Shown: positions 1-64,000 of the stretch, piece by piece | Numbering within the stretch: position 1 is the first letter of the stretch | Layout: each line of letters opens with the position of its first letter | Source: Tsukamurella conjunctivitidis | GTDB taxonomy: Bacteria; Actinomycetota; Actinomycetes; Mycobacteriales; Mycobacteriaceae | Direction of reading: 5' to 3' | Length of the DNA: 64,000 nucleotides | Assembly (NCBI RefSeq): GCF_007858475.1 | Contig: NZ_VIGX01000018.1 | Location: 1 to 64,000, forward strand | Made by a program: the position numbers and the translations under genes | Notes under the pieces: model-generated | Told to the model about the DNA's origin: nothing | Database searches by the model: none | The model's input: only the letters and a program-made list of their open reading frames with translations

Positions 1-127
1 CGCAGTCGGACAGATGGTCGCCCTCCACGGCACCCAGATCACCCTCGTCCCCCTCGCCGACGCCGTGAAACAACTCAAACGCGTCCCCCGCGAGCGCTAC
101 GACGACGCCGCCACCTTCTTCGGCTGA
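1..127 (+). CDS. pfkA: 6-phosphofructokinase, C-terminal end (partial)
   Basis: The window opens inside a gene. The last 41 codons read in frame to TGA at 125-127 and end in ERYDDAATFFG. This tail, with GQMVALHG before it, matches the C-terminus of actinobacterial PfkA as I remember it. PfkA phosphorylates fructose 6-phosphate in glycolysis. The active site lies outside the window. In M. tuberculosis pfkA sits just before gatB, as here, which supports the call. The start and full length cannot be seen. Confidence 0.75.
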   Translation, partial: AVGQMVALHGTQITLVPLADAVKQLKRVPRERYDDAATFFG

Positions 128-214
128 GACCGTGCGCGGCGTGATGCCCGGCCGGCACGAGGGGATTGGCCTCCCTGAAGCGATCCTTAAGAGGCGTCGT
201 ACACAATTCCGGGT

Positions 215-1438
215 ATGAATCCGAATCCTCCCTCGAACCCGGGGTTCAACCCGGGGCAGGATCCGTCCGACCCGAACGAGCAGACGCAGCTGCGCCCCAC
301 CTGGCAGCCCGAGAACCCGGCCGCCGGCGCCCCACCGTACGGTGCACCGTCGTATCCGCAGGGCGGGCCGTCGTCGCACCCCCAGTACCCGGCGCAGGGC
401 TTCCCCGCCGCCGGCCCGCCGGGGCCCGGTACGCCCCCGTTCCCACCCGGCCCCGGCGCGCCGAAGAAGCCGCGGCCCTCCTGGCTGATCCCCGCCCTGA
501 TCGGCGGCGGCGCCGTGGTGCTCGTGATCATCCTCATCGCCGGCATCGCCATCGTGAAGAGTGTGGGTGGTGGCGGCGACACCGGCTCGCCCGGCGGCAC
601 CGTCAAGGCCTACTTCGCCGCGCTGCAGGCCGGCGACGCCAAGAAGGCACTCGGCTACGGCAAGGAGGCCCCCGCCTCCACCGAGCTGCTCACCGATGAG
701 GTGCTGCGCAAGCAGCGCGAGTTGGCGCCGATCAAGGACCTCAAGATCGTCAGCGAGACCGACAGCTACATGGGCTCGGTGCACCTGACGGTGACGATCG
801 GTGAGGTCTCCTACGACGAGAACCTGAGCCTCGAGAAGGTGGGCGACGAGTGGAAGCTGCAGACCGCGGCGGTCCAGCTCAAGCCGTACTCGTCGTACGA
901 CTCGGACAAGAAGAACGTCACCATCCTCGGTAAGCCGCTACCCGCGTCCGGCGTCGTGTACGTCTTCCCCGGCGCACTCGACCTCGGCTCGGTCAACAAG
1001 TACCTGGTGCCGCAGCAGGAGAAGATCACCGTCGGTGACAACAAGGGGCAGGCCCCGGTGAACGGACTGTCGCGCTACAGCGTGGGCAGTACGTTGAGCA
1101 TCGCCTTCGGCCTGAGCGACGCCGGGAAGACCTCCGCCAGGGAGCAGATCGCCGCGAAGTACTCCGCGTGCGCCGCGTCGAAGGACCGCTACCCGTCGGG
1201 TTGCCCGCAGTCGGACTTCTCCGGTGAGAACGGCACGTACACCTGGACCGCCCCGAACGTCCAGGACATCGACCTCGGCGAGACCGTCCGCGACGGCGAG
1301 GTCTCCTTCCGCGACACCCGTCCGTGGACGTTCACCGCGACCGGGCGCGACGGCAGGCCGATCACGGGTTCGGACTCGGGCTTCGTCTCGGGCACCATCA
1401 CGGTGACCGCAGACGCGGTGGCCGTCTCGGTGCGCTGA
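215..1438 (+). CDS. Proline-rich single-pass membrane protein with extracytoplasmic domain
   Basis: A 407-residue protein. Residues 1-88 are rich in Pro, Gly and Gln and should be disordered and cytoplasmic. Residues 91-114 form one strong transmembrane helix (WLIPALIGGG onward). After a glycine linker, residues 125 to about 220 (GTVKAYFAALQAGDAKKAL) resemble the DUF4878/lumazine-binding-like fold common on actinobacterial cell-surface proteins. The last 180 residues are soluble, with one Cys pair (near CAASKDRYPSGC) that could form a disulfide outside the cell. No catalytic motif is seen. It lies between pfkA and gatB, an insertion relative to the mycobacterial order. The ATG at 215 is the only good start before the proline-rich region. 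Its function is unknown. Confidence 0.7.
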   Translation: MNPNPPSNPGFNPGQDPSDPNEQTQLRPTWQPENPAAGAPPYGAPSYPQGGPSSHPQYPAQGFPAAGPPGPGTPPFPPGPGAPKKPRPSWLIPALIGGGAVVLVIILIAGIAIVKSVGGGGDTGSPGGTVKAYFAALQAGDAKKALGYGKEAPASTELLTDEVLRKQRELAPIKDLKIVSETDSYMGSVHLTVTIGEVSYDENLSLEKVGDEWKLQTAAVQLKPYSSYDSDKKNVTILGKPLPASGVVYVFPGALDLGSVNKYLVPQQEKITVGDNKGQAPVNGLSRYSVGSTLSIAFGLSDAGKTSAREQIAAKYSACAASKDRYPSGCPQSDFSGENGTYTWTAPNVQDIDLGETVRDGEVSFRDTRPWTFTATGRDGRPITGSDSGFVSGTITVTADAVAVSVR

Positions 1439-1461
1439 CCGGCGCCCATTAGGCTGGGGGC

Positions 1462-2973
1462 ATGAGTGCCGAGCTTGCCGATATCGACCTTCCCGAGTAC
1501 GCGGACGTCGTCGCCCGCTACGAGCCCGTCATGGGCATGGAGGTCCACGTCGAGCTCGGCACCGCCACCAAGATGTTCTGCGGCTGCCGCACCGAGTTCG
1601 GCGCCGACCCGAACACGCAGGTGTGCCCCACGTGCCTCGGAATGCCGGGCGCACTGCCCGTCGTGAACAGCGAAGCGGTGCGCTCGGCCATTCGCATCGG
1701 CCTGGCGCTGAACTGCTCCATCCGGCCGAGCTCGGTGTTCGCGCGGAAGAACTACTTCTACCCGGACCAGCCGAAGAACTACCAGATCAGTCAGTACGAG
1801 GACCCGATCGCGTACGACGGCTACGTGGACGTGCCGCTCGAGGACGGCACCACGTGGCGCGTGGAGATCGAGCGCGCGCACATGGAGGAGGACACGGGCA
1901 AGTCGACGCACATCGGCTCCGCGACGGGCCGGATCCACGGCGCCTCGCACTCGCTGCTCGACTTCAACCGCGCGGGGGTCCCGCTGGTCGAGATCGTCAC
2001 CCGCCCCATCGAGGGAGCAGGGGAGCGGGCGCCCGAGATCGCCCGCGCGTACGTGACCGCACTGCGCGACCTGCTCGCCTCACTGGACGTCTCCGATGTC
2101 CGGATGGACCAGGGCTCGATGCGCTGCGACTCGAACGTCTCGCTCAAGCCCGTGGGCTCCACCGAGTTCGGCACCCGCACGGAGACCAAGAACGTCAACT
2201 CCCTGCGCTCCGTCGAGGTCGCGGTGCGGTACGAGATGCGCCGCCAGGCGGCCGTTCTCGACGCCGGCGGCACCGTCGTCCTCGAGACCCGTCACTTCCA
2301 GGAGGGCGACGGCACCACGACCGCCGGTCGCCCCAAGGAGACCGCGGACGACTACCGCTACTTCCCCGACCCGGACCTCGGTCCCGTCGCGCCCGCAGCG
2401 GAACTCGTCGAGGAGCTGCGGGGCACGATCCCCGAGCTGCCGTGGCTGCGCCGCGCCCGGATCCAGGCCGACTGGAGCCTCTCCGACGAGGTCATGCGCG
2501 ACCTGGTGAACCTCGGCGCGATCGACGCGATCATCGCCACCGTCGATGCGGGCGCGACGCCCGACGCCGCACGGTCGTGGTGGGGCAGCTTCCTGCCGCA
2601 GCAGGCGAACACGCGCTCCGTGGAGCTCGACGCGCTGGCCATCACCCCGGCCCAGGTGGCCCGGGTGATCGCCCTGGTCGACGAGGGCAAGCTCACCAGC
2701 AAGCTGGCGCAGCAGGTGATCGTGGGCGTGCTGGACGGCGAGGGCGGGCCCGACGAGGTCGTCGCCGCTCGCGGCCTCGAGGTGGTCCGCGACGACGGTG
2801 CGCTGCAGAAGGCCGTCGACGAGGCGCTCGCCGCCAACCCCGATATCGTGGACAAGATCAAGGCCGGCAAGGTCCAGGCCGCGGGCAAGATCGTGGGCGA
2901 CGTCATGAAGGCCACCCGCGGCCAGGCCGACGCGGCACGCGTCCGCGAGCTGGTCCTCGCTGCGTGCGAGTGA
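1462..2973 (+). CDS. gatB: Aspartyl/glutamyl-tRNA(Asn/Gln) amidotransferase subunit B
   Basis: 503 residues, the usual GatB length. GatB is the kinase/tRNA-binding subunit of GatCAB, which amidates Glu-tRNA(Gln) (and Asp-tRNA(Asn)) in the cytoplasm. Visible marks are four cysteines of the zinc site (Cys40, Cys42, Cys55, Cys58), the signature [14 protein letters not shown] near residues 98-111, and the C-terminal YqeY-like helical domain ending [15 protein letters not shown]. GatC and GatA are not in the window; in mycobacteria they lie upstream of pfkA. The tRNA-Gln and gltX genes near 57 kb belong to the same route, since no GlnRS is needed where GatCAB acts. The ATG at 1462 follows the previous gene by 23 bp. 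Confidence 0.97.
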
Positions 2974-3134
2974 CGGCGCACCCCGCGCCGCGATCGCGGT
3001 GACATCGCTGATCACGATGGCCTGGCCGGCCGAGCGCTGTGCGACGCCATGATCGCGGGTGGGCTCATCGCCGATCCGAGCCGACGACGAGCGCCGGGAC
3101 CGGACGTGCGCGATGCGGCTCCGCGTTCGTCGGA

Positions 3135-4265
3135 TCAGTCCGGGCCTTCGCCGGTCGTTGTCTGATCGGGCGGGACGATTAGCACGACTCGGTCGTCGTT
3201 CGGTGTCGCGCCGCCGGACGTGCGATTGACAGTCCCGCCGAGCATGGTCTTCTCCTCCGGCCCGCCACCGATGCGCCCGAAGTGCCCGTAGCTCCCGTTC
3301 GCGGTGGAGAAGCGCACAGGCTCTCCGTCTACGAGCGGCCCGCCGTCCTTGAGCTTGAGGAAATAGATGCTGTCGACGCCGCGCTGCGAGACGCCGATCC
3401 ACTCACCGCTGACGCCGCAGCCCAGCGCGCCGGGGCGCTCAGGCCAGGACCACACGGTCTCGGCGGGGGAATTCGGGCGCAGAACCCTGAGGGTATCGGC
3501 GGTGGGACCGTCATCGGCGACGTAGACCGGTCCCTTCGGATTGAGAGGATCGAGGCAGAGAGACGAGCGCACGCCACCGTTCGTCGCCAGGATGCGGGGG
3601 TTGGCACGCTGACCGGGTGCTCCGTCCAGGAGGAAGACCTTCCCCGCGAGGGACGCTGGATTGGAGGCCGCACCCGGATCGCCAGCGTTGCCCGCGGCCA
3701 CCATCAGCCCGGCCGGCGTGAACACGAGGGAACCGAGGTTCCCGACGGAGCCCTTGGGAATCCCTGCGAACACGACCTTGGGCACGTCGCCCTGAGTGAC
3801 CCGAACGATGCGATTGTCCGTCGGAGTGGTGATCAGGGCATAGATGAGCCGGTCCTGCTCGTAGGTGGGCGACAGCGCGATCGATGCGAGCCCGCCGTCG
3901 CCCGACGTATCGACGTCCAGCCGGAGGATCTCCCGATTGGGCTGGTCGGTCGTCGTGTACGTGATCACGCCGTTGCGCTGCGCGACGATCGAATGTTCGG
4001 CCGTGTCCGTGGGGATGATTGCGGTGGGGGTATCGAGACAGGTCGCGACGACGGCGACGTTCTTGTCGATGCACGGGCCGTCCGGCTTGGGTGTCCTGCT
4101 CGTGGGCGGCGCCTTCTTCGTGGTCACCTGGCCCGTCGGCGGGCCGGTGAAGGGCGCGGCCTCGCTGCCGGAGAAGTCCGCGCAGCCCGCCAGCAGCGCC
4201 GCCGCCGTCGCGACCACGACCGCTCGCCGCGCGCCGGAACGCGCGCGCCGGGTCCCCTCACTCAT
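3135..4265 (-). CDS. lppZ: LppZ-like lipoprotein, sugar/sorbosone dehydrogenase (PQQ-type) fold
   Basis: 376 residues with a lipoprotein signal: an Arg-rich start, a hydrophobic stretch, then lipobox LLAGC with Cys28 as the lipidated residue. The rest fits the beta-propeller fold of soluble PQQ-dependent sugar dehydrogenases (GSH/YliI-like), for example LRLDVDTSGDGGLASIALSP and the GNAGDPG segment. Whether it binds PQQ or acts on sugars cannot be told from the sequence; the mycobacterial LppZ has no settled reaction that I know of. It is convergent with gatB and divergent from the DoxX gene, exactly the orientation of Rv3006 in M. tuberculosis. The ATG at 4265 gives a proper n-region. Confidence 0.85.
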   Translation of the reverse strand: MSEGTRRARSGARRAVVVATAAALLAGCADFSGSEAAPFTGPPTGQVTTKKAPPTSRTPKPDGPCIDKNVAVVATCLDTPTAIIPTDTAEHSIVAQRNGVITYTTTDQPNREILRLDVDTSGDGGLASIALSPTYEQDRLIYALITTPTDNRIVRVTQGDVPKVVFAGIPKGSVGNLGSLVFTPAGLMVAAGNAGDPGAASNPASLAGKVFLLDGAPGQRANPRILATNGGVRSSLCLDPLNPKGPVYVADDGPTADTLRVLRPNSPAETVWSWPERPGALGCGVSGEWIGVSQRGVDSIYFLKLKDGGPLVDGEPVRFSTANGSYGHFGRIGGGPEEKTMLGGTVNRTSGGATPNDDRVVLIVPPDQTTTGEGPD

Positions 4266-4341
4266 GCCGCCACCCTACCGATCGGACCGGTGCGCGGTTC
4301 GCTCCCAGCCCACGGCGCGTTCGCACTCTAGGGTGGTTTCC

Positions 4342-5505
4342 GTGAGTGACAAGGACGGAACCGAGAACGAGACCAGCGAGGGTGCGGGCGAGTCCCCTTT
4401 TGACTTCCGGTCCACGGGCGAACTGCCCCGGTTCGGCGAGCGGCACCCCACCGGCGGGTTCATCCTGGACCCCCACGACGATTCGGACACGGGGATCGGG
4501 CCGGTGCTTCCGCGGTACCGCGACGAACCGGCGGGCACGACGCCCGCGGATCCGCCCGCCGCCTCGAGTGCGCCGACGGCCGCGAGCACGCCCGCAGCGG
4601 CGACCCCGGCACCATCGGGTGGCGGCGAGCCGGCCGCGTCCGTGCCGGACACCAGCGACCTGGCCGCCGCGATCGCCGCGGCGAACGCGGCCACGGCGGC
4701 GATCTCCACCTCCGGAACACCGGGGAGTCCGGACGCCGCCACCGAGCGCGCCGACCTGTCGAGTGACGAGCGGGACGAGTTCGGTAAGCGGTACAACCGT
4801 CGGCGGGGCCGCGAGCGCGCCGCCCAGGCCCGCGCCGAGGCGGAGGGCATTCCGCTCGAGACCGCGGCCACCGAGCAGATCGCGCCGCCGCCCGGCCGCC
4901 GATTCGGCAAGCCCGTCGCCGACGTCCCCGCGGAACTGGAGGAGGCGCGTAAGGCCGCGCGGCGCGGCACGACCGACCTCGGGCTGCTCGTGCTGCGCGT
5001 GGCCGTCGGCGTCATCCTGGTCGCGCACGGCATCCAGAAGCTCTTCGGCATCTGGGGCGGGCCCGGCATCGACGGCTTCGCCGCCTACCTGCAGAACGGC
5101 GCCGACCCGTCGCTCGGCTTCGAGCGGTTCACCAAGATCATCGCGATCGCCACGGGCGTCGTCGAGCTCGGCGGCGGCGCGATGCTCATCCTCGGCCTCC
5201 TCACGCCGATCGCCGCTGCCGGCGCGGTGGGCGTGATGCTCTCCGCGACGCTGTTCAAGCTGACGACCGCCGGTAACGGCTTCGTCTTCTTCGCGCAGGA
5301 CAAGGGCGTCGAGTTCGAGCTGCTGCTCCTCCTCGCGTCGGTGGCGATCATCCTCACCGGCCCGGGGCGGCTGTCGTTGGACTTCAACCGCGGCTGGGCG
5401 CGCCGCCCGCACATCGGTTCGGTCGTGTGGCTCGTCGTCGCGGTGGCCGCGGCGGTCACCGTCTGGATCCTGCTCAACGGAGCGAACCCGCTGGTCAAGC
5501 AGTAG
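4342..5505 (+). CDS. DoxX family membrane protein with long acidic/Ala-Pro N-terminal region
   Basis: From the GTG at 4342 this is 387 residues. The first 200 or so are polar and low-complexity (Asp/Glu, then Ala/Pro/Thr), followed by a basic patch (KRYNRRRGRERAAQARAE). The C-terminal 180 residues carry four transmembrane helices beginning DLGLLVLRVAVGVILVAHG, the DoxX fold. The frame stays open further upstream, but that part overlaps lppZ on the other strand, so GTG 4342 is preferred. The position matches Rv3005c, the M. tuberculosis DoxX protein reported to bridge superoxide dismutase and a thiosulfate sulfurtransferase in a membrane oxidoreductase complex. That role is inferred here from synteny only. 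Confidence 0.85.
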   Translation: MSDKDGTENETSEGAGESPFDFRSTGELPRFGERHPTGGFILDPHDDSDTGIGPVLPRYRDEPAGTTPADPPAASSAPTAASTPAAATPAPSGGGEPAASVPDTSDLAAAIAAANAATAAISTSGTPGSPDAATERADLSSDERDEFGKRYNRRRGRERAAQARAEAEGIPLETAATEQIAPPPGRRFGKPVADVPAELEEARKAARRGTTDLGLLVLRVAVGVILVAHGIQKLFGIWGGPGIDGFAAYLQNGADPSLGFERFTKIIAIATGVVELGGGAMLILGLLTPIAAAGAVGVMLSATLFKLTTAGNGFVFFAQDKGVEFELLLLLASVAIILTGPGRLSLDFNRGWARRPHIGSVVWLVVAVAAAVTVWILLNGANPLVKQ

Positions 5506-5517
5506 CCGTCCAGATGC

Positions 5518-5556
5518 CGAACGCCCGGCCTCCCGCGAGGGAGTGCCGGGCGTTCG
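5518..5556. terminator. Bidirectional hairpin terminator between the DoxX gene and ilvD
   Basis: A perfect 12-bp inverted repeat (CGAACGCCCGGC at 5518-5529, complement at 5545-5556) with a 15-nt loop lies in the short gap between two convergent genes. It lacks a long T tract, as is common in high-GC actinobacteria. Confidence 0.75.
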
Positions 5557-5571
5557 CGTTCGACGGTGCGC

Positions 5572-7416
5572 TTACGGCACGTGCCGGACCGCGCCCTTGT
5601 CGGCCGAGGTGGCCAGGGCGGCGTAGGCCCGCAGCGCCGTGGTGACGGTCCGCTGCCGGTCCTTGGGCTGCCACGGCCGCTCCGAAGCCTCCATCTTGGC
5701 CCGGCGACGCGCGAGCTCCTCGTCGTCGACGAGGACCTTCAGGGTGCGCGAGTGGACGTCGATGAGGATCTCGTCGCCGTTCTCGACGAGCCCGATATCG
5801 CCGCCGGACGCGGCCTCCGGCGAGGCGTGGCCGATCACCAGACCCGACGAGCCGCCCGAGAACCGGCCGTCGGTCACGAGGCCGCACTTCTTGCCCATGC
5901 CCGTGCCCTTCATGAAGGCGGTCGGGTGGAGCATCTCCTGCATTCCCGGTCCGCCCGCCGGGCCCTCGTAGCGGATCACCAGGACCTCGCCGGCCTGCAG
6001 CTCCTTCGACAGGATCGCGTGGACGGCGTCCTCCTGGCTCTCGACGACGCGCGCCGGGCCCTGGAAGTGCCACAGGTCCTCGTCGACTCCCGCGGTCTTG
6101 AGGATGGCCCCGTTCCGTGCGATGTTGCCGCGCAGTACGCACAGGCCGCCCTCGACCGTGTACGCGTGCTCGAAGTCGCGGATGCAGCCGTCCGCGGCGT
6201 CGGTGTCCAGCGATTCCCACCGGTTCGACGTGGAGAACGGCTCGGTGGTGCGCACCCCACCGGGAGCTGCGTGGAAGAGTTCGATCGCCGCGTCGGTGGC
6301 GGTACCGCCGCGGATGTCCCAATCGGCCAGGTAGGCCTGGAGCGAGGGCGAATGCACCGGGCGGACGTCGGTGTTCAGCAGCCCGGCGCGGTTCAGCTCG
6401 CCGAGGATGGCGGGGATGCCGCCGGCCCGGTGGACGTGCTCCATGTAGTACTTCGGCGAATTCGGGGCGACCTTCGCCAGGCAGGGCACGTTCCGCGAGA
6501 TGCGGTCGATGTCGTGCAGGTCGAAGTCGATCTCGCCCTCCTGCGCCGCTGCCAGGATGTGCAGGACGGTATTGGTGGAGCCGCCCATCGCGACATCGAG
6601 CGCCATCGCGTTCTCGAAGGCCTCGCGGGTCGCGACGTTGCGGGGGAGGACCGACTCGTCGTCGTCCTGGTAGTACTGCTTGGCGATGTCGACGACCAGC
6701 TCGCCGGCCCGGGTGAACAGGTCGCGACGCGCGGTCTGCGTGGCGAGGGTCGACCCGTTGCCGGGCAGCGACAGGCCGAGGGCCTCGGTGAGGCAGTTCA
6801 TGGAGTTGGCGGTGAACATGCCCGAACACGAACCGCACGTCGGGCACGCGGAGCGCTCCACCTCGAGCAGTTCGGTGTCGCTGACGTTGCCGTCGGCGGA
6901 CGCCGAGATCGCGTCGATGAGGTCGGTGCCGGGGCGGACGACGCCGTTGATGACGACCGAGGTGCCGGCCTCCATGGGCCCGCCGGAGACGAACACGGTG
7001 GGGATGTTCAGGCGCATCGCGGCGTTGAGCATGCCGGGCGTGATCTTGTCGCAGTTCGAGATGCAGACCAGCGCGTCGGCGGTGTGGGCGTTGACCATGT
7101 ACTCGACCGAGTCGGCGATGATCTCGCGACTCGGCAGCGAGTAGAGCATGCCGCCGTGACCCATCGCGATTCCGTCGTCCACCGCGATGGTGTGGAACTC
7201 CTTGGCCACACCCCCCGCCGCGACGACCGCCTCCGCGACGATCTCGCCGACGTTCTTCAGGTGCACGTGACCGGGCACGAACTGCGTGTAGGAGTTGGCG
7301 ATCGCGATGATCGGCTTACCGAAGTCGTCGTCGGTCATTCCGGTGGCGCGCCAGAGCGCGCGCGCTCCGGCGGCTTCTCGTCCGACGGTGGTGGTGCGTG
7401 AGCGGAGCGGTGGCAT
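5572..7416 (-). CDS. ilvD: Dihydroxy-acid dehydratase
   Basis: 614 residues. IlvD dehydrates dihydroxy-isovalerate and dihydroxy-methylvalerate in valine and isoleucine synthesis. The protein follows the long E. coli form (616 residues) nearly motif for motif: [13 protein letters not shown] near 41-53, [12 protein letters not shown] at 118-129 with Cys122, [10 protein letters not shown] at 191-200, and ITDGRFSGG-type C-terminal signatures. The position that holds a third cluster Cys in the short [2Fe-2S] enzymes (NSWNDITPC) is Gly here, so a labile [4Fe-4S] cluster is expected. It faces the ilvBNC operon across the PH-domain gene and supplies the next step of the same pathway. ATG at 7416. 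Confidence 0.97.
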
Positions 7417-7503
7417 GTGCTTCTCGCCTCGGATCTTCGTATCGTGCGGGCTGGTGGAGGAGACGCGCTCCCCGTGAACAGGAAAAGGTCTGTCCGGCGG
7501 GAA

Positions 7504-8019
7504 TTATTCCGCGGTGACGTCCGGGATCCGGCCGCCGGAGGCGACCGCGACGCGGGGGAGCTGGCTGATGGTGACGGCGGGTAGTCGCACCTCGGAACCG
7601 TCGGTGCGGACTGCGTACACCGCACCGTTGCGTCCGATTCTAATGCCTGCCAGTTCGTCCCATCCGATCGTGGTGGCGCCGAGGACCCGGACCGATCGGA
7701 TCCCGTCGGGGCCGACGACGGTGCGTACGCGCAGGATCCACAGGGCGAGCAGGATGGGCGCGATCAGCATGAACCAGCCGAGGAGCATGATCCCGGTGCC
7801 GGCGGCTCCTCCGTCGACGGAGCGGCCCAGGGTCCAGGGGCCGGCGATCGGGGCGAGGCAGATGGCGAACAGTCCGACGCCGAGCAGCGCGATGCGGGGA
7901 TGTTTGAAGACGACCCGGTCACCCGCGTCGATCGGCACGGCCGTGTCCGACGTGTGATCGGTGGTCACGGTGCGGGTGGTTCCGGTCGTGCCCGGCTGCT
8001 TCGCGGCGCGCTCGCTCAT
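7504..8019 (-). CDS. PH-domain membrane protein (Cfp6/Rv3004-like)
   Basis: From the ATG at 8019 (MSERAAKQ) the protein has 171 residues. A polar Thr-rich N-terminus is followed by two transmembrane helices (IALLGVGLFAICLAPIAG and IMLLGWFMLIAPILLALWIL) and a C-terminal bacterial PH domain with the usual pattern VVGPDGIRSVRVLGATTIGWDEL. An upstream start exists but would reach into the ilvB promoter, so 8019 is chosen. The place next to ilvB and the opposite strand match Rv3004, the low-molecular-weight antigen Cfp6. The molecular role of this family is not established. Confidence 0.8.
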   Translation of the reverse strand: MSERAAKQPGTTGTTRTVTTDHTSDTAVPIDAGDRVVFKHPRIALLGVGLFAICLAPIAGPWTLGRSVDGGAAGTGIMLLGWFMLIAPILLALWILRVRTVVGPDGIRSVRVLGATTIGWDELAGIRIGRNGAVYAVRTDGSEVRLPAVTISQLPRVAVASGGRIPDVTAE

Positions 8020-8080
8020 AACACGCATTGTCGCATGCGGCAGGCGGTTCCCAGAATGTGGGACGGGGTTGCTCACTGGT

Positions 8081-8110
8081 TTGACGCGACTGCACATCAG
8101 CGCCTAGTTT
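8081..8110 (+). promoter_or_regulatory. Predicted promoter of the ilvB leader
   Basis: TTGACG at 8081-8086 and TAGTTT at 8105-8110 are 18 bp apart. The expected transcription start, 7-8 nt further on, falls at about 8117-8118, the first base of the leader peptide GTG. The leader would then be translated from a leaderless mRNA. The 304-base stretch 8020-8323 otherwise contains only this promoter and the attenuator. Confidence 0.55.
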
Positions 8111-8113
8111 CAC

Positions 8114-8204
8114 TGGTGTGAAGCACAGCTACCAGCTCCTCGTAATCGGTCGGCGCGTCGCCGCCTGAACCGGTTGCATCCGTTTCACACCAGCATCGAC
8201 GCGC
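8114..8204 (+). promoter_or_regulatory. Alternative RNA pairings of the ilvB attenuator
   Basis: Two perfect complementary pairs are seen. TGGTGTGAA at 8114-8122, which covers the leader start codon, pairs with 8184-8192 (9 bp). GCGCGTCG at 8153-8160, inside the leader, pairs with 8197-8204 (8 bp). The two helices cross each other in order, so they are either mutually exclusive or form a pseudoknot. A ribosome on the leader would disrupt the first and, if it stalls at Leu-Val-Ile, leave the second free. Confidence 0.6.
8118..8168 (+). CDS. ilvL: ilv operon leader peptide (attenuation)
   Basis: A 16-codon frame starting GTG and ending TGA encodes MKHSYQLLVIGRRVAA. It contains adjacent Leu-Leu-Val-Ile codons and a further Val, all end products of the pathway encoded downstream. 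Ribosome stalling at these codons when charged Leu, Val or Ile tRNA is short would select the readthrough fold of the following RNA. Comparable leader peptides precede ilvB in other actinobacteria. There is no Shine-Dalgarno sequence, which agrees with a leaderless start at the predicted promoter. Confidence 0.85.
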   Translation: MKHSYQLLVIGRRVAA

Positions 8205-8206
8205 TA

Positions 8207-8239
8207 CCCTCGCTCAGCTACCGCTGACGGGGGTTTTTT
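8207..8239 (+). terminator. Attenuator terminator of ilvB
   Basis: A stem made of CCCTCG and TCAGC (8207-8219, with one bulged C) pairs with GCTGA and CGGGGG (8224-8233 region) across a short loop and is followed at once by six T (8234-8239). This is a textbook intrinsic terminator placed between the leader peptide and ilvB, and the T run is exceptional in this GC-rich window. Confidence 0.85.
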
Positions 8240-8323
8240 GTTGCCCGGATAGTCTTCGGGCAGCGCCGCCCGCCGATACGTCCATAGAGCAGAGCACCGC
8301 AAGAGTGGTGAGAAGGTCACATC

Positions 8324-10275
8324 GTGAGCGCACCTACAGCTCGGCCCCATCCAGGGCAGAAGCCCGGGGCCCGTAAGCCCGGCGCCGGGATCCCCGGCGC
8401 GCATTCCGCCGCCTCGAAGCAGCACGTCGCAGCCGACGTCGCGCACAGCGCCCTCGAGGGCGCCCGCGTCGTGGCCCCCGAGCGCGTCACCGGCGCGCAG
8501 TCGGTGGTCCGGTCGCTCGAGGAGATCGGTGTGGACACGGTCTTCGGCATTCCCGGCGGTTGCATCCTCCCGGTCTACGACCCGCTCCTCGACTCCAAGA
8601 AGGTCCGCCACGTCCTGGTGCGCCACGAGCAGGGCGCAGGCCACGCCGCCACCGGCTACGCCCAGGCGACCGGCAAGGTCGGCGTGTGCATGGCGACCTC
8701 GGGACCCGGCGCCACCAACCTGGTGACGCCGCTCGCGGACGCGCAGATGGACTCGGTGCCGATCGTCGCCATCACCGGCCAGGTCGGCCGCCCGCTGATC
8801 GGCACGGACGCCTTCCAGGAGGCCGATATCTCGGGCATCACGATGCCCGTGACGAAGCACAACTTCCTGGTCTACGACGCGGCCGACATCCCTCGCGTCA
8901 TCGCCGAGGCCTTCTACCTCGCGCAGAGCGGTCGTCCCGGCGCCGTGCTGGTCGACATCCCGAAGGACGTGCTGCAGGAGGACACCGTCTTCTCGTGGCC
9001 GCCGCAGATCGACCTGCCCGGGTACCGCCCCGTGACCAAGCCGCACGGCAAGCAGATCCGCGAGGCCGCGCGCCTCATCGCCGCGGCGAAGTCGCCCGTG
9101 CTCTACGTCGGCGGTGGCGTGCTCAAGGCGGAGGCCTCGGAGGAGCTGCTCAAGCTGGCCGAGCTGACCGGCATTCCGGTGGTCACGACCCTGATGGCGC
9201 GCGGCGTCTTCCCGGACAGCCACTCCCAGCACATGGGCATGCCCGGCATGCACGGCACCGTCGGTGCCGTGGCGGCGCTGCAGCGCTCCGATCTGTTGGT
9301 GACGCTGGGCGCCCGGTTCGACGACCGCGTCACCGGCAAGCTGGACTCCTTCGCGCCCGATGCGAAGGTCATCCACGCCGACATCGACCCGGCCGAGATC
9401 GGCAAGAACCGCTTCGCGGACGTCCCGATCGTGGGCGACTGCAAGGAGGTCATCACAGAGCTCATCGCCGCGATCTCCGAGGATCGCGCGACCATCGCCG
9501 CCCCGGATCTGAGCGCGTGGTGGGAGTACCTGGACGGCATCCGCAAGACCTACCCGCTGGCCTACAAGCCGGAGTCCGACGGTGCGCTGAGCCCCGAGTA
9601 CGTGATCGAGCGCCTCGGCGTCGCCGCGGGCCCGGATGCGATCTACTGCGCGGGCGTCGGCCAGCACCAGATGTGGGCGGCCCAGTTCGTCAAGTACGAG
9701 AAGCCGCGCACCTGGCTGAACTCGGGCGGTCTCGGCACCATGGGTTACGCGGTCCCCGCGGCCCTCGGCGCCAAGATGGGCGCGCCCGAGAAGGAGGTCT
9801 GGGCGATCGACGGTGACGGCTGCTTCCAGATGACCAATCAGGAGCTCGCCACCGCCGCGATCGAGGGCGCCCCGATCAAGGTCGCGATCATCAACAACGG
9901 CAACCTGGGCATGGTCCGCCAGTGGCAGACCCTGTTCTACGAGCAGCGCTACTCGAGCACCGATCTGTCGACGCACTCGATGCGCATCCCCGACTTCGTC
10001 AAGCTCGGCGAGGCGATGGGCTGCGTCTCCTTCCGGTGCGAGCGCGAGGAGGACGTCGACGCCGTGATCGCGCAGGCGCGGGAGATCAACGACCGCCCCG
10101 TCGTCATCGACTTCATCGTGGGCGCCGACGCCCAGGTGTGGCCGATGGTCGCCGCGGGCACCAGCAACGACGAGATCATGGCGGCGCGGGACATCCGTCC
10201 GCTGTTCGACGAGGACGACGCGGCCGACGAGCCCGCGGTCATCCACGCCGCGATGGAGCGTTCGGAGGAGCAGAA

Positions 10276-10279
<4 letters not shown>
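8324..10279 (+). CDS. ilvB: Acetolactate synthase, large (catalytic) subunit
   Basis: 651 residues. The enzyme condenses pyruvate with pyruvate or 2-ketobutyrate, the first common step of Val/Leu/Ile synthesis. An Ala/Pro/Gly-rich extension of about 52 residues precedes the thiamin-binding core, longer than in enterobacteria but usual in this order. Visible marks are catalytic Glu102 ([14 protein letters not shown]), the FAD/PP domain, and the ThDP-Mg motif [15 protein letters not shown] near residues 498-512 ending in NNGNLGM. The GTG start at 8324 has GAGAAGG upstream. Its stop overlaps the ilvN start by 4 bp. The attenuator upstream shows control by branched-chain amino acid supply. Confidence 0.98.
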
Positions 10280-11833
<1,554 letters not shown>

Positions 11834-11852
11834 GGTCTCACCGCACCACCGC

Positions 11853-11887
11853 AGAGCCCCGTCGGACCGCGCGTCCGGCGGGGCTCT
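11853..11887 (+). terminator. Terminator after ilvC
   Basis: A 15-bp stem (AGAGCCCCGTCGGAC against its complement at 11873-11887, one G-T pair) with a 5-nt loop follows the ilvBNC operon and precedes the tetR promoter. Confidence 0.8.
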
Positions 11888-11916
11888 TGCGTGTCCTGAG
11901 GGCGGACCGTAGAGTG

Positions 11917-11942
11917 CTGAACATGTTCAGTGAACCTGTTCA
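11917..11942. promoter_or_regulatory. Tandem palindromes over the tetR start codon, likely TetR operator
   Basis: CTGAACATGTTCAG (11917-11930) is a perfect 14-bp palindrome whose centre is the ATG of the TetR gene. Next to it, TGAACCTGTTCA (11931-11942) repeats the pattern with one central mismatch, offset by 13 bp. Two adjacent copies suit the cooperative binding of two TetR dimers and imply autorepression. Confidence 0.7.
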
Positions 11943-12522
11943 ATCACGGGCGGAGGCCAAGGCCGGCACGCGGGCTCGCGTCCTCGCCGCCGCCGACCGG
12001 TCCTTCCGGGCCCACGGCTTCGCGGGGACGACGGTGCGCGCCATCGCCGCCGATGCCGGCGTCAGCGTCGGTACGGTGATGGCCGTCGGCGACAAGGATG
12101 CGCTGCTCATCGCGATCGTCGACGAGTGGATCGCGGCGGTGCATACGTCTCGCGACGCGGGCAAGGGGCTGCCGGCTCTCGGGCGCGCGGAGGCGACCGC
12201 GCGACTGGTGGGCATCGTCGCGCCCTTCGTCACGTACTTCAACGCCGACGGCGACCTCTCCCGCGAGTACGCGGCGGTTCTCGCTCGCGGGAAGCATCGC
12301 TCCCGGACCTTCGGCGACCTCGCCGACGAGCTGCAGTCCGATTTCGAGCGGATCTTCGCCGCCGCGGGCTGCGCCGACCCCGGCGCTGCTGCCCGGACTC
12401 TGTACTTCGTCTACATCGGTCTGCTGTTCGCCACCTCGGGTGGGGCGGTGACGCGGGAGGCCGCGGCGGAGCGTCTCGTCGAGGCGATAGGACAGATCCT
12501 GGGAGAAGGGGTATCGCAATGA
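11923..12522 (+). CDS. TetR/AcrR family transcriptional repressor
   Basis: 199 residues. The N-terminal helix-turn-helix (TRARVLAAADRSFRAHGF, then VRAIAADAGVSVGTVMAVGDKDALL) is a standard TetR DNA-binding domain; the C-terminal half is the variable ligand-binding part, so the effector is unknown. The ATG at 11923 is chosen because it lies inside a palindrome typical of TetR autoregulation. The stop overlaps the start of the next gene by 4 bp (ATGA), so the small DoxX-like membrane protein is co-transcribed and probably its main target. Confidence 0.88.
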   Translation: MFSEPVQSRAEAKAGTRARVLAAADRSFRAHGFAGTTVRAIAADAGVSVGTVMAVGDKDALLIAIVDEWIAAVHTSRDAGKGLPALGRAEATARLVGIVAPFVTYFNADGDLSREYAAVLARGKHRSRTFGDLADELQSDFERIFAAAGCADPGAAARTLYFVYIGLLFATSGGAVTREAAAERLVEAIGQILGEGVSQ

Positions 12523-12887
12523 CCACCGGTTTCATCGACACGCCGCACTGGCCGTGGCTCACCGTCGCGCTCGCGGTCGTCCTGTTGGGCGACGCTCTGC
12601 TGTCGGTGCGCCCGCCCGGGTTCATCCAGGACTGCCTCGACGGTGTCCGGTTCCCGCGGGACTGGTGGTGGACGCTCATCGTCATCAAGCTGGTCGCGAC
12701 GGCGGGGCTGCTCGCGGGGCTGTGGTACCCGGGTGTGGGCGTCGCGGCGAACGCCGGCGTGGTCGCCTACTTCGTGTGCGCCGCGGTCGCGCACGTGAAG
12801 GCGGGTTTCCTCGGCTCGACGTTCTGGGTGAACTGCCTGGGCATGCTCGGCTTCACCGTCGTCGTGCTGATCCTGTCCTACGCCTAG
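12519..12887 (+). CDS. Small four-helix membrane protein, DoxX-like
   Basis: 122 residues with four hydrophobic segments (LTVALAVVLLGDALLSV, LIVIKLVATAGLLAGLW, ANAGVVAYFVCAAVAHV, CLGMLGFTVVVLILSYA). The arrangement and the LxVIKLVATAGL stretch resemble the DoxX-like (DoxX_2) family. No catalytic residues are evident. It is translationally coupled to the TetR gene before it. Proteins of this kind are often found under TetR or MarR repressors, but their task is not known. Start ATG 12519. Confidence 0.75.
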   Translation: MTTGFIDTPHWPWLTVALAVVLLGDALLSVRPPGFIQDCLDGVRFPRDWWWTLIVIKLVATAGLLAGLWYPGVGVAANAGVVAYFVCAAVAHVKAGFLGSTFWVNCLGMLGFTVVVLILSYA

Positions 12888-12922
12888 CCCGTGAGCGAAG
12901 AAACCAGCACTGCTGATTGATA

Positions 12923-12951
12923 GTGATAGAGTGCTCCGAAACGGCTATCAC
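12923..12951. promoter_or_regulatory. Inverted repeat upstream of the diiron oxygenase gene
   Basis: GTGATAG (12923-12929) and CTATCAC (12945-12951) form perfect 7-bp arms separated by 15 nt, just upstream of the ATG at 12959. A -10-like TAGAGT overlaps the left arm (12927-12932). It may be an operator for an unidentified regulator. Confidence 0.4.
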
Positions 12952-12958
12952 GACGACG

Positions 12959-13993
12959 ATGGCCGCGGACGGAAGCGAGATGTGGATGCGACTGGCCCTC
13001 ACGCACATGGGACGCACGCAGGGGAACCCGTTCCCCGGGCAGGCCGAGTACGAGCAGACCCTGCAGGATCTGTCGGAGGCGTCGGTCAACCGGAACTTCG
13101 ACCCATACCTCGATATCGACTGGGACAACCCCGAGCTCGCCATCGTCCCGGACGATCCCCGGTGGGTCTGCGATTCCCGCTTCGATCCCATCGGCCGGCA
13201 CCCCTGGTACCAGGCGCAGCCGCTGGCGAAGCAGATCGAGATCGGGATGTGGCGCCAGGCGAACGTCGCGAAGGTCGGCCTGCAGTTCGAGTCGATGCTG
13301 ATCCGCGGGATCATGCAGTACACGGCGGCCCTGCCGAACAACTCGCCGGAGTTCCGCTACGCCACGCACGAGGCGAAGGAGGAGTGCCAGCACACGCTCA
13401 TGTTCCAGGAGTTCGTCAACCGCGTGGGCATGGACGTCCCGGGCGGCAGCTGGTTCCTGCGCCGCATCTCGCCGATCGTGCCGCTCTTCGCGACCATGAC
13501 GCCGCTGTACTTCTACATGATGGTCCTCGGCGGCGAGGAGCCGATCGACCACCTGCAGAAGCAGTTCCTGCGCTCGGGCTCCGAGCAGCACCCGGCGATG
13601 AGCTCGATCATGCAGATCCACGTGGCGGAGGAGGCGCGCCACATCGGCTTCGCACACCAGCTGCTCGAGCACCGCATCCCGACCCGCGGCGCGTTCCCGC
13701 GGCTCGTGCTCTCCCTGATGCTGCCCATCACCATGCGCGTCATGGTGACCATGATCATGATGCCGCCCAAGGAGTTCTGGGAGACCTTCGAGATCCCGCG
13801 GTCGGTGAAGAAGGACATCTTCTGGCGCTCGGACGAATCGCAGCAGATGAAGCGCGACGTCTTCGGCGACGTGCGGATGATGGCCGAGAGGTGCGGCCTG
13901 ATGAACCCGCTGAGCAAGCTCATGTGGCGGATCTGCGGCATCGACGGCCGCATCTCCCGGTTCCGCAGCGAGCCGGCGTACGCCGCGCAGTAG
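12959..13993 (+). CDS. AurF-family diiron oxygenase
   Basis: 344 residues from ATG 12959. The ligand pattern of the non-heme diiron N-oxygenase AurF is complete: Glu111, Glu142-x-x-His145 (EECQH), Glu194, and His221-xxx-Glu225-xx-His228 (HVAEEARH). This fits a ferritin-like helical bundle that activates O2. AurF itself oxidises p-aminobenzoate; the substrate here is unknown, and actinobacterial members may act on other amines or on lipids. A TTG at 12917 keeps the frame open upstream, and an ATG at 12980 has a weak GGAAG site, so the start is uncertain by a few codons. It stands alone between the TetR pair and a convergent lipid operon. Confidence 0.85.
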   Translation: MAADGSEMWMRLALTHMGRTQGNPFPGQAEYEQTLQDLSEASVNRNFDPYLDIDWDNPELAIVPDDPRWVCDSRFDPIGRHPWYQAQPLAKQIEIGMWRQANVAKVGLQFESMLIRGIMQYTAALPNNSPEFRYATHEAKEECQHTLMFQEFVNRVGMDVPGGSWFLRRISPIVPLFATMTPLYFYMMVLGGEEPIDHLQKQFLRSGSEQHPAMSSIMQIHVAEEARHIGFAHQLLEHRIPTRGAFPRLVLSLMLPITMRVMVTMIMMPPKEFWETFEIPRSVKKDIFWRSDESQQMKRDVFGDVRMMAERCGLMNPLSKLMWRICGIDGRISRFRSEPAYAAQ

Positions 13994-14248
13994 CCTGCCG
14001 CCCAGGGGGAGGACAGTGGACTTCCCGGACCGGCCTGGGACGGACGCGCGCTGAGGTTGCCACCGCACCTGTGGCCGCGAACGCTGCCACTGACGAGGCG
14101 CTGCCGTTCGTGGGCCACTGCGTGTGGTGTCGGACGGGCAGTACGCGTCACCGATCAGAGCAGGGGCTTCCAGCGGGTCGATGAGGGTGAGTCCGACAGC
14201 GTGGCTTACCTCTCCGAGGTGTTCACCGCTGCAGGTTCCTGAGCCGGC

Positions 14249-15655
14249 CTACAGCTTCGCAAGTGCCCGGGTGGCGGCGTGGTGGCCGCACATGCCGTGG
14301 GCGGCGGGCCCGGGCGGTGTCGCGGCGGAGCAGATGTACATGCCGGGGACACCGAGGTCGTACGGCTGCAGGGTGATCCGCGGGCCGAAGACGAGTTGCA
14401 GCGGGTCCTTGGAGCCGGTGTTGATGTCCCCGCCGACGAAGTTGGCGTTGTAGCGGGACATCTCGGTGGTGGAGCAGACCGCCGTGCCCACGATGCGGTC
14501 GCGAAACCCGGGGGCGAAGCGTTCGATCTGGGCGACGATCGCCTCGGTGGCGTCGCCGGCGTAGCCGCTCGGCACGTGGGCGTAGGACCAGACGGGGTGC
14601 ACGTCGCCGACGCTCCGCGAGGGGTCGGCGAGGTACTGCTGCCCGACGAGCACGAAGGGCCGCTCGGGCATTCGCCCCGCCGCGATGGCCCGCTCGGTCG
14701 TGGCGATCTCCGCGAACTCGCCGCCCAGGTGGACGGTGCTCGACCGCCGCGCGTCGGGGTTGGTCCAGGGCACGCCGTCCTGGACGGCGAAGTCCACCTT
14801 GAACGCGCCGGGCCCGTACCGGAAGCGCGCGAAGGCGCGCCGCACCCGGGCCGGTAGGCGGTCGCCGAGGACCGACGCGACCTGGCGCGGGTCCAGATCG
14901 AAGAGCGTGACATCGGCGGCGGGCAGATTCGCCGCGGTCACCCGCACGCCGGTCTCCACCCGGCCGCCCAGGCCCTCGAACTCGGCGAGCAGTGCCGCGG
15001 CGATCGCCCCCGAACCACCCTCGGCCACCTGCCAGCCGAAGGCGTGGCCGGCCGTGAGCATGCCCTTCCCGATCGCCGAACTCATCGGCTCGTGCAGCGG
15101 GCGGAAGGCGTGCGCCGCGACGCCACCCCAGAGCCCGCGCGCCTGCGGCGTGCGGAAGGCCCGCGCCAGCGCCGCGGCGGGCAGGGGAGTGGGCGCACCG
15201 AAGCCGGCCAGCGCCACCGGGTGCCGCGGCACGCGCAGCAGCGGCCCCAGCATCGACGGTCCGATCTTGTCGAAGTTCCGCACGGGCCGGCCGAACAGGG
15301 CGCGCCAGGCGGCCCCGTCGGGCCCGAGACCCGCGGCGGTGTCGGCGACGCCGCGGTGCAGCACCCCCGCCGTGCCGTCGTCGAGCGGGTGCACGCACTC
15401 GAGTTCCGCGGAGCGCCAGCGCAGCCCGTGGCCCGCGAGATCGACCGTCGCGAGGAAGGGGGAGCCGACGGCCATGGGATGGATCGCCGCGCAGTGGTCG
15501 TGGATCAGGCCGGGAACGATCCCCTCGAAGGAGCGCAGGCCGCCGCCGACGGTGTCGCCCGCCTCCAGCAACGTCGTCTCGACGCCCGCGCGGGCCAGGG
15601 TGATCGCGGCGGCGAGCCCGTTGGGCCCGCCGCCGACGACGGTGCCGGTGGTCAT
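14249..15655 (-). CDS. FAD-dependent oxidoreductase, phytoene desaturase (CrtI)-like
   Basis: 468 residues starting MTTGTVVGGGPNGLAAA. The N-terminal dinucleotide-binding motif (GGGPNGLAA) and Glu in LLEAGD bind FAD; the C-terminal MYICSAATPPGPAAHGM is the second FAD signature of CrtI and related desaturases/isomerases. It probably desaturates or isomerises a hydrophobic substrate at the membrane. The start overlaps the stop of the DUF3556 gene by 4 bp, so the two proteins are coupled. The same frame stays open far upstream without stops, an effect of high GC; the ATG at 15655 is the true start. No carotenoid synthesis genes (crtB, crtE) are near, so a role in carotenoid synthesis is not implied. 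Confidence 0.88.
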   Translation of the reverse strand: MTTGTVVGGGPNGLAAAITLARAGVETTLLEAGDTVGGGLRSFEGIVPGLIHDHCAAIHPMAVGSPFLATVDLAGHGLRWRSAELECVHPLDDGTAGVLHRGVADTAAGLGPDGAAWRALFGRPVRNFDKIGPSMLGPLLRVPRHPVALAGFGAPTPLPAAALARAFRTPQARGLWGGVAAHAFRPLHEPMSSAIGKGMLTAGHAFGWQVAEGGSGAIAAALLAEFEGLGGRVETGVRVTAANLPAADVTLFDLDPRQVASVLGDRLPARVRRAFARFRYGPGAFKVDFAVQDGVPWTNPDARRSSTVHLGGEFAEIATTERAIAAGRMPERPFVLVGQQYLADPSRSVGDVHPVWSYAHVPSGYAGDATEAIVAQIERFAPGFRDRIVGTAVCSTTEMSRYNANFVGGDINTGSKDPLQLVFGPRITLQPYDLGVPGMYICSAATPPGPAAHGMCGHHAATRALAKL

Positions 15656-17436
15656 GCCCGCGAGCCTAGCCCGAGACCGAGCGGGAAGCGGTCGTGGTCC
15701 GCTGACCAGGTGATCTCGCACGCGACGGGGCCGTCGGGCAGCCAGGGCTGGGTCGTCACGCACTCCGTGACGCTCCACCGGCCGCGCGCCACCACGCCGA
15801 GCGCGGCGTCGATGATCTGGAAGTCCTGCGAGAACCGCGTGATCGGCTGCGATTCCGCCCACACCACGATCAGCTCGCCGGGCTCGAAGCCGGCCTGCTC
15901 CTGGACCGCCGCGATCAGGCTCGCGTCGTGCAGGTGGCCGTCGCCGAAGTTGAAGCCGATCATGGTGTTGCACACCAGCTCGCCCTCGCGCAGGGTGCGG
16001 CCCTCCACGTCGGGCACGTGGCTCAGCAGGGTGGAGAACAGGCCGCGGCCGTTGCTGTGCAGGGCCCGCCAGCCGAGCCCCATGTTCATGAGCGTCTCGG
16101 CCCACTCCCGCGAGACACCGGTGGCCACGAACTGGTCGACGGTGTTCGTCGTCCGGCGCTGCACCCGGTTCAGCTTCTCCTCGGCCCCCGGTGCGAAGGC
16201 CCACATCCCCGTCGCCCAGTTGCCGGCGTACTGGCGCAGCGAGGGCAGGAAGGAGACCTTGTCGGGACGGATGTTGCCCAGCACGGGGAACGCGAGGAGC
16301 GCGGCCAGCACGACGAGGATCAGCCACGCCGGCGACATGTCGAGCACCGAATAGCCGTCCTGCGCGGGGAATCCGACGAACAGGAACAACGCGGTGTACG
16401 CGAACAGGAGGTTCCACTCCAACGGAACGGCCAGCGGGAAGGTGGAGATGATGAACAGGTGGTAGCAGACCATGAAGACGGCGCAGACCACGGTCAGGGT
16501 GCGGTTCATCGAGAACAACAGGATGAGCGGCGCGACGATCTCGACGAAGGTGCCCAGTCCCTCCGCCATGAACCGGGCCAGCTTCGACGGCAGCAGGTCG
16601 TGCGGGGCGTTGCGGTAGTGGGCGCGGCGCAGGCCCTTGAAGGGCATGCAGGGGGAGTTGGAGACCATCACGGGGATCACGTTGATGAAGTGCTTGCCGA
16701 TTTTCGACATCCCGGCGCCGACCCAGACCACCACGATCAGCAGTTTCAGCCCGACGATCATCGTCGCGAAGGACAGCAGCGGCAGCAGGCCGAACATGAT
16801 CAACGCGGGCATGTACTGCTCGCCGCGGGCGGCGAGGAAGATCGTCTTGTCCCGCAGGCCGACCAGTACCAGCAGCGCGACCGGAGCGATCATCAGCCAG
16901 GGAGCGACGAGCTCGTACGGCGATGAATCGGTGACGATCACGCCGGGAAGAGCGATACCGAGCACCAGCGAGGCGAGCAGGAGGCAGTAGAGGCCGACGT
17001 CCAGCGCGGTACGTCGGGTGCCGGCGGTACCGGGGACCCAGGTGTACGGGCGCAGCCGGATGGTCCCGGTGCGGGCCCAGAACCGGATGCCTCCGGTCAT
17101 GGGCTTGATCTTGAAGGTGAGAGGTCCCCACGCGCCGGCCACGCCGACGGCCTCGAGCAGGGTGGTCCACAGCACCAGCTTCTGGTAGACGATGGGTTGG
17201 TTCCACCAGGTGGACACCTCCCAGAAGTGCAGGCCCGAGGTGGCGGTGGCGAGGAGCACGCCGCCGAAGGCGTAGAGCACCAGCAGCTTCACGACGTAGA
17301 TGACGAACGCGACCTTCTGCGTGCCGAAGCCGTGATCCACCCAGCGCTGGGTGGCGAAGCGCAGCCGGTCCTGGAGCGGGCGGGTGATGAACTCCGCCGG
17401 ATCGACCTCGGGGAGGTCGGGTTTCATGAATCCCAT
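15652..17436 (-). CDS. DUF3556 polytopic membrane protein
   Basis: 594 residues. About eight to ten hydrophobic helices occupy residues 40-385 (for example VAFVIYVVKLLVLYAFGGVL, ALLVLVGL, LLIVVVWVGAG, WLILVVLAALLAF), and a soluble domain of about 200 residues follows (AEEKLNRVQRRTTNTVDQF to the end). The layout and motifs (NSPCMPFKGLRRAHYRN, CYHLFIISTFPLAVPLEWN) fit the DUF3556 family of Actinobacteria as I know it. Its function is not described. It sits between an acyl-CoA ligase and a flavoprotein in one operon, so a membrane enzyme or carrier for an acyl or isoprenoid substrate is plausible. Start ATG 17436, with AAGGA a few bases upstream. Confidence 0.8.
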   Translation of the reverse strand: MGFMKPDLPEVDPAEFITRPLQDRLRFATQRWVDHGFGTQKVAFVIYVVKLLVLYAFGGVLLATATSGLHFWEVSTWWNQPIVYQKLVLWTTLLEAVGVAGAWGPLTFKIKPMTGGIRFWARTGTIRLRPYTWVPGTAGTRRTALDVGLYCLLLASLVLGIALPGVIVTDSSPYELVAPWLMIAPVALLVLVGLRDKTIFLAARGEQYMPALIMFGLLPLLSFATMIVGLKLLIVVVWVGAGMSKIGKHFINVIPVMVSNSPCMPFKGLRRAHYRNAPHDLLPSKLARFMAEGLGTFVEIVAPLILLFSMNRTLTVVCAVFMVCYHLFIISTFPLAVPLEWNLLFAYTALFLFVGFPAQDGYSVLDMSPAWLILVVLAALLAFPVLGNIRPDKVSFLPSLRQYAGNWATGMWAFAPGAEEKLNRVQRRTTNTVDQFVATGVSREWAETLMNMGLGWRALHSNGRGLFSTLLSHVPDVEGRTLREGELVCNTMIGFNFGDGHLHDASLIAAVQEQAGFEPGELIVVWAESQPITRFSQDFQIIDAALGVVARGRWSVTECVTTQPWLPDGPVACEITWSADHDRFPLGLGLGSRA

Positions 17437-17463
17437 GAGAGAAGTCCTTAGGGTGGAGGCGGA

Positions 17464-18936
17464 TCAGGCAGTGGTGGGGGCGGCGTCGAGGCGGCGCAGG
17501 GCGGGCTTGTCGATCTTTCCGACGGGGTTCTTCGGCAGCGCGCCGAGCACCGTGATCGCCACGGGCTGCTTGTACTTCGCGAGCTGCTCCCTGGCGTGCG
17601 CCGCGATCGTGTCGACGTCGAGCTGCATGCCGGGAGCGGCGGAGACGTAGAGCACGGGCAGTTCGCCGTACTTCGCGTCCGGGCGGCCGATCACTGCGGC
17701 CTCGGCGACGCCGGTCACGCCGTACACCGCGGTCTCGATCTCCTTGGGGTAGATGTTCTCCCCGCCGCGGATGATCATGTCCTTCGCGCGATCCACGAGC
17801 CGGAGGTAGCCGTCCTGGTCGAGGACGCCCACGTCGCCGGTGCGCAGCCAGCCGTCGACGACCGTCTTCGCCGTCTCCTCGGGGCGGTTCAGATAGCCGC
17901 GCATGATGTTCGGGCCCGCGAGCAGCACTTCGCCCGCCTCGCCGACGGGGAGCTCCGCGCCGGCGCCGTCGACGATCTTCAGTCGCTGGCCGGGGAGCGG
18001 GAGGCCGACGGTGCCGACCTTCTTCACGCCGTGCAGCGGGTTGACGGTGGCGGCGCAGGTGCACTCGGATAGGCCGTAGCCCTCGATCAGCGGGAAACCG
18101 TAGCGGGCTTCGAAGCCCTCCAGCAGTTCCCGGCTCGCGGGCGCCGCGCCGCACACACCGAAGCGTACCTTCGACAGGTCCGGCCGCACCTCGGGCGGGA
18201 GGCCCGCCAGCATCGTGTAGATCGTGGGCACCGCGGAGAAGTACGTCGCGCCGGTCTCCTCGAGGACTCCGAAGAAGGTGCGCGGGTCGAACCGGCCGGC
18301 GATGGTCACCCGGCCGCCCCCGCGCAGCGGGTTGAGCGTCGACACCACGATGGCGTTGACGTGGAACAGGGGCAGGATCAGCAGGCTGTGGTCATCGGCG
18401 TCGAAGTCGAAGGCCGCCGAGGACATCTCGCTCATCGCCACCAGGTTCGCGTGGTCGAGCATCACGCCCTTCGGGCGCCCCGTGGTGCCCGAGGTGTAGA
18501 TCAGCAGCGCGAGGTCCGACGGTGCCGCGACCGGCTCCGCTCCGTCCGGGGTGTGGTCGAGCAGCGTGCCCGCGGCGATCACGGCGACCCCGGCCGGCGC
18601 GTCCGCGTCGGCGACCAGCACCGCCGCGCCCGCGTCCTGCACCTGGTACTCGACCTCCGGCTGCGCGAGGTACGGGTTGATCGGGGTCGCGGCCGCGCCC
18701 AGGCGCCAGGCCGCGAACAGGGTGACCACGAGCAACGCGGTGTTCGGCAGCTTCACCGCGACCACGTCGCCGGGACCCACGCCCGCCGCGCGGAGGGCCG
18801 CGGCGGCGCTGCGCACCGCACCGTCGAAGGCGGCGTTGTCCAGGTCGATCGCATCGTCGGCGATCGCGGGTGCGTGCGGGGCCGCGGCGGCGCGCACCCC
18901 GGGGAGGTGGGCGAAGGTGGTGAAATCGAAGGTCAC
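17464..18936 (-). CDS. Acyl-CoA synthetase (AMP-forming, class I adenylate-forming enzyme)
   Basis: 490 residues from the GTG at 18936, chosen because AGGAG precedes it by 5 nt; a longer frame to 18966 lacks such a site. The enzyme activates a carboxylic acid with ATP and CoA. Signatures are LLIYTSGTTGRPKG near residue 145 (ATP loop), YGLSE (A4/A5), GWLRTGDVG, the hinge DRAKDMIIRGGENIYPKEIE and the catalytic lysine in PKNPVGKIDKPALRR at the C-terminus. The chain is short for the family (usually 500-550). It is the first gene of the operon with DUF3556 and the flavoprotein, 27 bp apart, and is divergent from a PucR regulator. Its substrate is unknown. Confidence 0.9.
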   Translation of the reverse strand: MTFDFTTFAHLPGVRAAAAPHAPAIADDAIDLDNAAFDGAVRSAAAALRAAGVGPGDVVAVKLPNTALLVVTLFAAWRLGAAATPINPYLAQPEVEYQVQDAGAAVLVADADAPAGVAVIAAGTLLDHTPDGAEPVAAPSDLALLIYTSGTTGRPKGVMLDHANLVAMSEMSSAAFDFDADDHSLLILPLFHVNAIVVSTLNPLRGGGRVTIAGRFDPRTFFGVLEETGATYFSAVPTIYTMLAGLPPEVRPDLSKVRFGVCGAAPASRELLEGFEARYGFPLIEGYGLSECTCAATVNPLHGVKKVGTVGLPLPGQRLKIVDGAGAELPVGEAGEVLLAGPNIMRGYLNRPEETAKTVVDGWLRTGDVGVLDQDGYLRLVDRAKDMIIRGGENIYPKEIETAVYGVTGVAEAAVIGRPDAKYGELPVLYVSAAPGMQLDVDTIAAHAREQLAKYKQPVAITVLGALPKNPVGKIDKPALRRLDAAPTTA

Positions 18937-19021
18937 GGTGGCTCCTAGTCCGGTGGGTGCATCCACGGTAGGCCGGACGTGATGGCGATCACATCGTCCA
19001 CCGGCGACGATAGGTGGCGCA

Positions 19022-19046
19022 GAATTCGTCCTGGGAGGACGAATTC
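19022..19046. promoter_or_regulatory. Perfect 11-bp inverted repeat between acyl-CoA ligase and pucR-type gene
   Basis: GAATTCGTCCT (19022-19032) and AGGACGAATTC (19036-19046) are exact complements 3 nt apart in the divergent promoter region. The short spacing and AT-rich ends suit a dimeric regulator such as the adjacent PucR protein. It could control both genes. Confidence 0.65.
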
Positions 19047-19084
19047 GTGCGTGATGGGGGCGTCGGTCGAGCTAGGATTTGGCG

Positions 19085-20347
19085 ATGGACCCCGACGCGC
19101 CGCGGCGGCTGATCGCCCGGGTGCTCAGTGCCGCGCCCCGGCGCGCGGTGTCCGACGCCATGACGGAGCGGATCGCAACGGACCTACCCGACCTGCGGGC
19201 GGACGACGCCATCTTCGGCGCACTCGCCGCGAGCGTCGAGGCCAACGTCGAGAACGTCACCCACGCCGTCGTCCTCGACGTCCCCGTGGAGCGCATCGAG
19301 GTTCCGCTCGCCGCGCTCGAGTACCCGCGCCGCGTCGCGCAGCGCGGCATGGCGGCGACCTCGCTCGTGCGCGCCTACTACCTCGGCCAGCAGACGATCA
19401 TCGCCCTCATCGGCGATGCCCTGGACGCGGATCCCGACGCGGGCCAGGACCTCCGCGAGGCGGCGATGCGCTGGCTGGTGGGGTGGTCCTTCGACTACAA
19501 CGACGTCGTCACGCGGCGCGTGCTCGACGAGTACGAGACCGAACGGGCGGCGTGGGTGGACGCCCGCAGTGGCGCCCGGACGGTCCGCGTCCTCGAGGTG
19601 CTCGACGGGGAGGTGCCGAGCGTGGCCGCCGCGTCCGCGAGCATCCGGTACCCGTTGCGCGCGACCCACATCGGGGTGGTCGTCTGGTACCCCGAGGGCG
19701 TCGACGAGGTCGAGCGGATCGAGCGCTTCCTCCGGGACCTCGGCGCCGCGGCCGGCGCCGTCGCACCGCCGCTCACGGTCGCGGTCGACCGGCTCACCGC
19801 GTGGGCGTGGCTCCCGGTCGCCGACGGGGATGCGGCGACCGCCGCCGCCCGGGAGTTCGTCGCCGCCGACGCGGATGCGCCGCGGGTGGTGCTCGGACCG
19901 CCGCGGGTCGGCCTCGACGGCTTCCGCGCGACGAACCGCGCGGCGCGGGACGTACGCCGGGTCGCCGACGCGACGGACGCGCGGCTGCTCGTCGCGACGG
20001 ATCCGGGCGTCGGCCTGGCGGCCCTCGTCGCGCAGGACGTCGGCGCGGCGCGGGCGTGGGCCGACGGGGTGCTCGGGGCCCTGACCGGCGACACCGCCGC
20101 CGACGAGCGGTTGCGGAGCACCCTGGAGGTCTTCCTGCGCACGGGCGGCAGCTTCAAGGCGACGGCCGAGCAGCAGCTCATGCACGCCAACTCGGTGAAG
20201 TACCGGGTGCGGCGCGCGGCGGAGCGCCGGGGCAGGGAGATCGGCGACGACCGGCTCGACGTGGAGGTGGCGCTCGCGGTGCGCCGGATCTTCGGCCCGC
20301 ACGCTCCCGGCAACCCGGCGCGGAAGGCGCCCGACGCTGGTCACTAA
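19085..20347 (+). CDS. PucR/CdaR family transcriptional regulator
   Basis: 420 residues from ATG 19085. The C-terminal 60 residues form the helix-turn-helix of the PucR family (LRSTLEVFLRTGGSFKATAEQQLMHANSVKYRVRRA). Before it is a degenerate GGDEF-like domain (IGVVVWYPEG to VVLGPPRVGLDGFRATNRAARDV), and the N-terminal 160 residues are a helical sensing region (ERIATDLPDLRADDAIFGALAASVEANV) common in actinobacterial members near lipid and steroid genes. It is divergent from the acyl-CoA ligase operon across a perfect inverted repeat and is its likely activator or repressor. The ligand is unknown. Confidence 0.85.
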   Translation: MDPDAPRRLIARVLSAAPRRAVSDAMTERIATDLPDLRADDAIFGALAASVEANVENVTHAVVLDVPVERIEVPLAALEYPRRVAQRGMAATSLVRAYYLGQQTIIALIGDALDADPDAGQDLREAAMRWLVGWSFDYNDVVTRRVLDEYETERAAWVDARSGARTVRVLEVLDGEVPSVAAASASIRYPLRATHIGVVVWYPEGVDEVERIERFLRDLGAAAGAVAPPLTVAVDRLTAWAWLPVADGDAATAAAREFVAADADAPRVVLGPPRVGLDGFRATNRAARDVRRVADATDARLLVATDPGVGLAALVAQDVGAARAWADGVLGALTGDTAADERLRSTLEVFLRTGGSFKATAEQQLMHANSVKYRVRRAAERRGREIGDDRLDVEVALAVRRIFGPHAPGNPARKAPDAGH

Positions 20348-20385
20348 GCTGACGGTGCAACCGGCACCGTGAATGAGGAGCGCAA

Positions 20386-21972
20386 GTGACCCGTCCCGTG
20401 GTATTGATCGCCGACAAGCTGGCACCGTCGACAGTGGAGGCGCTCGGTGACGACGTCGAGGTGAAGTGGGTCGACGGCCCCGACCGCCCCGCCCTGCTCG
20501 CCGCGGTCCCCGAGGCCGATGCGCTGCTCGTGCGCTCCGCGACCACCGTCGACGCCGAGGTCCTCGCGGCCGCCACCAAGCTCAAGATCGTCGCCCGCGC
20601 GGGCGTCGGCCTGGACAACGTGGACGTGCCCGCCGCCACCGAGCGCGGCGTCCTCGTGGTCAACGCGCCCACGTCGAACATCCACACCGCCGCCGAGCAC
20701 GCCGTCGCGCTGATGCTCGCGACCGCGCGCCAGATCCCCGCCGCGGACAAGACCCTGCGCGAGCACACCTGGAAGCGCAGCGCGTTCAACGGCGTCGAGA
20801 TCCTCGGCAAGACCGTGGGCGTCGTCGGCATGGGCCGGATCGGTCAGCTCGTCGCGCAGCGGCTCGCCGCCTTCGAGACGAAGATCGTCGCCTACGACCC
20901 CTACGTGAGCCCGGCCCGCGCCGCCCAGCTCGGCATCGAGCTGCTCTCGCTCGACGAGCTCGTCGAGCGCGCCGACCTGATCACGGTGCACCTGCCCAAG
21001 ACCCCGGAGACCAAGGGCCTCATCGGTCGCGAACTCCTGGCGAAGGCCAAGAAGGGCGTCATCATCGTCAACGCCGCCCGCGGCGGCCTCGTCGACGAGC
21101 AGGCGCTCGCCGACGCGATCACCTCCGGCCACGTCTTCGGTGCCGGCCTCGACGTCTTCGAGACCGAGCCCTGCACCGACAGCCCGCTCTTCGAGCTGCC
21201 GCAGGTCGTCGTGACCCCTCACCTGGGTGCCTCGACCTCGGAGGCCCAGGACCGCGCCGGCACCGACGTCGCCAGGAGCGTGCGCCTGGCCCTGGCCGGC
21301 GAGTTCGTGCCGGACGCCGTCAACGTCAAGGGTGGCGCCGTCGACGAGGAGGTCGCGCCCTGGCTCGAGCTCACCCGCAAGCTCGGCGTGCTGCTGGGCG
21401 GACTGCCCGGCCAGCTGCCCGAGAAGATCGGCGTCACCGTCCGCGGCGAGCTGGCCAGCGAGAACGTCGACATCCTGCAGCTCTCGGCGCTGCGGGGCCT
21501 GTTCTCCGCCGTCATCGAGGACGCGGTCACCTTCGTCAACGCCCCCGCCCTGGCGGAGGAGCGCGGCGTCACCGTCGAGCTGGAGAAGGTCTCGGAGAGC
21601 CCCAACCACCGCAGCCTCGTGGACGTGCGCGCCGTGTACGGCGACGGCACCGTCCAGAACGTCGCGGGCACCCTGTCGGGCCTGAGCCGCGTCGAGAAGG
21701 TCACCAACATCAACGGCCGCAACTTCGACCTGCGCGCCGAGGGCCTGAACCTGTTCATCGCCTACGGCGACCAGCCGGGTTCGCTCGGCAAGATCGGCAC
21801 GCTGCTCGGCGACGCCGGCATCGACATCCAGGCCGCGGCGCTGAGCCAGGACGCCGAGGGCTCCGGCGCGACGGTGCTGCTGCGTGTCAGCCAGGCCGTC
21901 CCGGCGCAGGTGCAGCAGGCGATCGCGGACGCGGTCGCCGCCACCACCATCGCTCAGGTGGACCTGTCGTGA
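20386..21972 (+). CDS. serA: D-3-phosphoglycerate dehydrogenase
   Basis: 528 residues, the long (type 1) SerA. It oxidises 3-phosphoglycerate with NAD, the first step of serine synthesis. Domains in order: split substrate-binding domain, Rossmann domain ([20 protein letters not shown] near 140-160), catalytic His in [17 protein letters not shown] near 282, the ASB intervening domain (from about 320), and a C-terminal ACT domain ([20 protein letters not shown]) for serine feedback. The GTG at 20386 follows GAGGAG. A 7-bp hairpin (20352-20370) lies before it, separating it from the pucR-type gene. Its stop overlaps leuB by 4 bp. Confidence 0.97.
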
Positions 21973-22988
21973 AGCTCGCGGTGATCGGCGGGGACGGCAT
22001 CGGCCCCGAGGTGACGGACGAGGCGCTCAAGGTGCTGCGCGCGGTGGTCGGCGAGATCGAGACCACCGACTACGACCTGGGCGCGCGGCGCTACGAGCGC
22101 AACGGCGAGTTGCTCACCGACGAGGACCTGGCGTCGCTGCGCGAGCACGACGCGATCCTGCTCGGCGCCATCGGCGATCCGCGGAAGGTACCGCCGGGCG
22201 TGCTCGAGCGGGGTCTGCTGCTGAAGATGCGGTTCGCACTGGATCACCATGTGAACCTGCGCCCGTCGAAGCTCTTCCCGGGTGTCGAGTCGCCCCTGAA
22301 GAATCCGGGTGAGATCGACTTCGTCGTGGTCCGCGAGGGCACCGAGGGCGCGTACACCGGCAACGGCGGCGCGATCCGCGTGGGCACCCCGCAGGAGGTC
22401 GCCAACGAGACCTCGGTCAACACTCGGTTCGGCGCGGAGCGCGTGGTGCGCTTCGCCTTCCGGCTGGCGCAGTCCCGCCGGAAGAAGCTGACACTGGTGC
22501 ACAAGACCAACGTGCTCGTCTTCGGCGGCTCGCTGTGGCAGCGCACCGTCGACGAGGTGGCCGCCGAGTTCCCCGATGTCGCAGTGGATTACAGCCACAT
22601 CGACGCGGCTACGATCTACCTCGTGACCGACCCGTCGCGGTTCGACGTCATCGTGACCGACAACCTCTTCGGTGACATCCTCACCGACGAGGCCGGTGCG
22701 ATCTCGGGTGGCATCGGTCTCGCCGCGTCGGGCAACATCGACGCGACGGGCACGAACCCCTCGATGTTCGAGCCCGTGCACGGCAGCGCGCCCGACATCG
22801 TCGGCCAGGGCGTCGCGGATCCGACCGCGGCGATCCTGTCCGCTGCGATGCTGCTGCGCCACCTCGGCAACGAGGAGGGCGCCGCACGGATCGAGGCGGC
22901 CGTGACGGCCGACCTCGCCGCCCGCGGCGACGCCCCCATCCGCACCACCGAGGTCGGCGACCGCATCGCCGCCGCCCTCAGCGCGTAG
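21969..22988 (+). CDS. leuB: 3-isopropylmalate dehydrogenase
   Basis: 339 residues from the GTG at 21969, which overlaps the serA stop. LeuB oxidatively decarboxylates 3-isopropylmalate in leucine synthesis. Motifs: [10 protein letters not shown] at the N-terminus, [19 protein letters not shown] (substrate arginine region), [12 protein letters not shown], catalytic Lys in HKTNVL and the metal-binding Asp in [13 protein letters not shown], then NAD-binding [10 protein letters not shown]. The length is that of the compact actinobacterial form. Coupling to serA matches the serA1-leuB order in mycobacteria. leuC and leuD are expected beyond the right edge of the window. Confidence 0.97.
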
Positions 22989-23016
22989 CTCTCCGCCGGC
23001 ACCTACGCTCCGACTC

Positions 23017-23067
23017 GACAGCGTTAGCCGCGGACGTTTCCCAGGAAGCGCTCCGGCTAACGCTGTC
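23017..23067. terminator. Terminator between leuB and the MFS gene
   Basis: A perfect 14-bp stem (GACAGCGTTAGCCG at 23017-23030, complement at 23054-23067) with a 23-nt loop lies between convergent genes. Confidence 0.75.
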
Positions 23068-23070
23068 GCG

Positions 23071-24291
23071 TCATTTCCGGGGCGACGACGGTGCCGCCTC
23101 CTGCGGTTCGGGCGCCTGCGCGTCGGAGGGGACCAGCGGGTAGGCGATGAGCGGCGCCAGCGCGACGATGGCGAACGCGGCGCCGAAGCTCGTCGCGTGG
23201 ATCAGCGCGCCGAGGATCGGCCCCGCGGCGGTCGTGGCGACGAACTGTCCGGTGTTCTGGATCCCGAGCGCGCGGCCGCTGTAGAACGGTCCCGCCTTCT
23301 CGGCGATCGCGGTGAAGGCCAGACCGTTGTCGGCGACGGTGACCATCGAGGCCACCAGGAACACGACCACCGCGACGGGAGAGCCGATCGCCGTCAGCGC
23401 GCCGAGCCCGCCCATCGCCGCCGCGGCGGCCAGCGCGATCCATTTGATCGGTGCCGTCCGCGAGCCCAGCCGGTCCGACCAGGCGCCCGCCGCGATCCGC
23501 CCGAGGGCGCCGAGGAGTTGGCTCGCGGAGACCAGGAGACCCGCGGTGGCCGGCGCCCAGTGCAGTCCGACGATCAGCCACGTGATGCCCCAGGTCCAGA
23601 TCGCGCCCTGCGGCAGGACGAGAAGCAGTGAGACGGCGTGGATGCGGGCGAGGAAGGTGTCCTCGCGGTACGGGTTCGCCCGGGCCCCGGTCGCGGCGGA
23701 TCCCGACGCGGGGCGCGGCGGGTCGACGATGAACGCCCACACCAGGAGTAGCGAGATCGCCGCGACGGCCAGCGGCACGGTCATCGCGACGGTGAGGCCC
23801 GCGCGATTCGCAAGGAGGGGCATGGTCAGGGACAGCAGGGCGATACCCAGTGGCTGGGAGGTCTGGCGGATCCCCATCGCGGTGCCGCGGCTGGACGCGG
23901 GGAACCAGCCGACCACGATCCGGCCGCTGGCACCGTTCCCGCTCGCCGCCATCGCGGAGGCGAAGAACAGGCACGCGGCGGCGACCGTCAGGGGCGCGCG
24001 GGTGGCGAAGGCGACGACGGTGCCCGCCAGCCCGACGGTGGCGCCGGCCATGCTGATCAGCAGCACCCGCCGCTCGCCGTAGCGGTCGATGAGCGCGCCC
24101 CACAGGATCGTCGTGAGGAGCAGGCCCGCCGGGGCCGCAGCAGCGAAGAGCCCCGCGCGCTGCACGGAGAGCCCGTCGCGGATGAGCTGCGGGATGAGGA
24201 ACGCGGTGCAGTTCACGGCGGCGGTCGTGGTGATCGCGGCGGTCATGGACACCACCAGGATCCACCATCGGCGGGCGGCTGACATCTCCAT
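23071..24291 (-). CDS. MFS transporter (Rv2994-like)
   Basis: 406 residues from ATG 24291, preceded by GGGA at 6 nt; a TTG at 24303 is less likely. Twelve hydrophobic segments are visible, with the MFS loop motif DRYGERRVLLIS after helix 2 (IDRYGERR) and its second-half counterpart WSDRLGSRTAP. It is probably a drug or metabolite exporter of the nitrate/CynX-like group, but the substrate cannot be told. It is divergent from the FAH gene with only 90 bp between starts, as Rv2994 and Rv2993c are in M. tuberculosis, and it is convergent with leuB. Confidence 0.85.
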   Translation of the reverse strand: MEMSAARRWWILVVSMTAAITTTAAVNCTAFLIPQLIRDGLSVQRAGLFAAAAPAGLLLTTILWGALIDRYGERRVLLISMAGATVGLAGTVVAFATRAPLTVAAACLFFASAMAASGNGASGRIVVGWFPASSRGTAMGIRQTSQPLGIALLSLTMPLLANRAGLTVAMTVPLAVAAISLLLVWAFIVDPPRPASGSAATGARANPYREDTFLARIHAVSLLLVLPQGAIWTWGITWLIVGLHWAPATAGLLVSASQLLGALGRIAAGAWSDRLGSRTAPIKWIALAAAAAMGGLGALTAIGSPVAVVVFLVASMVTVADNGLAFTAIAEKAGPFYSGRALGIQNTGQFVATTAAGPILGALIHATSFGAAFAIVALAPLIAYPLVPSDAQAPEPQEAAPSSPRK

Positions 24292-24381
24292 ATCGAATCC
24301 CAATCAGTGGAACGCTATGACTACATTGTGGGATGAAGCCTAGCTGATCGAAGTATTCCCGTCGAACGGTAGGCTCGACCT

Positions 24382-25155
24382 ATGCGCCTTGCACGAATCG
24401 CCAGTAGTGACGGGGTCGCGTTCGCGGCCATCGAGGGTGACCCGGAGGATGGTGCCCGGGCCCGCGAGATCTCCGAGCATCCCTTCGGAACTCCCGAGTT
24501 CACCGGCCGCAGCTGGGCACTCGACGACGTGCGACTGCTCGCCCCGATCCTCGCCAGCAAGGTGGTCTGCATCGGCAAGAACTACGCGGCGCACGCCGCG
24601 GAGATGGGCGGCGAGGCGCCGAAGGATCCGGTGATCTTCATCAAGCCCAACACCTCGATCATCGGCCCTCTCGCGCCGATCAAGCTGCCCCGCAGCTCGC
24701 AGCAGGTGGACTACGAGGGCGAGCTCGCGATCGTGATCGGTCAGCCCTGCCGCGACGTGCCGGCCGCCAAGGCCAAGGACGTGATCCTCGGCTACACCGT
24801 CGCCAACGATGTCACCGCGCGCGATCAGCAGCGCCACGACGGGCAGTGGACCCGGGGCAAGGGCTATGACACCTTCTGCCCGCTGGGGCCCTGGATCGAG
24901 ACCGAGTTCGACCCGTCGGACGCGCGGATCTACACCGAGCTCGACGGCGTGATCAAGCAGGACTCGCGGACCTCGCTGATGATCCACTCGGTCGGGGACA
25001 TCGTCGAGTGGATCTCGTCGGTCATGACGTTGCTTCCCGGTGACGTGATCCTCACCGGCACCCCCGAGGGCGTCGGGCCCTTCACCGCCGGGCAGCACGT
25101 CGCCGTCACCGTCGAGGGCATCGGCACGCTGACCAGCCTCGCCGAGGACCGCTGA
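24382..25155 (+). CDS. Fumarylacetoacetate hydrolase (FAH) family protein
   Basis: 257 residues. FAH-fold enzymes hydrolyse, isomerise or decarboxylate acylpyruvate-like compounds with a divalent metal. The metal ligands are visible as Glu-x-Glu in DYEGELAIVIG near residues 110-115 and Asp in VANDVTARDQQ near 142; GTPEGVG near the C-terminus is also conserved. Annotated relatives are called 2-hydroxyhepta-2,4-diene-1,7-dioate isomerase or acylpyruvase (Rv2993c). In M. tuberculosis this gene is directly followed by gltX; here about 31 kb of other genes lie between. Start ATG 24382. Confidence 0.92.
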   Translation: MRLARIASSDGVAFAAIEGDPEDGARAREISEHPFGTPEFTGRSWALDDVRLLAPILASKVVCIGKNYAAHAAEMGGEAPKDPVIFIKPNTSIIGPLAPIKLPRSSQQVDYEGELAIVIGQPCRDVPAAKAKDVILGYTVANDVTARDQQRHDGQWTRGKGYDTFCPLGPWIETEFDPSDARIYTELDGVIKQDSRTSLMIHSVGDIVEWISSVMTLLPGDVILTGTPEGVGPFTAGQHVAVTVEGIGTLTSLAEDR

Positions 25156-25156
25156 C

Positions 25157-26482
25157 TCAGGCGCGGTCGAGCACGCGGACGGTCGCCGGATCGCCCGGGC
25201 GATAGGCGGTCCAGCCGCCGTCGGCCGGACTCCCGGTCGCGACGAACCCCGCGACGGCGCGGCAGAGTCGGCGTGCGAGCTCGCGGTCCCGGTCGTCGAC
25301 GGGGCCGAGCATCGGGGCGTTCGCGTAAGCGCCGAGCGCGTCGAAGACGAAGGGGAGTTCGGCGCAGTGCGTCGCGCCGAGCCGCTTCGGGTCGTCGCCG
25401 GGTGAGCGGTCGAACCGGTAGGCGTACACCGCGTTCCCCGCCGAGGAGTGCCGGTCGGCGATCTCCCGTGAATCCGCGGCGAACACGGCCTCACCCCGCG
25501 CGCGCTCGCGCGCCGGATCGCGCCGGTCGATCCGGGGATCGGAGGCGACGAAGGCGGTCATCTCGTCGCGGACGGTCCCGATCATGAGCGGCTTCCCCTG
25601 CAGCGCGGGAAGTCCCTCCCGCCAGGGCACTTCGGTCCCGAAGCCGCCGAGCACGGGATACATGGGCGGCGCGAGGTCCTCCGGCACCGCTGTCTCGGCC
25701 GCCAGCGCGGCGTACGCGGCGAGAAGCCGCGCGGCGGGCAGCGCTCGGAGCGCCGTGGGCTCGTCGACGCCGGCGAGGCCGAGGAAGCGCTCGGCGCGGG
25801 CGGTCGCCTCATCGAGGTCCTGCGGGGCCAGCCCGAACGGGCCGCTCTGCGCCAGCACCCGGTGCACCAGCGGTGCCGTCGTGGGGGAGAGCGCCAGGTG
25901 CAGCGCCGAGTACGCCCCGGCGGACTGTCCGCCCACCGTGATCCGCGTCGGGTCACCACCGAAGGCCGCGATGTTCCGGCTTACCCAATCCAACGCGCTC
26001 GCCTGATCGCGGAGGCCGAGGTTGTCCGCGTCCGGAAGCGGGACGTACAGGAAGCCGAGCGGCCCCAGGCGGTAGTTCGCCGTGACCACCACGATCCCGC
26101 CCGCCGCCGCGAGCCGCGCACCGTCGTACCAGTCCCAACCGCCCGAGCCGCTCGTGAAGCCGCCCCCGTGGAACCAGAGCAGGACGGGGAGGCCGCTCGC
26201 GTCGGCGGGTGCCCAGACGTTCACGGTGAGGCAGCCGTCCTCGTCCCAGTCGGGCGTGCGCCGGCCCATCACGGCCTCCAGTCGCGACGGTCCCTGCGGC
26301 GCGGCCGGGCCCGCGGTGGAGGCGTCCCGTTCTCCCGTCCATGACGGTGCCCGAACGGGCGCCGCGAACCGCAGCGGGCCGACGGGGGAGGCGGCGTAGG
26401 GGACGCCGCGGTAGGCGGCCACGCCGTCGGCGACGACGCCGCGGACCGCGCCCGCGTCGGTGCGGACGATCGCAGAGGGCAT
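25157..26482 (-). CDS. Carboxylesterase type B
   Basis: 441 residues from ATG 26482 with GAGGG upstream; a longer start at 26512 would overlap the previous gene. The alpha/beta-hydrolase marks are the oxyanion hole LWFHGGGFTSGSG, nucleophile Ser187 in GGQSAGAYS, and catalytic His372 in GATHCAELPF. No signal peptide is seen, so it is cytoplasmic. It is about 50-100 residues shorter than typical type B esterases, missing parts of the C-terminal cap. It lies 13 bp after the universal stress protein and may be in the iolT operon, where it could release acids from esterified sugars or cyclitols; this is only a guess. Confidence 0.85.
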   Translation of the reverse strand: MPSAIVRTDAGAVRGVVADGVAAYRGVPYAASPVGPLRFAAPVRAPSWTGERDASTAGPAAPQGPSRLEAVMGRRTPDWDEDGCLTVNVWAPADASGLPVLLWFHGGGFTSGSGGWDWYDGARLAAAGGIVVVTANYRLGPLGFLYVPLPDADNLGLRDQASALDWVSRNIAAFGGDPTRITVGGQSAGAYSALHLALSPTTAPLVHRVLAQSGPFGLAPQDLDEATARAERFLGLAGVDEPTALRALPAARLLAAYAALAAETAVPEDLAPPMYPVLGGFGTEVPWREGLPALQGKPLMIGTVRDEMTAFVASDPRIDRRDPARERARGEAVFAADSREIADRHSSAGNAVYAYRFDRSPGDDPKRLGATHCAELPFVFDALGAYANAPMLGPVDDRDRELARRLCRAVAGFVATGSPADGGWTAYRPGDPATVRVLDRA

Positions 26483-26495
26483 CACGCCCTCGAGG

Positions 26496-26861
26496 CTAGG
26501 CCTCGGTTCCATCGTCCTTCACGGCGAGGACGGGGATCGGGGAATTGAGGATCAGCCGCTGGCTGACGCTGCCGAGCACCGCCTTGCTCACGAGCGACCG
26601 GCGGCGGACGGCGATCACCAGCCTCGTCGCGCCGCGCTCGTCGATCTCGTCCAGGACCGCGTCCACGGGGTCGCGGTCCCCGCGCCCCGTCCGCTCGACG
26701 ACCGTGATCGGCACGTCGCCGGCGAAGCCCGAGACATCGAGTTTCGCGATGCCGAGGTTGACCGCGACGAGGTCGGTACCGAGATTTTTCGCCTCTGCGA
26801 CACCCGCGCGGAGGGCGACGGGGCCCTCGGTGGTCCCGGGGACCGCGACGATGATGGTCAT
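26496..26861 (-). CDS. Universal stress protein domain protein
   Basis: 121 residues, a single UspA domain: MTIIVAVPGTTEGPVALRAGVAEA at the start, the Rossmann-like middle TRLVIAVRRRSLVSKAVLGSVSQ, and NSPIPVLAVK at the end. The ATP-binding glycines of the G2xG9xG(S/T) motif are only partly kept (VRRRSL in place of the first glycines), so it may not bind ATP. It is 26 bp downstream of the sugar transporter gene and shares its strand, so it is probably co-transcribed and may modulate the transporter. The true start is the ATG at 26861; the frame continues open upstream by chance. Confidence 0.8.
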   Translation of the reverse strand: MTIIVAVPGTTEGPVALRAGVAEAKNLGTDLVAVNLGIAKLDVSGFAGDVPITVVERTGRGDRDPVDAVLDEIDERGATRLVIAVRRRSLVSKAVLGSVSQRLILNSPIPVLAVKDDGTEA

Positions 26862-26887
26862 GTTGCTCCTCGTGTCTGGTGGGCCGG

Positions 26888-28342
26888 TCAGCGGAAGTCG
26901 CCGCGGGAGAAGGACTCCTCCAAGTCCTCCAACGAGCGGCCGCTGGTATTGGGCAGGGTCTTGTAGATGAGGACACCGAACAGCGCGCACACCACGAAGA
27001 AGGTCCCGTACGTGCCGACGATGCCACCGGCCTTGATCAGCGTGGGGAACAACTGTCCGACGAGCGCGTTCGTCAGCCACAGTACGAGGACCGACAACCC
27101 CATGCCGAAGCCGCGCAGGCGGAGGGGGAAGAGCTCGGACAGGCACACCCAGACCGGCACGTTGAGCGCCGTCTGCATGGCGAGGACGAACAGAGCGACG
27201 AAGATCAGCACGGCGTACGCCTGGACCTTGCCCTCGGGCAGAACGAGTGCCGACAGCACCGTGAGGCCGTGACAGATGGTCACGCCGGCCATCCCCAGGA
27301 TGATGAGGGTCCTGCGGGGCACCCGGTCGATGAGGACGAAGAGGCAGATCGCGCTGCCGACCACCGCGGAGACGCCCATGAAGATGTTGGCGATGGGGGC
27401 AGCACTGTCGCTGAAGCCCGCCGTCTTGAGCATCTCCGTTCCGTAGTACATGACCGAGTTGATGCCGGTCAGCTGTTGAGCGACGGCGAGGATCACCGCG
27501 GCCAGCATGATGCGGCGGACCCACGGGATGGCGAGATCGGCCCATCCGCCCGTCTGCGCGGCCTCCTCCTCGTGGGCCAGGTGCTCGACCTCCGCCATCT
27601 CCGCTCGTGCCCGGTCCTCGGTGCGAACCTGCATGAGCACCGCGAGGGCTTCGTCGTGGCGACCCTTCGAGATGTACCAGCGCGGCGATTCGGGCATCCG
27701 GAGCATGCCGAGGAACAGACATACGGCGGGGACCGCACAGACGGCGAGCATGATCCGCCAGACGCCGGGATGGCCGTCGGGATTGGCGTCCGTGAGCGGT
27801 GGCCAGACCGCCGCGATGATCGCGTTGATGACGAAGGCGAGCAGCTGGCCGACGACGATCGCCAGTTCGTTCCGTCCGCCGAGCGCGCCTCGTCGTTCGG
27901 TGGGGGCGAGCTCGGACAGGTACACGGGGACGACCACCGATGCGCCGCCGACGGCGAGACCGAGGACGAACCGGGCGGGCAGCATCACCGCCAGGTCGTT
28001 CGCGAAGACCGCGCCCAGCGTGCCGACGAAGAAGACGACGGCGAGGATGATCATCGTCTTCCGGCGACCGATGGCGTCGGCGAGGCGGCCGCAGCACAGG
28101 GCACCCACAGCGGCGCCGATCAGCAGGGTGCTGACCACCAGGCCCTCGGTCGTCGTGGTGAGTCCCAGGTCGTGCTTCATCGGTTCCAGCGCGCCGTTGA
28201 GCACGCCGGTGTCGTAGCCGAAGAGCAGCCCGCCGAAGGTCGCGACCACCGCGACGAGGTCCATCCGCCGCTGGTGGGGGCCCGGTCTGAGGGCGGGCAA
28301 TGCCGTTCCGCCCTCCGGCGTGCTGGTGCTTCCGTGCGTCAT
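26888..28342 (-). CDS. iolT: Sugar porter family symporter, probable myo-inositol transporter
   Basis: 484 residues with twelve transmembrane helices. Family motifs: FGYDTGVLNGAL in helix 1, GRLADAIGRRKTM after helix 2, PESPRWYISKGR before the central loop, QQLTGINSVMYYG in helix 7 and FPLRLRGFGMG near helix 10. These closely resemble the IolT-type proton symporters of Corynebacterium and Bacillus. The usual PETKG end is replaced by LEDLEESF. The genomic setting next to an inositol regulon supports inositol as substrate. A GntR-type site (28427-28438) lies in the divergent promoter. Start ATG 28342, AAGGA upstream. Confidence 0.85.
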   Translation of the reverse strand: MTHGSTSTPEGGTALPALRPGPHQRRMDLVAVVATFGGLLFGYDTGVLNGALEPMKHDLGLTTTTEGLVVSTLLIGAAVGALCCGRLADAIGRRKTMIILAVVFFVGTLGAVFANDLAVMLPARFVLGLAVGGASVVVPVYLSELAPTERRGALGGRNELAIVVGQLLAFVINAIIAAVWPPLTDANPDGHPGVWRIMLAVCAVPAVCLFLGMLRMPESPRWYISKGRHDEALAVLMQVRTEDRARAEMAEVEHLAHEEEAAQTGGWADLAIPWVRRIMLAAVILAVAQQLTGINSVMYYGTEMLKTAGFSDSAAPIANIFMGVSAVVGSAICLFVLIDRVPRRTLIILGMAGVTICHGLTVLSALVLPEGKVQAYAVLIFVALFVLAMQTALNVPVWVCLSELFPLRLRGFGMGLSVLVLWLTNALVGQLFPTLIKAGGIVGTYGTFFVVCALFGVLIYKTLPNTSGRSLEDLEESFSRGDFR

Positions 28343-28426
28343 CCTGGAGTCCTTCCCGCTGTCGCGTGAGGTACATCACATCAGATGGCGGCCGAGTTTG
28401 ACAAGTAGTTCCACAAGATTGAAAGA

Positions 28427-28438
28427 ATGTTCGGACAT
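28427..28438. promoter_or_regulatory. Candidate GntR/IolR-type operator between iolT and a dehydrogenase gene
   Basis: ATGTTCGGACAT is a near-palindrome of the form ATGTnCGnACAT. Matching or related sites occur at 46873-46884 and 46911-46922 (upstream of the GntR gene), 32073-32084 and 33143-33154. It lies in the 159-bp divergent region between iolT and the gene at 28502. Confidence 0.5.
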
Positions 28439-28501
28439 GTGGGGTGCAGTCTGGCATTCTGATGCGGTTCGCTCGGCGAGAAACGAAGGAGGTGGCGCGC
28501 G

Positions 28502-29677
28502 ATGCACCACGGGACACAGCAGGATCCGAACCCGGTGCGGGTTGCGGTCATCGGCATGGGCTGGATGGGGCGGGTGCACGCGCAGGCGTACGCCCGGGTG
28601 CCGCATCACTATCCGGACGGGCCTGCGCTGCCGGTCCTGGTCGCGGTGGCCGACGACGTCGCAGGGCGCGCGCAGGCCTTCGCCGCCCGCTTCGGGGCGG
28701 AGGCCGCGTACACCGATTGGCGTGCGGTCCTCGACGATCCGTCGATCGACGCCGTCTCGGTGACCGTGCCGAACTTCCTGCACCGGGATATCGGCGTCGC
28801 CGTGCTCGACGCGGGGAAGCATCTCTGGATCGAGAAGCCCGTCGGACTGACCGAGGCCGACGCTGCCGCCGTAGCCGCGGCCGCGGCGCGGAACGGCCGC
28901 CGCACCGCCGTCGGTTTCAACTACCGCAACGCCCCCGCCGTCCAGGCCGCCCGGGCGATGATCGCCGAGGGCCGGCTCGGTGCCGTCACGCACGCGCGTT
29001 TCCGCTTGTTCAGCGACTACGCGGCGCACCCCGACGGCGCGCTCACCTGGCGTTACCAGCGCGATCGGGGCGGCAACGGCGTGCTCGGGGACCTCGGTTC
29101 GCATGGCGTGGACCTGGTCACCCATCTCCTCGGGGACATCGACGCACTGGTCGCCGATACGGCGATCTTCATTCCCGAGCGGGCGGAGCCCACCGGAGCC
29201 ACCTCAGGGCATCAGCTCGCGACCTCCGGCGTGCGCGGCCCCGTCGAGAACGAGGATTACCTGTCGGCGCAGCTCCGGCTGGCCTCCGGGGCGCGCTGCG
29301 TGCTGGAGGCGAGCCGGATCGCGGTGGGGGAGCAGAACTCCTACGGCTTCGAGATCCACGGCACGTCGGGCATGGTGCGGTGGGACTACCGGCGGATGGG
29401 CGAGCTCGAGGCGTCGGTCGGTGCGGACTTCCAGGACCAGCCGGTGTCGATGGTGCACGTCGGGCCCGGCAGCGGCGACTACGCCGCGTTCCAGCCGGGC
29501 GCGGCGAACCCCATGGGCTACGACGACCTCAAGGTCATCGAGGCCCAGCACTTCCTGCGCTCCATCGTCACCGGCGTCCCCGAGGGTGCCACCGTCGACG
29601 ATGCGGTGCGCAGCGCCCGCGCGCTCGACGCCATGACCCGCTCGGTCGACGAGGGGCGCTGGGTGACGCTCGCGTAG
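28502..29677 (+). CDS. Gfo/Idh/MocA family oxidoreductase
   Basis: 391 residues. NAD(P)-dependent dehydrogenase of sugars or cyclitols. Rossmann motif VIGMGWMGRVHAQAY near residue 15; WIEKPVGL holds the catalytic Lys near 110; the active-site segment NGVLGDLGSHGVDLVTHLLG supplies Asp and His. The strong site AAGGAGG precedes ATG 28502. It is divergent from iolT and convergent with the TIM-barrel gene at 29730. Family members with this long C-terminal domain include inositol and 3-keto-glycoside forming dehydrogenases. The actual substrate cannot be read from the sequence. Confidence 0.88.
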   Translation: MHHGTQQDPNPVRVAVIGMGWMGRVHAQAYARVPHHYPDGPALPVLVAVADDVAGRAQAFAARFGAEAAYTDWRAVLDDPSIDAVSVTVPNFLHRDIGVAVLDAGKHLWIEKPVGLTEADAAAVAAAAARNGRRTAVGFNYRNAPAVQAARAMIAEGRLGAVTHARFRLFSDYAAHPDGALTWRYQRDRGGNGVLGDLGSHGVDLVTHLLGDIDALVADTAIFIPERAEPTGATSGHQLATSGVRGPVENEDYLSAQLRLASGARCVLEASRIAVGEQNSYGFEIHGTSGMVRWDYRRMGELEASVGADFQDQPVSMVHVGPGSGDYAAFQPGAANPMGYDDLKVIEAQHFLRSIVTGVPEGATVDDAVRSARALDAMTRSVDEGRWVTLA

Positions 29678-29689
29678 TCCGCGCGGAAC

Positions 29690-29721
29690 GGGTGCCGACG
29701 GTCCGCGGACCGTCGGCACCC
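29690..29721. terminator. Perfect hairpin between convergent genes
   Basis: Arms of 15 bp (GGGTGCCGACGGTCC at 29690-29704 and its complement at 29707-29721) are separated by two bases. This would terminate transcription from both the dehydrogenase and the isomerase genes. Confidence 0.8.
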
Positions 29722-29729
29722 GTCGTCCG

Positions 29730-30758
29730 TCACCCGCGCGCCGGTTCCGTCCGCAGGGATGCCGTGAGCGCGGCGTCCGCCGCGAGCAGGACCTCGGCCG
29801 CGACGGCGACGCCCTCCTCGCGGCCCAGCTCGGTGTCCTCGTGCTCGATGTTCACGAGCATGTCCGGATCGACCTCGTACAGGGCGCGGAGGAACTCGGT
29901 CCAGTACGCCACGTCGTGCCCCTTGCCGAGCGCGACGAAGTCCCACGCCGACTCCCGCGGCCACTCGTTCGCCCATTCGTCGCCACCGAGGTTGGTCCGC
30001 GGCTCGTCGGCACCGAGCCGGCGGAAGGAGTTGTCCAACACCCCGTTCAGTGCCGCGTGCTCCGGGTTGATCCGGACGTCCTTGGCGGCGGCGTGCACCA
30101 CCAGATCGCCGAGGTGCCGGACGACGGCGACCGGGTCCATCTGCTGCCAGAACAGATGCGAGGCGTCGAGCTCCACGCCGAGGTGAGTGGACCCGGTCCG
30201 CTCGACCAGCTCGTGCACCGACGCGCTGTTGAACACGAGGTTCTGCGGGTGCAGCTCGAGGGCCACCTTCACTCCGTGGTCCGCGGCCAGACGGTCGGTC
30301 TCGCGCCAGAAGTCGGCGGCGATCTCCCATTGGCGATCCAGCACGTCCAGGGCCGCGGAGTTCCATGCGTTGACCACCCAGTTCGGGTGCGCCGCAGCGG
30401 GGTCGCCGCCCGGCAGTCCGGACATGGTGACCACGCGATCCTGGCCCAGGCGGGCCGCCAGCCGGATCGAGCGGCGGACGTCGTCGGCGTGGCGGGCGCC
30501 GATCGCGCGGTTCGGGTGCAGCGGGTTGCCGTTGCAGTTGAGCCCGGCGATGGCGACGCCGGTGCCCTCGAAGGTCCCGAGGAAGTCGTCGCGGGCGGTG
30601 TCGCTCGCGAGGATGTCCGCGATGTTCGGCACGTGCACGGGCGGCAGGAAGCCGCCGGTGTTGAGCTCGATGCCGGTGAGGCCGACGTCGGCGATCGCGC
30701 GGAGCGCGTCGGGGAGCGGGCGGTCGTGGTAGATGGCGTTGTACAGGCCCAGTTTCAT
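29730..30758 (-). CDS. Sugar phosphate isomerase/epimerase-type TIM-barrel enzyme
   Basis: 342 residues of the xylose isomerase-like TIM-barrel (AP endonuclease 2) superfamily. Likely metal ligands are Glu in ALELHPQNLVFN, Asp and His in ELDASHLFW, His in VVHAAAKDVR and Glu in NIEHEDTELG, the usual four-ligand pattern. VTMSGLPGG is shared with the paralogue at 38508. Family members epimerise keto-sugars, dehydrate keto-inositols (IolE) or cleave 3-keto-glycosides. It follows the dehydrogenase gene at 30779 by 20 bp on the same strand, suggesting that it acts on the keto product of that enzyme. Start ATG 30758 with GGAGAA upstream. Confidence 0.85.
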   Translation of the reverse strand: MKLGLYNAIYHDRPLPDALRAIADVGLTGIELNTGGFLPPVHVPNIADILASDTARDDFLGTFEGTGVAIAGLNCNGNPLHPNRAIGARHADDVRRSIRLAARLGQDRVVTMSGLPGGDPAAAHPNWVVNAWNSAALDVLDRQWEIAADFWRETDRLAADHGVKVALELHPQNLVFNSASVHELVERTGSTHLGVELDASHLFWQQMDPVAVVRHLGDLVVHAAAKDVRINPEHAALNGVLDNSFRRLGADEPRTNLGGDEWANEWPRESAWDFVALGKGHDVAYWTEFLRALYEVDPDMLVNIEHEDTELGREEGVAVAAEVLLAADAALTASLRTEPARG

Positions 30759-30778
30759 GGGATTCTCCGTCGGGGATG

Positions 30779-31993
30779 TCAGGGCTGGGGGAGGAGGGCG
30801 GGCACGTCCACGGGTGCTCCGCCGGCGACAGCGGAGCGGGCGACGGCGTCGATGAGTTCCATGTTGTGCAATCCGTCGGCGAAGTCGGCGTTGCGCGGCA
30901 ACGATTCGTCGGCAGGTAGGCCCGCGATCTCCTCGAGGAGGGCGCGCGCCTGGAAGACGAAGCCGTCGTTCTGGCCGATTCCGACACCGGGTGCGTCCAT
31001 GGCGAGGCCGCCGCGCCAGTACGGGTGATCGGGGCCGAGGGTCACCGTCCGCGGCCCGCCGAGCGCGTGGTCGCCGTCGGTGAAGACGACCTGGACCTGC
31101 CCGGGGTTGCGGAAGTCGAACGCGGCCGAACCGCGCTCGCAGAAGATCTCGAACTTCAGGGTGTTGGGGTGCCCCGCCGCGACGCGGGAGACTTGCAGGG
31201 CACCCGTCCCGCCGCCGGCGAAGTCCACGAAGAAGCCGGCCACGTCGTCGTTCTCGACGGCTCCCCGCTCGTCGCTCACCGCGCCGTGCTCGTGGCCGAC
31301 CACGCGGCCGAGCGGCACCGGCCGCGTGGGGAACGTCGTGTGCAGCGTCGCGCCGCGGACCGTGGCGACTGGGCCGCCGAAGAGCTCGGCGATGTAGGTG
31401 AGGTGACTGCCGACGTCGGCGAGGGCGCCCGAGCCGGCGGGGCCCTTGAACCGCCAGCTGATGGGGCCGTCGGGGTCGCAGGCGTAGTCGGTCCAGTACG
31501 CACCGTCGAAATTGATGAGCCGACCGAGCCGCCCGCTGCGCACCAGGTCACCGAGCAGTGTGATGCCCGGCGATCGGAGGTAGGTCAGGCCGATCCGCCC
31601 GAGAACACCACGCTCCGCCGCCGCGTCTGCGGCGGCCACCATCGCGCGGGCGTCGTCGAGCGAGTCCGACAAGGGCTTTTCGCACAGCACGTGCTTGCCC
31701 GCGGCCAGCAGGGACTCGACGATCTCGCGGTGCAGCGAATTGGCGACGACGACGCTCACCACGTCGATGTCGTCCGCCGCTGCGATCGCCTGCCAGGACG
31801 TGTCGTGGCGTTCGAAGCCGAAGCGCCGGGCGGTGTCCTGCGCCAGCGGCTCGTACGCGTCCGCGATCGAAACCAGCCGCACGTCGGGCAGCCCGGGGCC
31901 GTAGACGGCGGTGGCGGATCGATAGCCGGCTGCGTGTGCCTTGCCCGCCATGCCGGCGCCGATCACCGCGACGCCGATGCTGTTGCTGCTCAT
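30779..31993 (-). CDS. Gfo/Idh/MocA family oxidoreductase
   Basis: 404 residues. Rossmann motif VIGAGMAGKAHAAGY at the N-terminus, catalytic Lys in LCEKPLSDS near residue 105, and SGALADVGSHLTYIAELFGG with Asp and His. AAGGAGGGAC lies just before ATG 31993. It is the first gene of a two-gene operon with the TIM-barrel enzyme. A LacI-type operator and a GntR-type site lie in the divergent region that it shares with the LacI gene at 32103, so its transcription should respond to the same inducer. Substrate unknown; a cyclitol or glycoside is plausible. Confidence 0.88.
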   Translation of the reverse strand: MSSNSIGVAVIGAGMAGKAHAAGYRSATAVYGPGLPDVRLVSIADAYEPLAQDTARRFGFERHDTSWQAIAAADDIDVVSVVVANSLHREIVESLLAAGKHVLCEKPLSDSLDDARAMVAAADAAAERGVLGRIGLTYLRSPGITLLGDLVRSGRLGRLINFDGAYWTDYACDPDGPISWRFKGPAGSGALADVGSHLTYIAELFGGPVATVRGATLHTTFPTRPVPLGRVVGHEHGAVSDERGAVENDDVAGFFVDFAGGGTGALQVSRVAAGHPNTLKFEIFCERGSAAFDFRNPGQVQVVFTDGDHALGGPRTVTLGPDHPYWRGGLAMDAPGVGIGQNDGFVFQARALLEEIAGLPADESLPRNADFADGLHNMELIDAVARSAVAGGAPVDVPALLPQP

Positions 31994-32045
31994 GTCCCTC
32001 CTTCAGGGGTTGCCGTGCGCTCCGTCGCGGCCTAGCGTCGATGGA

Positions 32046-32091
32046 GTTGGAGCGCTCCAACAATCATGAATAATGTTCGTATGTCCTGTCA
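32046..32091. promoter_or_regulatory. Divergent control region: LacI operator, promoter and two further sites
   Basis: GTTGGAGCGCTCCAAC (32046-32061) is a perfect 16-bp palindrome with the central CG step typical of LacI-family operators. It overlaps TTGGAG (32047-32052), a -35 for the rightward promoter, whose -10 TAATGT is at 32071-32076 (18-bp spacing). ATGTTCGTATGT (32073-32084) resembles the GntR-type sites. TGTCCTGTCA (32082-32091) sits at the predicted start point and recurs in inverse orientation at the iolC promoter (47036-47045). On the minus strand its complement contains TTGACA, a possible -35 for the dehydrogenase gene. Confidence 0.65.
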
Positions 32092-32102
32092 AGAGGAGTG
32101 TG

Positions 32103-33125
32103 ATGGCGGGTAAACGGCCGACGATCTACGACGTCGCGACGCGAGCGGGGGTATCGAAGTCCCTGGTCTCGCTCGTCCTGCAGGGGTCTCCTCGAGTCGG
32201 GGAGGGCTCGCGCCGCGCCGTCGAGGAGGCGATCGCTGACCTCGGGTATCGCCCCAGCAGGGCGGCGGCGAGTCTCGCCGCGCGTCGCACGCGCACCGTC
32301 GGGGTGCTGATCGACGACTACACGAACCTGTGGTTCGTGGACCTCGTGCGCGGCCTGCACGCGGCGCTGGGGCCGGCCGGCTACCGGCTGGCCGTCGTTG
32401 ACGTCGCGACCGCGGACCAGGCCGAGGATCCGGTCGAATCCATGCTCGCGATGCGGGTCGACGGGCTCGTTCTCGGCATGGATCCCCCGCGTTCACTGCT
32501 CGCGCGCGACGGTGCGGTGCTCCCGCCGGTCGTGGTCGCCGGCACGCGGGCCATGCGCGACGCCCGGTTCGACGCCGTTGCCAACGATGACGACGCGGGG
32601 GCGCGCCTCGTGGCGCGGCACCTCTGCGAACTGGGGCATCGCGCGCTCGGGCAGGTGTCCGCGGCCGGCGGCGCGGGCGACGCGCGACGTGCGGCGTTCG
32701 CCGACGAGGCCTCGCGCCTGGGGGCGACGGTGGTCGAAGCGTCCTGGCGCGGGGAGGCGTCGGACGAGGCGGGCTTCCGTGCGGCAGCCGAGTTGTTCGC
32801 GGCGGGTCCGCGGATCACCGCGATCTTCGCGGCGAACGACGTGCTGGCCGTCGGCGTGCTCGGCGCGGCGCGGGAGCGCGGGCTCGCCGTCCCGCGGGAG
32901 TTGTCCGTCGTGGGCTACGACGACACGTCGCTGGCCTCGGCTCGTCTCGTCGACCTGACCACTGTCGACGACCGCAGCTTCGACGTGGGGAACCGGGCGG
33001 GTGCGCTCCTGCGCGACCGGATGGGGGCGGACGGCGGCGGCGCACCGTCGGTGGCGCGCGACAGTCGGAGAGATGTTCTCGCACCGCGACTGATCGTCCG
33101 GGGAACCACTGGAGCTCCCGGTTGA
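32103..33125 (+). CDS. LacI family transcriptional regulator
   Basis: 340 residues from ATG 32103, chosen for AGAGGAG upstream. The LacI helix-turn-helix is complete (PTIYDVATRAGVSKSLVSLVLQGSPRV, then the hinge LGYRPSRAAASLAARRT). The effector domain is of the periplasmic-binding-protein type (TVGVLIDDYTNLWFVDLVRGLHAAL; AIFAANDVLAVGVLGAARERGLAVP; SVVGYDDTSLASARLVDLTTV). It stands between the leftward dehydrogenase/isomerase pair and the rightward ABC operon, and the palindrome at 32046-32061 is its likely operator. Inducer unknown, probably a sugar or cyclitol. Confidence 0.92.
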   Translation: MAGKRPTIYDVATRAGVSKSLVSLVLQGSPRVGEGSRRAVEEAIADLGYRPSRAAASLAARRTRTVGVLIDDYTNLWFVDLVRGLHAALGPAGYRLAVVDVATADQAEDPVESMLAMRVDGLVLGMDPPRSLLARDGAVLPPVVVAGTRAMRDARFDAVANDDDAGARLVARHLCELGHRALGQVSAAGGAGDARRAAFADEASRLGATVVEASWRGEASDEAGFRAAAELFAAGPRITAIFAANDVLAVGVLGAARERGLAVPRELSVVGYDDTSLASARLVDLTTVDDRSFDVGNRAGALLRDRMGADGGGAPSVARDSRRDVLAPRLIVRGTTGAPG

Positions 33126-33142
33126 GCCGCAAGATCGCGTCA

Positions 33143-33154
33143 ATGTGCGTATGT
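33143..33154. promoter_or_regulatory. Candidate GntR-type site upstream of the ABC importer operon
   Basis: ATGTGCGTATGT repeats the form ATGTkCGTATGT found at 32073-32084. It lies 90 bp before the binding-protein start. An imperfect LacI-like CAAGCGCTG follows at 33171-33179. Confidence 0.4.
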
Positions 33155-33245
33155 CTGAACAAACACTAGGCAAGCGCTGTGATCTGTACTACATTCAGCT
33201 CAGCGAGTGGGTCGTCTCACTCGGTGAGGTCGAAGGGACACAGCA

Positions 33246-34268
33246 ATGAAGAAGACCACGCAGCGGCCGCGGAGGCTCCGTACTCTGCTCGCCGCGACCG
33301 CGGCCGGCACGGCCGCGCTGATCACGGTGGTGGGGTGCTCGAGCACGGGCGGCGCGCCGCGCGACAGCGGCGACGGCGGTGCCGGCGTCGGCTCGGCGGG
33401 CACGAAGCGCCTGACCATCGCCATGGTCACGCACCAGCAGCCCGGCGACACCTTCTGGGACCTCATCCGCAAGGGGGCGGAGATGGCGGCGAAGAAGGAC
33501 AACGTCACCCTCCGCTACTCCAACGACCCGCAGGCCCCGAACCAGGCGAACCTCGTGCAGGCGGCGATCGACAGCAAGGTCGACGGGATCGCGCTCACCC
33601 TCTCCACGCCGAACGCCTTCCAGGCCGTCGTGCAGAACGCGCAGAAGGCGGGGATTCCGGTCTCCGCGTTCAACGCCGGCTACAACGACTACGCCCGCAT
33701 GGGGATCCAGCAGTACTTCGGCCAGGACGAGACCACCGCGGGCGTCGCCGTCGGCGAGCGCCTCGCGAAGGAGGGTGCCAAGAAGGCTATCTGCATCATC
33801 CAGCAGCAAGGCCAGGTCCAGCTCGAATCGCGCTGTGCGGGCGTGCGGACCGGCCTCGCGGGCGGCACCGTCGAGAATCTCAACGTCAACGGCGAGGACA
33901 TGACCGATGTGCAGTCCAAGGTCAACGCCAAGCTGCAGCAGGACCCGAGCATCGACACCGTCGTGGCGCTGGGCGCGCCCTTCGCGCTGACGGCCACCAA
34001 GGCGGTCGAGAGTGCCGGTGCCAAGCCCCGGATCGTCACCTTCGACACCAACGCAGCCCTGGTCGGCGCGATCCAGAACGGCAAGGTCGCGTGGGCCGTC
34101 GACCAGCAGCCCTACCTCCAGGGCTACCTCGCCATCGATTCGCTCTGGCTGCAGATCATCAACGGCAACACCATCGGCGGCGGCCAGGCGGTGTTCACCG
34201 GCCCGGCGTTCATCGATAAGACGAATGTCGACAAGGTCGCCGAGCTCGCCAAGGGCGGTACCCGCTGA
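33246..34268 (+). CDS. ABC transporter substrate-binding lipoprotein (sugar/cyclitol)
   Basis: 340 residues. An Arg-rich start, a hydrophobic segment and lipobox VVGC with Cys31 make it a lipoprotein anchored outside the membrane. The mature part is a Peripla_BP_4 domain (RbsB/FrcB type): TIAMVTHQQPGDTFWDLIRKGAEMAAK, then LVQAAIDSKVDGIALTLSTP and VVALGAPFALTATKAVESAG. It delivers a monosaccharide or cyclitol to the permease. The stop overlaps the permease start by one base (TGATG). The site GAAGGGACAC upstream serves ATG 33246. Ligand unknown; the adjacent dehydrogenases suggest an inositol-like compound. Confidence 0.9.
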   Translation: MKKTTQRPRRLRTLLAATAAGTAALITVVGCSSTGGAPRDSGDGGAGVGSAGTKRLTIAMVTHQQPGDTFWDLIRKGAEMAAKKDNVTLRYSNDPQAPNQANLVQAAIDSKVDGIALTLSTPNAFQAVVQNAQKAGIPVSAFNAGYNDYARMGIQQYFGQDETTAGVAVGERLAKEGAKKAICIIQQQGQVQLESRCAGVRTGLAGGTVENLNVNGEDMTDVQSKVNAKLQQDPSIDTVVALGAPFALTATKAVESAGAKPRIVTFDTNAALVGAIQNGKVAWAVDQQPYLQGYLAIDSLWLQIINGNTIGGGQAVFTGPAFIDKTNVDKVAELAKGGTR

Positions 34269-35326
34269 TGACCACCGACGAGGCTCTTGATCTGAGCACG
34301 CACACGCCCGTCACCGACGAGCGCGTCAAGAAGCAGAAGCCGCTGCAGCGGTTGATCCTGCGCCCCGAGGTGGGTGCGCTGATCGGCGCGATCGCGATCC
34401 TGATCTTCTTCCTCATCGTCGCGCCGCCCTTCCGCAGCCCGGAGGCCTTCGCCACCGTCCTCTACGCCAGCTCCACGATCGGCATCATGGCCTGCGGGGT
34501 CGCCGTGCTGATGATCGGCGGCGAGTTCGATCTGTCGACCGGTGTGGCCGTGACCTTCTCGTCCCTCGCGGCGTCGATGCTCGCCTACAACCTGCACCTG
34601 AACACCTGGGTGGGATCACTCCTCGCCCTGGGGCTGTCGCTCGCGGTCGGTGCCTTCAACGGCTACATGGTGATGCGAACCAGGATCCCCAGCTTCCTCA
34701 TCACGCTGGCGACCTTCCTCATGCTCACCGGCATCAACCTCGCGGTGACCAAGATGGTCACCGGTCAGGTCGCCACCCCGACGATCGCGGACATGCAGGG
34801 CTTCCCGTCGGCGCAGGCCGTCTTCTCGTCGACGATCCATGTCTTCGGGGTCGGGCTCAAGGTCACGGTCCTCTGGTGGGTGCTGTTCACGGTCGTCGCC
34901 ACGTACGTCCTCATGCGCACGCGCGTCGGGAACTGGATCTTCGCCGTCGGCGGCAACCAGGATTCCGCACGCGCCGTGGGCGTCCCGGTCACCAAGGTCA
35001 AGATCGGTCTGTTCATGTTCGTGGCCTTCTGCGCCTGGTTCGTCGGGCAGCACCTGCTGTACGCCTACGACACCGTCCAGTCCGGCCAGGGCGTCGGCAA
35101 CGAATTCCTCTACATCATCGGTGCCGTCATCGGCGGCTGCCTGCTCACCGGCGGCTACGGCACCGCGGTGGGCGCGATGATCGGCGCGTTCATCTTCGGC
35201 ATGGTCAACCAGTGCATCGTCTACGCCGGCTGGAACCCCGACTGGTTCAAGTTCTTCCTCGGCATCATGCTGCTGTTCGCCGTGATCGCCAACAACGCAT
35301 TCCGCAACTTCGCCGCGAAGAGGTGA
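34268..35326 (+). CDS. ABC transporter permease (RbsC/FrcC type)
   Basis: 352 residues with about ten transmembrane helices of the branched BPD_transp_2 family. Family marks: GGEFDLSTGVAVTFSSLAASMLAYN after the third helix, MRTRVGNWIFAVGGNQDSARAVGVPVTKVKI (the loop that meets the ATPase) and GGCLLTGGYGTAVGAMIGAFIFGM near the end. It forms the membrane channel for the substrate delivered by the lipoprotein encoded just upstream (1-bp overlap). Gene order binding protein, permease, ATPase is that of frcBCA. Confidence 0.92.
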   Translation: MTTDEALDLSTHTPVTDERVKKQKPLQRLILRPEVGALIGAIAILIFFLIVAPPFRSPEAFATVLYASSTIGIMACGVAVLMIGGEFDLSTGVAVTFSSLAASMLAYNLHLNTWVGSLLALGLSLAVGAFNGYMVMRTRIPSFLITLATFLMLTGINLAVTKMVTGQVATPTIADMQGFPSAQAVFSSTIHVFGVGLKVTVLWWVLFTVVATYVLMRTRVGNWIFAVGGNQDSARAVGVPVTKVKIGLFMFVAFCAWFVGQHLLYAYDTVQSGQGVGNEFLYIIGAVIGGCLLTGGYGTAVGAMIGAFIFGMVNQCIVYAGWNPDWFKFFLGIMLLFAVIANNAFRNFAAKR

Positions 35327-35330
35327 CCCT

Positions 35331-36143
35331 ATGACCACGGACGACATTTCGGTCGAGAGCCCCGAGACCGGCGACGACAAGGTCGCGCTGATCGAGTTCA
35401 AGGACGTCGGCAAGCAGTACGGCAACATCATCGCGCTCAAGGGGATCAACCTCCGGGTCTTCCCCGGCGAGGTCACGTGCGTGCTCGGCGACAACGGTGC
35501 CGGCAAGTCGACGCTCATCAAGACGATGGCGGGCCTGCACAAGCCGAGCGAGGGTGAGGTCCTCGTCGACGGCGTGGCGACGATGCTCGACTCGCCGAAG
35601 GACGCGCTCGAGAAGGGGATCGCCACCGTCTACCAGGACCTCGCTGTCGTGGGCCTGATGCCGGTGTGGCGCAACTTCTTCCTGGGGCAGGAACTGCGCT
35701 CCGGTTTCCTCAAGAGCCTGGACGTGCAGACCATGCGCGCCACCACGAAGGAGGAGCTGTTCAAGATGGGCATCGACCTGCCCGACGTGGACGCTCCGAT
35801 CAGCTCGCTGTCGGGCGGCCAGCGGCAGTGCGTCGCCATCGCGCGGGCGATCTACTTCGGCGCACGCGTGCTGATCCTCGACGAGCCGACCGCGGCCCTC
35901 GGGGTCAAGCAGTCGGGCATGGTGCTGCGATACATCACTGCGGCCCGGGACCAGGGCTTCGGCGTCGTCTTCATCACCCACAACCCGCACCACGCCTACA
36001 TGGTGGGCGACCATTTCGTCCTGCTCAACCGCGGACGCCAGAAGCTCGACTGCACCTACGACGAGATCAGTCTCGACGAGCTGACCTCGCAGATGGCGGG
36101 CGGCGACGAGCTCGAGACGCTCAGCCACGAACTGCGCAGGTGA
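35331..36143 (+). CDS. ABC transporter ATP-binding protein, single domain (FrcA type)
   Basis: 270 residues carrying one nucleotide-binding domain: Walker A GDNGAGKST near residue 53-61, Q-loop VYQDLAV, signature LSGGQRQCVAIARAI, Walker B VLILDEPTAAL and H-loop FITHNPHH. Most sugar importers with RbsC-type permeases use a fused double ATPase of about 500 residues (RbsA, XylG). The single domain, as in FrcA of rhizobia, must act as a homodimer. It is 4 bp after the permease gene and 4 bp before a dehydrogenase gene, so transport and the first oxidation are in one transcript. Confidence 0.92.
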   Translation: MTTDDISVESPETGDDKVALIEFKDVGKQYGNIIALKGINLRVFPGEVTCVLGDNGAGKSTLIKTMAGLHKPSEGEVLVDGVATMLDSPKDALEKGIATVYQDLAVVGLMPVWRNFFLGQELRSGFLKSLDVQTMRATTKEELFKMGIDLPDVDAPISSLSGGQRQCVAIARAIYFGARVLILDEPTAALGVKQSGMVLRYITAARDQGFGVVFITHNPHHAYMVGDHFVLLNRGRQKLDCTYDEISLDELTSQMAGGDELETLSHELRR

Positions 36144-36147
36144 GCGA

Positions 36148-37305
36148 GTGACGGCGACGCTCCTCGAACGCTTCGGTCGCCGGCTGCGGGTCGCGATGGT
36201 CGGCGGTGGGATCGGCAGCTACATCGGCGAGACCCACGCCATCGCGCTCCGTACCGACGGGGTGTGGGACCTCGTGGCGGGAGCCTTCTCCCGCACGTCG
36301 GCGACGAACGCGGCCACCGGGCGGTCGTGGCTCGTGGCACCCGATCGCACCTACGCCGACCACCGCGCCCTCATCGCGGGGGAGTCGGCGCGGGCGGACC
36401 GGGTGGACGCGGTCATCGTCGCGACCCGGCCGTCGAGTCACGCCGAGATCGCGTGCGACCTCCTGGCCGCGGGTTTCCACGTGATCTGTGAGAAGCCGCT
36501 CACCGATACCGCCGCAGACGCCCGACGGGTCGCGGCGGCGGTGGCCGGCTCGGGACGCCGCCTCATGCTCACCCATTGCTACAGCGGCTATCCCATGGTC
36601 CGGCAGGCCAGGGAGATGGTCGCCCGGGGCGACCTCGGCCGGATCACCCTGGTCGAGAGCAGGTTCGCCGGTGGGATGTACGCGGCGAACACACCGCACG
36701 GCTCGTGGCGCGTGGACGGCACGGAGGGCGGGGTCACCGCGCTGATCGCCGACCTCGGGACGCACGCCGTGCATCTCGCGGAGTTCGTCGCCGGCCGCCG
36801 CATCACGACGGTTCACGCCGACCTCGCCCGCGTCGATCCGGCGCACGTGGCCTTCGACAACGCCTACCTGACGCTCGATTTCGAGGGCGGCGCCCGCGGG
36901 CGGTGCTGGGCGACCTCGCAGGCCGCGGGGGCGACCCACGGGCTCGCGATCACCGTCCACGGCGACCGCGGCAGCCTTTCCTGGAACCACGACACCCCGG
37001 AGACGCTGTGCTGGCGCGCGGACGGCGAACCGGACCGCCTCCTGACCAAGTCCGGCCCTGGGGCCACGCCCGCCGCGCTCGCCGCGGCCCGGTTCACGGC
37101 GGGGCACCCGGACGGATACGCACTCGCCTTCGCGAATCTCTACCGCGACTTCGCGTTCGCGTTGTTCGCCGACGCCCTGGGCGACGATCCCGGGCCCCAT
37201 CTCGCTGATCTTCCGGACGTCGCCGACGGGGTCCGGACCCTCGCCGTCGTCGAGGCCGCCGTCCGCTCCGACGAGACCGGGCGCCCCGCCGCCGTCGACG
37301 CCTGA
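36148..37305 (+). CDS. Gfo/Idh/MocA family oxidoreductase
   Basis: 385 residues from GTG 36148. The Rossmann loop is the unusual MVGGGIGSYIGETHAIAL, typical of a subgroup found beside sugar ABC operons. Catalytic Lys is in ICEKPLTDT near residue 118; LIADLGTHAVHLAEFVAG gives the active-site Asp/His. A substrate-domain segment SNAAxx is not recognisable, so specificity cannot be guessed. It is the fourth gene of the importer operon, 4 bp after the ATPase, which ties it to the imported compound. Start and stop are clean, and the length is normal for the family (330-400). Confidence 0.87.
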   Translation: MTATLLERFGRRLRVAMVGGGIGSYIGETHAIALRTDGVWDLVAGAFSRTSATNAATGRSWLVAPDRTYADHRALIAGESARADRVDAVIVATRPSSHAEIACDLLAAGFHVICEKPLTDTAADARRVAAAVAGSGRRLMLTHCYSGYPMVRQAREMVARGDLGRITLVESRFAGGMYAANTPHGSWRVDGTEGGVTALIADLGTHAVHLAEFVAGRRITTVHADLARVDPAHVAFDNAYLTLDFEGGARGRCWATSQAAGATHGLAITVHGDRGSLSWNHDTPETLCWRADGEPDRLLTKSGPGATPAALAAARFTAGHPDGYALAFANLYRDFAFALFADALGDDPGPHLADLPDVADGVRTLAVVEAAVRSDETGRPAAVDA

Positions 37306-37330
37306 CCACTCCGACCCGAATCGAGAGACT

Positions 37331-38506
37331 ATGACCGAGCCGATCCGCGTGGCCCTCGTGGGCTGCGGCAACATCGCCCTGGGCTTTCACATCCCCGCGT
37401 ACCTCGCCGCCGACGACCGGTTCCGCATCGTCGGCATCGCCGATCCGACCCCGGAGCGGCTCGAGCTCGGCCGTGTCGCCGCAGGACTCACGCCGCAGCA
37501 GGTGCACGCGGACGTCGCCGACCTCCTGGCCCGCGAGGACGTCGACGCGCTCGACCTGTGCACCCCGCAGCACCTGCACCGCGACGTCGCGGTCGCCGCC
37601 GCCCGCGCGGGCAAGCACGTGTTGTGCGAGAAGCCGATCGCCGCGGTCCCCGCGGACGCCGAGGCCATGCGCGCGGCCGCCGCGGAAGCGGGAACGGTGC
37701 TCGCCGTGGTCGCGAACTACCTGTTCTTCCCGGAGGTGGTGGCGCTCCGGAGGATCATCGACTCCGGCGAGCTGGGTGAGATCCGCACGGCGCGCGTCGA
37801 CATGCTGGGTGTCCTGGACCTGCCGGGCGCGGCGGGGTACCGTCCCGCGTGGCGCCACGATCCCGCGCAGGCGGGTGGGGGAGTCCTGGTCGACATGCTG
37901 CACGGTGTGTACCTCGCCGAGGCGCTCCTCGGCGCGCGTGCGGAGCGGGTCTCGGCCTTCGTGGACAGCGCGACAGATGGCGACGCCGTTGACGGAATCG
38001 CGTTGTGTCGCCTCGAGGCCGGCCGTCGCGTCGCGCTGGTGAACATCGGCTGGGGCGTGGGCCAGGGAGGAATCGCGGTCGAGGGCGATCGCGGCCGGGC
38101 CGTCGCCCACTACCGTGCGGACGGGACCATGCCGTGGGCGCCGTTCGAATCTCTCACCGTCACCACGAAGTCCGGGACGCGCACCGCCGACCTCCCGATG
38201 GGAGCTGAACTGGAGCCGCTCATCGCCGCGTCGATGCGGGAGACCGTGCTCGACTTCGCCGATGCGGTCGCCGGCGGCCGCGCCCCCGTCGTCGATGCCG
38301 CAGTCGCCCGGCACATCCTCGAGATCACGGTCGCCGCGTACGCGTCGGGCGCCCTCGGCGCGACGGTGCCGCTCCCGCTCGACGGTGCGCTCTTCGCCTC
38401 GGGCGCCTCGGGCCTCGCCGACATCGGGGTGCCCGAGGACTCCTTCGTGCGCCGCCGCGGTCTGTTCGGGCTCTCGGTTCCGGCGTCGTCCGGGATCGGG
38501 GGCTGA
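37331..38506 (+). CDS. Gfo/Idh/MocA family oxidoreductase
   Basis: 391 residues. Rossmann motif LVGCGNIALGFHIPAY, catalytic Lys in LCEKPIAAVPADAEAM near residue 100, and the active-site segment GGGVLVDMLHGVYLAEALLGA, with Asp and His placed as in inositol dehydrogenases. It lies 25 bp after the previous dehydrogenase gene and one base before the TIM-barrel gene at 38508. The tight dehydrogenase/TIM-barrel pairing mirrors the 30779/29730 pair. Substrate not deducible. Confidence 0.87.
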   Translation: MTEPIRVALVGCGNIALGFHIPAYLAADDRFRIVGIADPTPERLELGRVAAGLTPQQVHADVADLLAREDVDALDLCTPQHLHRDVAVAAARAGKHVLCEKPIAAVPADAEAMRAAAAEAGTVLAVVANYLFFPEVVALRRIIDSGELGEIRTARVDMLGVLDLPGAAGYRPAWRHDPAQAGGGVLVDMLHGVYLAEALLGARAERVSAFVDSATDGDAVDGIALCRLEAGRRVALVNIGWGVGQGGIAVEGDRGRAVAHYRADGTMPWAPFESLTVTTKSGTRTADLPMGAELEPLIAASMRETVLDFADAVAGGRAPVVDAAVARHILEITVAAYASGALGATVPLPLDGALFASGASGLADIGVPEDSFVRRRGLFGLSVPASSGIGG

Positions 38507-38507
38507 C

Positions 38508-39458
38508 GTGCAGATCGGATTGCTCACCGACAGTCTCTCGGACCTGACCCGCGCCGAGGCGCTCGACACCGCGGTGGACCTCGGTGTCGAGACCGTCGAG
38601 ATCGGCTTGGGCGGCGTGCACGGCGGGTGGTCGCCCGCCCCGCACGCCGACCTGGCGGAACTCCGCAGCGACGGTGGCGCGCGTGCGGCCCTGGCCCGCG
38701 ACATCGCGTCTCGCGGCCTGCGCCTCGAGGCCTTCAACGCCTCCGGTAACCCGCTGCATCCCCGGCACGGGGAGCGCGATGCCGCCGTCCTGCGCGGCGC
38801 TCTCCAGCTCGCGCAGGAGTTCGAGATCGGCACCGTCGTCACTATGTCCGGCCTTCCCGGCTATCCGGGGGACACCGTGCCACCGTGGATCACCACCGTC
38901 TGGCCGCCCGAGAATCTGGAACTCCTGGACTACCAGTGGGAGCGGGCGATCGAGTGGTGGGGGCCGATCGCCGACGAGGCCCGTGCCAGGGGCGTGCGGA
39001 TCGCCGTCGAGATGCACGCGAACCAGCTCGTCTACAGCGTCCCCGGCCTCTTACGGCTGCGCGCCGCCGTCGGCGACGCGGTGGGCGCGAACGTCGATCC
39101 CAGCCATCTCATCTGGATGGGCGCCGACCCGCTCGCCGCGATCCGCGCGCTGGACGGCGCGATCCATCACGTCCACGCCAAAGACACCCGCATCGAGGAC
39201 CGCGCTGCGGTCGCCTCGCGGCTCGAGACCGTCCCGAACCCGCGCACCGAGGAGCGGGCGTGGAACTACGTCGCGGTCGGCACCGGGCACCCCGACGGCG
39301 TCGACTTCTGGGTGCGGTTCATCGCGAACGCGCGCCTCGCGGGCTACGACGGTCCGCTGTCCATCGAGAACGAGGACTACACGCTGGGCCAGCGCGAATC
39401 CGTGGCGCTGGCCGTCGAGACGCTGCGCGGAGCGCAGAAACTGGAGGAGGTGCGATGA
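38508..39458 (+). CDS. Sugar phosphate isomerase/epimerase-type TIM-barrel enzyme
   Basis: 316 residues from GTG 38508. It is a clear paralogue of the 29730 product: both have VVTMSGLPG, a Leu-Asp-xx-Trp-Glu segment (ELLDYQWERAIEWW), a metal Glu in AVEMHANQLVYS, Asp/His in NVDPSHLIW, His in HHVHAKDTR and Glu in SIENEDYTLGQ. These are the ligands of the xylose isomerase-like superfamily. Expected reactions are epimerisation, dehydration or cleavage of a keto-sugar or keto-cyclitol formed by the neighbouring dehydrogenases. It overlaps the next dehydrogenase gene by 4 bp. Confidence 0.86.
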   Translation: MQIGLLTDSLSDLTRAEALDTAVDLGVETVEIGLGGVHGGWSPAPHADLAELRSDGGARAALARDIASRGLRLEAFNASGNPLHPRHGERDAAVLRGALQLAQEFEIGTVVTMSGLPGYPGDTVPPWITTVWPPENLELLDYQWERAIEWWGPIADEARARGVRIAVEMHANQLVYSVPGLLRLRAAVGDAVGANVDPSHLIWMGADPLAAIRALDGAIHHVHAKDTRIEDRAAVASRLETVPNPRTEERAWNYVAVGTGHPDGVDFWVRFIANARLAGYDGPLSIENEDYTLGQRESVALAVETLRGAQKLEEVR

Positions 39459-40456
39459 GCAGGACCCGGATCGCGGTGCTGGGTTGCGGCCGGATCGGGC
39501 GAGTGCACGCCGATTCCGTCGCGGTGAGCGACCGCGCCGAGCTGACGTGGGTCTTCGACCCGATCGAGGCGGCTGCACGGGAGGTCGGGGAGCGCTACGG
39601 CGCGGCGTGGGCGACCGACGTGGAGGACGTCCTCGCGGCCGGCGATGTGGACGCCGTCGTGGTGGCCTCGCCCACGCCGACGCACGTGGACCTGCTCAGC
39701 CGAGCGGTGCGCACCGGCCGGACCGTGCTGTGCGAGAAGCCCATCGACCTCGACATCGCCCGGGTCGACGCCTGCCGCGCCGATCTCGGCGACCTCACCG
39801 ACAGGGTGATGCTCGGCTTCAACAGGCGGTTCGACGCCTCCTTCGCCGAGGTCCGCCGTCGCGTCGACGCGGGAGAGGTCGGCCCGCTGGAGCAGCTCAC
39901 CATCGTCAGCCGCGATCCCGCGCCGCCGCCGGCGGACTACGTCGCCTCGTCGGGCGGGCTGTTCCGGGACATGATGATCCACGATCTCGATCTCGCTCGG
40001 TCCTTCCTCGGCGAGGTGGTGGCGGTGTCGGCCCTGGGATCGAACCTGGTCTCCGCGGAGATCCGCGCGGCCGGCGACGTCGACGGCGCCATGGTGGTGC
40101 TGCGCGGCGCCGGCGGGCAGCTGGCGACGATCACCAACTCCCGGCGCTGCGCCTACGGCTACGACCAGCGGCTCGAGGCCTTCGGCGCGTTGGGCGCGCT
40201 CACCGCGGCCAATCAGCACGCGACCTCCGTGAACTTCTCGGGGGCGGCGTACACCGGTGCCGCGGGCCCGGCCCTGAACTTCTTCCTGGATCGCTACACG
40301 CCCGCCTACCGTGCCGAGCTCGACGCCTTCGTGACGATGACCGAGACCGGCGGCGTCGCGTCGCCCGGGTTCGACGACGGCCGGGCCGCGCTGCTGCTCG
40401 CCGACGCCGCTGCCGAGTCGCTCCGCACCGGAGCCGTGGTGGAGGTCCGCGCGTGA
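39455..40456 (+). CDS. Gfo/Idh/MocA oxidoreductase, inositol 2-dehydrogenase-like (IolG paralogue)
   Basis: 333 residues from ATG 39455 with GGAGGTGCG before it. It has the compact inositol-dehydrogenase layout: VLGCGRIGRVHADSV, Lys in LCEKPIDLD near residue 95, MLGFNRRFDASF, and GGLFRDMMIHDLDLARSFLG with the catalytic Asp and His of IolG. The C-terminus (RYTPAYRAELDAFVTM) is also IolG-like. A second IolG is encoded at 54520 in the iol operon, so this copy may act on another isomer such as scyllo- or D-chiro-inositol. It overlaps both neighbours by 4 bp. Confidence 0.85.
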   Translation: MSRTRIAVLGCGRIGRVHADSVAVSDRAELTWVFDPIEAAAREVGERYGAAWATDVEDVLAAGDVDAVVVASPTPTHVDLLSRAVRTGRTVLCEKPIDLDIARVDACRADLGDLTDRVMLGFNRRFDASFAEVRRRVDAGEVGPLEQLTIVSRDPAPPPADYVASSGGLFRDMMIHDLDLARSFLGEVVAVSALGSNLVSAEIRAAGDVDGAMVVLRGAGGQLATITNSRRCAYGYDQRLEAFGALGALTAANQHATSVNFSGAAYTGAAGPALNFFLDRYTPAYRAELDAFVTMTETGGVASPGFDDGRAALLLADAAAESLRTGAVVEVRA

Positions 40457-41469
40457 CGGTGCGCTGGGGCCTGCTGTCGACGTCGGGGATCGGTCGGGTC
40501 GCCGCCCGCGCGATCGCTGCGGCCGACGGTGCCGAGCTCGTCGCCGTCGCCGGGCGCGAGCCCGATCGTGCCGCGGCGTACGCCGCCGAGGTCGGGGTGC
40601 CCGTCGCGTTCGGGAGCTACGAGGAGCTGCTCGCCGACAGCGGCATCGACGCGGTCTACGTGCCGCTGCCGATCACACTCCACGGTGAGTGGGCGATCCG
40701 GGCGCTGGAGGCGGGGAAGCACGTGCTGTGCGAGAAGCCGCTCACCCTGGACCCGGATGAGGCGACGGCTGTCTTCGACGCCGCGGAGCGTGCGGGGCGG
40801 CTCGCGATAGAGGGCTTCATGTGGCGGCTGCACCCGCAGACGCTGCTGGTCCGTCGACTGCTCGCGGAGGGCGCGGTCGGTGAGCTCGCGCTCGTCCGCG
40901 CTGCGCTCAGCGTGAGCGCCCCGCCCGGCGACATCCGGCGCACGACCGACCTCGGCGGCGGCGCGCTGGCGGATCTCGGCGGATACTGCGTCAGTGCGGT
41001 CCGCCTGTTCGGCGGCGAACCGTCGACGGTGCGTGCCGTGCGGGTCGCCGACCCCACCGGGACGGGCGCGGGCCACGATCTGCGCGCCTCCGCGGTGTTC
41101 GAGCTCGATTCCGGCGCGATGGGGCTCATCGACGTGGGCCTCGACCTGGAGCGGCGCGATCAGCTCGAGCTCGTCGGCAGCTCGGGGCGGATCGTCGTCG
41201 AGGACCCGTGGCTGTGCCGCTCGGGCACCATCGAAGTGATCCGTGGAGAGCGGTCCGAGAGTCTGCCCGCAGACCCGAGCGGAGCCTTCCGGCTCACCGC
41301 AGCGGGCCCGGACAACGAGGACGCCTACCGGATCGAGTTCGAGGCCGCGAGCGCGGCGTTCGCCGGAGAGGTGAGCCCGCCGTTCGGCCGCGCCGATGCG
41401 ATCGCGCAGGCCCGTGCTCTCGCGGCCACGCGGCGCTCCGCCGCGGAGGGCGTCACGGTCCGCCTGTAA
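40453..41469 (+). CDS. Gfo/Idh/MocA oxidoreductase of the dihydrodiol/xylose dehydrogenase subgroup
   Basis: 338 residues from GTG 40453. It differs from the other paralogues: the Rossmann loop is LLSTSGIGRVAARAI, and the active site reads GGALADLGGYCVSAVRLFGG, with Tyr where IolG-like enzymes have His. A Lys-Tyr pair (LCEKPLTLD and the DLGGY tyrosine) is characteristic of glucose-fructose oxidoreductase, D-xylose dehydrogenase and dimeric dihydrodiol dehydrogenase. It therefore probably oxidises the anomeric carbon of an aldose. It is the last gene of the eight-gene operon from 33246, followed by a hairpin. Confidence 0.85.
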   Translation: MTVRWGLLSTSGIGRVAARAIAAADGAELVAVAGREPDRAAAYAAEVGVPVAFGSYEELLADSGIDAVYVPLPITLHGEWAIRALEAGKHVLCEKPLTLDPDEATAVFDAAERAGRLAIEGFMWRLHPQTLLVRRLLAEGAVGELALVRAALSVSAPPGDIRRTTDLGGGALADLGGYCVSAVRLFGGEPSTVRAVRVADPTGTGAGHDLRASAVFELDSGAMGLIDVGLDLERRDQLELVGSSGRIVVEDPWLCRSGTIEVIRGERSESLPADPSGAFRLTAAGPDNEDAYRIEFEAASAAFAGEVSPPFGRADAIAQARALAATRRSAAEGVTVRL

Positions 41470-41481
41470 CGCCCCGCCACT

Positions 41482-41507
41482 GCCCGACGGTGCGGTCACC
41501 GTCGGGC
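41482..41507. terminator. Hairpin at the end of the importer/dehydrogenase operon
   Basis: GCCCGACGGT (41482-41491) and its exact complement (41498-41507) flank a 6-nt loop and overlap the last codons of the convergent MFS gene. Confidence 0.65.
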
Positions 41508-42908
41508 GGCGGCGTGCTCACCGGCCGACGCGGGCAGCCTCAACGCTCCGGCCAGCGGGATCAGGAGCAGTGCCGCGAAGGGCACGAAGGCGAGTCGGTA
41601 GGCGGACTCCACCGCATCCGGGTCCGCGACACCGGTGCCGAGGCGCACCGCCGCCGCGGCGGCCGCGACCCCGAGCGCGGTGCCGACCTGCTGCAGCGTC
41701 GCCGACAGGCTGTTCGCGGCCGGAAGCAGATCGCGCGGTACGTCGGCGAACATGACGGTGTTGTAGGCGCTGAAGCCGATGGACCGCACCATCCCGGAGA
41801 AGACGAGGAGCGCGGCGACGACCGGCGTCGGCGTCGCCTCGTGCACCCGGGCGAACGCGAGCAGTGTCGCCGCGCCCGCGACGATCGACCACACCAGGGT
41901 GCGCCGGAAGCCGAGCAGCCGGATGATCGGCGAGGTGAGCGGCTTGATCCCGACGTTGCCGATGAACACCGCCGTCACCATCGCGCCCGCCGTCGCCGCG
42001 CTCCATCCGAACCCCGCCTGGAAGAGCAACACGAACAGGAAGGGCGCGCCGGTGATCACCGCGCGGTAGACCGATCCGCTCACGTTGCCGGCGCGGAACG
42101 TCGGGATCCGCATGACGGCGAGGTCGAACAGCGGATCGGCGCGCCGGCCCATGCCTCGCCCGGCGGCGACGGCGAGTACGACGGCCGCGCCCAGCAGTCC
42201 GGCTACCGCCCAGGGGCGCCCGCCCTGGAGCAGCTCGACGCCGCCCGTCAGGAACACCACCGCGCCCGCCGTGAGCAGGTAGCCCCAGCGGTCGAGCGGA
42301 GTACGGATCCGTTCGTCGCGCCGGGGGAGGAGGAACGCCCCGCCGATCGCCAGCGCCACCCCGATCGGCACGTTGAGCACGAAGATCCACCGCCATCCCA
42401 GGGCGTCGGTGATGACGCCCCCGAGGAACGGGGCGATCACCGGCGCGATGAGTGACGGCCACGTCAGGTACGCCATCGCGGCGAGGAGGTCGGTGGGGCG
42501 CACCGCCCGCAGCACCGCGATCCGGCCGACGGGGATCATCAGCGCCCCGGCGATCCCTTGCGCGATGCGGAAGAGGGTCAACCACCGCAGGTCCGGCGCG
42601 AGCGCGCAGGCGACGGACGCGACGGTGAACCCCGCGACGGACCACAGGAAGACGCGACGTGTGCCGTACCGCTCGGCGGCCCACCCCGCCGCGGGGATCG
42701 CGACCGCCACCGCCAGCAGGTAGCCGACGATCGCGGGGCTGACGCCCGCCGGAGCGATCCCGAAGTCGCGGGCGATCGCCGGCGCGGCGGTCTGCAAGAC
42801 GGTGCCGTCGAGGTTCTCGAGGAACAGCGCGCCCGCCACGAGGAGCGCGAGGGGGCGGCTGAAGCTCGCGGCCTCCTGCGTGCGGAGGCGCAATCCGATG
42901 CGCAGCAT
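41496..42908 (-). CDS. MFS transporter, DHA2 (EmrB/QacA) type
   Basis: 470 residues from ATG 42908. A TTG six codons upstream would start inside a GntR-type site (42915-42926), so the ATG is preferred. Fourteen hydrophobic segments fit the DHA2 family; motif C-like and loop signatures are LENLDGTVLQTAAPAIARDFG in helix 1, AAERYGTRRVFLWS after helix 2 and FLGGVITDALGWRWIFVLNVPIG after helix 5. Such proteins are proton antiporters for drugs or metabolites, so it more likely exports than imports. It is the third gene of a leftward operon with a dioxygenase-like gene and an SDR. Confidence 0.85.
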   Translation of the reverse strand: MLRIGLRLRTQEAASFSRPLALLVAGALFLENLDGTVLQTAAPAIARDFGIAPAGVSPAIVGYLLAVAVAIPAAGWAAERYGTRRVFLWSVAGFTVASVACALAPDLRWLTLFRIAQGIAGALMIPVGRIAVLRAVRPTDLLAAMAYLTWPSLIAPVIAPFLGGVITDALGWRWIFVLNVPIGVALAIGGAFLLPRRDERIRTPLDRWGYLLTAGAVVFLTGGVELLQGGRPWAVAGLLGAAVVLAVAAGRGMGRRADPLFDLAVMRIPTFRAGNVSGSVYRAVITGAPFLFVLLFQAGFGWSAATAGAMVTAVFIGNVGIKPLTSPIIRLLGFRRTLVWSIVAGAATLLAFARVHEATPTPVVAALLVFSGMVRSIGFSAYNTVMFADVPRDLLPAANSLSATLQQVGTALGVAAAAAAVRLGTGVADPDAVESAYRLAFVPFAALLLIPLAGALRLPASAGEHAAARR

Positions 42909-42947
42909 GTCAATATGTTCGGTCAAATAGGTCTGAGGTGCAAGTTC

Positions 42948-43736
42948 TCAGTCGTACGCGCCGCAGACCTGCTGGTCCCAGTCGATCACCGAGCCGGTGA
43001 CCACGCCGCTGCGGTCCGAGAGTAGGAAGATCACCGCTGCGGCGGCGTCCTCGGCGGATGCGAGGCGACCCGCGGGCAGGCCGCGCCCGGCCTGCTCCGC
43101 CCAGTCGTCGGGAGCGTTGTGGAACCGCTTCTGCACCTGCGCCTCGCCCTCCGTCTCGGTCCAGCCGATGTTGAGGCCGTTGATCCGGATCCGGTCGAAC
43201 CGGTGCGCGTGGGCCGCGTTCTTGGTGAGCCCGATCAGCCCGGCCTTCGCGGCGACGTACGGCGCCAGGTAGGGCTGTCCTCCGTGCGCGGACATCGAGA
43301 TGATGTTGACGACGGTGCCGGGGGCGCGGCGTGCGCGCATGTCGCGCACCGCGGCGGCCATGGTGAAGAAGGGCGCCCGGAGATTGATCGCGACGTGCTC
43401 GTCGAACAGCTCCGGCGTGGTCGCGGTCAGGGTGCCACGAGACGTGAGTCCCGCCGCGTTGCACAGGCAGTCGACCCGGCCGAGGGGCTCGACCACCGCT
43501 TCCACCGATCCCGTCGCCTGCGCGGGATCGGCGACGTCGGCGCGAACGAACAGCGCCTCAGTCCCCTCCGCGGCCAGGTCGGACCGCAGGGCCTCCCCGA
43601 CAGCGGCATCCCGTCCGGAGAAGGCGACGCGGGCTCCGGCCGCGGCGGCCGCGCGGACGACGGCGGCGCCCACGCCCCTGCTGCCGCCCGATACGAAGAC
43701 GACCCTGTCCGCGAGATCGGCGGGCCGCCCGGTCAC
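42948..43736 (-). CDS. Short-chain dehydrogenase/reductase (SDR)
   Basis: 262 residues from GTG 43736, which overlaps the stop of the dioxygenase-like gene by 4 bp. Classical SDR features: NAD-binding VSGGSRGVGAAVV, cofactor-adjacent NAAG, catalytic Ser in NIISMSAHGG, and Tyr-xxx-Lys in YVAAKAG. The C-terminal motif WDQQVCGAYD is unusual. It probably oxidises or reduces a hydroxyl group of the same compound that the PhyH-like enzyme handles. The frame is open upstream by chance within the previous gene. Confidence 0.88.
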   Translation of the reverse strand: MTGRPADLADRVVFVSGGSRGVGAAVVRAAAAAGARVAFSGRDAAVGEALRSDLAAEGTEALFVRADVADPAQATGSVEAVVEPLGRVDCLCNAAGLTSRGTLTATTPELFDEHVAINLRAPFFTMAAAVRDMRARRAPGTVVNIISMSAHGGQPYLAPYVAAKAGLIGLTKNAAHAHRFDRIRINGLNIGWTETEGEAQVQKRFHNAPDDWAEQAGRGLPAGRLASAEDAAAAVIFLLSDRSGVVTGSVIDWDQQVCGAYD

Positions 43737-44923
43737 GGGCGGTGCCGCTCGTCGAGGGCGGCCAGTTCGGCCGCGAAGGCCACCGGGTCCAGACCGGACG
43801 CCAGCGCGCGGCGGGTCAGTTCCGCCTGCGTCTCGCCGTGCATGCCGCCGAGCGGTTGGTCCCGGTCCAGGTTCGACGGGAACGCGTACCCCTCGGCCGA
43901 GGCGGCGACGAGGTTCTCCACGGCGCGAGCGTCTCCGGTGGCGGCGAACCCCTGCAGCTCGGGGTAGACGGCGCGGAGGATCGCGGACCGGTCCACCGCG
44001 TCCATCGCGCGCCCGAACGCCGAGCTGATCTGCAGCAGGTTGGCCATCCGGCGGATGCTCGCCGATCGGTTCGAGCCCGCGGCGTGGAACAGCGCCGGGT
44101 TGAAGAAGACGGCGTCTCCGGCGCGCAGCGGGAGCTGAACGTGGTTCGCCTCGAAGTAGTCCCGGAACTCCGGGAGGTTGAAGGCGAGGTACCCGGGCTC
44201 GTAGCGCTGGGAGTACGGCAGGTACAGGGTAGGGCCCGATGAGACCGGCATGTCCACCTGTGCGACGGCGCCCTGCAGGGTGAGCGCTGGGGAGAGCTGG
44301 TGCGTGTGCCGTGGGAAACGCTGCGCCGTCTCCGGTTCCATGAATCCGAGGTGGTAGTCGCGGTGCGGGGACTGCGCCGCCCCGCCGGGGTTCACCACGT
44401 TGATCGCGGACGTCACCTGGTACATCGGGCCCAGCCACGCGGTCGCGACCAGCGCGAGCACATCGTTGGCGTAGTAGCGGGCGAACGAAGCGGGATCGCG
44501 GAGCGCGTGCTTGGTCAGGGCGTTCCAGATCCGGTCGTTCGCGCCCGGCGCGGCGAAATGGTCGCCGCCGCCGGAGCCGACCGCGCGCTGTTCGGCGATC
44601 ATGGCGGTGAACAGTGCTGTCGACTCGTCGAGGCCGTGCCGGTGGTCGAAGGCACCGTCGAAGACGACGATGCCCGGGCCGGTCAGGAGCGCGCGCGCCA
44701 GCTCGCCGGACAGCTGCTCGCGCTTGTCCGGATCGGCGGCGGCCTCCGTGGCCGCGGCGCCGTAGAACAGGACCCCGCGCACCGCCCGGTCCGCGAAGGG
44801 ATACGAGGCCAGGTCGGTCTCGAACTCGAGCTGCGCCGTGAACTCCTCGAGGCGGCAGTCGGCCTCGCTGATCCGGCCCGTGCGGTCCGGCGCCCCGGTC
44901 CGGTCCGGGAAGGTGGTGGACAT
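43733..44923 (-). CDS. Phytanoyl-CoA dioxygenase (PhyH) family protein
   Basis: 396 residues. Fe(II)/2-oxoglutarate oxygenase fold: the metal-binding His-x-Asp is SPHRDYHLGF near residue 184-186, and the distal His and 2-oxoglutarate-binding Arg are in FNPALFHAAGSNRSASIRR near 278-290. The chain is longer than PhyH proper (about 300), with an added N-terminal region (residues 1-100) and a C-terminal tail that is probably helical. Family members hydroxylate lipids, halogenate or demethylate small molecules. Linked to an SDR, an MFS carrier and a divergent LacI regulator inside the inositol block, it might oxidise a substituted sugar or cyclitol, for example an O-methyl inositol; that is a guess. 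Confidence 0.8.
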   Translation of the reverse strand: MSTTFPDRTGAPDRTGRISEADCRLEEFTAQLEFETDLASYPFADRAVRGVLFYGAAATEAAADPDKREQLSGELARALLTGPGIVVFDGAFDHRHGLDESTALFTAMIAEQRAVGSGGGDHFAAPGANDRIWNALTKHALRDPASFARYYANDVLALVATAWLGPMYQVTSAINVVNPGGAAQSPHRDYHLGFMEPETAQRFPRHTHQLSPALTLQGAVAQVDMPVSSGPTLYLPYSQRYEPGYLAFNLPEFRDYFEANHVQLPLRAGDAVFFNPALFHAAGSNRSASIRRMANLLQISSAFGRAMDAVDRSAILRAVYPELQGFAATGDARAVENLVAASAEGYAFPSNLDRDQPLGGMHGETQAELTRRALASGLDPVAFAAELAALDERHRP

Positions 44924-45003
44924 ATCGCTTTTCCTGACGTCGATGCGAAGCGGGAGTGGGGAATCGGTGTCCGCCCCGGATTCATCGTGGCAAGCTGTCG
45001 AGG

Positions 45004-45020
45004 TTCCGGCTACCCCGGAA
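45004..45020. promoter_or_regulatory. Palindrome upstream of the second LacI gene
   Basis: TTCCGG (45004-45009) and CCGGAA (45015-45020), 5 nt apart, lie in the 133-bp region between the divergent PhyH and LacI genes. It is a weak candidate for the LacI operator. Confidence 0.3.
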
Positions 45021-45056
45021 AACCCTCAAGAATCCCTCAGCACGAGGAGGCCCGCG

Positions 45057-46085
45057 GTGGCGCACTCCCATCCGATCCGCGAGATCGCGCAACAGGCGGG
45101 CGTCAGCGAGGCCACTGTCGACCGCGTGCTCCACGGCCGCGTCGGGGTGCGCGAGGGAACGGCGGCACAGGTCCGGCAGGCGATCGCCGATCTCGACCGG
45201 CAGCGCTCGCAACTGCGGCTGTCGGGTCGCCGGTTCATGCTCGATCTGGTCATGGAGACTCCGCGCCGGTTCTCGGACCTGACGCGCGCCGCGCTGGAGG
45301 CCGAGCTGCCCACCCTGCGCCCGGCGGTCTTTCGCGCCCGCTACCACGTGCGGGAGGCGTGGCAGCCGGAGGAGCTGGTCGCGGAGCTCGACGGCATCGC
45401 GCGCCGCGGGAGCCACGGCGTCGTCCTCAAGGCTCCGGACACACCCGCGGTCGCGGCGGCGATCGCGCGCCTGACCGCGCGCCGCATCCCCGTCGTCACC
45501 GTCGTCACCGACGTTCCGCAGAGCGCCCGGATCGCATACGTGGGCATGGACAACCGCGCCGCGGGCGTGACCGCGGCGCACCTCGTCACCCAGTGGGTGG
45601 GGGAGTCGCGCGGAGCCCTGCTCGTCGTCACCAGCGGCCGTCTCTTCCGGGGTGAGGAGGAACGGGAGACGGGGTTCCGCAGCGAGATCCACCGGACCGA
45701 CCCGGCGCGGCGGATCGTCGGCATCGTCGATACGGGCGGCCTCGATGCGGTGTGCCATCGGGAGGTCGCCGCGGTGCTCGCGAGCGACCCGGACATCGTC
45801 GCGGTCTACTCACCGGGTGGCGGCAACCGGGGGATAGTCGCGGCGTTCGATGAGGTGGGGAGGAGGTATCGCGGCTACATCGCCCACGATCTCGCCGAAT
45901 CGAACCGCGAACTGTTGCTGGCGGGGCGGATCTCGGCGGTGCTGCACCACGACCTGCGGGCGGATCTGCGCGGCGCCGCCCACGCGATCATGGCCTTCCA
46001 CGGCGCGATCGACGGTCCGCACCGGCCGCGGCCGACCGCGATCCAGATCGTCGTGCCGCCCAATCTCGCGGCGGTGGACGGCTAG
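45057..46085 (+). CDS. LacI family transcriptional regulator
   Basis: 342 residues from GTG 45057, which has a perfect GAGGAGG 6 nt upstream. The HTH is PIREIAQQAGVSEATVDRVLHGRVGV; the effector domain is closer to the periplasmic-binding type than usual (YVGMDNRAAGVTAAHLVTQW; AVYSPGGGNRGIVAAFDEVG; GRISAVLHHDLRADLRGAAHAIM). The hinge Leu/Ala helix of LacI is poorly kept (DLDRQRSQLRLSGRRF). It is divergent from the PhyH-SDR-MFS operon and ends tail to tail with the GntR gene (4-bp overlap of stops). The ligand is probably a sugar or cyclitol. Confidence 0.88.
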   Translation: MAHSHPIREIAQQAGVSEATVDRVLHGRVGVREGTAAQVRQAIADLDRQRSQLRLSGRRFMLDLVMETPRRFSDLTRAALEAELPTLRPAVFRARYHVREAWQPEELVAELDGIARRGSHGVVLKAPDTPAVAAAIARLTARRIPVVTVVTDVPQSARIAYVGMDNRAAGVTAAHLVTQWVGESRGALLVVTSGRLFRGEEERETGFRSEIHRTDPARRIVGIVDTGGLDAVCHREVAAVLASDPDIVAVYSPGGGNRGIVAAFDEVGRRYRGYIAHDLAESNRELLLAGRISAVLHHDLRADLRGAAHAIMAFHGAIDGPHRPRPTAIQIVVPPNLAAVDG

Positions 46086-46822
46086 CGGCTGAACACCGAG
46101 ACGTCGAAGAAGTACCGCGATGCGCGGTACACGTGCCGTCCCAGCTCGATGGCGGTGCCGGACTCGTTGAAGGCGACGCGCTGCATGGTGAGCACGGCGC
46201 CGCCGGCCGGCTCGTCGAGGAGGCGCGACTCCTCGTCGTCGGAGATACGCGCGCCGATCCGCTGCTGCGCCTGGGCGATCGTGATGCCGCGTCCGCGCAG
46301 GCACTGGTACAGGCCCTTGCTCTGCAACTCGTCGGGGGCCGGTGCGAGCTCGGCGGGGATGTAGTTGGTGAGGATCGCGAGCGGCACGTCGTCCGCGCTG
46401 CGCAGGCGCCGGATCGAGACCACCTGTGCATCGTGCTCGATGCCCAACTCGTCCGCGATCTCCTCGTCCGGCCGGCCGAGGCGGTAGTCGAGCAGCTCCG
46501 TCGACGGGGTCTGCCCCGCGGCGATCAGGTCCTCGTAGAGGCTGGTGAGCTCCACGGCGCGGTGCACCTCGTTGCGCACCACCTGGGTGCCGACGCCGCG
46601 CTTGCGGACCAGCAAGCCCTTGTCCACGAGGGCCTGGATCGCCTGGCGGGCGGTGGGGCGGGACAGGGTGAGGCGCTTGGCGAGGTCGATCTCGTTCTCG
46701 ATCCGATCCCCGGGGACGAGCTCGCCGTTCAGGATGGACCGCTCGAGGGCCTGCGCCAGCTGGTAGTACAAGGGCACGGGGCTGGTGCGGTCCAGTTCGA
46801 CCGAGACCGGGGCAGGCGACAT
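46082..46822 (-). CDS. iolR: GntR (HutC subfamily) regulator, probable IolR
   Basis: 246 residues from ATG 46822; the frame continues upstream but through promoter sequence. The N-terminal winged helix (VPLYYQLAQALERSILNGELVPGDRIENEIDLAKRLTLSRPTARQAIQAL, spread over residues 18-70) is followed by a UTRA effector domain (TELLDYRLGRPDEEIADELGI to VLTMQRVAFNESGTAIELGRHVYRASRY). Divergence from iolC repeats the iolR-iolC arrangement of Corynebacterium glutamicum, where IolR represses the inositol genes and iolT1. Two sites of the form wTGTnCGnACAw lie in its own upstream region, implying autoregulation. Confidence 0.8.
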   Translation of the reverse strand: MSPAPVSVELDRTSPVPLYYQLAQALERSILNGELVPGDRIENEIDLAKRLTLSRPTARQAIQALVDKGLLVRKRGVGTQVVRNEVHRAVELTSLYEDLIAAGQTPSTELLDYRLGRPDEEIADELGIEHDAQVVSIRRLRSADDVPLAILTNYIPAELAPAPDELQSKGLYQCLRGRGITIAQAQQRIGARISDDEESRLLDEPAGGAVLTMQRVAFNESGTAIELGRHVYRASRYFFDVSVFSR

Positions 46823-46872
46823 GCGATGCAGTCTAGTGCACCGAACGGCGAAACGCGGCCGCTGATCTCTCT

Positions 46873-46922
46873 TTGTTCGTACAATCGCGCCTTGCTTCAC
46901 GAGCAGGTCTATGTCCGCACAT
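46873..46922. promoter_or_regulatory. Two candidate IolR operators upstream of the GntR gene
   Basis: TTGTTCGTACAA (46873-46884) and ATGTCCGCACAT (46911-46922) share the near-palindrome wTGTnCGnACAw, with centres 38 bp apart. A half-site, ATGTTCGTC, follows at 46932-46940. Confidence 0.55.
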
Positions 46923-47006
46923 ATCTCGATCATGTTCGTCTCGGGGATCCGGCTCCGGCGCGGAGCGCTCGCCTTCATTTCAATGATCTGTGCAGTTGAG
47001 AGGCTA

Positions 47007-47045
47007 TTGAAGTATGTCGGCACCTTCTGTTAGATTGACAGGACA
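47007..47045 (+). promoter_or_regulatory. Predicted iolC promoter with operator at the start point
   Basis: TTGAAG (47007-47012) and TTAGAT (47030-47035) are 17 bp apart. TGACAGGACA (47036-47045) covers the expected start of transcription. Its reverse complement, TGTCCTGTCA, occurs at the same place relative to the predicted promoter of the LacI gene (32082-32091). It also fits the C. glutamicum IolR motif that I recall (KGWCHTRACA) at nine of ten positions. Confidence 0.55.
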
Positions 47046-47101
47046 AACGAGCGGGAGTGATCCACATCTCGTCCGGGACCAGGCTAAGGAGGGCCTCCCA
47101 C

Positions 47102-48079
47102 ATGACTGACGCCGGTACCCACGGTGCCCCGTTCGACCTGCTCACTATCGGGCGGGTGGGGGTCGACATCTACCCCCTGCAGGACGGTGTCGGGCTCGAC
47201 CGGGTCGAGACCTTCGGCAAGTACCTCGGCGGGAGCGCGACCAACGTCGCAGTGGCCGCCGCACGCCACGGCCGACGGTCCGCGGTCATCACCGCGACCG
47301 GTGCGGATCCGTTCGGGCGCTTCGTCCACCAGGAACTGGTGCGCCTCGGCGTCGACGACCGGTACGTCGGCGAGGTCCGCGGCCTGAACACCCCGGTCAC
47401 CTTCTGCGAGATCTTCCCGCCGGACGACTTCCCGCTGTACTTCTACCGCGATCCGATCGCGCCGGACCTCATGGTCGACGACGACGCGCTCGACCTCGGT
47501 GCGATCCGGTCGGCCCGGATCTTCTGGGCCACGGTCACCGGACTGTCGCGTGAGCCGAGCCGCTCCGCGCACCACACCGCGTGGAACGCCCGCGGCCGTG
47601 CCCCGCTGACCGTGCTCGATCTCGACTACCGCCCGATGTTCTGGGAGTCGGCGGAGGTCGCGAGCCAGGAGGTGGGCAAGGCGCTCGAGCACGTCACCGT
47701 CGCCATCGGCAATCGCGAGGAGTGCGAGGTCGCGGTCGGTGAGACCGAGCCCGACCGGGCCGCCGACGCGCTGCTGGAGCGCGGCGTCGAACTCGCGGTG
47801 GTCAAGCAGGGGCCGAAGGGCGTCCTGGCGAAGACCCGCGACGAGCGGGTCGAGGTCGCGCCGCACTTCGTGGAGGTGATCAACGGGCTCGGCGCCGGGG
47901 ACGGCTTCGGCGGCGCCGTCTGTCACGGTCTGCTTGCGGGGTGGCCGCTCGAGCGCGTGCTCCGGTTCGCCAACGTCGCGGGGGCGATCGTCGCCTCGCG
48001 CCGGGAATGCTCGACCGCCATGCCCACCACCGCAGAGGTGGAGACCGTCATCGAGGAACGAGGCGCCGACCATGTCTGA
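47102..48079 (+). CDS. iolC: 5-dehydro-2-deoxygluconokinase
   Basis: 325 residues from ATG 47102, with AAGGAGG upstream. IolC is a PfkB-family kinase that phosphorylates 5-dehydro-2-deoxygluconate in inositol breakdown. Signatures: GRVGVDIYPLQDGVGL at the N-terminus, GGSATNVAVAAARHG (PfkB motif 1 region), TPVTFCEIFPPDDFPLYFYR, and the catalytic-base segment NGLGAGDGFGGAVCHGLL near residue 265. It is the first gene of the iol operon. The last 8 bp overlap the next gene. Confidence 0.95.
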   Translation: MTDAGTHGAPFDLLTIGRVGVDIYPLQDGVGLDRVETFGKYLGGSATNVAVAAARHGRRSAVITATGADPFGRFVHQELVRLGVDDRYVGEVRGLNTPVTFCEIFPPDDFPLYFYRDPIAPDLMVDDDALDLGAIRSARIFWATVTGLSREPSRSAHHTAWNARGRAPLTVLDLDYRPMFWESAEVASQEVGKALEHVTVAIGNREECEVAVGETEPDRAADALLERGVELAVVKQGPKGVLAKTRDERVEVAPHFVEVINGLGAGDGFGGAVCHGLLAGWPLERVLRFANVAGAIVASRRECSTAMPTTAEVETVIEERGADHV

Positions 48080-48986
48080 TCCCATCACGCCCACGGCCGG
48101 CCCTCTCGGTGCCGCCGACTTCGATCGCCTGCGCGTCGCCCGGCACGAAAGCCCCGACGCCATCGCCGACGTGCTCGGCGCACGCATCCGCCGTCCCCTC
48201 GTCCGGGGCGACCGCAGACTGCTCATCGTCGCCGCGGACCACCCCGCCCGTGGCGCGCTGGGAGTCGGCTCCGACGCCATGGCCATGGCGGACCGGTACG
48301 AGCTGTTGCAGCGCATGGCGCTCGCGCTCTCCCGGCCCGGGGTCGACGGCGTGCTCGGCACCCCGGACGTCATCGAGGACCTCGCGTTGCTGGGCCTGCT
48401 CGACGACAAGATCGTGGTCGGTTCCATGAACCGCGGTGGCCTCCGCGGCGCGGCGTTCGAGATGGACGACCGCTACACGTCCTACGACGTACCCGCGATG
48501 CGCCGTGCCGGCCTGGATTTCGGCAAGCTCCTCGTGCGCGTCGACCTCGACGATCCCGCCACCGTCGTCACGCTCGAGGCCACGGCGCGCGCAGTCGACG
48601 CAGCGGCCGCCGCGAAGCTGCCGATCATGCTGGAGCCCTTCATGAGCCGACGCACCGACGGCAAGGTCGGCAACGACCTGTCCACGGACGCGGTCATCAA
48701 CTCGGTCGCCATCGCCTCCGGCCTCGGCAACACCTCCGCCTACAGCTGGCTCAAGCTGCCGGTGGTCGACGACATGGAGCGGGTGATGGCCGCGACGACG
48801 CTGCCCACGCTGCTTCTCGGCGGCGATCCCGGCGGCGACCCCGCCGCCGTCTACGCCTCGTGGGCCAAGGCCCTCGCCCTTCCCGGGGTGCACGGCCTCG
48901 TCGTCGGGCGCACCCTGCTCTACCCCCGCGACGGCGACGTGACCGCCGCCGTCGACACCGCCGCCGGCCTCGTGCACGGCGCCTGA
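48072..48986 (+). CDS. Cgl0159-family (beta/alpha)8 aldolase-like protein
   Basis: 304 residues from ATG 48072. A class I aldolase-type barrel is suggested by LLIVAADHPARGALGVG near the start, RRPLVRGD, IMLEPFMSRRTDG and TLLLGGDPGGDP. Proteins of this family sit directly after iolC in corynebacterial inositol operons. The operon lacks a class II IolJ aldolase, so this is the natural candidate for splitting 5-dehydro-2-deoxygluconate 6-phosphate into dihydroxyacetone phosphate and malonate semialdehyde. That reaction is inferred from context. The 8-bp overlap with iolC indicates coupled translation. Confidence 0.82.
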   Translation: MSDPITPTAGPLGAADFDRLRVARHESPDAIADVLGARIRRPLVRGDRRLLIVAADHPARGALGVGSDAMAMADRYELLQRMALALSRPGVDGVLGTPDVIEDLALLGLLDDKIVVGSMNRGGLRGAAFEMDDRYTSYDVPAMRRAGLDFGKLLVRVDLDDPATVVTLEATARAVDAAAAAKLPIMLEPFMSRRTDGKVGNDLSTDAVINSVAIASGLGNTSAYSWLKLPVVDDMERVMAATTLPTLLLGGDPGGDPAAVYASWAKALALPGVHGLVVGRTLLYPRDGDVTAAVDTAAGLVHGA

Positions 48987-49021
48987 CCACCCGCAACCAC
49001 CTCCGTGAAGGAGCCAGCTCG

Positions 49022-50530
49022 ATGACCACCACCGAGACCCTCACCGTCGTCCCGCACTGGATCGACGGCGCCGAGTACCCGTCCACCAGTGGCCGGACCG
49101 CCGACGTCTACGACCCCGCCCGCGGCGTCGTGACCAAGCGCGTCGCACTCGCCGACCGCGCCGAGATCGACGCCGCCGTGGCCTCCGCCAAGCGGGCGTC
49201 CGAGAGCTGGGGGGAACTGTCCCTCGCCAAGCGGCAGGCCGTGCTGTTCTCCTTCCGCGAGCTGCTCCACGCCCGCAAGGGCGAGCTCGCCGAGATCATC
49301 ACGAGCGAGCACGGCAAGGTCCTCTCGGACGCGCTGGGCGAGATCAGCCGCGGCCAGGAGGTCGTCGAGTTCGCCTGCGGCATGGCGCATCACCTCAAGG
49401 GCGAGTACAGCGAGCAGGTGTCCTCCGGGATCGATGTCTACTCCACTCGTCAGCCGCTCGGCGTGGTCGCGGTGATCAGCCCGTTCAACTTCCCCGCGAT
49501 GGTGCCCGCGTGGTTCTTCCCCATCGCGATCGCTGCGGGCAACGCCGTGGTGCTCAAGCCCAGCGAGAAGGATCCGTCGGCCGCGATCTGGATCGCGGAG
49601 CTGTGGCGCGAGGCGGGCCTGCCCGAGGGCGTCTTCACCGTGCTCAACGGCGACAAGGAGGCGGTCGACGGCCTGCTGACCCACCCGGACGTCGCCGCCG
49701 TCTCCTTCGTCGGCTCGACGCCCATCGCCCGGTACGTCTACGAGACCGCCACCGCGCACGGTAAGCGGGTGCAGGCCCTCGGCGGCGCCAAGAACCACAT
49801 GCTGGTGCTGCCCGACGCCGACCTCGCCCTGACCGCCGACGCCGCGATCAACGCCGGCTTCGGATCGGCCGGCGAGCGGTGCATGGCGATCTCGGTCGTC
49901 GTCGCGGTCGAGCCCGTCGCGGACGCGCTGATCGAGGAGATCTCGGCCCGCATGGCCGGCCTCCGGATCGGCGACGGCCGCCGCGGCTGCGACATGGGCC
50001 CGCTGGTCACGCAGGTGCACCGCGACAAGGTCGCCTCCTACATCGACGTCGCGATCGAGGACGGTGCGGATGTCGTGGTCGACGGCCGCGACGTGAACCC
50101 CGACGGCGACGCGGGCGGCTTCTGGCTCGGACCGACCCTGATCGACCGCGTGCCGACCACCTCCCGCGTGTACACCGAGGAGATCTTCGGACCCGTCCTC
50201 GCTGTGGTGCGCGTCGCCTCCTACGAGGAGGGCGTGGACCTCATCAACGCGGGCGCCTTCGGCAACGGCACCGCGATCTTCACCAACGACGGTGGTGCCG
50301 CGCGCCGGTTCCAGAAGGACATCCGTGTGGGCATGGTGGGCATCAACGTCCCGATCCCGGTTCCCGTGGCCACGTTCAGCTTCGGTGGTTGGAAGGATTC
50401 GATGTTCGGCGACACCAAGGCGCACGGCGCCGAGGGCGTCAAGTTCTTCACGCAGCTCAAGGCCATCACGAGCCGGTGGCTCGACCCGAGCCACGGCGGG
50501 GTCGACCTGGGATTCCCGCAGAACGACTGA
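49022..50530 (+). CDS. iolA: Methylmalonate/malonate-semialdehyde dehydrogenase (CoA-acylating)
   Basis: 502 residues. IolA/MmsA converts malonate semialdehyde, the end product of the inositol route, to acetyl-CoA with NAD and CoA. Markers: ISPFNFPAMVPAWFFPIAIAAGN (NAD site), FVGSTPIARYVYE, catalytic Cys in GSAGERCMAIS near residue 285, and the family-specific GINVPIPVPVATFSFGGWKDS near 440. The length matches the family (about 490-500). It is 35 bp after the aldolase gene with AAGGAG upstream of ATG 49022. Confidence 0.95.
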   Translation: MTTTETLTVVPHWIDGAEYPSTSGRTADVYDPARGVVTKRVALADRAEIDAAVASAKRASESWGELSLAKRQAVLFSFRELLHARKGELAEIITSEHGKVLSDALGEISRGQEVVEFACGMAHHLKGEYSEQVSSGIDVYSTRQPLGVVAVISPFNFPAMVPAWFFPIAIAAGNAVVLKPSEKDPSAAIWIAELWREAGLPEGVFTVLNGDKEAVDGLLTHPDVAAVSFVGSTPIARYVYETATAHGKRVQALGGAKNHMLVLPDADLALTADAAINAGFGSAGERCMAISVVVAVEPVADALIEEISARMAGLRIGDGRRGCDMGPLVTQVHRDKVASYIDVAIEDGADVVVDGRDVNPDGDAGGFWLGPTLIDRVPTTSRVYTEEIFGPVLAVVRVASYEEGVDLINAGAFGNGTAIFTNDGGAARRFQKDIRVGMVGINVPIPVPVATFSFGGWKDSMFGDTKAHGAEGVKFFTQLKAITSRWLDPSHGGVDLGFPQND

Positions 50531-50586
50531 CGCGGGCCGACAACGGCAGCAACATCGTCCGCGAGGACTGACGAGAGAGGACGGCG

Positions 50587-51531
50587 ATGGCGACGACGCC
50601 CAACGAATGGTTCCACGCCCGAGGCGCGCTGGCGCGCGACGGGTGGGAGTCAGTGGTCGACGGTTCCCTCCCCGGCTGGGCGCACACGGGGATCCGCGTC
50701 GCGGACGTCGGAGACGAACCGATGCCCCTGCCCGGCGGTGACATCGAGCGCATCGTCGTGCCGCTCTCGGGCCGTGTCGTCGTCGAGCTCGACGCGGCCG
50801 CCGCTGCGGGCTTCGATGCCGGCGCCGTCGTCACGCTCCCCGGGCGAGCCTCCGTCTTCGACGGCCCCACCGATGTCCTGTACGTCGGCGCCGGTGGCGG
50901 GTTCAGCCTGCGCGGCCCGGCGCGCGTGGCGATCGCAGAGGCCCCGACCTCGCAGCGCCGTCCCACCCGGCACGTCGCTGCGGGCGAGGTGCCCGTCGAG
51001 GTGCGCGGCGCGGGTCGGGACACCCGGCAGGTGCACAACTTCGGTACCCCGGGCGCGCTCGATGCGGCGGCCCTCATCGTGTGCGAAGTGATCACCCCGG
51101 GCGGGAACTGGAGCAGCCACCCGGCCCACAAGCACGACGAGCACATCGCCGGCCACGAGTCGCGCCTCGAGGAGATCTACTACTTCGAGGCGGCGCCCGC
51201 CCGTGGCTTGCCCGCCGGGACCGTCCCCGAGACCGCCGACGCCTTCGGCAGTTTCGTCACCTACTCGTCGGCGGCGGGGGAGATCGACACCCACGCCCTC
51301 GTCCGCACCGGCGACATCGCCCTCGTGCCCTTCGGATACCACGGCCCGGCGATGGCCGCACCCGAGTACGACCTCTACTACCTCAACGTCATGGCCGGCC
51401 CCGACCCCGACCGGGTGTGGCTGATCAGCGACGACCCGCGGCAGGCATGGCTGCGGGACACCTGGCCCGCGCAGGGCCCCGACCCGCGGCTGCCCTACAC
51501 GGCTGCACCGACCGAAGGAGACGAGCGATGA
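50587..51531 (+). CDS. iolB: 5-deoxy-glucuronate isomerase
   Basis: 314 residues. IolB isomerises 5-deoxyglucuronate to 5-dehydro-2-deoxygluconate. It is a bicupin; the metal-binding motif is in the second cupin: HPAHKHDEH followed by the Glu in LEEIYYFEA near residues 180-202 and the later His in YHGPAMAAPEYDLYYLN. The chain is a little longer than B. subtilis IolB (about 270). Start ATG 50587; the stop overlaps iolD by 4 bp. Confidence 0.93.
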   Translation: MATTPNEWFHARGALARDGWESVVDGSLPGWAHTGIRVADVGDEPMPLPGGDIERIVVPLSGRVVVELDAAAAAGFDAGAVVTLPGRASVFDGPTDVLYVGAGGGFSLRGPARVAIAEAPTSQRRPTRHVAAGEVPVEVRGAGRDTRQVHNFGTPGALDAAALIVCEVITPGGNWSSHPAHKHDEHIAGHESRLEEIYYFEAAPARGLPAGTVPETADAFGSFVTYSSAAGEIDTHALVRTGDIALVPFGYHGPAMAAPEYDLYYLNVMAGPDPDRVWLISDDPRQAWLRDTWPAQGPDPRLPYTAAPTEGDER

Positions 51532-53477
51532 GCACCCGGCGGATGACCGTGGGCCAGGCCCTCATCGAGTTCCTGGCGCACCAGTGGACCGTGGACGAGA
51601 CGGTGCACGCCGACGGGACCGTGACCGAGGTGCGCGAGCGCACAGTGCCCGCGACGTTCGGCATCTTCGGCCACGGGAACGTCGCCGGTGTGGGCCAGGC
51701 GCTGTTGCAGTACGCGGCTACCGACGCCGGTCTCATGCCCTACCACCAGGCCCGCAACGAGCAGGCCATGGTGCACCAGGCCGTCGGCTACGCCCGCATG
51801 CACCGCCGGCGCGGCACGTACGCGTGCACCGCCTCGGTCGGTCCCGGCGCCGCCAACATGCTGACCGGCGCCGCGCTCGCGACCGCGAACCGCTTGCCCG
51901 CCCTGCTCCTGGTGTCCGACACGTTCGCCACCCGCGTGGCCGATCCGGTGCTGCAGCAGCTCGAGCACCCCCACGACATCGGGCTGCAGGTCTCCGACGC
52001 CTTCCGGCCGCTGTCGAGGTTCTTCGACCGGGTGCAGCGGCCCGAGCAGCTGTTCTCCGTCGCGCTCGCCGCGATGCGGGTACTCACGGACCCCGCGGAG
52101 ACCGGCGCCGTGACCATCGCCCTCCCGGAGGACGTCCAGGCCGAGGCCGTCGACGTTCCCGAGGAGTTCCTCGCCGACCGCGAGTGGCACCTGCGCCGGC
52201 CCCTGCCCGAGCGCGGACCGCTCGCCCGCGCCGCCGCGGCGATCCGCGGCGCACGGCGTCCCCTGATCGTCGCCGGCGGTGGCGTCCTGTACGCCGGCGC
52301 CGAGGACGAGTTGCGGCGGTTCGCGGAGGCGACGTCGATCCCCGTCGGCACCACGCAGGCGGGAGGCGGCGTGCTCCCCTGGGACCACCCGCTGAACCTC
52401 GGCGGTGTGGGGGCCACCGGCACGGCAGCGGCCAACGCCGTCGCCGCGCAGGCCGACGTGGTCATCGGCGTCGGCACCCGGTACAGCGATTTCACCACTG
52501 CCAGCCGTACCGCATTCCAAGACGCGGGAGTGCGTTTCGTCAATCTCAACGTCGCGTCGTTCGACGCCTACAAGCACGGCTCCCAGCTACCGCTCGTCGC
52601 CGATGCGCGCGAGGGCCTCGCGGCGCTGCGGACCGAACTCGCGGACTACCGCGTCCCCGACGAGGCCGTCGCCGTCGCCGCCGCCGTCAAGGCCGACTGG
52701 GACGCGGTCGTGGACGCCGCCCTCGCGCCCACGGGCGCGGACCTCCCCGGCCAGCCCGAGGTGATCGGCGCGGTGCACGCCGCGATGGACCCCGCCGACG
52801 TGATCATCCAGGCCGCGGGCTCCTTGCCGGGAGACCTGCAGAAGCTCTGGCGGGTGCGGGATCCGCTCGGCTACCACGTCGAGTACGCGTTCTCCTGCAT
52901 GGGTTATGAGATCGCCGGCGGCCTCGGCGCCAAGCGCGGGCTGCTCGCCCTCGGCGACGACCGCGACGTGGTCGTCATGGTCGGCGACGGTTCGTACCTG
53001 ATGCTGAACAGCGAGCTGGTGACCGCGGTCGCGGAGGGCATCAAGCTGATCGTGGTGATCGTCGAGAACCAGGGCTACGCGTCGATCGGTCATCTCTCGG
53101 AGACCGTCGGATCGCAGCGGTTCGGCACCCGCTACCGCACCGCCGACGAGTCCGGCGGTGTCCCCGCGCCGGATCTCGAACGCGGCGATTTCCTCCCCGT
53201 CGACCTCGCGGCGAACGCCCGCAGCTACGGCGCGCGGGTCATCGACATCGCGCCCGGGGCGGGCTCGGTGGCGGCGCTCACCGAGGCCGTGCGCGCAGCC
53301 AAGGCGGCGTCCGGCCCCACCGTCATCCAGATCCACAACGACCCGTATCTCTACGCCCCCGAGGGCGACGGCTGGTGGGACGTGCCCGTCGCCGCGGTCT
53401 CCGCGATCGACAGCACCGCCACCGCCCGCGCCGAGTACCTCGAGCAGCAGAAGGCGCAGCGACCCCTGCTCGGCTGA
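51528..53477 (+). CDS. iolD: 3D-(3,5/4)-trihydroxycyclohexane-1,2-dione hydrolase
   Basis: 649 residues, a thiamin-diphosphate enzyme that opens the ring of the diketo inositol derivative. Domains: N-terminal pyrophosphate/pyrimidine part with ARNEQAMVHQAVGYARM (catalytic Glu near residue 77), central Rossmann-like domain (RRPLIVAGGGVLYAGAEDEL), and C-terminal ThDP motif GDGSYLMLNSELVTA to ENQGYASIG. The IolD-specific insert at the N-terminus (HADGTVTEVRERTVPATFGIFGHGN, about residues 24-48) distinguishes it from acetolactate synthase. ATG 51528 overlaps iolB. Confidence 0.96.
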   Translation: MSTRRMTVGQALIEFLAHQWTVDETVHADGTVTEVRERTVPATFGIFGHGNVAGVGQALLQYAATDAGLMPYHQARNEQAMVHQAVGYARMHRRRGTYACTASVGPGAANMLTGAALATANRLPALLLVSDTFATRVADPVLQQLEHPHDIGLQVSDAFRPLSRFFDRVQRPEQLFSVALAAMRVLTDPAETGAVTIALPEDVQAEAVDVPEEFLADREWHLRRPLPERGPLARAAAAIRGARRPLIVAGGGVLYAGAEDELRRFAEATSIPVGTTQAGGGVLPWDHPLNLGGVGATGTAAANAVAAQADVVIGVGTRYSDFTTASRTAFQDAGVRFVNLNVASFDAYKHGSQLPLVADAREGLAALRTELADYRVPDEAVAVAAAVKADWDAVVDAALAPTGADLPGQPEVIGAVHAAMDPADVIIQAAGSLPGDLQKLWRVRDPLGYHVEYAFSCMGYEIAGGLGAKRGLLALGDDRDVVVMVGDGSYLMLNSELVTAVAEGIKLIVVIVENQGYASIGHLSETVGSQRFGTRYRTADESGGVPAPDLERGDFLPVDLAANARSYGARVIDIAPGAGSVAALTEAVRAAKAASGPTVIQIHNDPYLYAPEGDGWWDVPVAAVSAIDSTATARAEYLEQQKAQRPLLG

Positions 53478-53533
53478 GCCGCGCCCGACACCAGCGCCCA
53501 CCACTCCGCACGACCCACGTAAGGACCACCGAC

Positions 53534-54478
53534 ATGACCGACACCCTGGGCACGACCGCCTCCGCAGCCGCCCACACCGAGGGCCTCCGGATCGGCACCG
53601 CCCCCGACTCGTGGGGCGTCTGGTTCCCGGACCACCCGCGGCAGACTCCGTGGGAACGCTTCCTCGACGAGGTGGCCGAGGCCGGTTACCACTACATCGA
53701 ACTGGGCCCGTACGGCTACCTGCCGACCGACCCCGAGCGTCTGCGCGACGAACTCGACAAGCGGGACCTCGAGCTGTCGGGCGGCACCATCTTCACCGGC
53801 TTCCACAAGGGCGCCGATCAGTGGGACCGCGCCTGGAAGCAGGTGAGCGAGGTCGCGACGCTCGTGGGCGCCCTGGGCGCCGAGCACATCGTCGTCATCC
53901 CCGATCTCTGGCGCTCCGATCTCACGGGTGAGGCCCTCGAATCCCGGACGCTCGACGACGACCAGTGGAAGGCCCTCGCCGCCGGCCACGATCGGCTCGG
54001 CAAGGCCCTGGCGGAGGAGTACGGGATCAAGCAGCAGTTCCACTCGCACGCCGACAGCCACGTCGGCACCACCGGCGAGGTGGAGCGGCTCCTCGCCGAG
54101 ACGGACCCGCGTTACCTCAACCTCTGCCTCGACACCGGTCACTTCGCGTACTACGGCGGTGACAACGTGGCCCTCATGCAGCGCCATCCGGAGCGCATCG
54201 GCTACCTGCACCTCAAGCAGATCGACCCGGCTCTGATCTGGGAGGTGCTCAAGAACGACACCCCGTTCGCCGACGCGGCCTCCGCGATCATGGTCGAGCC
54301 GCCGAACGGGATTCCGGACTTCGCCCCGGTGATCGAGGCGGCGCTGCGGATCAACCCGGACCTGTTCGCCATCGTCGAACAGGACATGCCCGGCTGCGAC
54401 ATCGACCTGCCGGCGGGCATCGCGACCCGTACCCGGCAGCACATCTTCGGCTGCCACCCGCTCACCCGCACCCGCTGA
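53534..54478 (+). CDS. iolE: Inosose dehydratase (2-keto-myo-inositol dehydratase)
   Basis: 314 residues of the xylose isomerase-like TIM-barrel superfamily. IolE removes water from 2-keto-myo-inositol. It begins with a 16-residue tail, then GTAPDSWGVWFPDHPRQ and YIELGPYGYLPTD. Metal ligands appear as Glu in HYIELGP, Asp/His in CLDTGHFAYYGGD, His in YLHLKQIDP, and Glu in AIVEQDMPG. It sits between iolD and iolG, the usual place. It differs from IolH (55552), the other TIM-barrel protein of the operon. AAGGACC precedes ATG 53534. Confidence 0.9.
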   Translation: MTDTLGTTASAAAHTEGLRIGTAPDSWGVWFPDHPRQTPWERFLDEVAEAGYHYIELGPYGYLPTDPERLRDELDKRDLELSGGTIFTGFHKGADQWDRAWKQVSEVATLVGALGAEHIVVIPDLWRSDLTGEALESRTLDDDQWKALAAGHDRLGKALAEEYGIKQQFHSHADSHVGTTGEVERLLAETDPRYLNLCLDTGHFAYYGGDNVALMQRHPERIGYLHLKQIDPALIWEVLKNDTPFADAASAIMVEPPNGIPDFAPVIEAALRINPDLFAIVEQDMPGCDIDLPAGIATRTRQHIFGCHPLTRTR

Positions 54479-54519
54479 CCCGCATCCCGGGACCGAGACC
54501 TGCAAGGAGACACCGCACC

Positions 54520-55542
54520 ATGACCAACGACCTCCGCGTCGCCGTGGTCGGCGCCGGCATGATGGGCGCCGACCACGTGGGGCGCATCGCCACCACCATC
54601 GCGGGGGCGACCGTCTCCGCCGTCGTCGAACCCGACGAGGCGCGCCGGACCGCCGCCCTCGGACTCGCGCCCGGCGCCGCCGGATTCGCCGACCTCGACG
54701 CGGCCCTCGCCTCCGGCGTCGTCGACGCCGTCCTCGTCGCCACCCCGGGGCAGTTCCACGAGCAGGCCCTGCTGAAGGTCCTCGCCGCCGGCCTGCCCGT
54801 GCTCTGCGAGAAGCCGCTCACCCAGGACCCCGAATCCTCCTGGCGCGTCGTCGAGGCCGAGATGGCCGGCGGCCGACAGCTGATCCAGGTCGGCTTCATG
54901 CGCCGCTTCGACCGCGAGTACGAGGAGCTGCGGAAGGTGGTGGCGGCCAAGCCCGCCGGCGAGCTCGTCATGCTGCACGCCCGCCACCGCAACGCCTCCG
55001 TGCCCGAGAGCTACGTGCAGACCATGCTCATCAACGACTCCGTGGTGCACGAGTTCGACGTCGTGCCGTGGCTGGCCGGCGGGGTCGTGACCTCGGTCGA
55101 GGTGAAGTACCCGCGCCGCAACTCGCGGAGCCCGGAGCACCTGCGCGAGCCGATCCTGGTGCTGATCGAGCTCGACAACGGTGTGCTCGTCGACGTCGAG
55201 ATGAACGTCTCCATCGAATTCGGCTACCAGGTCGAGACCGAGGCGGTCTTCGAGCGCGGCGTCGCCCGGATCGGCGAGCCCGCGGGCCTGCAGATGTGGC
55301 AGCAGGGCCGGTTCTCGGTCGCCGACCACGCGGACTTCACCACCCGGTTCCGGGAGGCGTACGACCGTCAGGTGCAGGCCTGGGTCGACGCCGCTAAGGC
55401 GGGAACCATCGCCGGGCCGTCGGCCTTCGACGGCTACAAGGTGGCGGTGTGCTGCGCCGCCGGCGTGCAGGCCCTGGAGACGGCCGGCCCCGTGCCCGTC
55501 GAGCTCCCCGAGATGCCGGCGTTCTACGCCGAGCGCGCCTAG
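54520..55542 (+). CDS. iolG: myo-inositol 2-dehydrogenase
   Basis: 340 residues, the IolG length. It oxidises myo-inositol to 2-keto-myo-inositol with NAD, the entry step. Rossmann motif VVGAGMMGADHVGRI, catalytic Lys in LCEKPLTQDPESSWRV near residue 97, substrate segment QVGFMRRFDREYEELRK, active-site Asp/His in LINDSVVHEFDVVPWL, and the C-terminal QMWQQGRFSVADHADFTTRFREAYDRQVQAW, read in parts, which is characteristic of IolG. AAGGAGA is upstream of ATG 54520. It is the seventh gene of the iol operon. Confidence 0.94.
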   Translation: MTNDLRVAVVGAGMMGADHVGRIATTIAGATVSAVVEPDEARRTAALGLAPGAAGFADLDAALASGVVDAVLVATPGQFHEQALLKVLAAGLPVLCEKPLTQDPESSWRVVEAEMAGGRQLIQVGFMRRFDREYEELRKVVAAKPAGELVMLHARHRNASVPESYVQTMLINDSVVHEFDVVPWLAGGVVTSVEVKYPRRNSRSPEHLREPILVLIELDNGVLVDVEMNVSIEFGYQVETEAVFERGVARIGEPAGLQMWQQGRFSVADHADFTTRFREAYDRQVQAWVDAAKAGTIAGPSAFDGYKVAVCCAAGVQALETAGPVPVELPEMPAFYAERA

Positions 55543-55551
55543 GGGGGCACC

Positions 55552-56427
55552 GTGGTCCGCATCGCCCTCGACCCCACTCCGTACCACTCGACGCACGACT
55601 TCGAGGACTTCTTCGACGTGGCCGCCACAGCCGGCTACGAGTGGATCCAGCTGACACCGCACGCCGACTTCATCCCGTTCTTCGCGCATCCGCGCGTGGA
55701 CCGGGCGCAGCTCGCCCGGGTGCGCAAGCGCGCCGCCGACGCGGGGGTCGGGGTCACGTCGCTCCTTCCCGTGCAGCGCATCTCGTGGCCCGACGAGCCG
55801 CAGCGTGAGACCGCCGTCCGGAATTTCCGGCGCATCATCGCGATCGCCGCCGAGCTCGAGGTCCCCGTGATCAACACCGAGTTCAGCGGCCGGCCCGAAC
55901 GCGCCGAGGAATCCGAAGCCGCGTTCTACCGGTCCATGGAGGAGATCGTGCCGCTGCTCGAGCGCGAGGGCGTCACGCTCAACATCGACCCGCACCCCGA
56001 CGACTTCGTCGAGGACGGGCTCGAGGCCTGGCGGATCATCCGTGGGCTGGACACGCCCGCCGTCGGCTTCGTCTACGTGGGCAGCCACACCTTCCACTAC
56101 GGCGACCGCGCCGCCTCGCTGATCCCGCAACTGGGGGAGCGGCTCGGCGCCGTGTACGCCGCCGACACCTTCGACCACCACCGGTCGCACGGTCTGCGGT
56201 ACATCACCAACCCGCCGGGCAACGCGGTCCGCGTGCACCAGCACCTCACGATCGGCGACGGCGACGTCGACTGGGACGAACTGTTCGGCGTGCTCGGCGC
56301 GTCGGGCTTCCTCGCCCGGGAGGACGCGATCATCTGCTCCAACGTCTTCGCCGAGGACGAGCGCGCGGACGAGGTCTCCGCGCTCCAGCTCGAGAAGATC
56401 CGGGCGCTGGTCGCGGCGCACTCGTGA
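55552..56427 (+). CDS. iolH: IolH, TIM-barrel protein of inositol catabolism
   Basis: 291 residues from GTG 55552. The sequence follows the IolH family closely: RIALDPTPYHSTHDF at the start, LTPHADFIPFFAHPR, VPVINTEFSGRPERAEESE, NIDPHPDDFVEDGLEAWR and RYITNPPGNAVRVHQHL. It belongs to the xylose isomerase-like superfamily with a probable metal site (His/Asp/Glu of these motifs). The exact reaction is not settled; an isomerase or sugar-phosphate epimerase role in handling other inositol isomers is usually assumed. It is the last gene of the iol operon, 36 bp before gltX. Confidence 0.9.
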   Translation: MVRIALDPTPYHSTHDFEDFFDVAATAGYEWIQLTPHADFIPFFAHPRVDRAQLARVRKRAADAGVGVTSLLPVQRISWPDEPQRETAVRNFRRIIAIAAELEVPVINTEFSGRPERAEESEAAFYRSMEEIVPLLEREGVTLNIDPHPDDFVEDGLEAWRIIRGLDTPAVGFVYVGSHTFHYGDRAASLIPQLGERLGAVYAADTFDHHRSHGLRYITNPPGNAVRVHQHLTIGDGDVDWDELFGVLGASGFLAREDAIICSNVFAEDERADEVSALQLEKIRALVAAHS

Positions 56428-56463
56428 ACGGACGCGCTGCGCGCGGCGACTACCCTGGACCCC

Positions 56464-57990
56464 GTGACTGAGTCTTCCGCCGCACCGTCGAACGCCGCCG
56501 CGCCCGGTTCCGTCCGGGTGCGCTTCTGCCCCTCGCCCACCGGCACGCCGCACGTCGGCATGGTGCGCACCGCGCTGTTCAACTTCGCCCACGCGCGACA
56601 CACGGGCGGCACCTTCGTCTTCCGCATCGAGGACACCGACGCCGCCCGCGACAGCGAGGAGAGCTACGCCGCGATCCTCGAGTCGCTGCGCTGGCTCGGA
56701 CTCGACTGGGACGAGGGGCCCGAGGTGGGCGGACCGTACGGCCCCTATCGGCAGTCCGAGCGCAAGGACCTGCACTTGGACGTCGTGCGGCGCCTCGTCG
56801 AGGGCGGTTTCGCCTACGAGGCCTTCTCGACGCCCGAGGAGGTGGAGGCGCGGCACGTCGCCGCGGGCCGTAACCCGAAGCTGGGCTACGACAACTTCGA
56901 CCGCGACCTCACCGAGGAGCAGAAGGCCGCCTACCTGGCGGAGGGGCGCAGCCCCGTCGTGCGCCTGCGGATGCCCGACCACGACTTCACCTGGAACGAC
57001 ATGGTGCGCGGCGAGACCACCTTCGCCGCGGGCAGCGTGCCCGACTTCGCGCTCACCCGCGCCAACGGCGACCCGCTGTACACCCTCGTCAACCCCGTCG
57101 ACGACGCGATGATGAGGATCACGCACGTGCTGCGCGGCGAGGACCTGCTCAGCTCCACGCCGCGCCAGATCGCGCTGTACGAGGCGCTGGCGGAGATCGG
57201 CGTCGCCGAGCGCACCCCCGAGTTCGGGCACCTGCCCTTCGTGATGGGGGAGGGCAACAAGAAGCTCTCCAAGCGCGATCCCGAGTCGAACCTCTTCCAC
57301 CACCGCGACCGCGGCTTCCTCCCCGAGGGCCTGCTCAACTACCTCGCGCTGCTCGGCTGGGGCATCTCGCCGGACAACGACGTCTTCAGCCTCGACGAGA
57401 TGATCGCCGCCTTCGACGTGCACCGGGTGAACTCCAACCCCGCCCGCTTCGACCAGAAGAAGGCCGACGCGATCAACGCCGAGCACATCCGACTGCTCGC
57501 GCCCGCGGACTTCGAGGCGCGCCTGCGGGCCTTTCTCGTGGACCGGGGCTACGTCGACGGTGCGCGGCTGGGCCCGGAGTTCGCTACCGCCGCGGAACTC
57601 GTCCAGACCCGCATCGTGGTGCTCTCGGACGCCTGGGACCTGCTGAAGTTCCTGTACGTGGACGAGGCCGACTTCGCCGTGGATCCCGCGGCCGCGGCCA
57701 AGAACATCAAGGCCGACGCCGGTCAGGTGCTGGACGAGAGCATCGCCGTACTCGACGCGCTCACGGACTGGACCACCGCGACCATCGAGGGCGCCCTCAA
57801 GGGCCGGCTCATCGACGAGTTGGAACTCAAGCCGCGCAAGGCCTACGCCCCGATCCGCGTGGGCGTCACCGGCTCGCCCATCAGCCCGCCCCTGTTCGAA
57901 TCGCTGGAGCTGCTCGGCCGCGAGCGCACCCTGGCGCGTCTCGCGGCCGCCCGCGTCCTGGTGCCCGCCGACGGTGCCGCCCAGCAGTAG
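56464..57990 (+). CDS. gltX: Glutamyl-tRNA synthetase
   Basis: 508 residues from GTG 56464. Class I synthetase: HIGH-like motif [10 protein letters not shown] at 24-33, KMSKS-like KKLSKRD near 264-270, and a C-terminal helical anticodon-binding domain ([28 protein letters not shown]). It charges tRNA-Glu and, where GatCAB is present, also mischarges tRNA-Gln. tRNA-Gln and tRNA-Glu genes lie directly downstream, as in mycobacteria. In M. tuberculosis gltX directly follows the FAH gene; here the inositol block separates them. Confidence 0.97.
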
Positions 57991-58006
57991 GGGATGACCT
58001 GGCGAT

Positions 58007-58035
58007 TTGGCGTTCCCAGCGCGGCTGGGTAAGCT
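58007..58035 (+). promoter_or_regulatory. Predicted promoter of the tRNA cluster
   Basis: TTGGCG (58007-58012) and TAAGCT (58030-58035) are 17 bp apart, 47 bp upstream of tRNA-Gln. The distance suits a short precursor with a 5' leader. Confidence 0.45.
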
Positions 58036-58082
58036 GGATCGCGGCTCAAAACGAGGTCGGAAACGGCCTCGGGGAGAGTCAT

Positions 58083-58154
58083 TGGCCTATGGTGTAATTG
58101 GCAACACAGCTGATTCTGGTTCAGCCATTCTAGGTTCGAGTCCTGGTAGGCCAG
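58083..58154 (+). tRNA. glnU: tRNA-Gln (anticodon CTG)
   Basis: 72 nt. Acceptor arms TGGCCTA and TAGGCCA pair fully, followed by discriminator G. The anticodon stem GCTGA/TCAGC encloses loop TTCTGGT with CTG at 58116-58118. The T arm carries GGTTCGAGTCC. CCA is not encoded. Confidence 0.95.
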
Positions 58155-58161
58155 CGTGACA

Positions 58162-58185
58162 GCGCCCTCCGCGTGCGGAGGGCGC
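58162..58185. repeat. 11-bp inverted repeat between tRNA-Gln and tRNA-Glu
   Basis: GCGCCCTCCGC (58162-58172) and GCGGAGGGCGC (58175-58185) are exact complements two bases apart. As RNA this forms a stable hairpin that could terminate transcription or guide tRNA processing. Confidence 0.6.
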
Positions 58186-58192
58186 AGTCCTA

Positions 58193-58265
58193 GCCCCCGT
58201 CGTCTAGCGGCCTAGGACGCCGCCCTCTCACGGCGGTAGCGTGGGTTCGAATCCCATCGGGGGTA
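58193..58265 (+). tRNA. gluU: tRNA-Glu (anticodon CTC), copy 1
   Basis: 73 nt. GCCCCCG pairs with CGGGGGT (first pair G-T), discriminator A. Anticodon stem CCGCC/GGCGG encloses CTCTCAC, with anticodon CTC. T arm GGGTTCGAATCCC. CCA is not encoded. The sequence is identical to the copy at 58334. Confidence 0.95.
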
Positions 58266-58333
58266 CGTTCCGGTGCAGGTGTGCTACCTTCATCGGACTG
58301 CTGCGGCGCTTCGGCGCAGCGGCATCAGTTCTA

Positions 58334-58406
58334 GCCCCCGTCGTCTAGCGGCCTAGGACGCCGCCCTCTCACGGCGGTAGCGTGGGTTCGAATCCCATCG
58401 GGGGTA
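58334..58406 (+). tRNA. tRNA-Glu (anticodon CTC), copy 2
   Basis: Identical over all 73 nt to the copy at 58193-58265, and the three bases before each copy (CTA) also match. The spacers differ, which points to a tandem duplication of the tRNA unit kept identical by selection or gene conversion. Confidence 0.95.
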
Positions 58407-58412
58407 CAACGG

Positions 58413-58440
58413 AAGGCCCGGATCCTGCGATCCGGGCCTT
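58413..58440 (+). terminator. Terminator of the tRNA cluster
   Basis: AAGGCCCGGATC (58413-58424) pairs perfectly with 58429-58440 around the loop CTGC, 6 nt after the second tRNA-Glu. Confidence 0.8.
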
Positions 58441-58593
58441 CGCCGTATCGGCGTCCCTCCGTGGTGAACGAGGCAGGGGTGGCGTGGCCTGTGACCGTCC
58501 CGTCTTCGCCACGCAGTATTCTGTATGTGTGATGCCGAATGGATGGACGCCTACGGGGGCGTGCGTCGGAGCGCGGGGTTTCGAGGGCTCGGC

Positions 58594-59136
58594 ATGGTGA
58601 TCGACACGCCGTGGGTGGAGATGTCGGACGTCGCCGCGTCCTCGGTCGGTGGATGGCGGGCCGTCTGGGTGGTGGTAGCCATCGCGGTGGCCTTTCTGCC
58701 GTTCATCCTGTGGAAGGCGCGATGGGCGGGGCGGTGGCCGTGGTGGAGGTCGGTGCTGTTCGTCATCGCCTGGTTCTGTGTGGGTGTGCCCATCGCGGCG
58801 GTCATCGCCGGCGACACGCATGCGACCACGGGCGCCGACGACGTCGTGTCGCGCGCTATGAGGTCTCGACCCGCGATGCTGCAGTCCGGCTCGGTCATCG
58901 TGGATCCGTCCGATCACTCGGCGGGAACGTCGATGCATGCGCCGTATCAGGGGGAGAGCGTGGATCACGCCGTCACCTTCACGGTGGCGACCGCCACCGG
59001 TTCGACGTCGCGCTGCCGCGGCACGGTGACCTTGAAGCGGGACGAAGCGCGCAGGGGTCGGACTGCGCCCGTCTACGCTCGACTGGTTGCGCAGTGCGCG
59101 CCCTTCGCGGCTGCGGAGTCGCCGGCGGCGCCGTGA
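58594..59136 (+). CDS. Hypothetical membrane protein
   Basis: 180 residues from ATG 58594 (GAGGG upstream); the frame opens at 58525, so a longer form is possible. Two transmembrane helices near residues 20-75 (VWVVVAIAVAFLPFILW and SVLFVIAWFCVGVPIAAVIAG) are followed by a soluble domain of about 100 residues with two Cys (SRCRGT and AQCAPF) that could form a disulfide outside the cell, since the C-terminus DHAVTFTVATATGSTSRCRG is followed by TVTLKRDEA. I do not recognise the family. It stands alone between the tRNA genes and the convergent amiC gene. Confidence 0.6.
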   Translation: MVIDTPWVEMSDVAASSVGGWRAVWVVVAIAVAFLPFILWKARWAGRWPWWRSVLFVIAWFCVGVPIAAVIAGDTHATTGADDVVSRAMRSRPAMLQSGSVIVDPSDHSAGTSMHAPYQGESVDHAVTFTVATATGSTSRCRGTVTLKRDEARRGRTAPVYARLVAQCAPFAAAESPAAP

Positions 59137-59165
59137 GCGACGACTCCACTCGGTGCGCTGCGCCG

Positions 59166-60212
59166 TCAGAGCTGGTCGATCACGTCGAAGTCGCAGCCCT
59201 CCGCCCGCGCCAGGTACATGCGCTGATGCGCGTGGCCGTCGCGGAGCGCCATGTTGCCGCGGGCACCCTCGTAGTGCACGCCGCCCACCCCCGCCATGAT
59301 GTCGCGGACGTCCGTGCTGCGCACCGTCGACAACAGGGACTCCAGCAGGAGCATGCCCTCGAAACAGGATTCGCCCATCGACGTGGGCGTACAGGCGTCC
59401 GGGCCGAACCGGCCGAAGTAGCGCGCGCCGAACTCCATCGACTCGGACGTGACCACGGAATCGAAGTAGCCCGCGGACGCGAAGAGGTCGCGCGTCGCGT
59501 CGGGGCCCGAGGCCATGAGCATGTGCTCGTCCATGAGCGGGGAGTAGCGCGCGAATGCCCCGTCGAGGCCCGCCGCGGCGAAGGCCCGGTTGAACTCCAC
59601 GGCGTCCTGTCCGAGCAGCAGCATGAGGACGCCGTCGGCGTCGGAGCGCGCGATGTCGGTGATCACGGAGGAGAAGTCCACGGTGCCGACCGGGACGAAG
59701 CGTGCGCCGACGAGGTCGTCGCCGAGGCGCCGGGCGAAGCGCACGCAGGCCTTCGCGCTGTCGCGGGCCCAGAGGTAGTCGCTGCCGACGATCCACCAGC
59801 GGCGCAGGCCGCGTTCTCGACGGAGCCATTCGAGCGCGGGAAGGATCTGCTCCTCGGGCGTCTCACCAGTGAGGAAGACGCCGGCGGTCGATTCCCCGCC
59901 CTCGTAGAGCGCCGTGTAGACGTAGGGCACCCGCAGGTCGAGGCGCGCGGAGAGGGCCCGCCGCACGTCCGAGGTGTGCCAGCCCACGATGGCGTCGATC
60001 TCGCCCGCTGCCAGCAGAGTCTCGACCTCGCGGGTCACGTTCGCGACGCCGGTGGCCGAGTCGATGGGGCGGACGGCCAACTCGCGCCCCAGGATTCCGC
60101 CCCGGGTATTGATGTCGTCGGCGGCCAGCGTCGTGCAACTGAGGCACGACGGACCGAACAGCCCCGCGGGGCCACGTCGGGGATACAACAACCCAACGGT
60201 GTACTCGCTCAT
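59166..60212 (-). CDS. amiC: AmiC-like amide sensor / type I substrate-binding protein without signal peptide
   Basis: 348 residues of the Peripla_BP_5 fold used by AmiC and urea-binding proteins: YTVGLLYPRRGPAGLFGPSC, LAADDINTRGGILGREL, DAIVGWHTSDVRRAL, VGSDYLWARDSAKACVRF and GRFGPDACTPTSMGESCFEGMLLLESLL. The N-terminus lacks a signal peptide or lipobox, so it acts in the cytoplasm as a ligand sensor rather than as part of an importer, like P. aeruginosa AmiC. It is divergent from the MarR gene at the head of the amidase genes, the same arrangement as amiC in Mycobacterium smegmatis. Start ATG 60212. Confidence 0.85.
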   Translation of the reverse strand: MSEYTVGLLYPRRGPAGLFGPSCLSCTTLAADDINTRGGILGRELAVRPIDSATGVANVTREVETLLAAGEIDAIVGWHTSDVRRALSARLDLRVPYVYTALYEGGESTAGVFLTGETPEEQILPALEWLRRERGLRRWWIVGSDYLWARDSAKACVRFARRLGDDLVGARFVPVGTVDFSSVITDIARSDADGVLMLLLGQDAVEFNRAFAAAGLDGAFARYSPLMDEHMLMASGPDATRDLFASAGYFDSVVTSESMEFGARYFGRFGPDACTPTSMGESCFEGMLLLESLLSTVRSTDVRDIMAGVGGVHYEGARGNMALRDGHAHQRMYLARAEGCDFDVIDQL

Positions 60213-60319
60213 GGACGTCCGCTCGTCTGAAGTCCTGCACTACGGACCGTGTACGACCGAGCGTACGCGGAGAGCGCTCGCGTCCGCGAGGGAACGCGAT
60301 AGAGTGGTCGCGGATTGCG

Positions 60320-60700
60320 ATGACACAGTCGAGGATCGGGGCGGCGATGGACGCGAACGCGGACCTGCGGGAGGCGCCGGCGCGCACCGCTTTCGCGGCC
60401 GTGTGCGAAGCCGACGACCTCGTCATGAACGTGCTCGCTCCGGCGCTCGCCGAGCACGACCTCACCGTCGAGCACTTCCGTGCCCTACGGCTCCTGGCCT
60501 CGGTCGAGGGTGCCACGGTCGGTGAACTCGCCGCCCGCACCGGTACGACCCCGTCGTCGACCACGCGCCTCGTCGACCGTCTCGTCGAGCGCAATCTCGC
60601 GTACCGCCGGCCGGCCCCGGGTGACCGTCGCAGTGTCCTGCTGACACTGTCCGATACCGGCCGCGAGGTGTGGGAGTCGCTCGTCCTGCGTCTCTCGTAA
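60320..60700 (+). CDS. MarR family regulator, short (AmiA-like)
   Basis: 126 residues. The winged helix is complete: TVEHFRALRLLASVEGATVGELAARTG, TPSSTTRLVDRLVERNLAYRRPAPGDRRSVLLTLSDTGREV, given here in pieces. The protein ends at LVLRLS right after the wing and first part of the last helix, so the C-terminal dimerisation helix of normal MarR proteins (140-160 residues) is mostly missing. No continuation in another frame is obvious. ATG 60347 is an alternative start. A MarR-type regulator, AmiA, stands at this place in the M. smegmatis acetamidase operon. It is probably the repressor of the genes downstream. Confidence 0.78.
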   Translation: MTQSRIGAAMDANADLREAPARTAFAAVCEADDLVMNVLAPALAEHDLTVEHFRALRLLASVEGATVGELAARTGTTPSSTTRLVDRLVERNLAYRRPAPGDRRSVLLTLSDTGREVWESLVLRLS

Positions 60701-60758
60701 CCGTCCTCACCTGCGTTTTCGTTGATTCCGCTGCGCGCATACGACTGTCCGCCAATAC

Positions 60759-60787
60759 TACCGATCAGGGATAGTGCCGAATCGGTA
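60759..60787. promoter_or_regulatory. Inverted repeat upstream of amiS
   Basis: TACCGAT (60759-60765) and ATCGGTA (60781-60787), 15 nt apart, lie in the 104-bp AT-richer gap between the MarR gene and amiS. It may be an operator for the amidase regulator. Confidence 0.4.
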
Positions 60788-60804
60788 ATAAATCGGGAGT
60801 CGCG

Positions 60805-61419
60805 ATGACCACGCTGGGACTGTTGTTCGTCGGAGCCGTTCTGTTCGTCAACGGGGCGTGGTTCCTCGGGGCGGTCTCCGCCCGCGAGGCGGGCGTCTTC
60901 AACCTCTTCGTCGGGGGGATGCAGGTCGTCCTGCCCACCCTCGCGGTGGTCGCCGCCGACGGGGATCTCGGCGGCGTCTTCGGTGCCGGGTCGAGCTATC
61001 TGTTCGGCTTCACCTATCTCTTCGTCGGCGTCAACAACCTGATGGGCAACGACGGTCGCGGACTCGGCTGGTACTCGATCTTCGTGGCCGCCATGGCCGT
61101 CGTCTTCGGCTCCTTCTCGTTCGCCTCCGACCCCGTCTTCGGCGTCATCTGGTTCGTCTGGGCCGTGATGTGGCTGTTGTTCTTCCTCATCCTCGCCCTC
61201 GGGAAGACGGCGCTGATGCCGTTCACCGGTTGGCTGATCCTGATCGGCTCGCACGTGACCTGCACGATTCCCGCGCTCCTGGCGTGGCGCGGGAACTGGC
61301 CCACCAGTACCTCCGCCGCGCTGTGGGCCGCGGCCGTCGCCGTGGCACTCCTGGTGCTCAGCGCGGTGGCCGCGAAGGCACTGCCGAAGTTCCCGATCCT
61401 CACGCCCGCGACCGTCTGA
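60805..61419 (+). CDS. amiS: AmiS/UreI family amide/urea channel
   Basis: 204 residues with six transmembrane helices, the AmiS/UreI fold: LLFVGAVLFVNGAWFLGAV at the start, LFVGGMQVVLPTLAVVAADGD, GFTYLFVGVNNLMGNDGRGLGWYS, WFVWAVMWLLFFLILALGK and FTGWLILIGSHVTCTIPALL. It passes short amides or urea across the membrane. The gene precedes amiE by 39 bp. CGGGAG is upstream of ATG 60805. Confidence 0.93.
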   Translation: MTTLGLLFVGAVLFVNGAWFLGAVSAREAGVFNLFVGGMQVVLPTLAVVAADGDLGGVFGAGSSYLFGFTYLFVGVNNLMGNDGRGLGWYSIFVAAMAVVFGSFSFASDPVFGVIWFVWAVMWLLFFLILALGKTALMPFTGWLILIGSHVTCTIPALLAWRGNWPTSTSAALWAAAVAVALLVLSAVAAKALPKFPILTPATV

Positions 61420-61458
61420 AACCCCTGCACGACACCGCAATCAACGAAAGGTTCCACC

Positions 61459-62496
61459 ATGCGTCACGGAGACATCTCCTCCAGCCCGGATACCGTCGGC
61501 GTCGCCGTCGTCAACTACAAGATGCCCCGCCTGCACGATCGCGCGGGCGTCATCGAGAACTGTCACAAGATCGCCGAGATGATCGTCGGGATGAAGGCCG
61601 GCCTGCCGGGCATGGACCTCGTCGTCTTCCCCGAGTACTCCACGCAGGGCATCATGTACGACCCCGACGAGATGTACGCGACCGCCGCCGCGATCCCCGG
61701 AGAGGAGACCAAGATCTTCTCCGACGCCTGCCGCAAGGCGGGCACCTGGGGCGTCTTCTCGATCACCGGCGAGCAGCACGAGGACCACCCGATCAAGCCG
61801 CCGTACAACACCCTGATCCTCATCAACGATCAGGGTGAGATCGTCCAGAAGTACCGCAAGATCATCCCCTGGGCGCCGATCGAGGGGTGGTACCCCGGCA
61901 GTTCGACCTACGTGGTCGACGGCCCCAAGGGGCTCAAGGTCTCACTCATCGTGTGCGACGACGGCAACTACCCGGAGATCTGGCGCGACTGCGCGATGAA
62001 GGGCGCCGAGCTCGTCGTGCGGTGCCAGGGCTACATGTACCCGTCGAAGGACCAGCAGGTGCTCATGGCGAAGGCGATGGCGTGGGCCAACAACGTCTAC
62101 GTCGCCGTCGCGAACGCCGCGGGCTTCGACGGTGTCTACTCCTACTTCGGCCACTCGGCGATCATCGGTTTCGACGGACGCACCCTCGGTGAGACCGGCG
62201 AGGAGGAGTACGGCATCCAGTACGCGCAGCTCTCCGTCTCGACGATCCGCGACGCCCGCAAGCACGATCAGTCGCAGAACCACCTGTTCAAGATCCTCCA
62301 CCGCGGCTACACGGGTATCCACGCCGCGGGCGAGGGCGACAAGGGCGTCGCCGAGTGCCCGTTCGACTTCTACAAGCTGTGGGTCACCGACGCCGAGGCG
62401 GCGCGGGAGCAGGTCGAATCCTTCACGCGCGACACGATCGGCGTGGCCGAATGCCCCGTCGGCACCATCCCCACCGAGAAGACCCGCGAGGCGTAA
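61459..62496 (+). CDS. amiE: Aliphatic amidase (acetamidase)
   Basis: 345 residues, matching P. aeruginosa AmiE (346) in length. It hydrolyses short aliphatic amides to acid and ammonia. The nitrilase-superfamily triad is at the canonical numbers: Glu59 ([10 protein letters not shown]), Lys134 (KYRKIIPW) and Cys166 ([16 protein letters not shown]). The conserved [19 protein letters not shown] and the C-terminal swap arm are present. GAAAGG precedes ATG 61459. It is cytoplasmic and hexameric in relatives. The channel AmiS upstream brings in the substrate. Confidence 0.97.
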
Positions 62497-62498
62497 CC

Positions 62499-63623
62499 GT
62501 GCCCTTCATCACCGATCGCCTGGCCGCCGAGGGTGTCGACCTCGGCGGCCGGGAGGCCACTCGCCCCACGGACGCCGACTTCGCCAAGGCGGCGATCGGG
62601 CGGGTCGACGCGGCGCGGATCCTGGCGCAGCTGCGTGCCAACGTCTTCGGCCAGGACCACGCGATCGAGTCGATCTTCAAGACCCTGTCCGTGGTGCAGG
62701 CGGGCCTCACCGACAAGACGCGGCCGCTCGCGAGCCATCTCCTCGTGGGGCCCACCGGGACTGGGAAGACGGAGATCGTGCGCCAGCTCGCGTCCGCGCT
62801 GCGGACCGGGCCCGACGACTTCTGCCAGGTGGACATGTCGGCGATGGCGCAGGAGCACTACGCGGCCTCCTTCGCCGGGGCTCCGCCCGGCTACTCGGGC
62901 TCGAAGGAGGGGCTGAGCGTCTTCGACCGGGACCGGATCGAGGGGACGGTCTCGATGCCGGGGATCGTGCTCTTCGACGAGGTCGAGAAGGCGCACACGA
63001 CCGTGCTGCGGGCGCTGCTGCACGTCCTCGACCGGGGGCAGCTGACGCTCGCGAACGGTCAGCAGCGGTACGACTTCCGCAACTGCCTGGTGTTCATGAC
63101 CTCCAACCTCGGCAGCCGCGAGCTGCGCGCCGAGCAGGAGCGCCCGTGGCACCGCGCCGGGCGTTCGGTCTCGCGGTTGCTGCCCGCGGCGGCGGGGGAG
63201 CGTGTGGACCGCGTCCTGGAGGGCCGCCTGGACCGGATCTCGGAGCAGTCGATCGCGCGGTTCTTCGACCCGGAGTTCCTCAACCGGATCGACGAGGTGA
63301 CACTGTTCGAGGAGCTCTCCCAGGACACCGCGGTCGAGGTGGCGCGCCACGAGCTGGCGATGTTCGCCGACCGTGCGCGCAAGCGCGGTGTGGACCTGAC
63401 GATCGACGACGCCGTGGCCGCACTCCTCGTCGAGACCGGATTCGACCCGGTCTACGGTGCGCGGTCGGTGCGCCGAGCGATCCGGCACGACGTGTGGCCG
63501 ATGGTCGCCGAGACGGTGATCGCGCACCGGGCGGCGCGCATGGCCGACACCGCGAGCCGCGTCTCCGCTGCCCTCGTGGTCGACGACGGCGCGGTGCGCT
63601 GCCGTGTGGGCGAGGCGGGCTAG
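62499..63623 (+). CDS. amiB: AmiB-like AAA+ ATPase (ClpB/ClpA D2-type)
   Basis: 374 residues from GTG 62499, two bases after amiE. A single AAA_2 domain: Walker A GPTGTGKT at 84-91, pore-loop region GYSGSKEG, Walker B IVLFDEVEKAH at 156-166, sensor 1 VFMTSNLGSRE, arginine finger region FFDPEFLNRID, then a ClpB D2-small domain (DPVYGARSVRRAIRH). Pseudomonas amiB, located next to amiE, is of the same type. It lacks a ClpP-binding loop, so it is more likely a chaperone or remodelling factor for the amidase or the AmiS channel than a protease partner. Its role has not been defined, as far as I know. Confidence 0.85.
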   Translation: MPFITDRLAAEGVDLGGREATRPTDADFAKAAIGRVDAARILAQLRANVFGQDHAIESIFKTLSVVQAGLTDKTRPLASHLLVGPTGTGKTEIVRQLASALRTGPDDFCQVDMSAMAQEHYAASFAGAPPGYSGSKEGLSVFDRDRIEGTVSMPGIVLFDEVEKAHTTVLRALLHVLDRGQLTLANGQQRYDFRNCLVFMTSNLGSRELRAEQERPWHRAGRSVSRLLPAAAGERVDRVLEGRLDRISEQSIARFFDPEFLNRIDEVTLFEELSQDTAVEVARHELAMFADRARKRGVDLTIDDAVAALLVETGFDPVYGARSVRRAIRHDVWPMVAETVIAHRAARMADTASRVSAALVVDDGAVRCRVGEAG

Positions 63624-63627
63624 TCGC

Positions 63628-64000
63628 TCAGATCCGCCGCTGCAGCGCCTCGGCGGCCTGGAGGAGGTCCGCGGCCCAGCGGGCCCCGGGCCGGCGGCCC
63701 ATGCGGTCGATGGGCCCCGAGACCGAGATCGCTGCGATCACCTCGCCCCGCGGATTGCGGACCGGCGCGGAGACGCTCGCGACGCCGGACTCGCGCTCAC
63801 CCGCGCTCTGGGCCCAGCCGCGCTTGCGGACCTCGGCGAGCACCCGGTCGCTGAAGGAGGAATCCGTCCGGGGGTCGGCCCACGCCGCGAGCACCTTCGC
63901 TCCCGAGCCGGCGGTCATCGGTAGGCGGGAACCCACCGGTACGGTGTCCCGCAGGCCCGACGGCGGTTCCGCGGCGGCCACGCACACCCGGTGATCGCCC
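63628..64000 (-). CDS. IclR family regulator, 3' part (partial; probable LtbR/Rv2989 type)
   Basis: The visible 124 residues are the IclR effector domain: VPVGSRLPMTAGSGAKVLAAW, REQ-like RKRGWAQSAGERESGVASVSAPVRN and GEVIAAISVSGPIDRM. The gene runs off the right edge, so the N-terminal helix-turn-helix is missing from the window. The strand and position, after gltX and the tRNAs, correspond to Rv2989 of M. tuberculosis, which is divergent from leuCD. The C. glutamicum orthologue LtbR represses leuB and leuCD. That makes it part of the core region rather than of the amidase cluster, despite lying 4 bp from amiB, tail to tail. Confidence 0.8.
   Translation of the reverse strand, partial: GDHRVCVAAAEPPSGLRDTVPVGSRLPMTAGSGAKVLAAWADPRTDSSFSDRVLAEVRKRGWAQSAGERESGVASVSAPVRNPRGEVIAAISVSGPIDRMGRRPGARWAADLLQAAEALQRRI

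What the first reader, a model, noticed from the sequence alone, without database searches (positions are those of the whole stretch)
28502..41469. Six linked dehydrogenases and two paralogous TIM-barrel enzymes: candidate oxidise-then-rearrange pathway
Besides the iol operon, the block encodes six Gfo/Idh/MocA dehydrogenases (28502, 30779, 36148, 37331, 39455, 40453) and two paralogous xylose-isomerase-like enzymes (29730, 38508), arranged twice as a tight dehydrogenase/TIM-barrel pair (30779+29730; 37331+38508), with an ABC importer and a LacI regulator. Gfo/Idh/MocA enzymes make keto-sugars or keto-cyclitols, and TIM-barrel partners are known to dehydrate, epimerise or cleave such products (IolE; 3-keto-glycoside lyases/hydrolases). 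Inference: a route for other inositol isomers, inositol ethers or glycosides that enters the iol pathway. Such a large set in one place is more than myo-inositol alone needs.
Basis: partly seen in the sequence, partly recalled or inferred. Interest (0 to 1): 0.72.

Follow-up and report, generated by a model that had tools for sequence, protein, structure and literature searches.

The report
Inositol-isomer catabolism island in Tsukamurella
A soil actinobacterium carries, beside its ordinary inositol operon, an importer, six extra sugar-alcohol dehydrogenases and two barrel enzymes that most likely let it feed several inositol isomers into one pathway; most parts resemble known enzymes, and a few look new.

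Summary
The best reading is an inositol-isomer regulon. DH2-TIM1 is gene-for-gene the Corynebacterium glutamicum oxiB-cg0212 pair (65% and 78% identity), with the same divergent LacI and an identical palindrome. OxiB is a published myo-/scyllo-inositol dehydrogenase; Cg0212 is, from memory only, an inosose isomerase. DH5 resembles OxiD. The importer's binding protein is closest to a structure reported as a myo-inositol transporter. A motif like the recalled IolR box marks the iol, importer and DH2/LacI promoters. In 58 of 77 loci elsewhere, TIM2 relatives directly follow an IolG/OxiD-type dehydrogenase. Levoglucosan and 3-keto-glycoside family cut-offs are missed. Open: TIM2; DH4, whose catalytic motif is one residue short; DH6, with Tyr for the catalytic His; and a LacI-dioxygenase-SDR cassette inside the island. 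No biochemistry was done.

The parts
26888..28342 (-). SP: sugar-porter MFS transporter, divergent from DH1
   Evidence: TIGR00879 323 bits over cut-off 237.8
28502..29677 (+). DH1: Gfo/Idh/MocA dehydrogenase of the scyllo-inositol/levoglucosan dehydrogenase subfamily
   Evidence: Pfam; PDB 6a3f 1.6e-69, 5ya8 2.1e-65; NF052479 282 bits, cut-off 650 not met
29730..30758 (-). TIM1: xylose-isomerase-like TIM barrel, counterpart of C. glutamicum Cg0212
   Evidence: PF01261; 78% identity to the gene after oxiB
30779..31993 (-). DH2: OxiB-type inositol dehydrogenase
   Evidence: 65% identity to C. glutamicum OxiB, tree support 100/100
32047..32060 (.). Palindrome TTGGAGCGCTCCAA, candidate operator of LacI1
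   Evidence: only exact copy in the genome; exact at the same junction in nine other fetched same-genus genomes and in C. glutamicum
32073..33125 (+). LacI1: LacI-family regulator divergent from DH2 (start may lie at 32100 or 32103)
   Evidence: PF00356 and Peripla_BP_3; start codons
32082..32091 (-). IolR-like motif TGACAGGACA at the DH2/LacI junction, inside the longest LacI1 ORF
33152..33161 (+). IolR-like motif TGTCTGAACA upstream of the importer operon
33246..34268 (+). SBP: importer substrate-binding protein, nearest PDB 4ru1
   Evidence: E 6e-104; 4ru1 described as a verified myo-inositol transporter in PMC10747050 (passages)
34268..35326 (+). importer permease
   Evidence: PF02653
35331..36143 (+). 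importer ATPase, single ABC domain, 270 aa
   Evidence: PF00005 once
36148..37305 (+). DH3: Gfo/Idh/MocA dehydrogenase near 3v5n/7d5m/3dty
37331..38506 (+). DH4: divergent Gfo/Idh/MocA dehydrogenase with catalytic D-x-x-H one residue shorter than usual
38508..39458 (+). TIM2: xylose-isomerase-like TIM barrel with conserved E168 D197 H223 E287, candidate inosose isomerase
39455..40456 (+). DH5: OxiD-type inositol 2-dehydrogenase
   Evidence: TIGR04380 371 bits over cut-off 355; 3euw 8.5e-102
40453..41469 (+). DH6: Gfo/Idh/MocA oxidoreductase with Tyr in place of the catalytic His
41496..42908 (-). MFS transporter, 52% identical to one next to iolH in C. glutamicum
42948..43739 (-). SDR-family oxidoreductase behind PhyH (start approximate)
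   Evidence: NF004847 365 bits over cut-off 240
43733..44923 (-). PhyH-family dioxygenase
   Evidence: PF05721 113 bits
44838..46085 (+). LacI2: second LacI-type regulator, divergent from PhyH (true start probably downstream of 44923)
   Evidence: ORF; its counterpart is annotated LacI in T. tyrosinosolvens (matched); no NCBIfam match at 1e-10
46082..47023 (-). GntR regulator, counterpart of C. glutamicum IolR
   Evidence: 51% identity to the gene divergent from iolC
47036..47045 (+). IolR-like motif TGACAGGACA upstream of iolC
47057..48079 (+). iolC
   Evidence: TIGR04382 371 bits over cut-off 300
48072..48986 (+). Cgl0159-like aldolase
   Evidence: PF22649 426 bits
48860..50530 (+). iolA (true start near 49050)
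   Evidence: TIGR01722 673 bits over cut-off 448.5, match from residue 64
50587..51528 (+). iolB (end approximate; no family search made of it)
   Evidence: reading frame; annotated order in T. tyrosinosolvens
51540..53477 (+). iolD
   Evidence: TIGR04377 over cut-off
53375..54478 (+). iolE (true start downstream)
   Evidence: TIGR04379 137 bits, cut-off 290 not met; 71% to C. glutamicum IolE
54520..55542 (+). iolG
   Evidence: 61% to C. glutamicum IolG
55552..56427 (+). iolH
   Evidence: 67% to C. glutamicum IolH

Best explanation
The block is the peripheral half of an inositol-utilisation regulon. The ABC importer and the sugar porter take up inositols. DH2 (OxiB type), DH5 (OxiD type), DH1 and probably DH3/DH4 oxidise different isomers (myo-, scyllo-, D-chiro-inositol and perhaps others) with NAD to keto-inositols. 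[quoted passage not shown] The GntR regulator ties the iol, importer and DH2/LacI promoters together, and LacI1 adds local control of DH2-TIM1. Shown by sequence: gene content, synteny, counterparts of DH2, TIM1, DH5 and SBP, shared motifs. Inferred: every substrate, the regulator-to-motif assignments, the isomerase role of TIM1 (from a recalled paper on Cg0212) and of TIM2 (by analogy and gene context).
For: DH2-TIM1 matches C. glutamicum oxiB-cg0212 in order, identity (65%, 78%) and divergent LacI. OxiB acts on myo- and weakly on scyllo-inositol (PMC9603128). TTGGAGCGCTCCAA is exact at the LacI-DH2 junction in the window, in nine other fetched same-genus genomes and at the C. glutamicum oxiB promoter. 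TGWCWGRACA occurs 3 times in the window against 0.29 expected, at DH2/LacI, SBP and iolC, and at the iolC and oxiB promoters of C. glutamicum. SBP to 4ru1 6e-104, 4ru1's role in PMC10747050. DH5 is closest to 3euw = OxiD, which accepts myo- and D-chiro-inositol. TIM1/TIM2-type genes co-occur with iolD: 14 of 15 carriers against 148 of 379 non-carriers among 394 class genomes (Fisher 2.7e-5), and 10 of the 12 iolD-positive against 0 of the 4 iolD-negative genomes of the genus (0.008). TIM2 relatives: 64 of 77 loci have a Gfo/Idh/MocA gene directly upstream; 58 of those 64 are of IolG/OxiD type and have the YGY motif reported as more conserved in myo/D-chiro dehydrogenases.
Against: No substrate was measured. 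The Cg0212 isomerase role is recalled, not retrieved. TIM1 and 10 of its 11 relatives compared have Ala where TIM2 has the His of the putative metal site. Only 21 of 58 well-flanked TIM2 loci show an iol gene within the fetched flanks (up to 10 kb); 11 of 58 show neither iol nor importer genes; and the 80 loci were the best-scoring of at least 563. The YGY motif also occurs in IdhA3, which did not support growth on inositols, and CgIolG has FGY. In the upstream dehydrogenases the catalytic Asp aligns to Asn in 36, Glu in 12 and Asp in 16 of 64. Genome G011 has DH4 without TIM2 or TIM1 anywhere in the genome at 1e-20. The class and genus counts are not corrected for relatedness. The TGWCWGRACA motif was read from the promoters before it was counted; the recalled IolR box itself has no match in the window.
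Confidence: 0.75

Rival explanations
1. Anhydrosugar (levoglucosan) pathway: DH1/DH2 are levoglucosan dehydrogenases and the TIM barrels the beta-eliminase and hydratase (LgdA-LgdB1-LgdB2/B3-LgdC).
For: The best PDB match of DH1 and DH2 is levoglucosan dehydrogenase 6a3f. In the tree DH1 falls nearer LgdA than OxiB, weakly (91/87, drawn open). The pathway is a published oxidise-eliminate-hydrate-reduce route with the same two superfamilies (PMC7676230, abstract and Discussion), and LgdB2 is around 325 residues, close to TIM1 and TIM2 (342, 316).
Against: NF052479 reached only 282 and 252 bits against a cut-off of 650. DH2 groups with OxiB at 100/100. The LgdA proteins of the two isolates in PMC10066097 are 70% or more identical to characterised ones. 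LgdB1, reported for 253 of 265 lgdA neighbourhoods, is about 275 residues. Importer and promoter motifs point to inositol. LgdB1 and LgdB2 themselves were not compared with TIM1/TIM2.
Confidence: 0.05
2. Glycoside route: 3-oxidation of glycosides followed by TIM-barrel lyase or hydrolase action (BT2158/BT2159 type, DgpA type).
For: DH4 gives weak PDB matches to DgpA (3.8e-23); superfamilies are the same.
Against: NF058561 and NF058563 at most 42 bits against 750 and 650; importer and motifs point to inositol.
Confidence: 0.06
3. DH3-DH4-TIM2-DH6 handle a cyclitol derivative rather than a free inositol isomer (O-methyl-, deoxy- or amino-inositol), with the PhyH-SDR cassette doing the first oxidation.
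For: DH4 and DH6 depart from the standard inositol dehydrogenase active site. LacI2-PhyH-SDR recurs as a unit: LacI2 relative in 8 of 9 and SDR relative next in 6 of 9 non-Tsukamurella plasmid regions opened, out of 46 found. It lies one gene from iolE-iolD-iolC in Thioclava, and PhyH follows iolD-iolE in Tropicimonas (L080).
Against: PhyH relatives appear in only 4 of the 77 TIM2 loci outside the genus (L054, L080, L084, L118). In 8 of the 9 plasmid regions no iol gene is annotated in the stretch shown. No substrate evidence.
Confidence: 0.14

Closest known systems
C. glutamicum iol1 cluster (iolR, iol operon, iolW, lacI, oxiB, cg0212)
   Same: DH2 and TIM1 counterparts in the same order, divergent LacI with the identical 14-bp palindrome, GntR next to iolC, shared motif
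   Different: Here an ABC importer operon with DH3, DH4, TIM2, DH5, DH6, and DH1, are added; no window dehydrogenase is close to IolW (best 26-33%, partial)
C. glutamicum iol2 cluster (oxiC-cg3390-oxiD-oxiE)
   Same: DH5 is 52% identical to OxiD
   Different: Cg3390 gives no blastp match to TIM2 or TIM1 at 1e-3, and OxiC/OxiE are not close to DH4/DH6
Bacillus subtilis IolI inosose isomerase
   Same: proposed reaction, named in PMC9603128; TIM-barrel fold recalled
   Different: The PDB sequence search returned only 2zds for TIM1 and TIM2 at 1e-6
Levoglucosan pathway LgdA/LgdB1/LgdB2/LgdC
   Same: Dehydrogenase plus TIM-barrel logic; DH1/DH2 in the same broad subfamily
   Different: Family cut-off not met; context inositol
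Paracoccus laeviglucosivorans scyllo-inositol dehydrogenase (5ya8)
   Same: DH1 and DH2 match it at 2.1e-65 and 3.5e-55; DH3's matches 3v5n and 3dty are in its clade in PMC5969746 (passages)
   Different: Not the closest PDB match for DH1, DH2 or DH3

Membership tests
oxiB-cg0212 module | OxiB counterpart followed by Cg0212 counterpart | tested here: met
   65% and 78% identity, adjacent, same order
oxiB-cg0212 module | divergent LacI gene with shared operator-like site | tested here: met
   exact TTGGAGCGCTCCAA in both
oxiB-cg0212 module | inositol dehydrogenase and inosose isomerase activity | not testable with these tools
   needs enzymes
Inositol 2-dehydrogenase TIGR04380 | score over curated cut-off 355 | tested here: met
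   DH5 only, 371 bits; the other five DHs score 69-112 bits, not met
Levoglucosan dehydrogenase NF052479 | score over curated cut-off 650 | tested here: not met
   282 (DH1), 252 (DH2), at most 93 for the other four
Glycoside 3-dehydrogenases NF058561/NF058563 | score over curated cut-off 750/650 | tested here: not met
   at most 42 bits
IolE TIGR04379 | score over cut-off 290 | tested here: not met
   TIM1 37.7, TIM2 34.0 bits; the window's own iolE also misses it at 137 bits, so the cut-off is strict
Rhizopine importer NF052284 | score over cut-off 420 | tested here: not met
   SBP 197 bits
IolI-type inosose isomerase | fold and metal site | tested here: inconclusive

The most novel reading that the evidence does not exclude
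The island holds an undescribed route for modified cyclitols: the LacI2-controlled PhyH dioxygenase and SDR hydroxylate (or O-demethylate) a methylated or deoxy inositol such as pinitol, ononitol or a quercitol, the non-canonical oxidoreductases DH4 and DH6 and the isomerase TIM2 convert the product to 2-keto-myo-inositol, and the iol operon finishes it. TIM2 would then found a family of keto-cyclitol isomerases shared with rhizobia.
Probability: 0.13. Interest if true: 0.7.

Novelty: new variant of a known kind. Interest (0 to 1): 0.4.

Why it matters
It gives names to parts that annotation calls only oxidoreductase or sugar phosphate isomerase, ties them to inositol use through counterparts and shared promoter motifs, and picks out TIM2, DH4 and DH6 as the pieces worth assaying. 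PMC9603128 (2022) says that the C. glutamicum isomerase for D-chiro-inositol was still being sought (passage); TIM1/TIM2-type genes are direct candidates in Actinomycetes and Alphaproteobacteria, and a recalled later paper names Cg0212. PhyH-SDR beside inositol genes may point to how bacteria use modified plant cyclitols: none of the 20 papers listed (of 99 found) holds 'phytanoyl-CoA dioxygenase', so the library searches made here gave no lead on it.

Tried and rejected
First idea that 37331-38508-39455-40453 is the C. glutamicum iol2 set oxiC-cg3390-oxiD-oxiE: rejected except for DH5, since Cg3390 gives no match to TIM2 and OxiC/OxiE are not close to DH4/DH6.

Cg2312 as TIM2 counterpart: no blastp match at 1e-3. 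Rhizopine (MocB) importer: cut-off missed. Levoglucosan and glycoside readings: cut-offs missed. A literature search with four family and domain terms found nothing.

The ORF at 44982-45758 minus was first carried as a gene; it is the antisense of LacI2, so 'u_44982' means LacI2, and 'iolB' means the aldolase at 48072.

The C. glutamicum IolR consensus KGWCHTRACA, recalled, has no exact match in the window (0 found, 0.85 expected). The related TGWCWGRACA was then read from aligned promoters and counted, so its in-window count is not independent. The window's SP/DH1 promoter has no exact copy; some relatives do.

The recalled paper on Cg0212 and Cg2312 as inosose isomerases (Ramp and colleagues, Metabolic Engineering 2023) is not held and was not listed; nothing of it was read.
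Full report
Setting. The window is contig C98, 1-64000, of a 5.07-Mb genome in 343 contigs. Named relatives identify the genus as Tsukamurella: the three best genome contigs matches are T. sputi, Tsukamurella sp. PLM1 and T. ocularis, and T. tyrosinosolvens carries the same island.

Observation. Nine PF01408 matches exist in the genome, eight over the cut-off, and seven of these eight are in this window; the chance under uniform placement is about 4e-13. Regions were fetched from ten other same-genus genomes. The order from DH1 to gltX is kept in six (G002, G003, G004, G005, G010, G014) and, with two extra genes between the ATPase and DH4, in G008. Reduced versions exist: G012 has DH1, TIM1, DH2, LacI1, the importer and DH5 but no DH3, DH4 or TIM2 in the stretch; G006, in small contigs, shows LacI1-DH2-TIM1-DH1; G011 has the importer, DH4, DH5 and the PhyH cassette; G009 has DH1, the importer and DH5. 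G009 and G011 have no TIM1 or TIM2 match in the whole genome at 1e-20. The island is therefore partly modular.

DH2-TIM1. Genome G732 was identified as C. glutamicum because it encodes a protein 100% identical over the 327 searched residues to PDB 3euw, which PMC9603128 names as OxiD of C. glutamicum (section read). Its iol1 region holds GntR, iolC, aldolase, iolA, iolD, iolE, iolG, iolH, an MFS gene, a dehydrogenase, a reverse LacI, a 411-aa dehydrogenase and a 337-aa TIM barrel (iolB was not sought there). PMC9603128 puts three dehydrogenases in iol1: IolG, IolW, OxiB. The first of the two unnamed ones has the Ala-Arg that the paper gives for IolW, which leaves the 411-aa protein as OxiB (cg0211) and the barrel, by position, as cg0212. 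OxiB is 65% identical to DH2 and Cg0212 78% identical to TIM1. Between LacI and the dehydrogenase both organisms have the exact palindrome TTGGAGCGCTCCAA; it is exact in the window and nine other fetched same-genus genomes with this junction, and is the only exact copy in the window's genome. [quoted passage not shown] I recall that Cg0212 was later reported as an inosose isomerase interconverting 2-keto-myo-inositol and 1-keto-D-chiro-inositol; that paper is not held and was not read.

Other dehydrogenases. DH5 passes the inositol 2-dehydrogenase cut-off and is closest to OxiD (52%), with YGY at motif V. DH1 belongs with the levoglucosan/scyllo-inositol dehydrogenase group. DH3 is nearest to 3v5n, 7d5m/n and 3dty; PMC5969746 puts 3v5n and 3dty in the scyllo-inositol dehydrogenase clade (passages). 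DH4 has the catalytic Asp and His one residue closer than usual, D-M-L-H, in 6 of 6 DH4 sequences compared. DH6 and four close relatives lack a standard GxGxxG and have Tyr for His; from memory this is the pattern of KijD10 and glucose-fructose oxidoreductase, relatives of which are among its PDB matches. In the 57-row tree DH2 groups with OxiB (100/100), DH5 with OxiD (100/99) and the window's iolG with CgIolG (100/100); the deepest splits are weak, and DH3, OxiC, IolW and OxiE sit on long branches.

TIM2. A scan of genome contigs with alignment A1 kept the best 80 loci of at least 563 relatives; three are Tsukamurella. In the other 77, a Gfo/Idh/MocA gene lies directly upstream in 64. By best match the partners are of IolG type (37), OxiD/DH5 type (21), DH4 (3: Pseudonocardia, Kineosphaera, Gordonia), DH2-like (2: Sinorhizobium, Ensifer; about 36% identity) and DH6 (1). 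The 58 of the first two types all have YGY at motif V, which PMC9603128 reports as more conserved in dehydrogenases for myo- and D-chiro-inositol; the other 6 do not. Among 58 loci with at least 5 kb on both sides, 15 have iolD, 21 any iol gene sought, 30 a binding protein or permease like the window's, 47 one or the other, 11 neither. Residues E168, D197, H223 and E287 are kept in 31 of 31 aligned TIM2 relatives, while TIM1, Cg0212 and 10 of 11 TIM1-type relatives have Ala at 223, and IolE has His at 168. That these are metal ligands is recalled from related enzymes. A partner-swapping TIM barrel that mostly follows dehydrogenases of the D-chiro-capable type fits an inosose isomerase; it is not proof. 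Counter-evidence: the catalytic Asp aligns to Asn in 36 and Glu in 12 of 64 partners, and G011 has DH4 without TIM2.

Regulation and co-occurrence. TGWCWGRACA occurs three times in the window (0.29 expected; 1 of 100 shuffles reaches 3): at the DH2/LacI junction, before SBP, and before iolC. A 12-letter form has five matches genome-wide, three of them these. Between genes in the fetched relatives it appears before SBP in ten loci, before iolC in nine and at the DH2/LacI junction in four, and in C. glutamicum before iolC and oxiB. It resembles the recalled IolR box with one change; the recalled box itself is absent from the window. TIM1/TIM2-type genes and iolD go together: 14 of 15 carriers (the exception is G142) against 148 of 379 other class genomes (the two searches drew 394 genomes each, taken as the same set by handle), and 10 of 12 iolD-positive against 0 of 4 iolD-negative genomes of the genus, without correction for relatedness. 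The binding protein's best PDB match is 4ru1 at 6e-104, called a verified myo-inositol transporter in PMC10747050 (passages).

PhyH cassette. Between DH6 and the iol operon lies LacI2, divergent from a PhyH-family dioxygenase and an SDR. Of 47 plasmid records with a PhyH relative, one of them Tsukamurella, nine non-Tsukamurella regions were opened: a LacI2 relative adjoins in 8 of 9 and an SDR relative follows in 6 of 9. In one of nine (Thioclava) iolE-iolD-iolC lie one gene away; Peteryoungia has a Gfo/Idh/MocA gene, purU and a sugar importer close by. Among the 77 TIM2 loci 4 have a PhyH relative, in Tropicimonas right after iolD-iolE. The substrate is unknown; a modified cyclitol is a guess.

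Verdict. Ordinary in plan, enlarged in content: an inositol-isomer island built on a module known from C. glutamicum, with TIM2, DH4, DH6 and the PhyH cassette as the unexplained pieces.

Noticed in passing
window 42948-46085: LacI2-PhyH-SDR cassette, recurring as a unit on proteobacterial plasmids and here placed inside the inositol island.
   Followed up: partly
window 35331-36143: The importer ATPase has a single ABC domain (270 aa), whereas the sugar-importer ATPase models it matches best are about 490-510 aa.
   Followed up: no
L182 (NZ_LR134451.1): The record labelled plasmid 9 of T. tyrosinosolvens carries serA, a 3-isopropylmalate dehydrogenase gene and gltX beside the island, so it may be a chromosomal piece.
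   Followed up: no
L180:11664-12437: In G009 an IolE-like gene (TIGR04379 168 bits) stands next to LacI2, where PhyH stands in other genomes.
   Followed up: partly
L033, L034 (G014): DH4 and gltX match in two pieces each, perhaps sequencing errors in that genome.
   Followed up: no
window 48072-48986: Cgl0159-like aldolase between iolC and iolA, perhaps standing in for the iolJ aldolase.
   Followed up: no
L190:12230-13114: purU (formyltetrahydrofolate deformylase) between a Gfo/Idh/MocA gene and a sugar importer near the PhyH cassette in Peteryoungia, a possible sign of one-carbon release; no purU relative turned up in the other loci searched.
   Followed up: partly
L027:9850-13200 (G008): G008 has an extra LacI-like gene and an extra Gfo/Idh/MocA gene (41% to DH5) inserted between the ATPase and DH4.
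   Followed up: no
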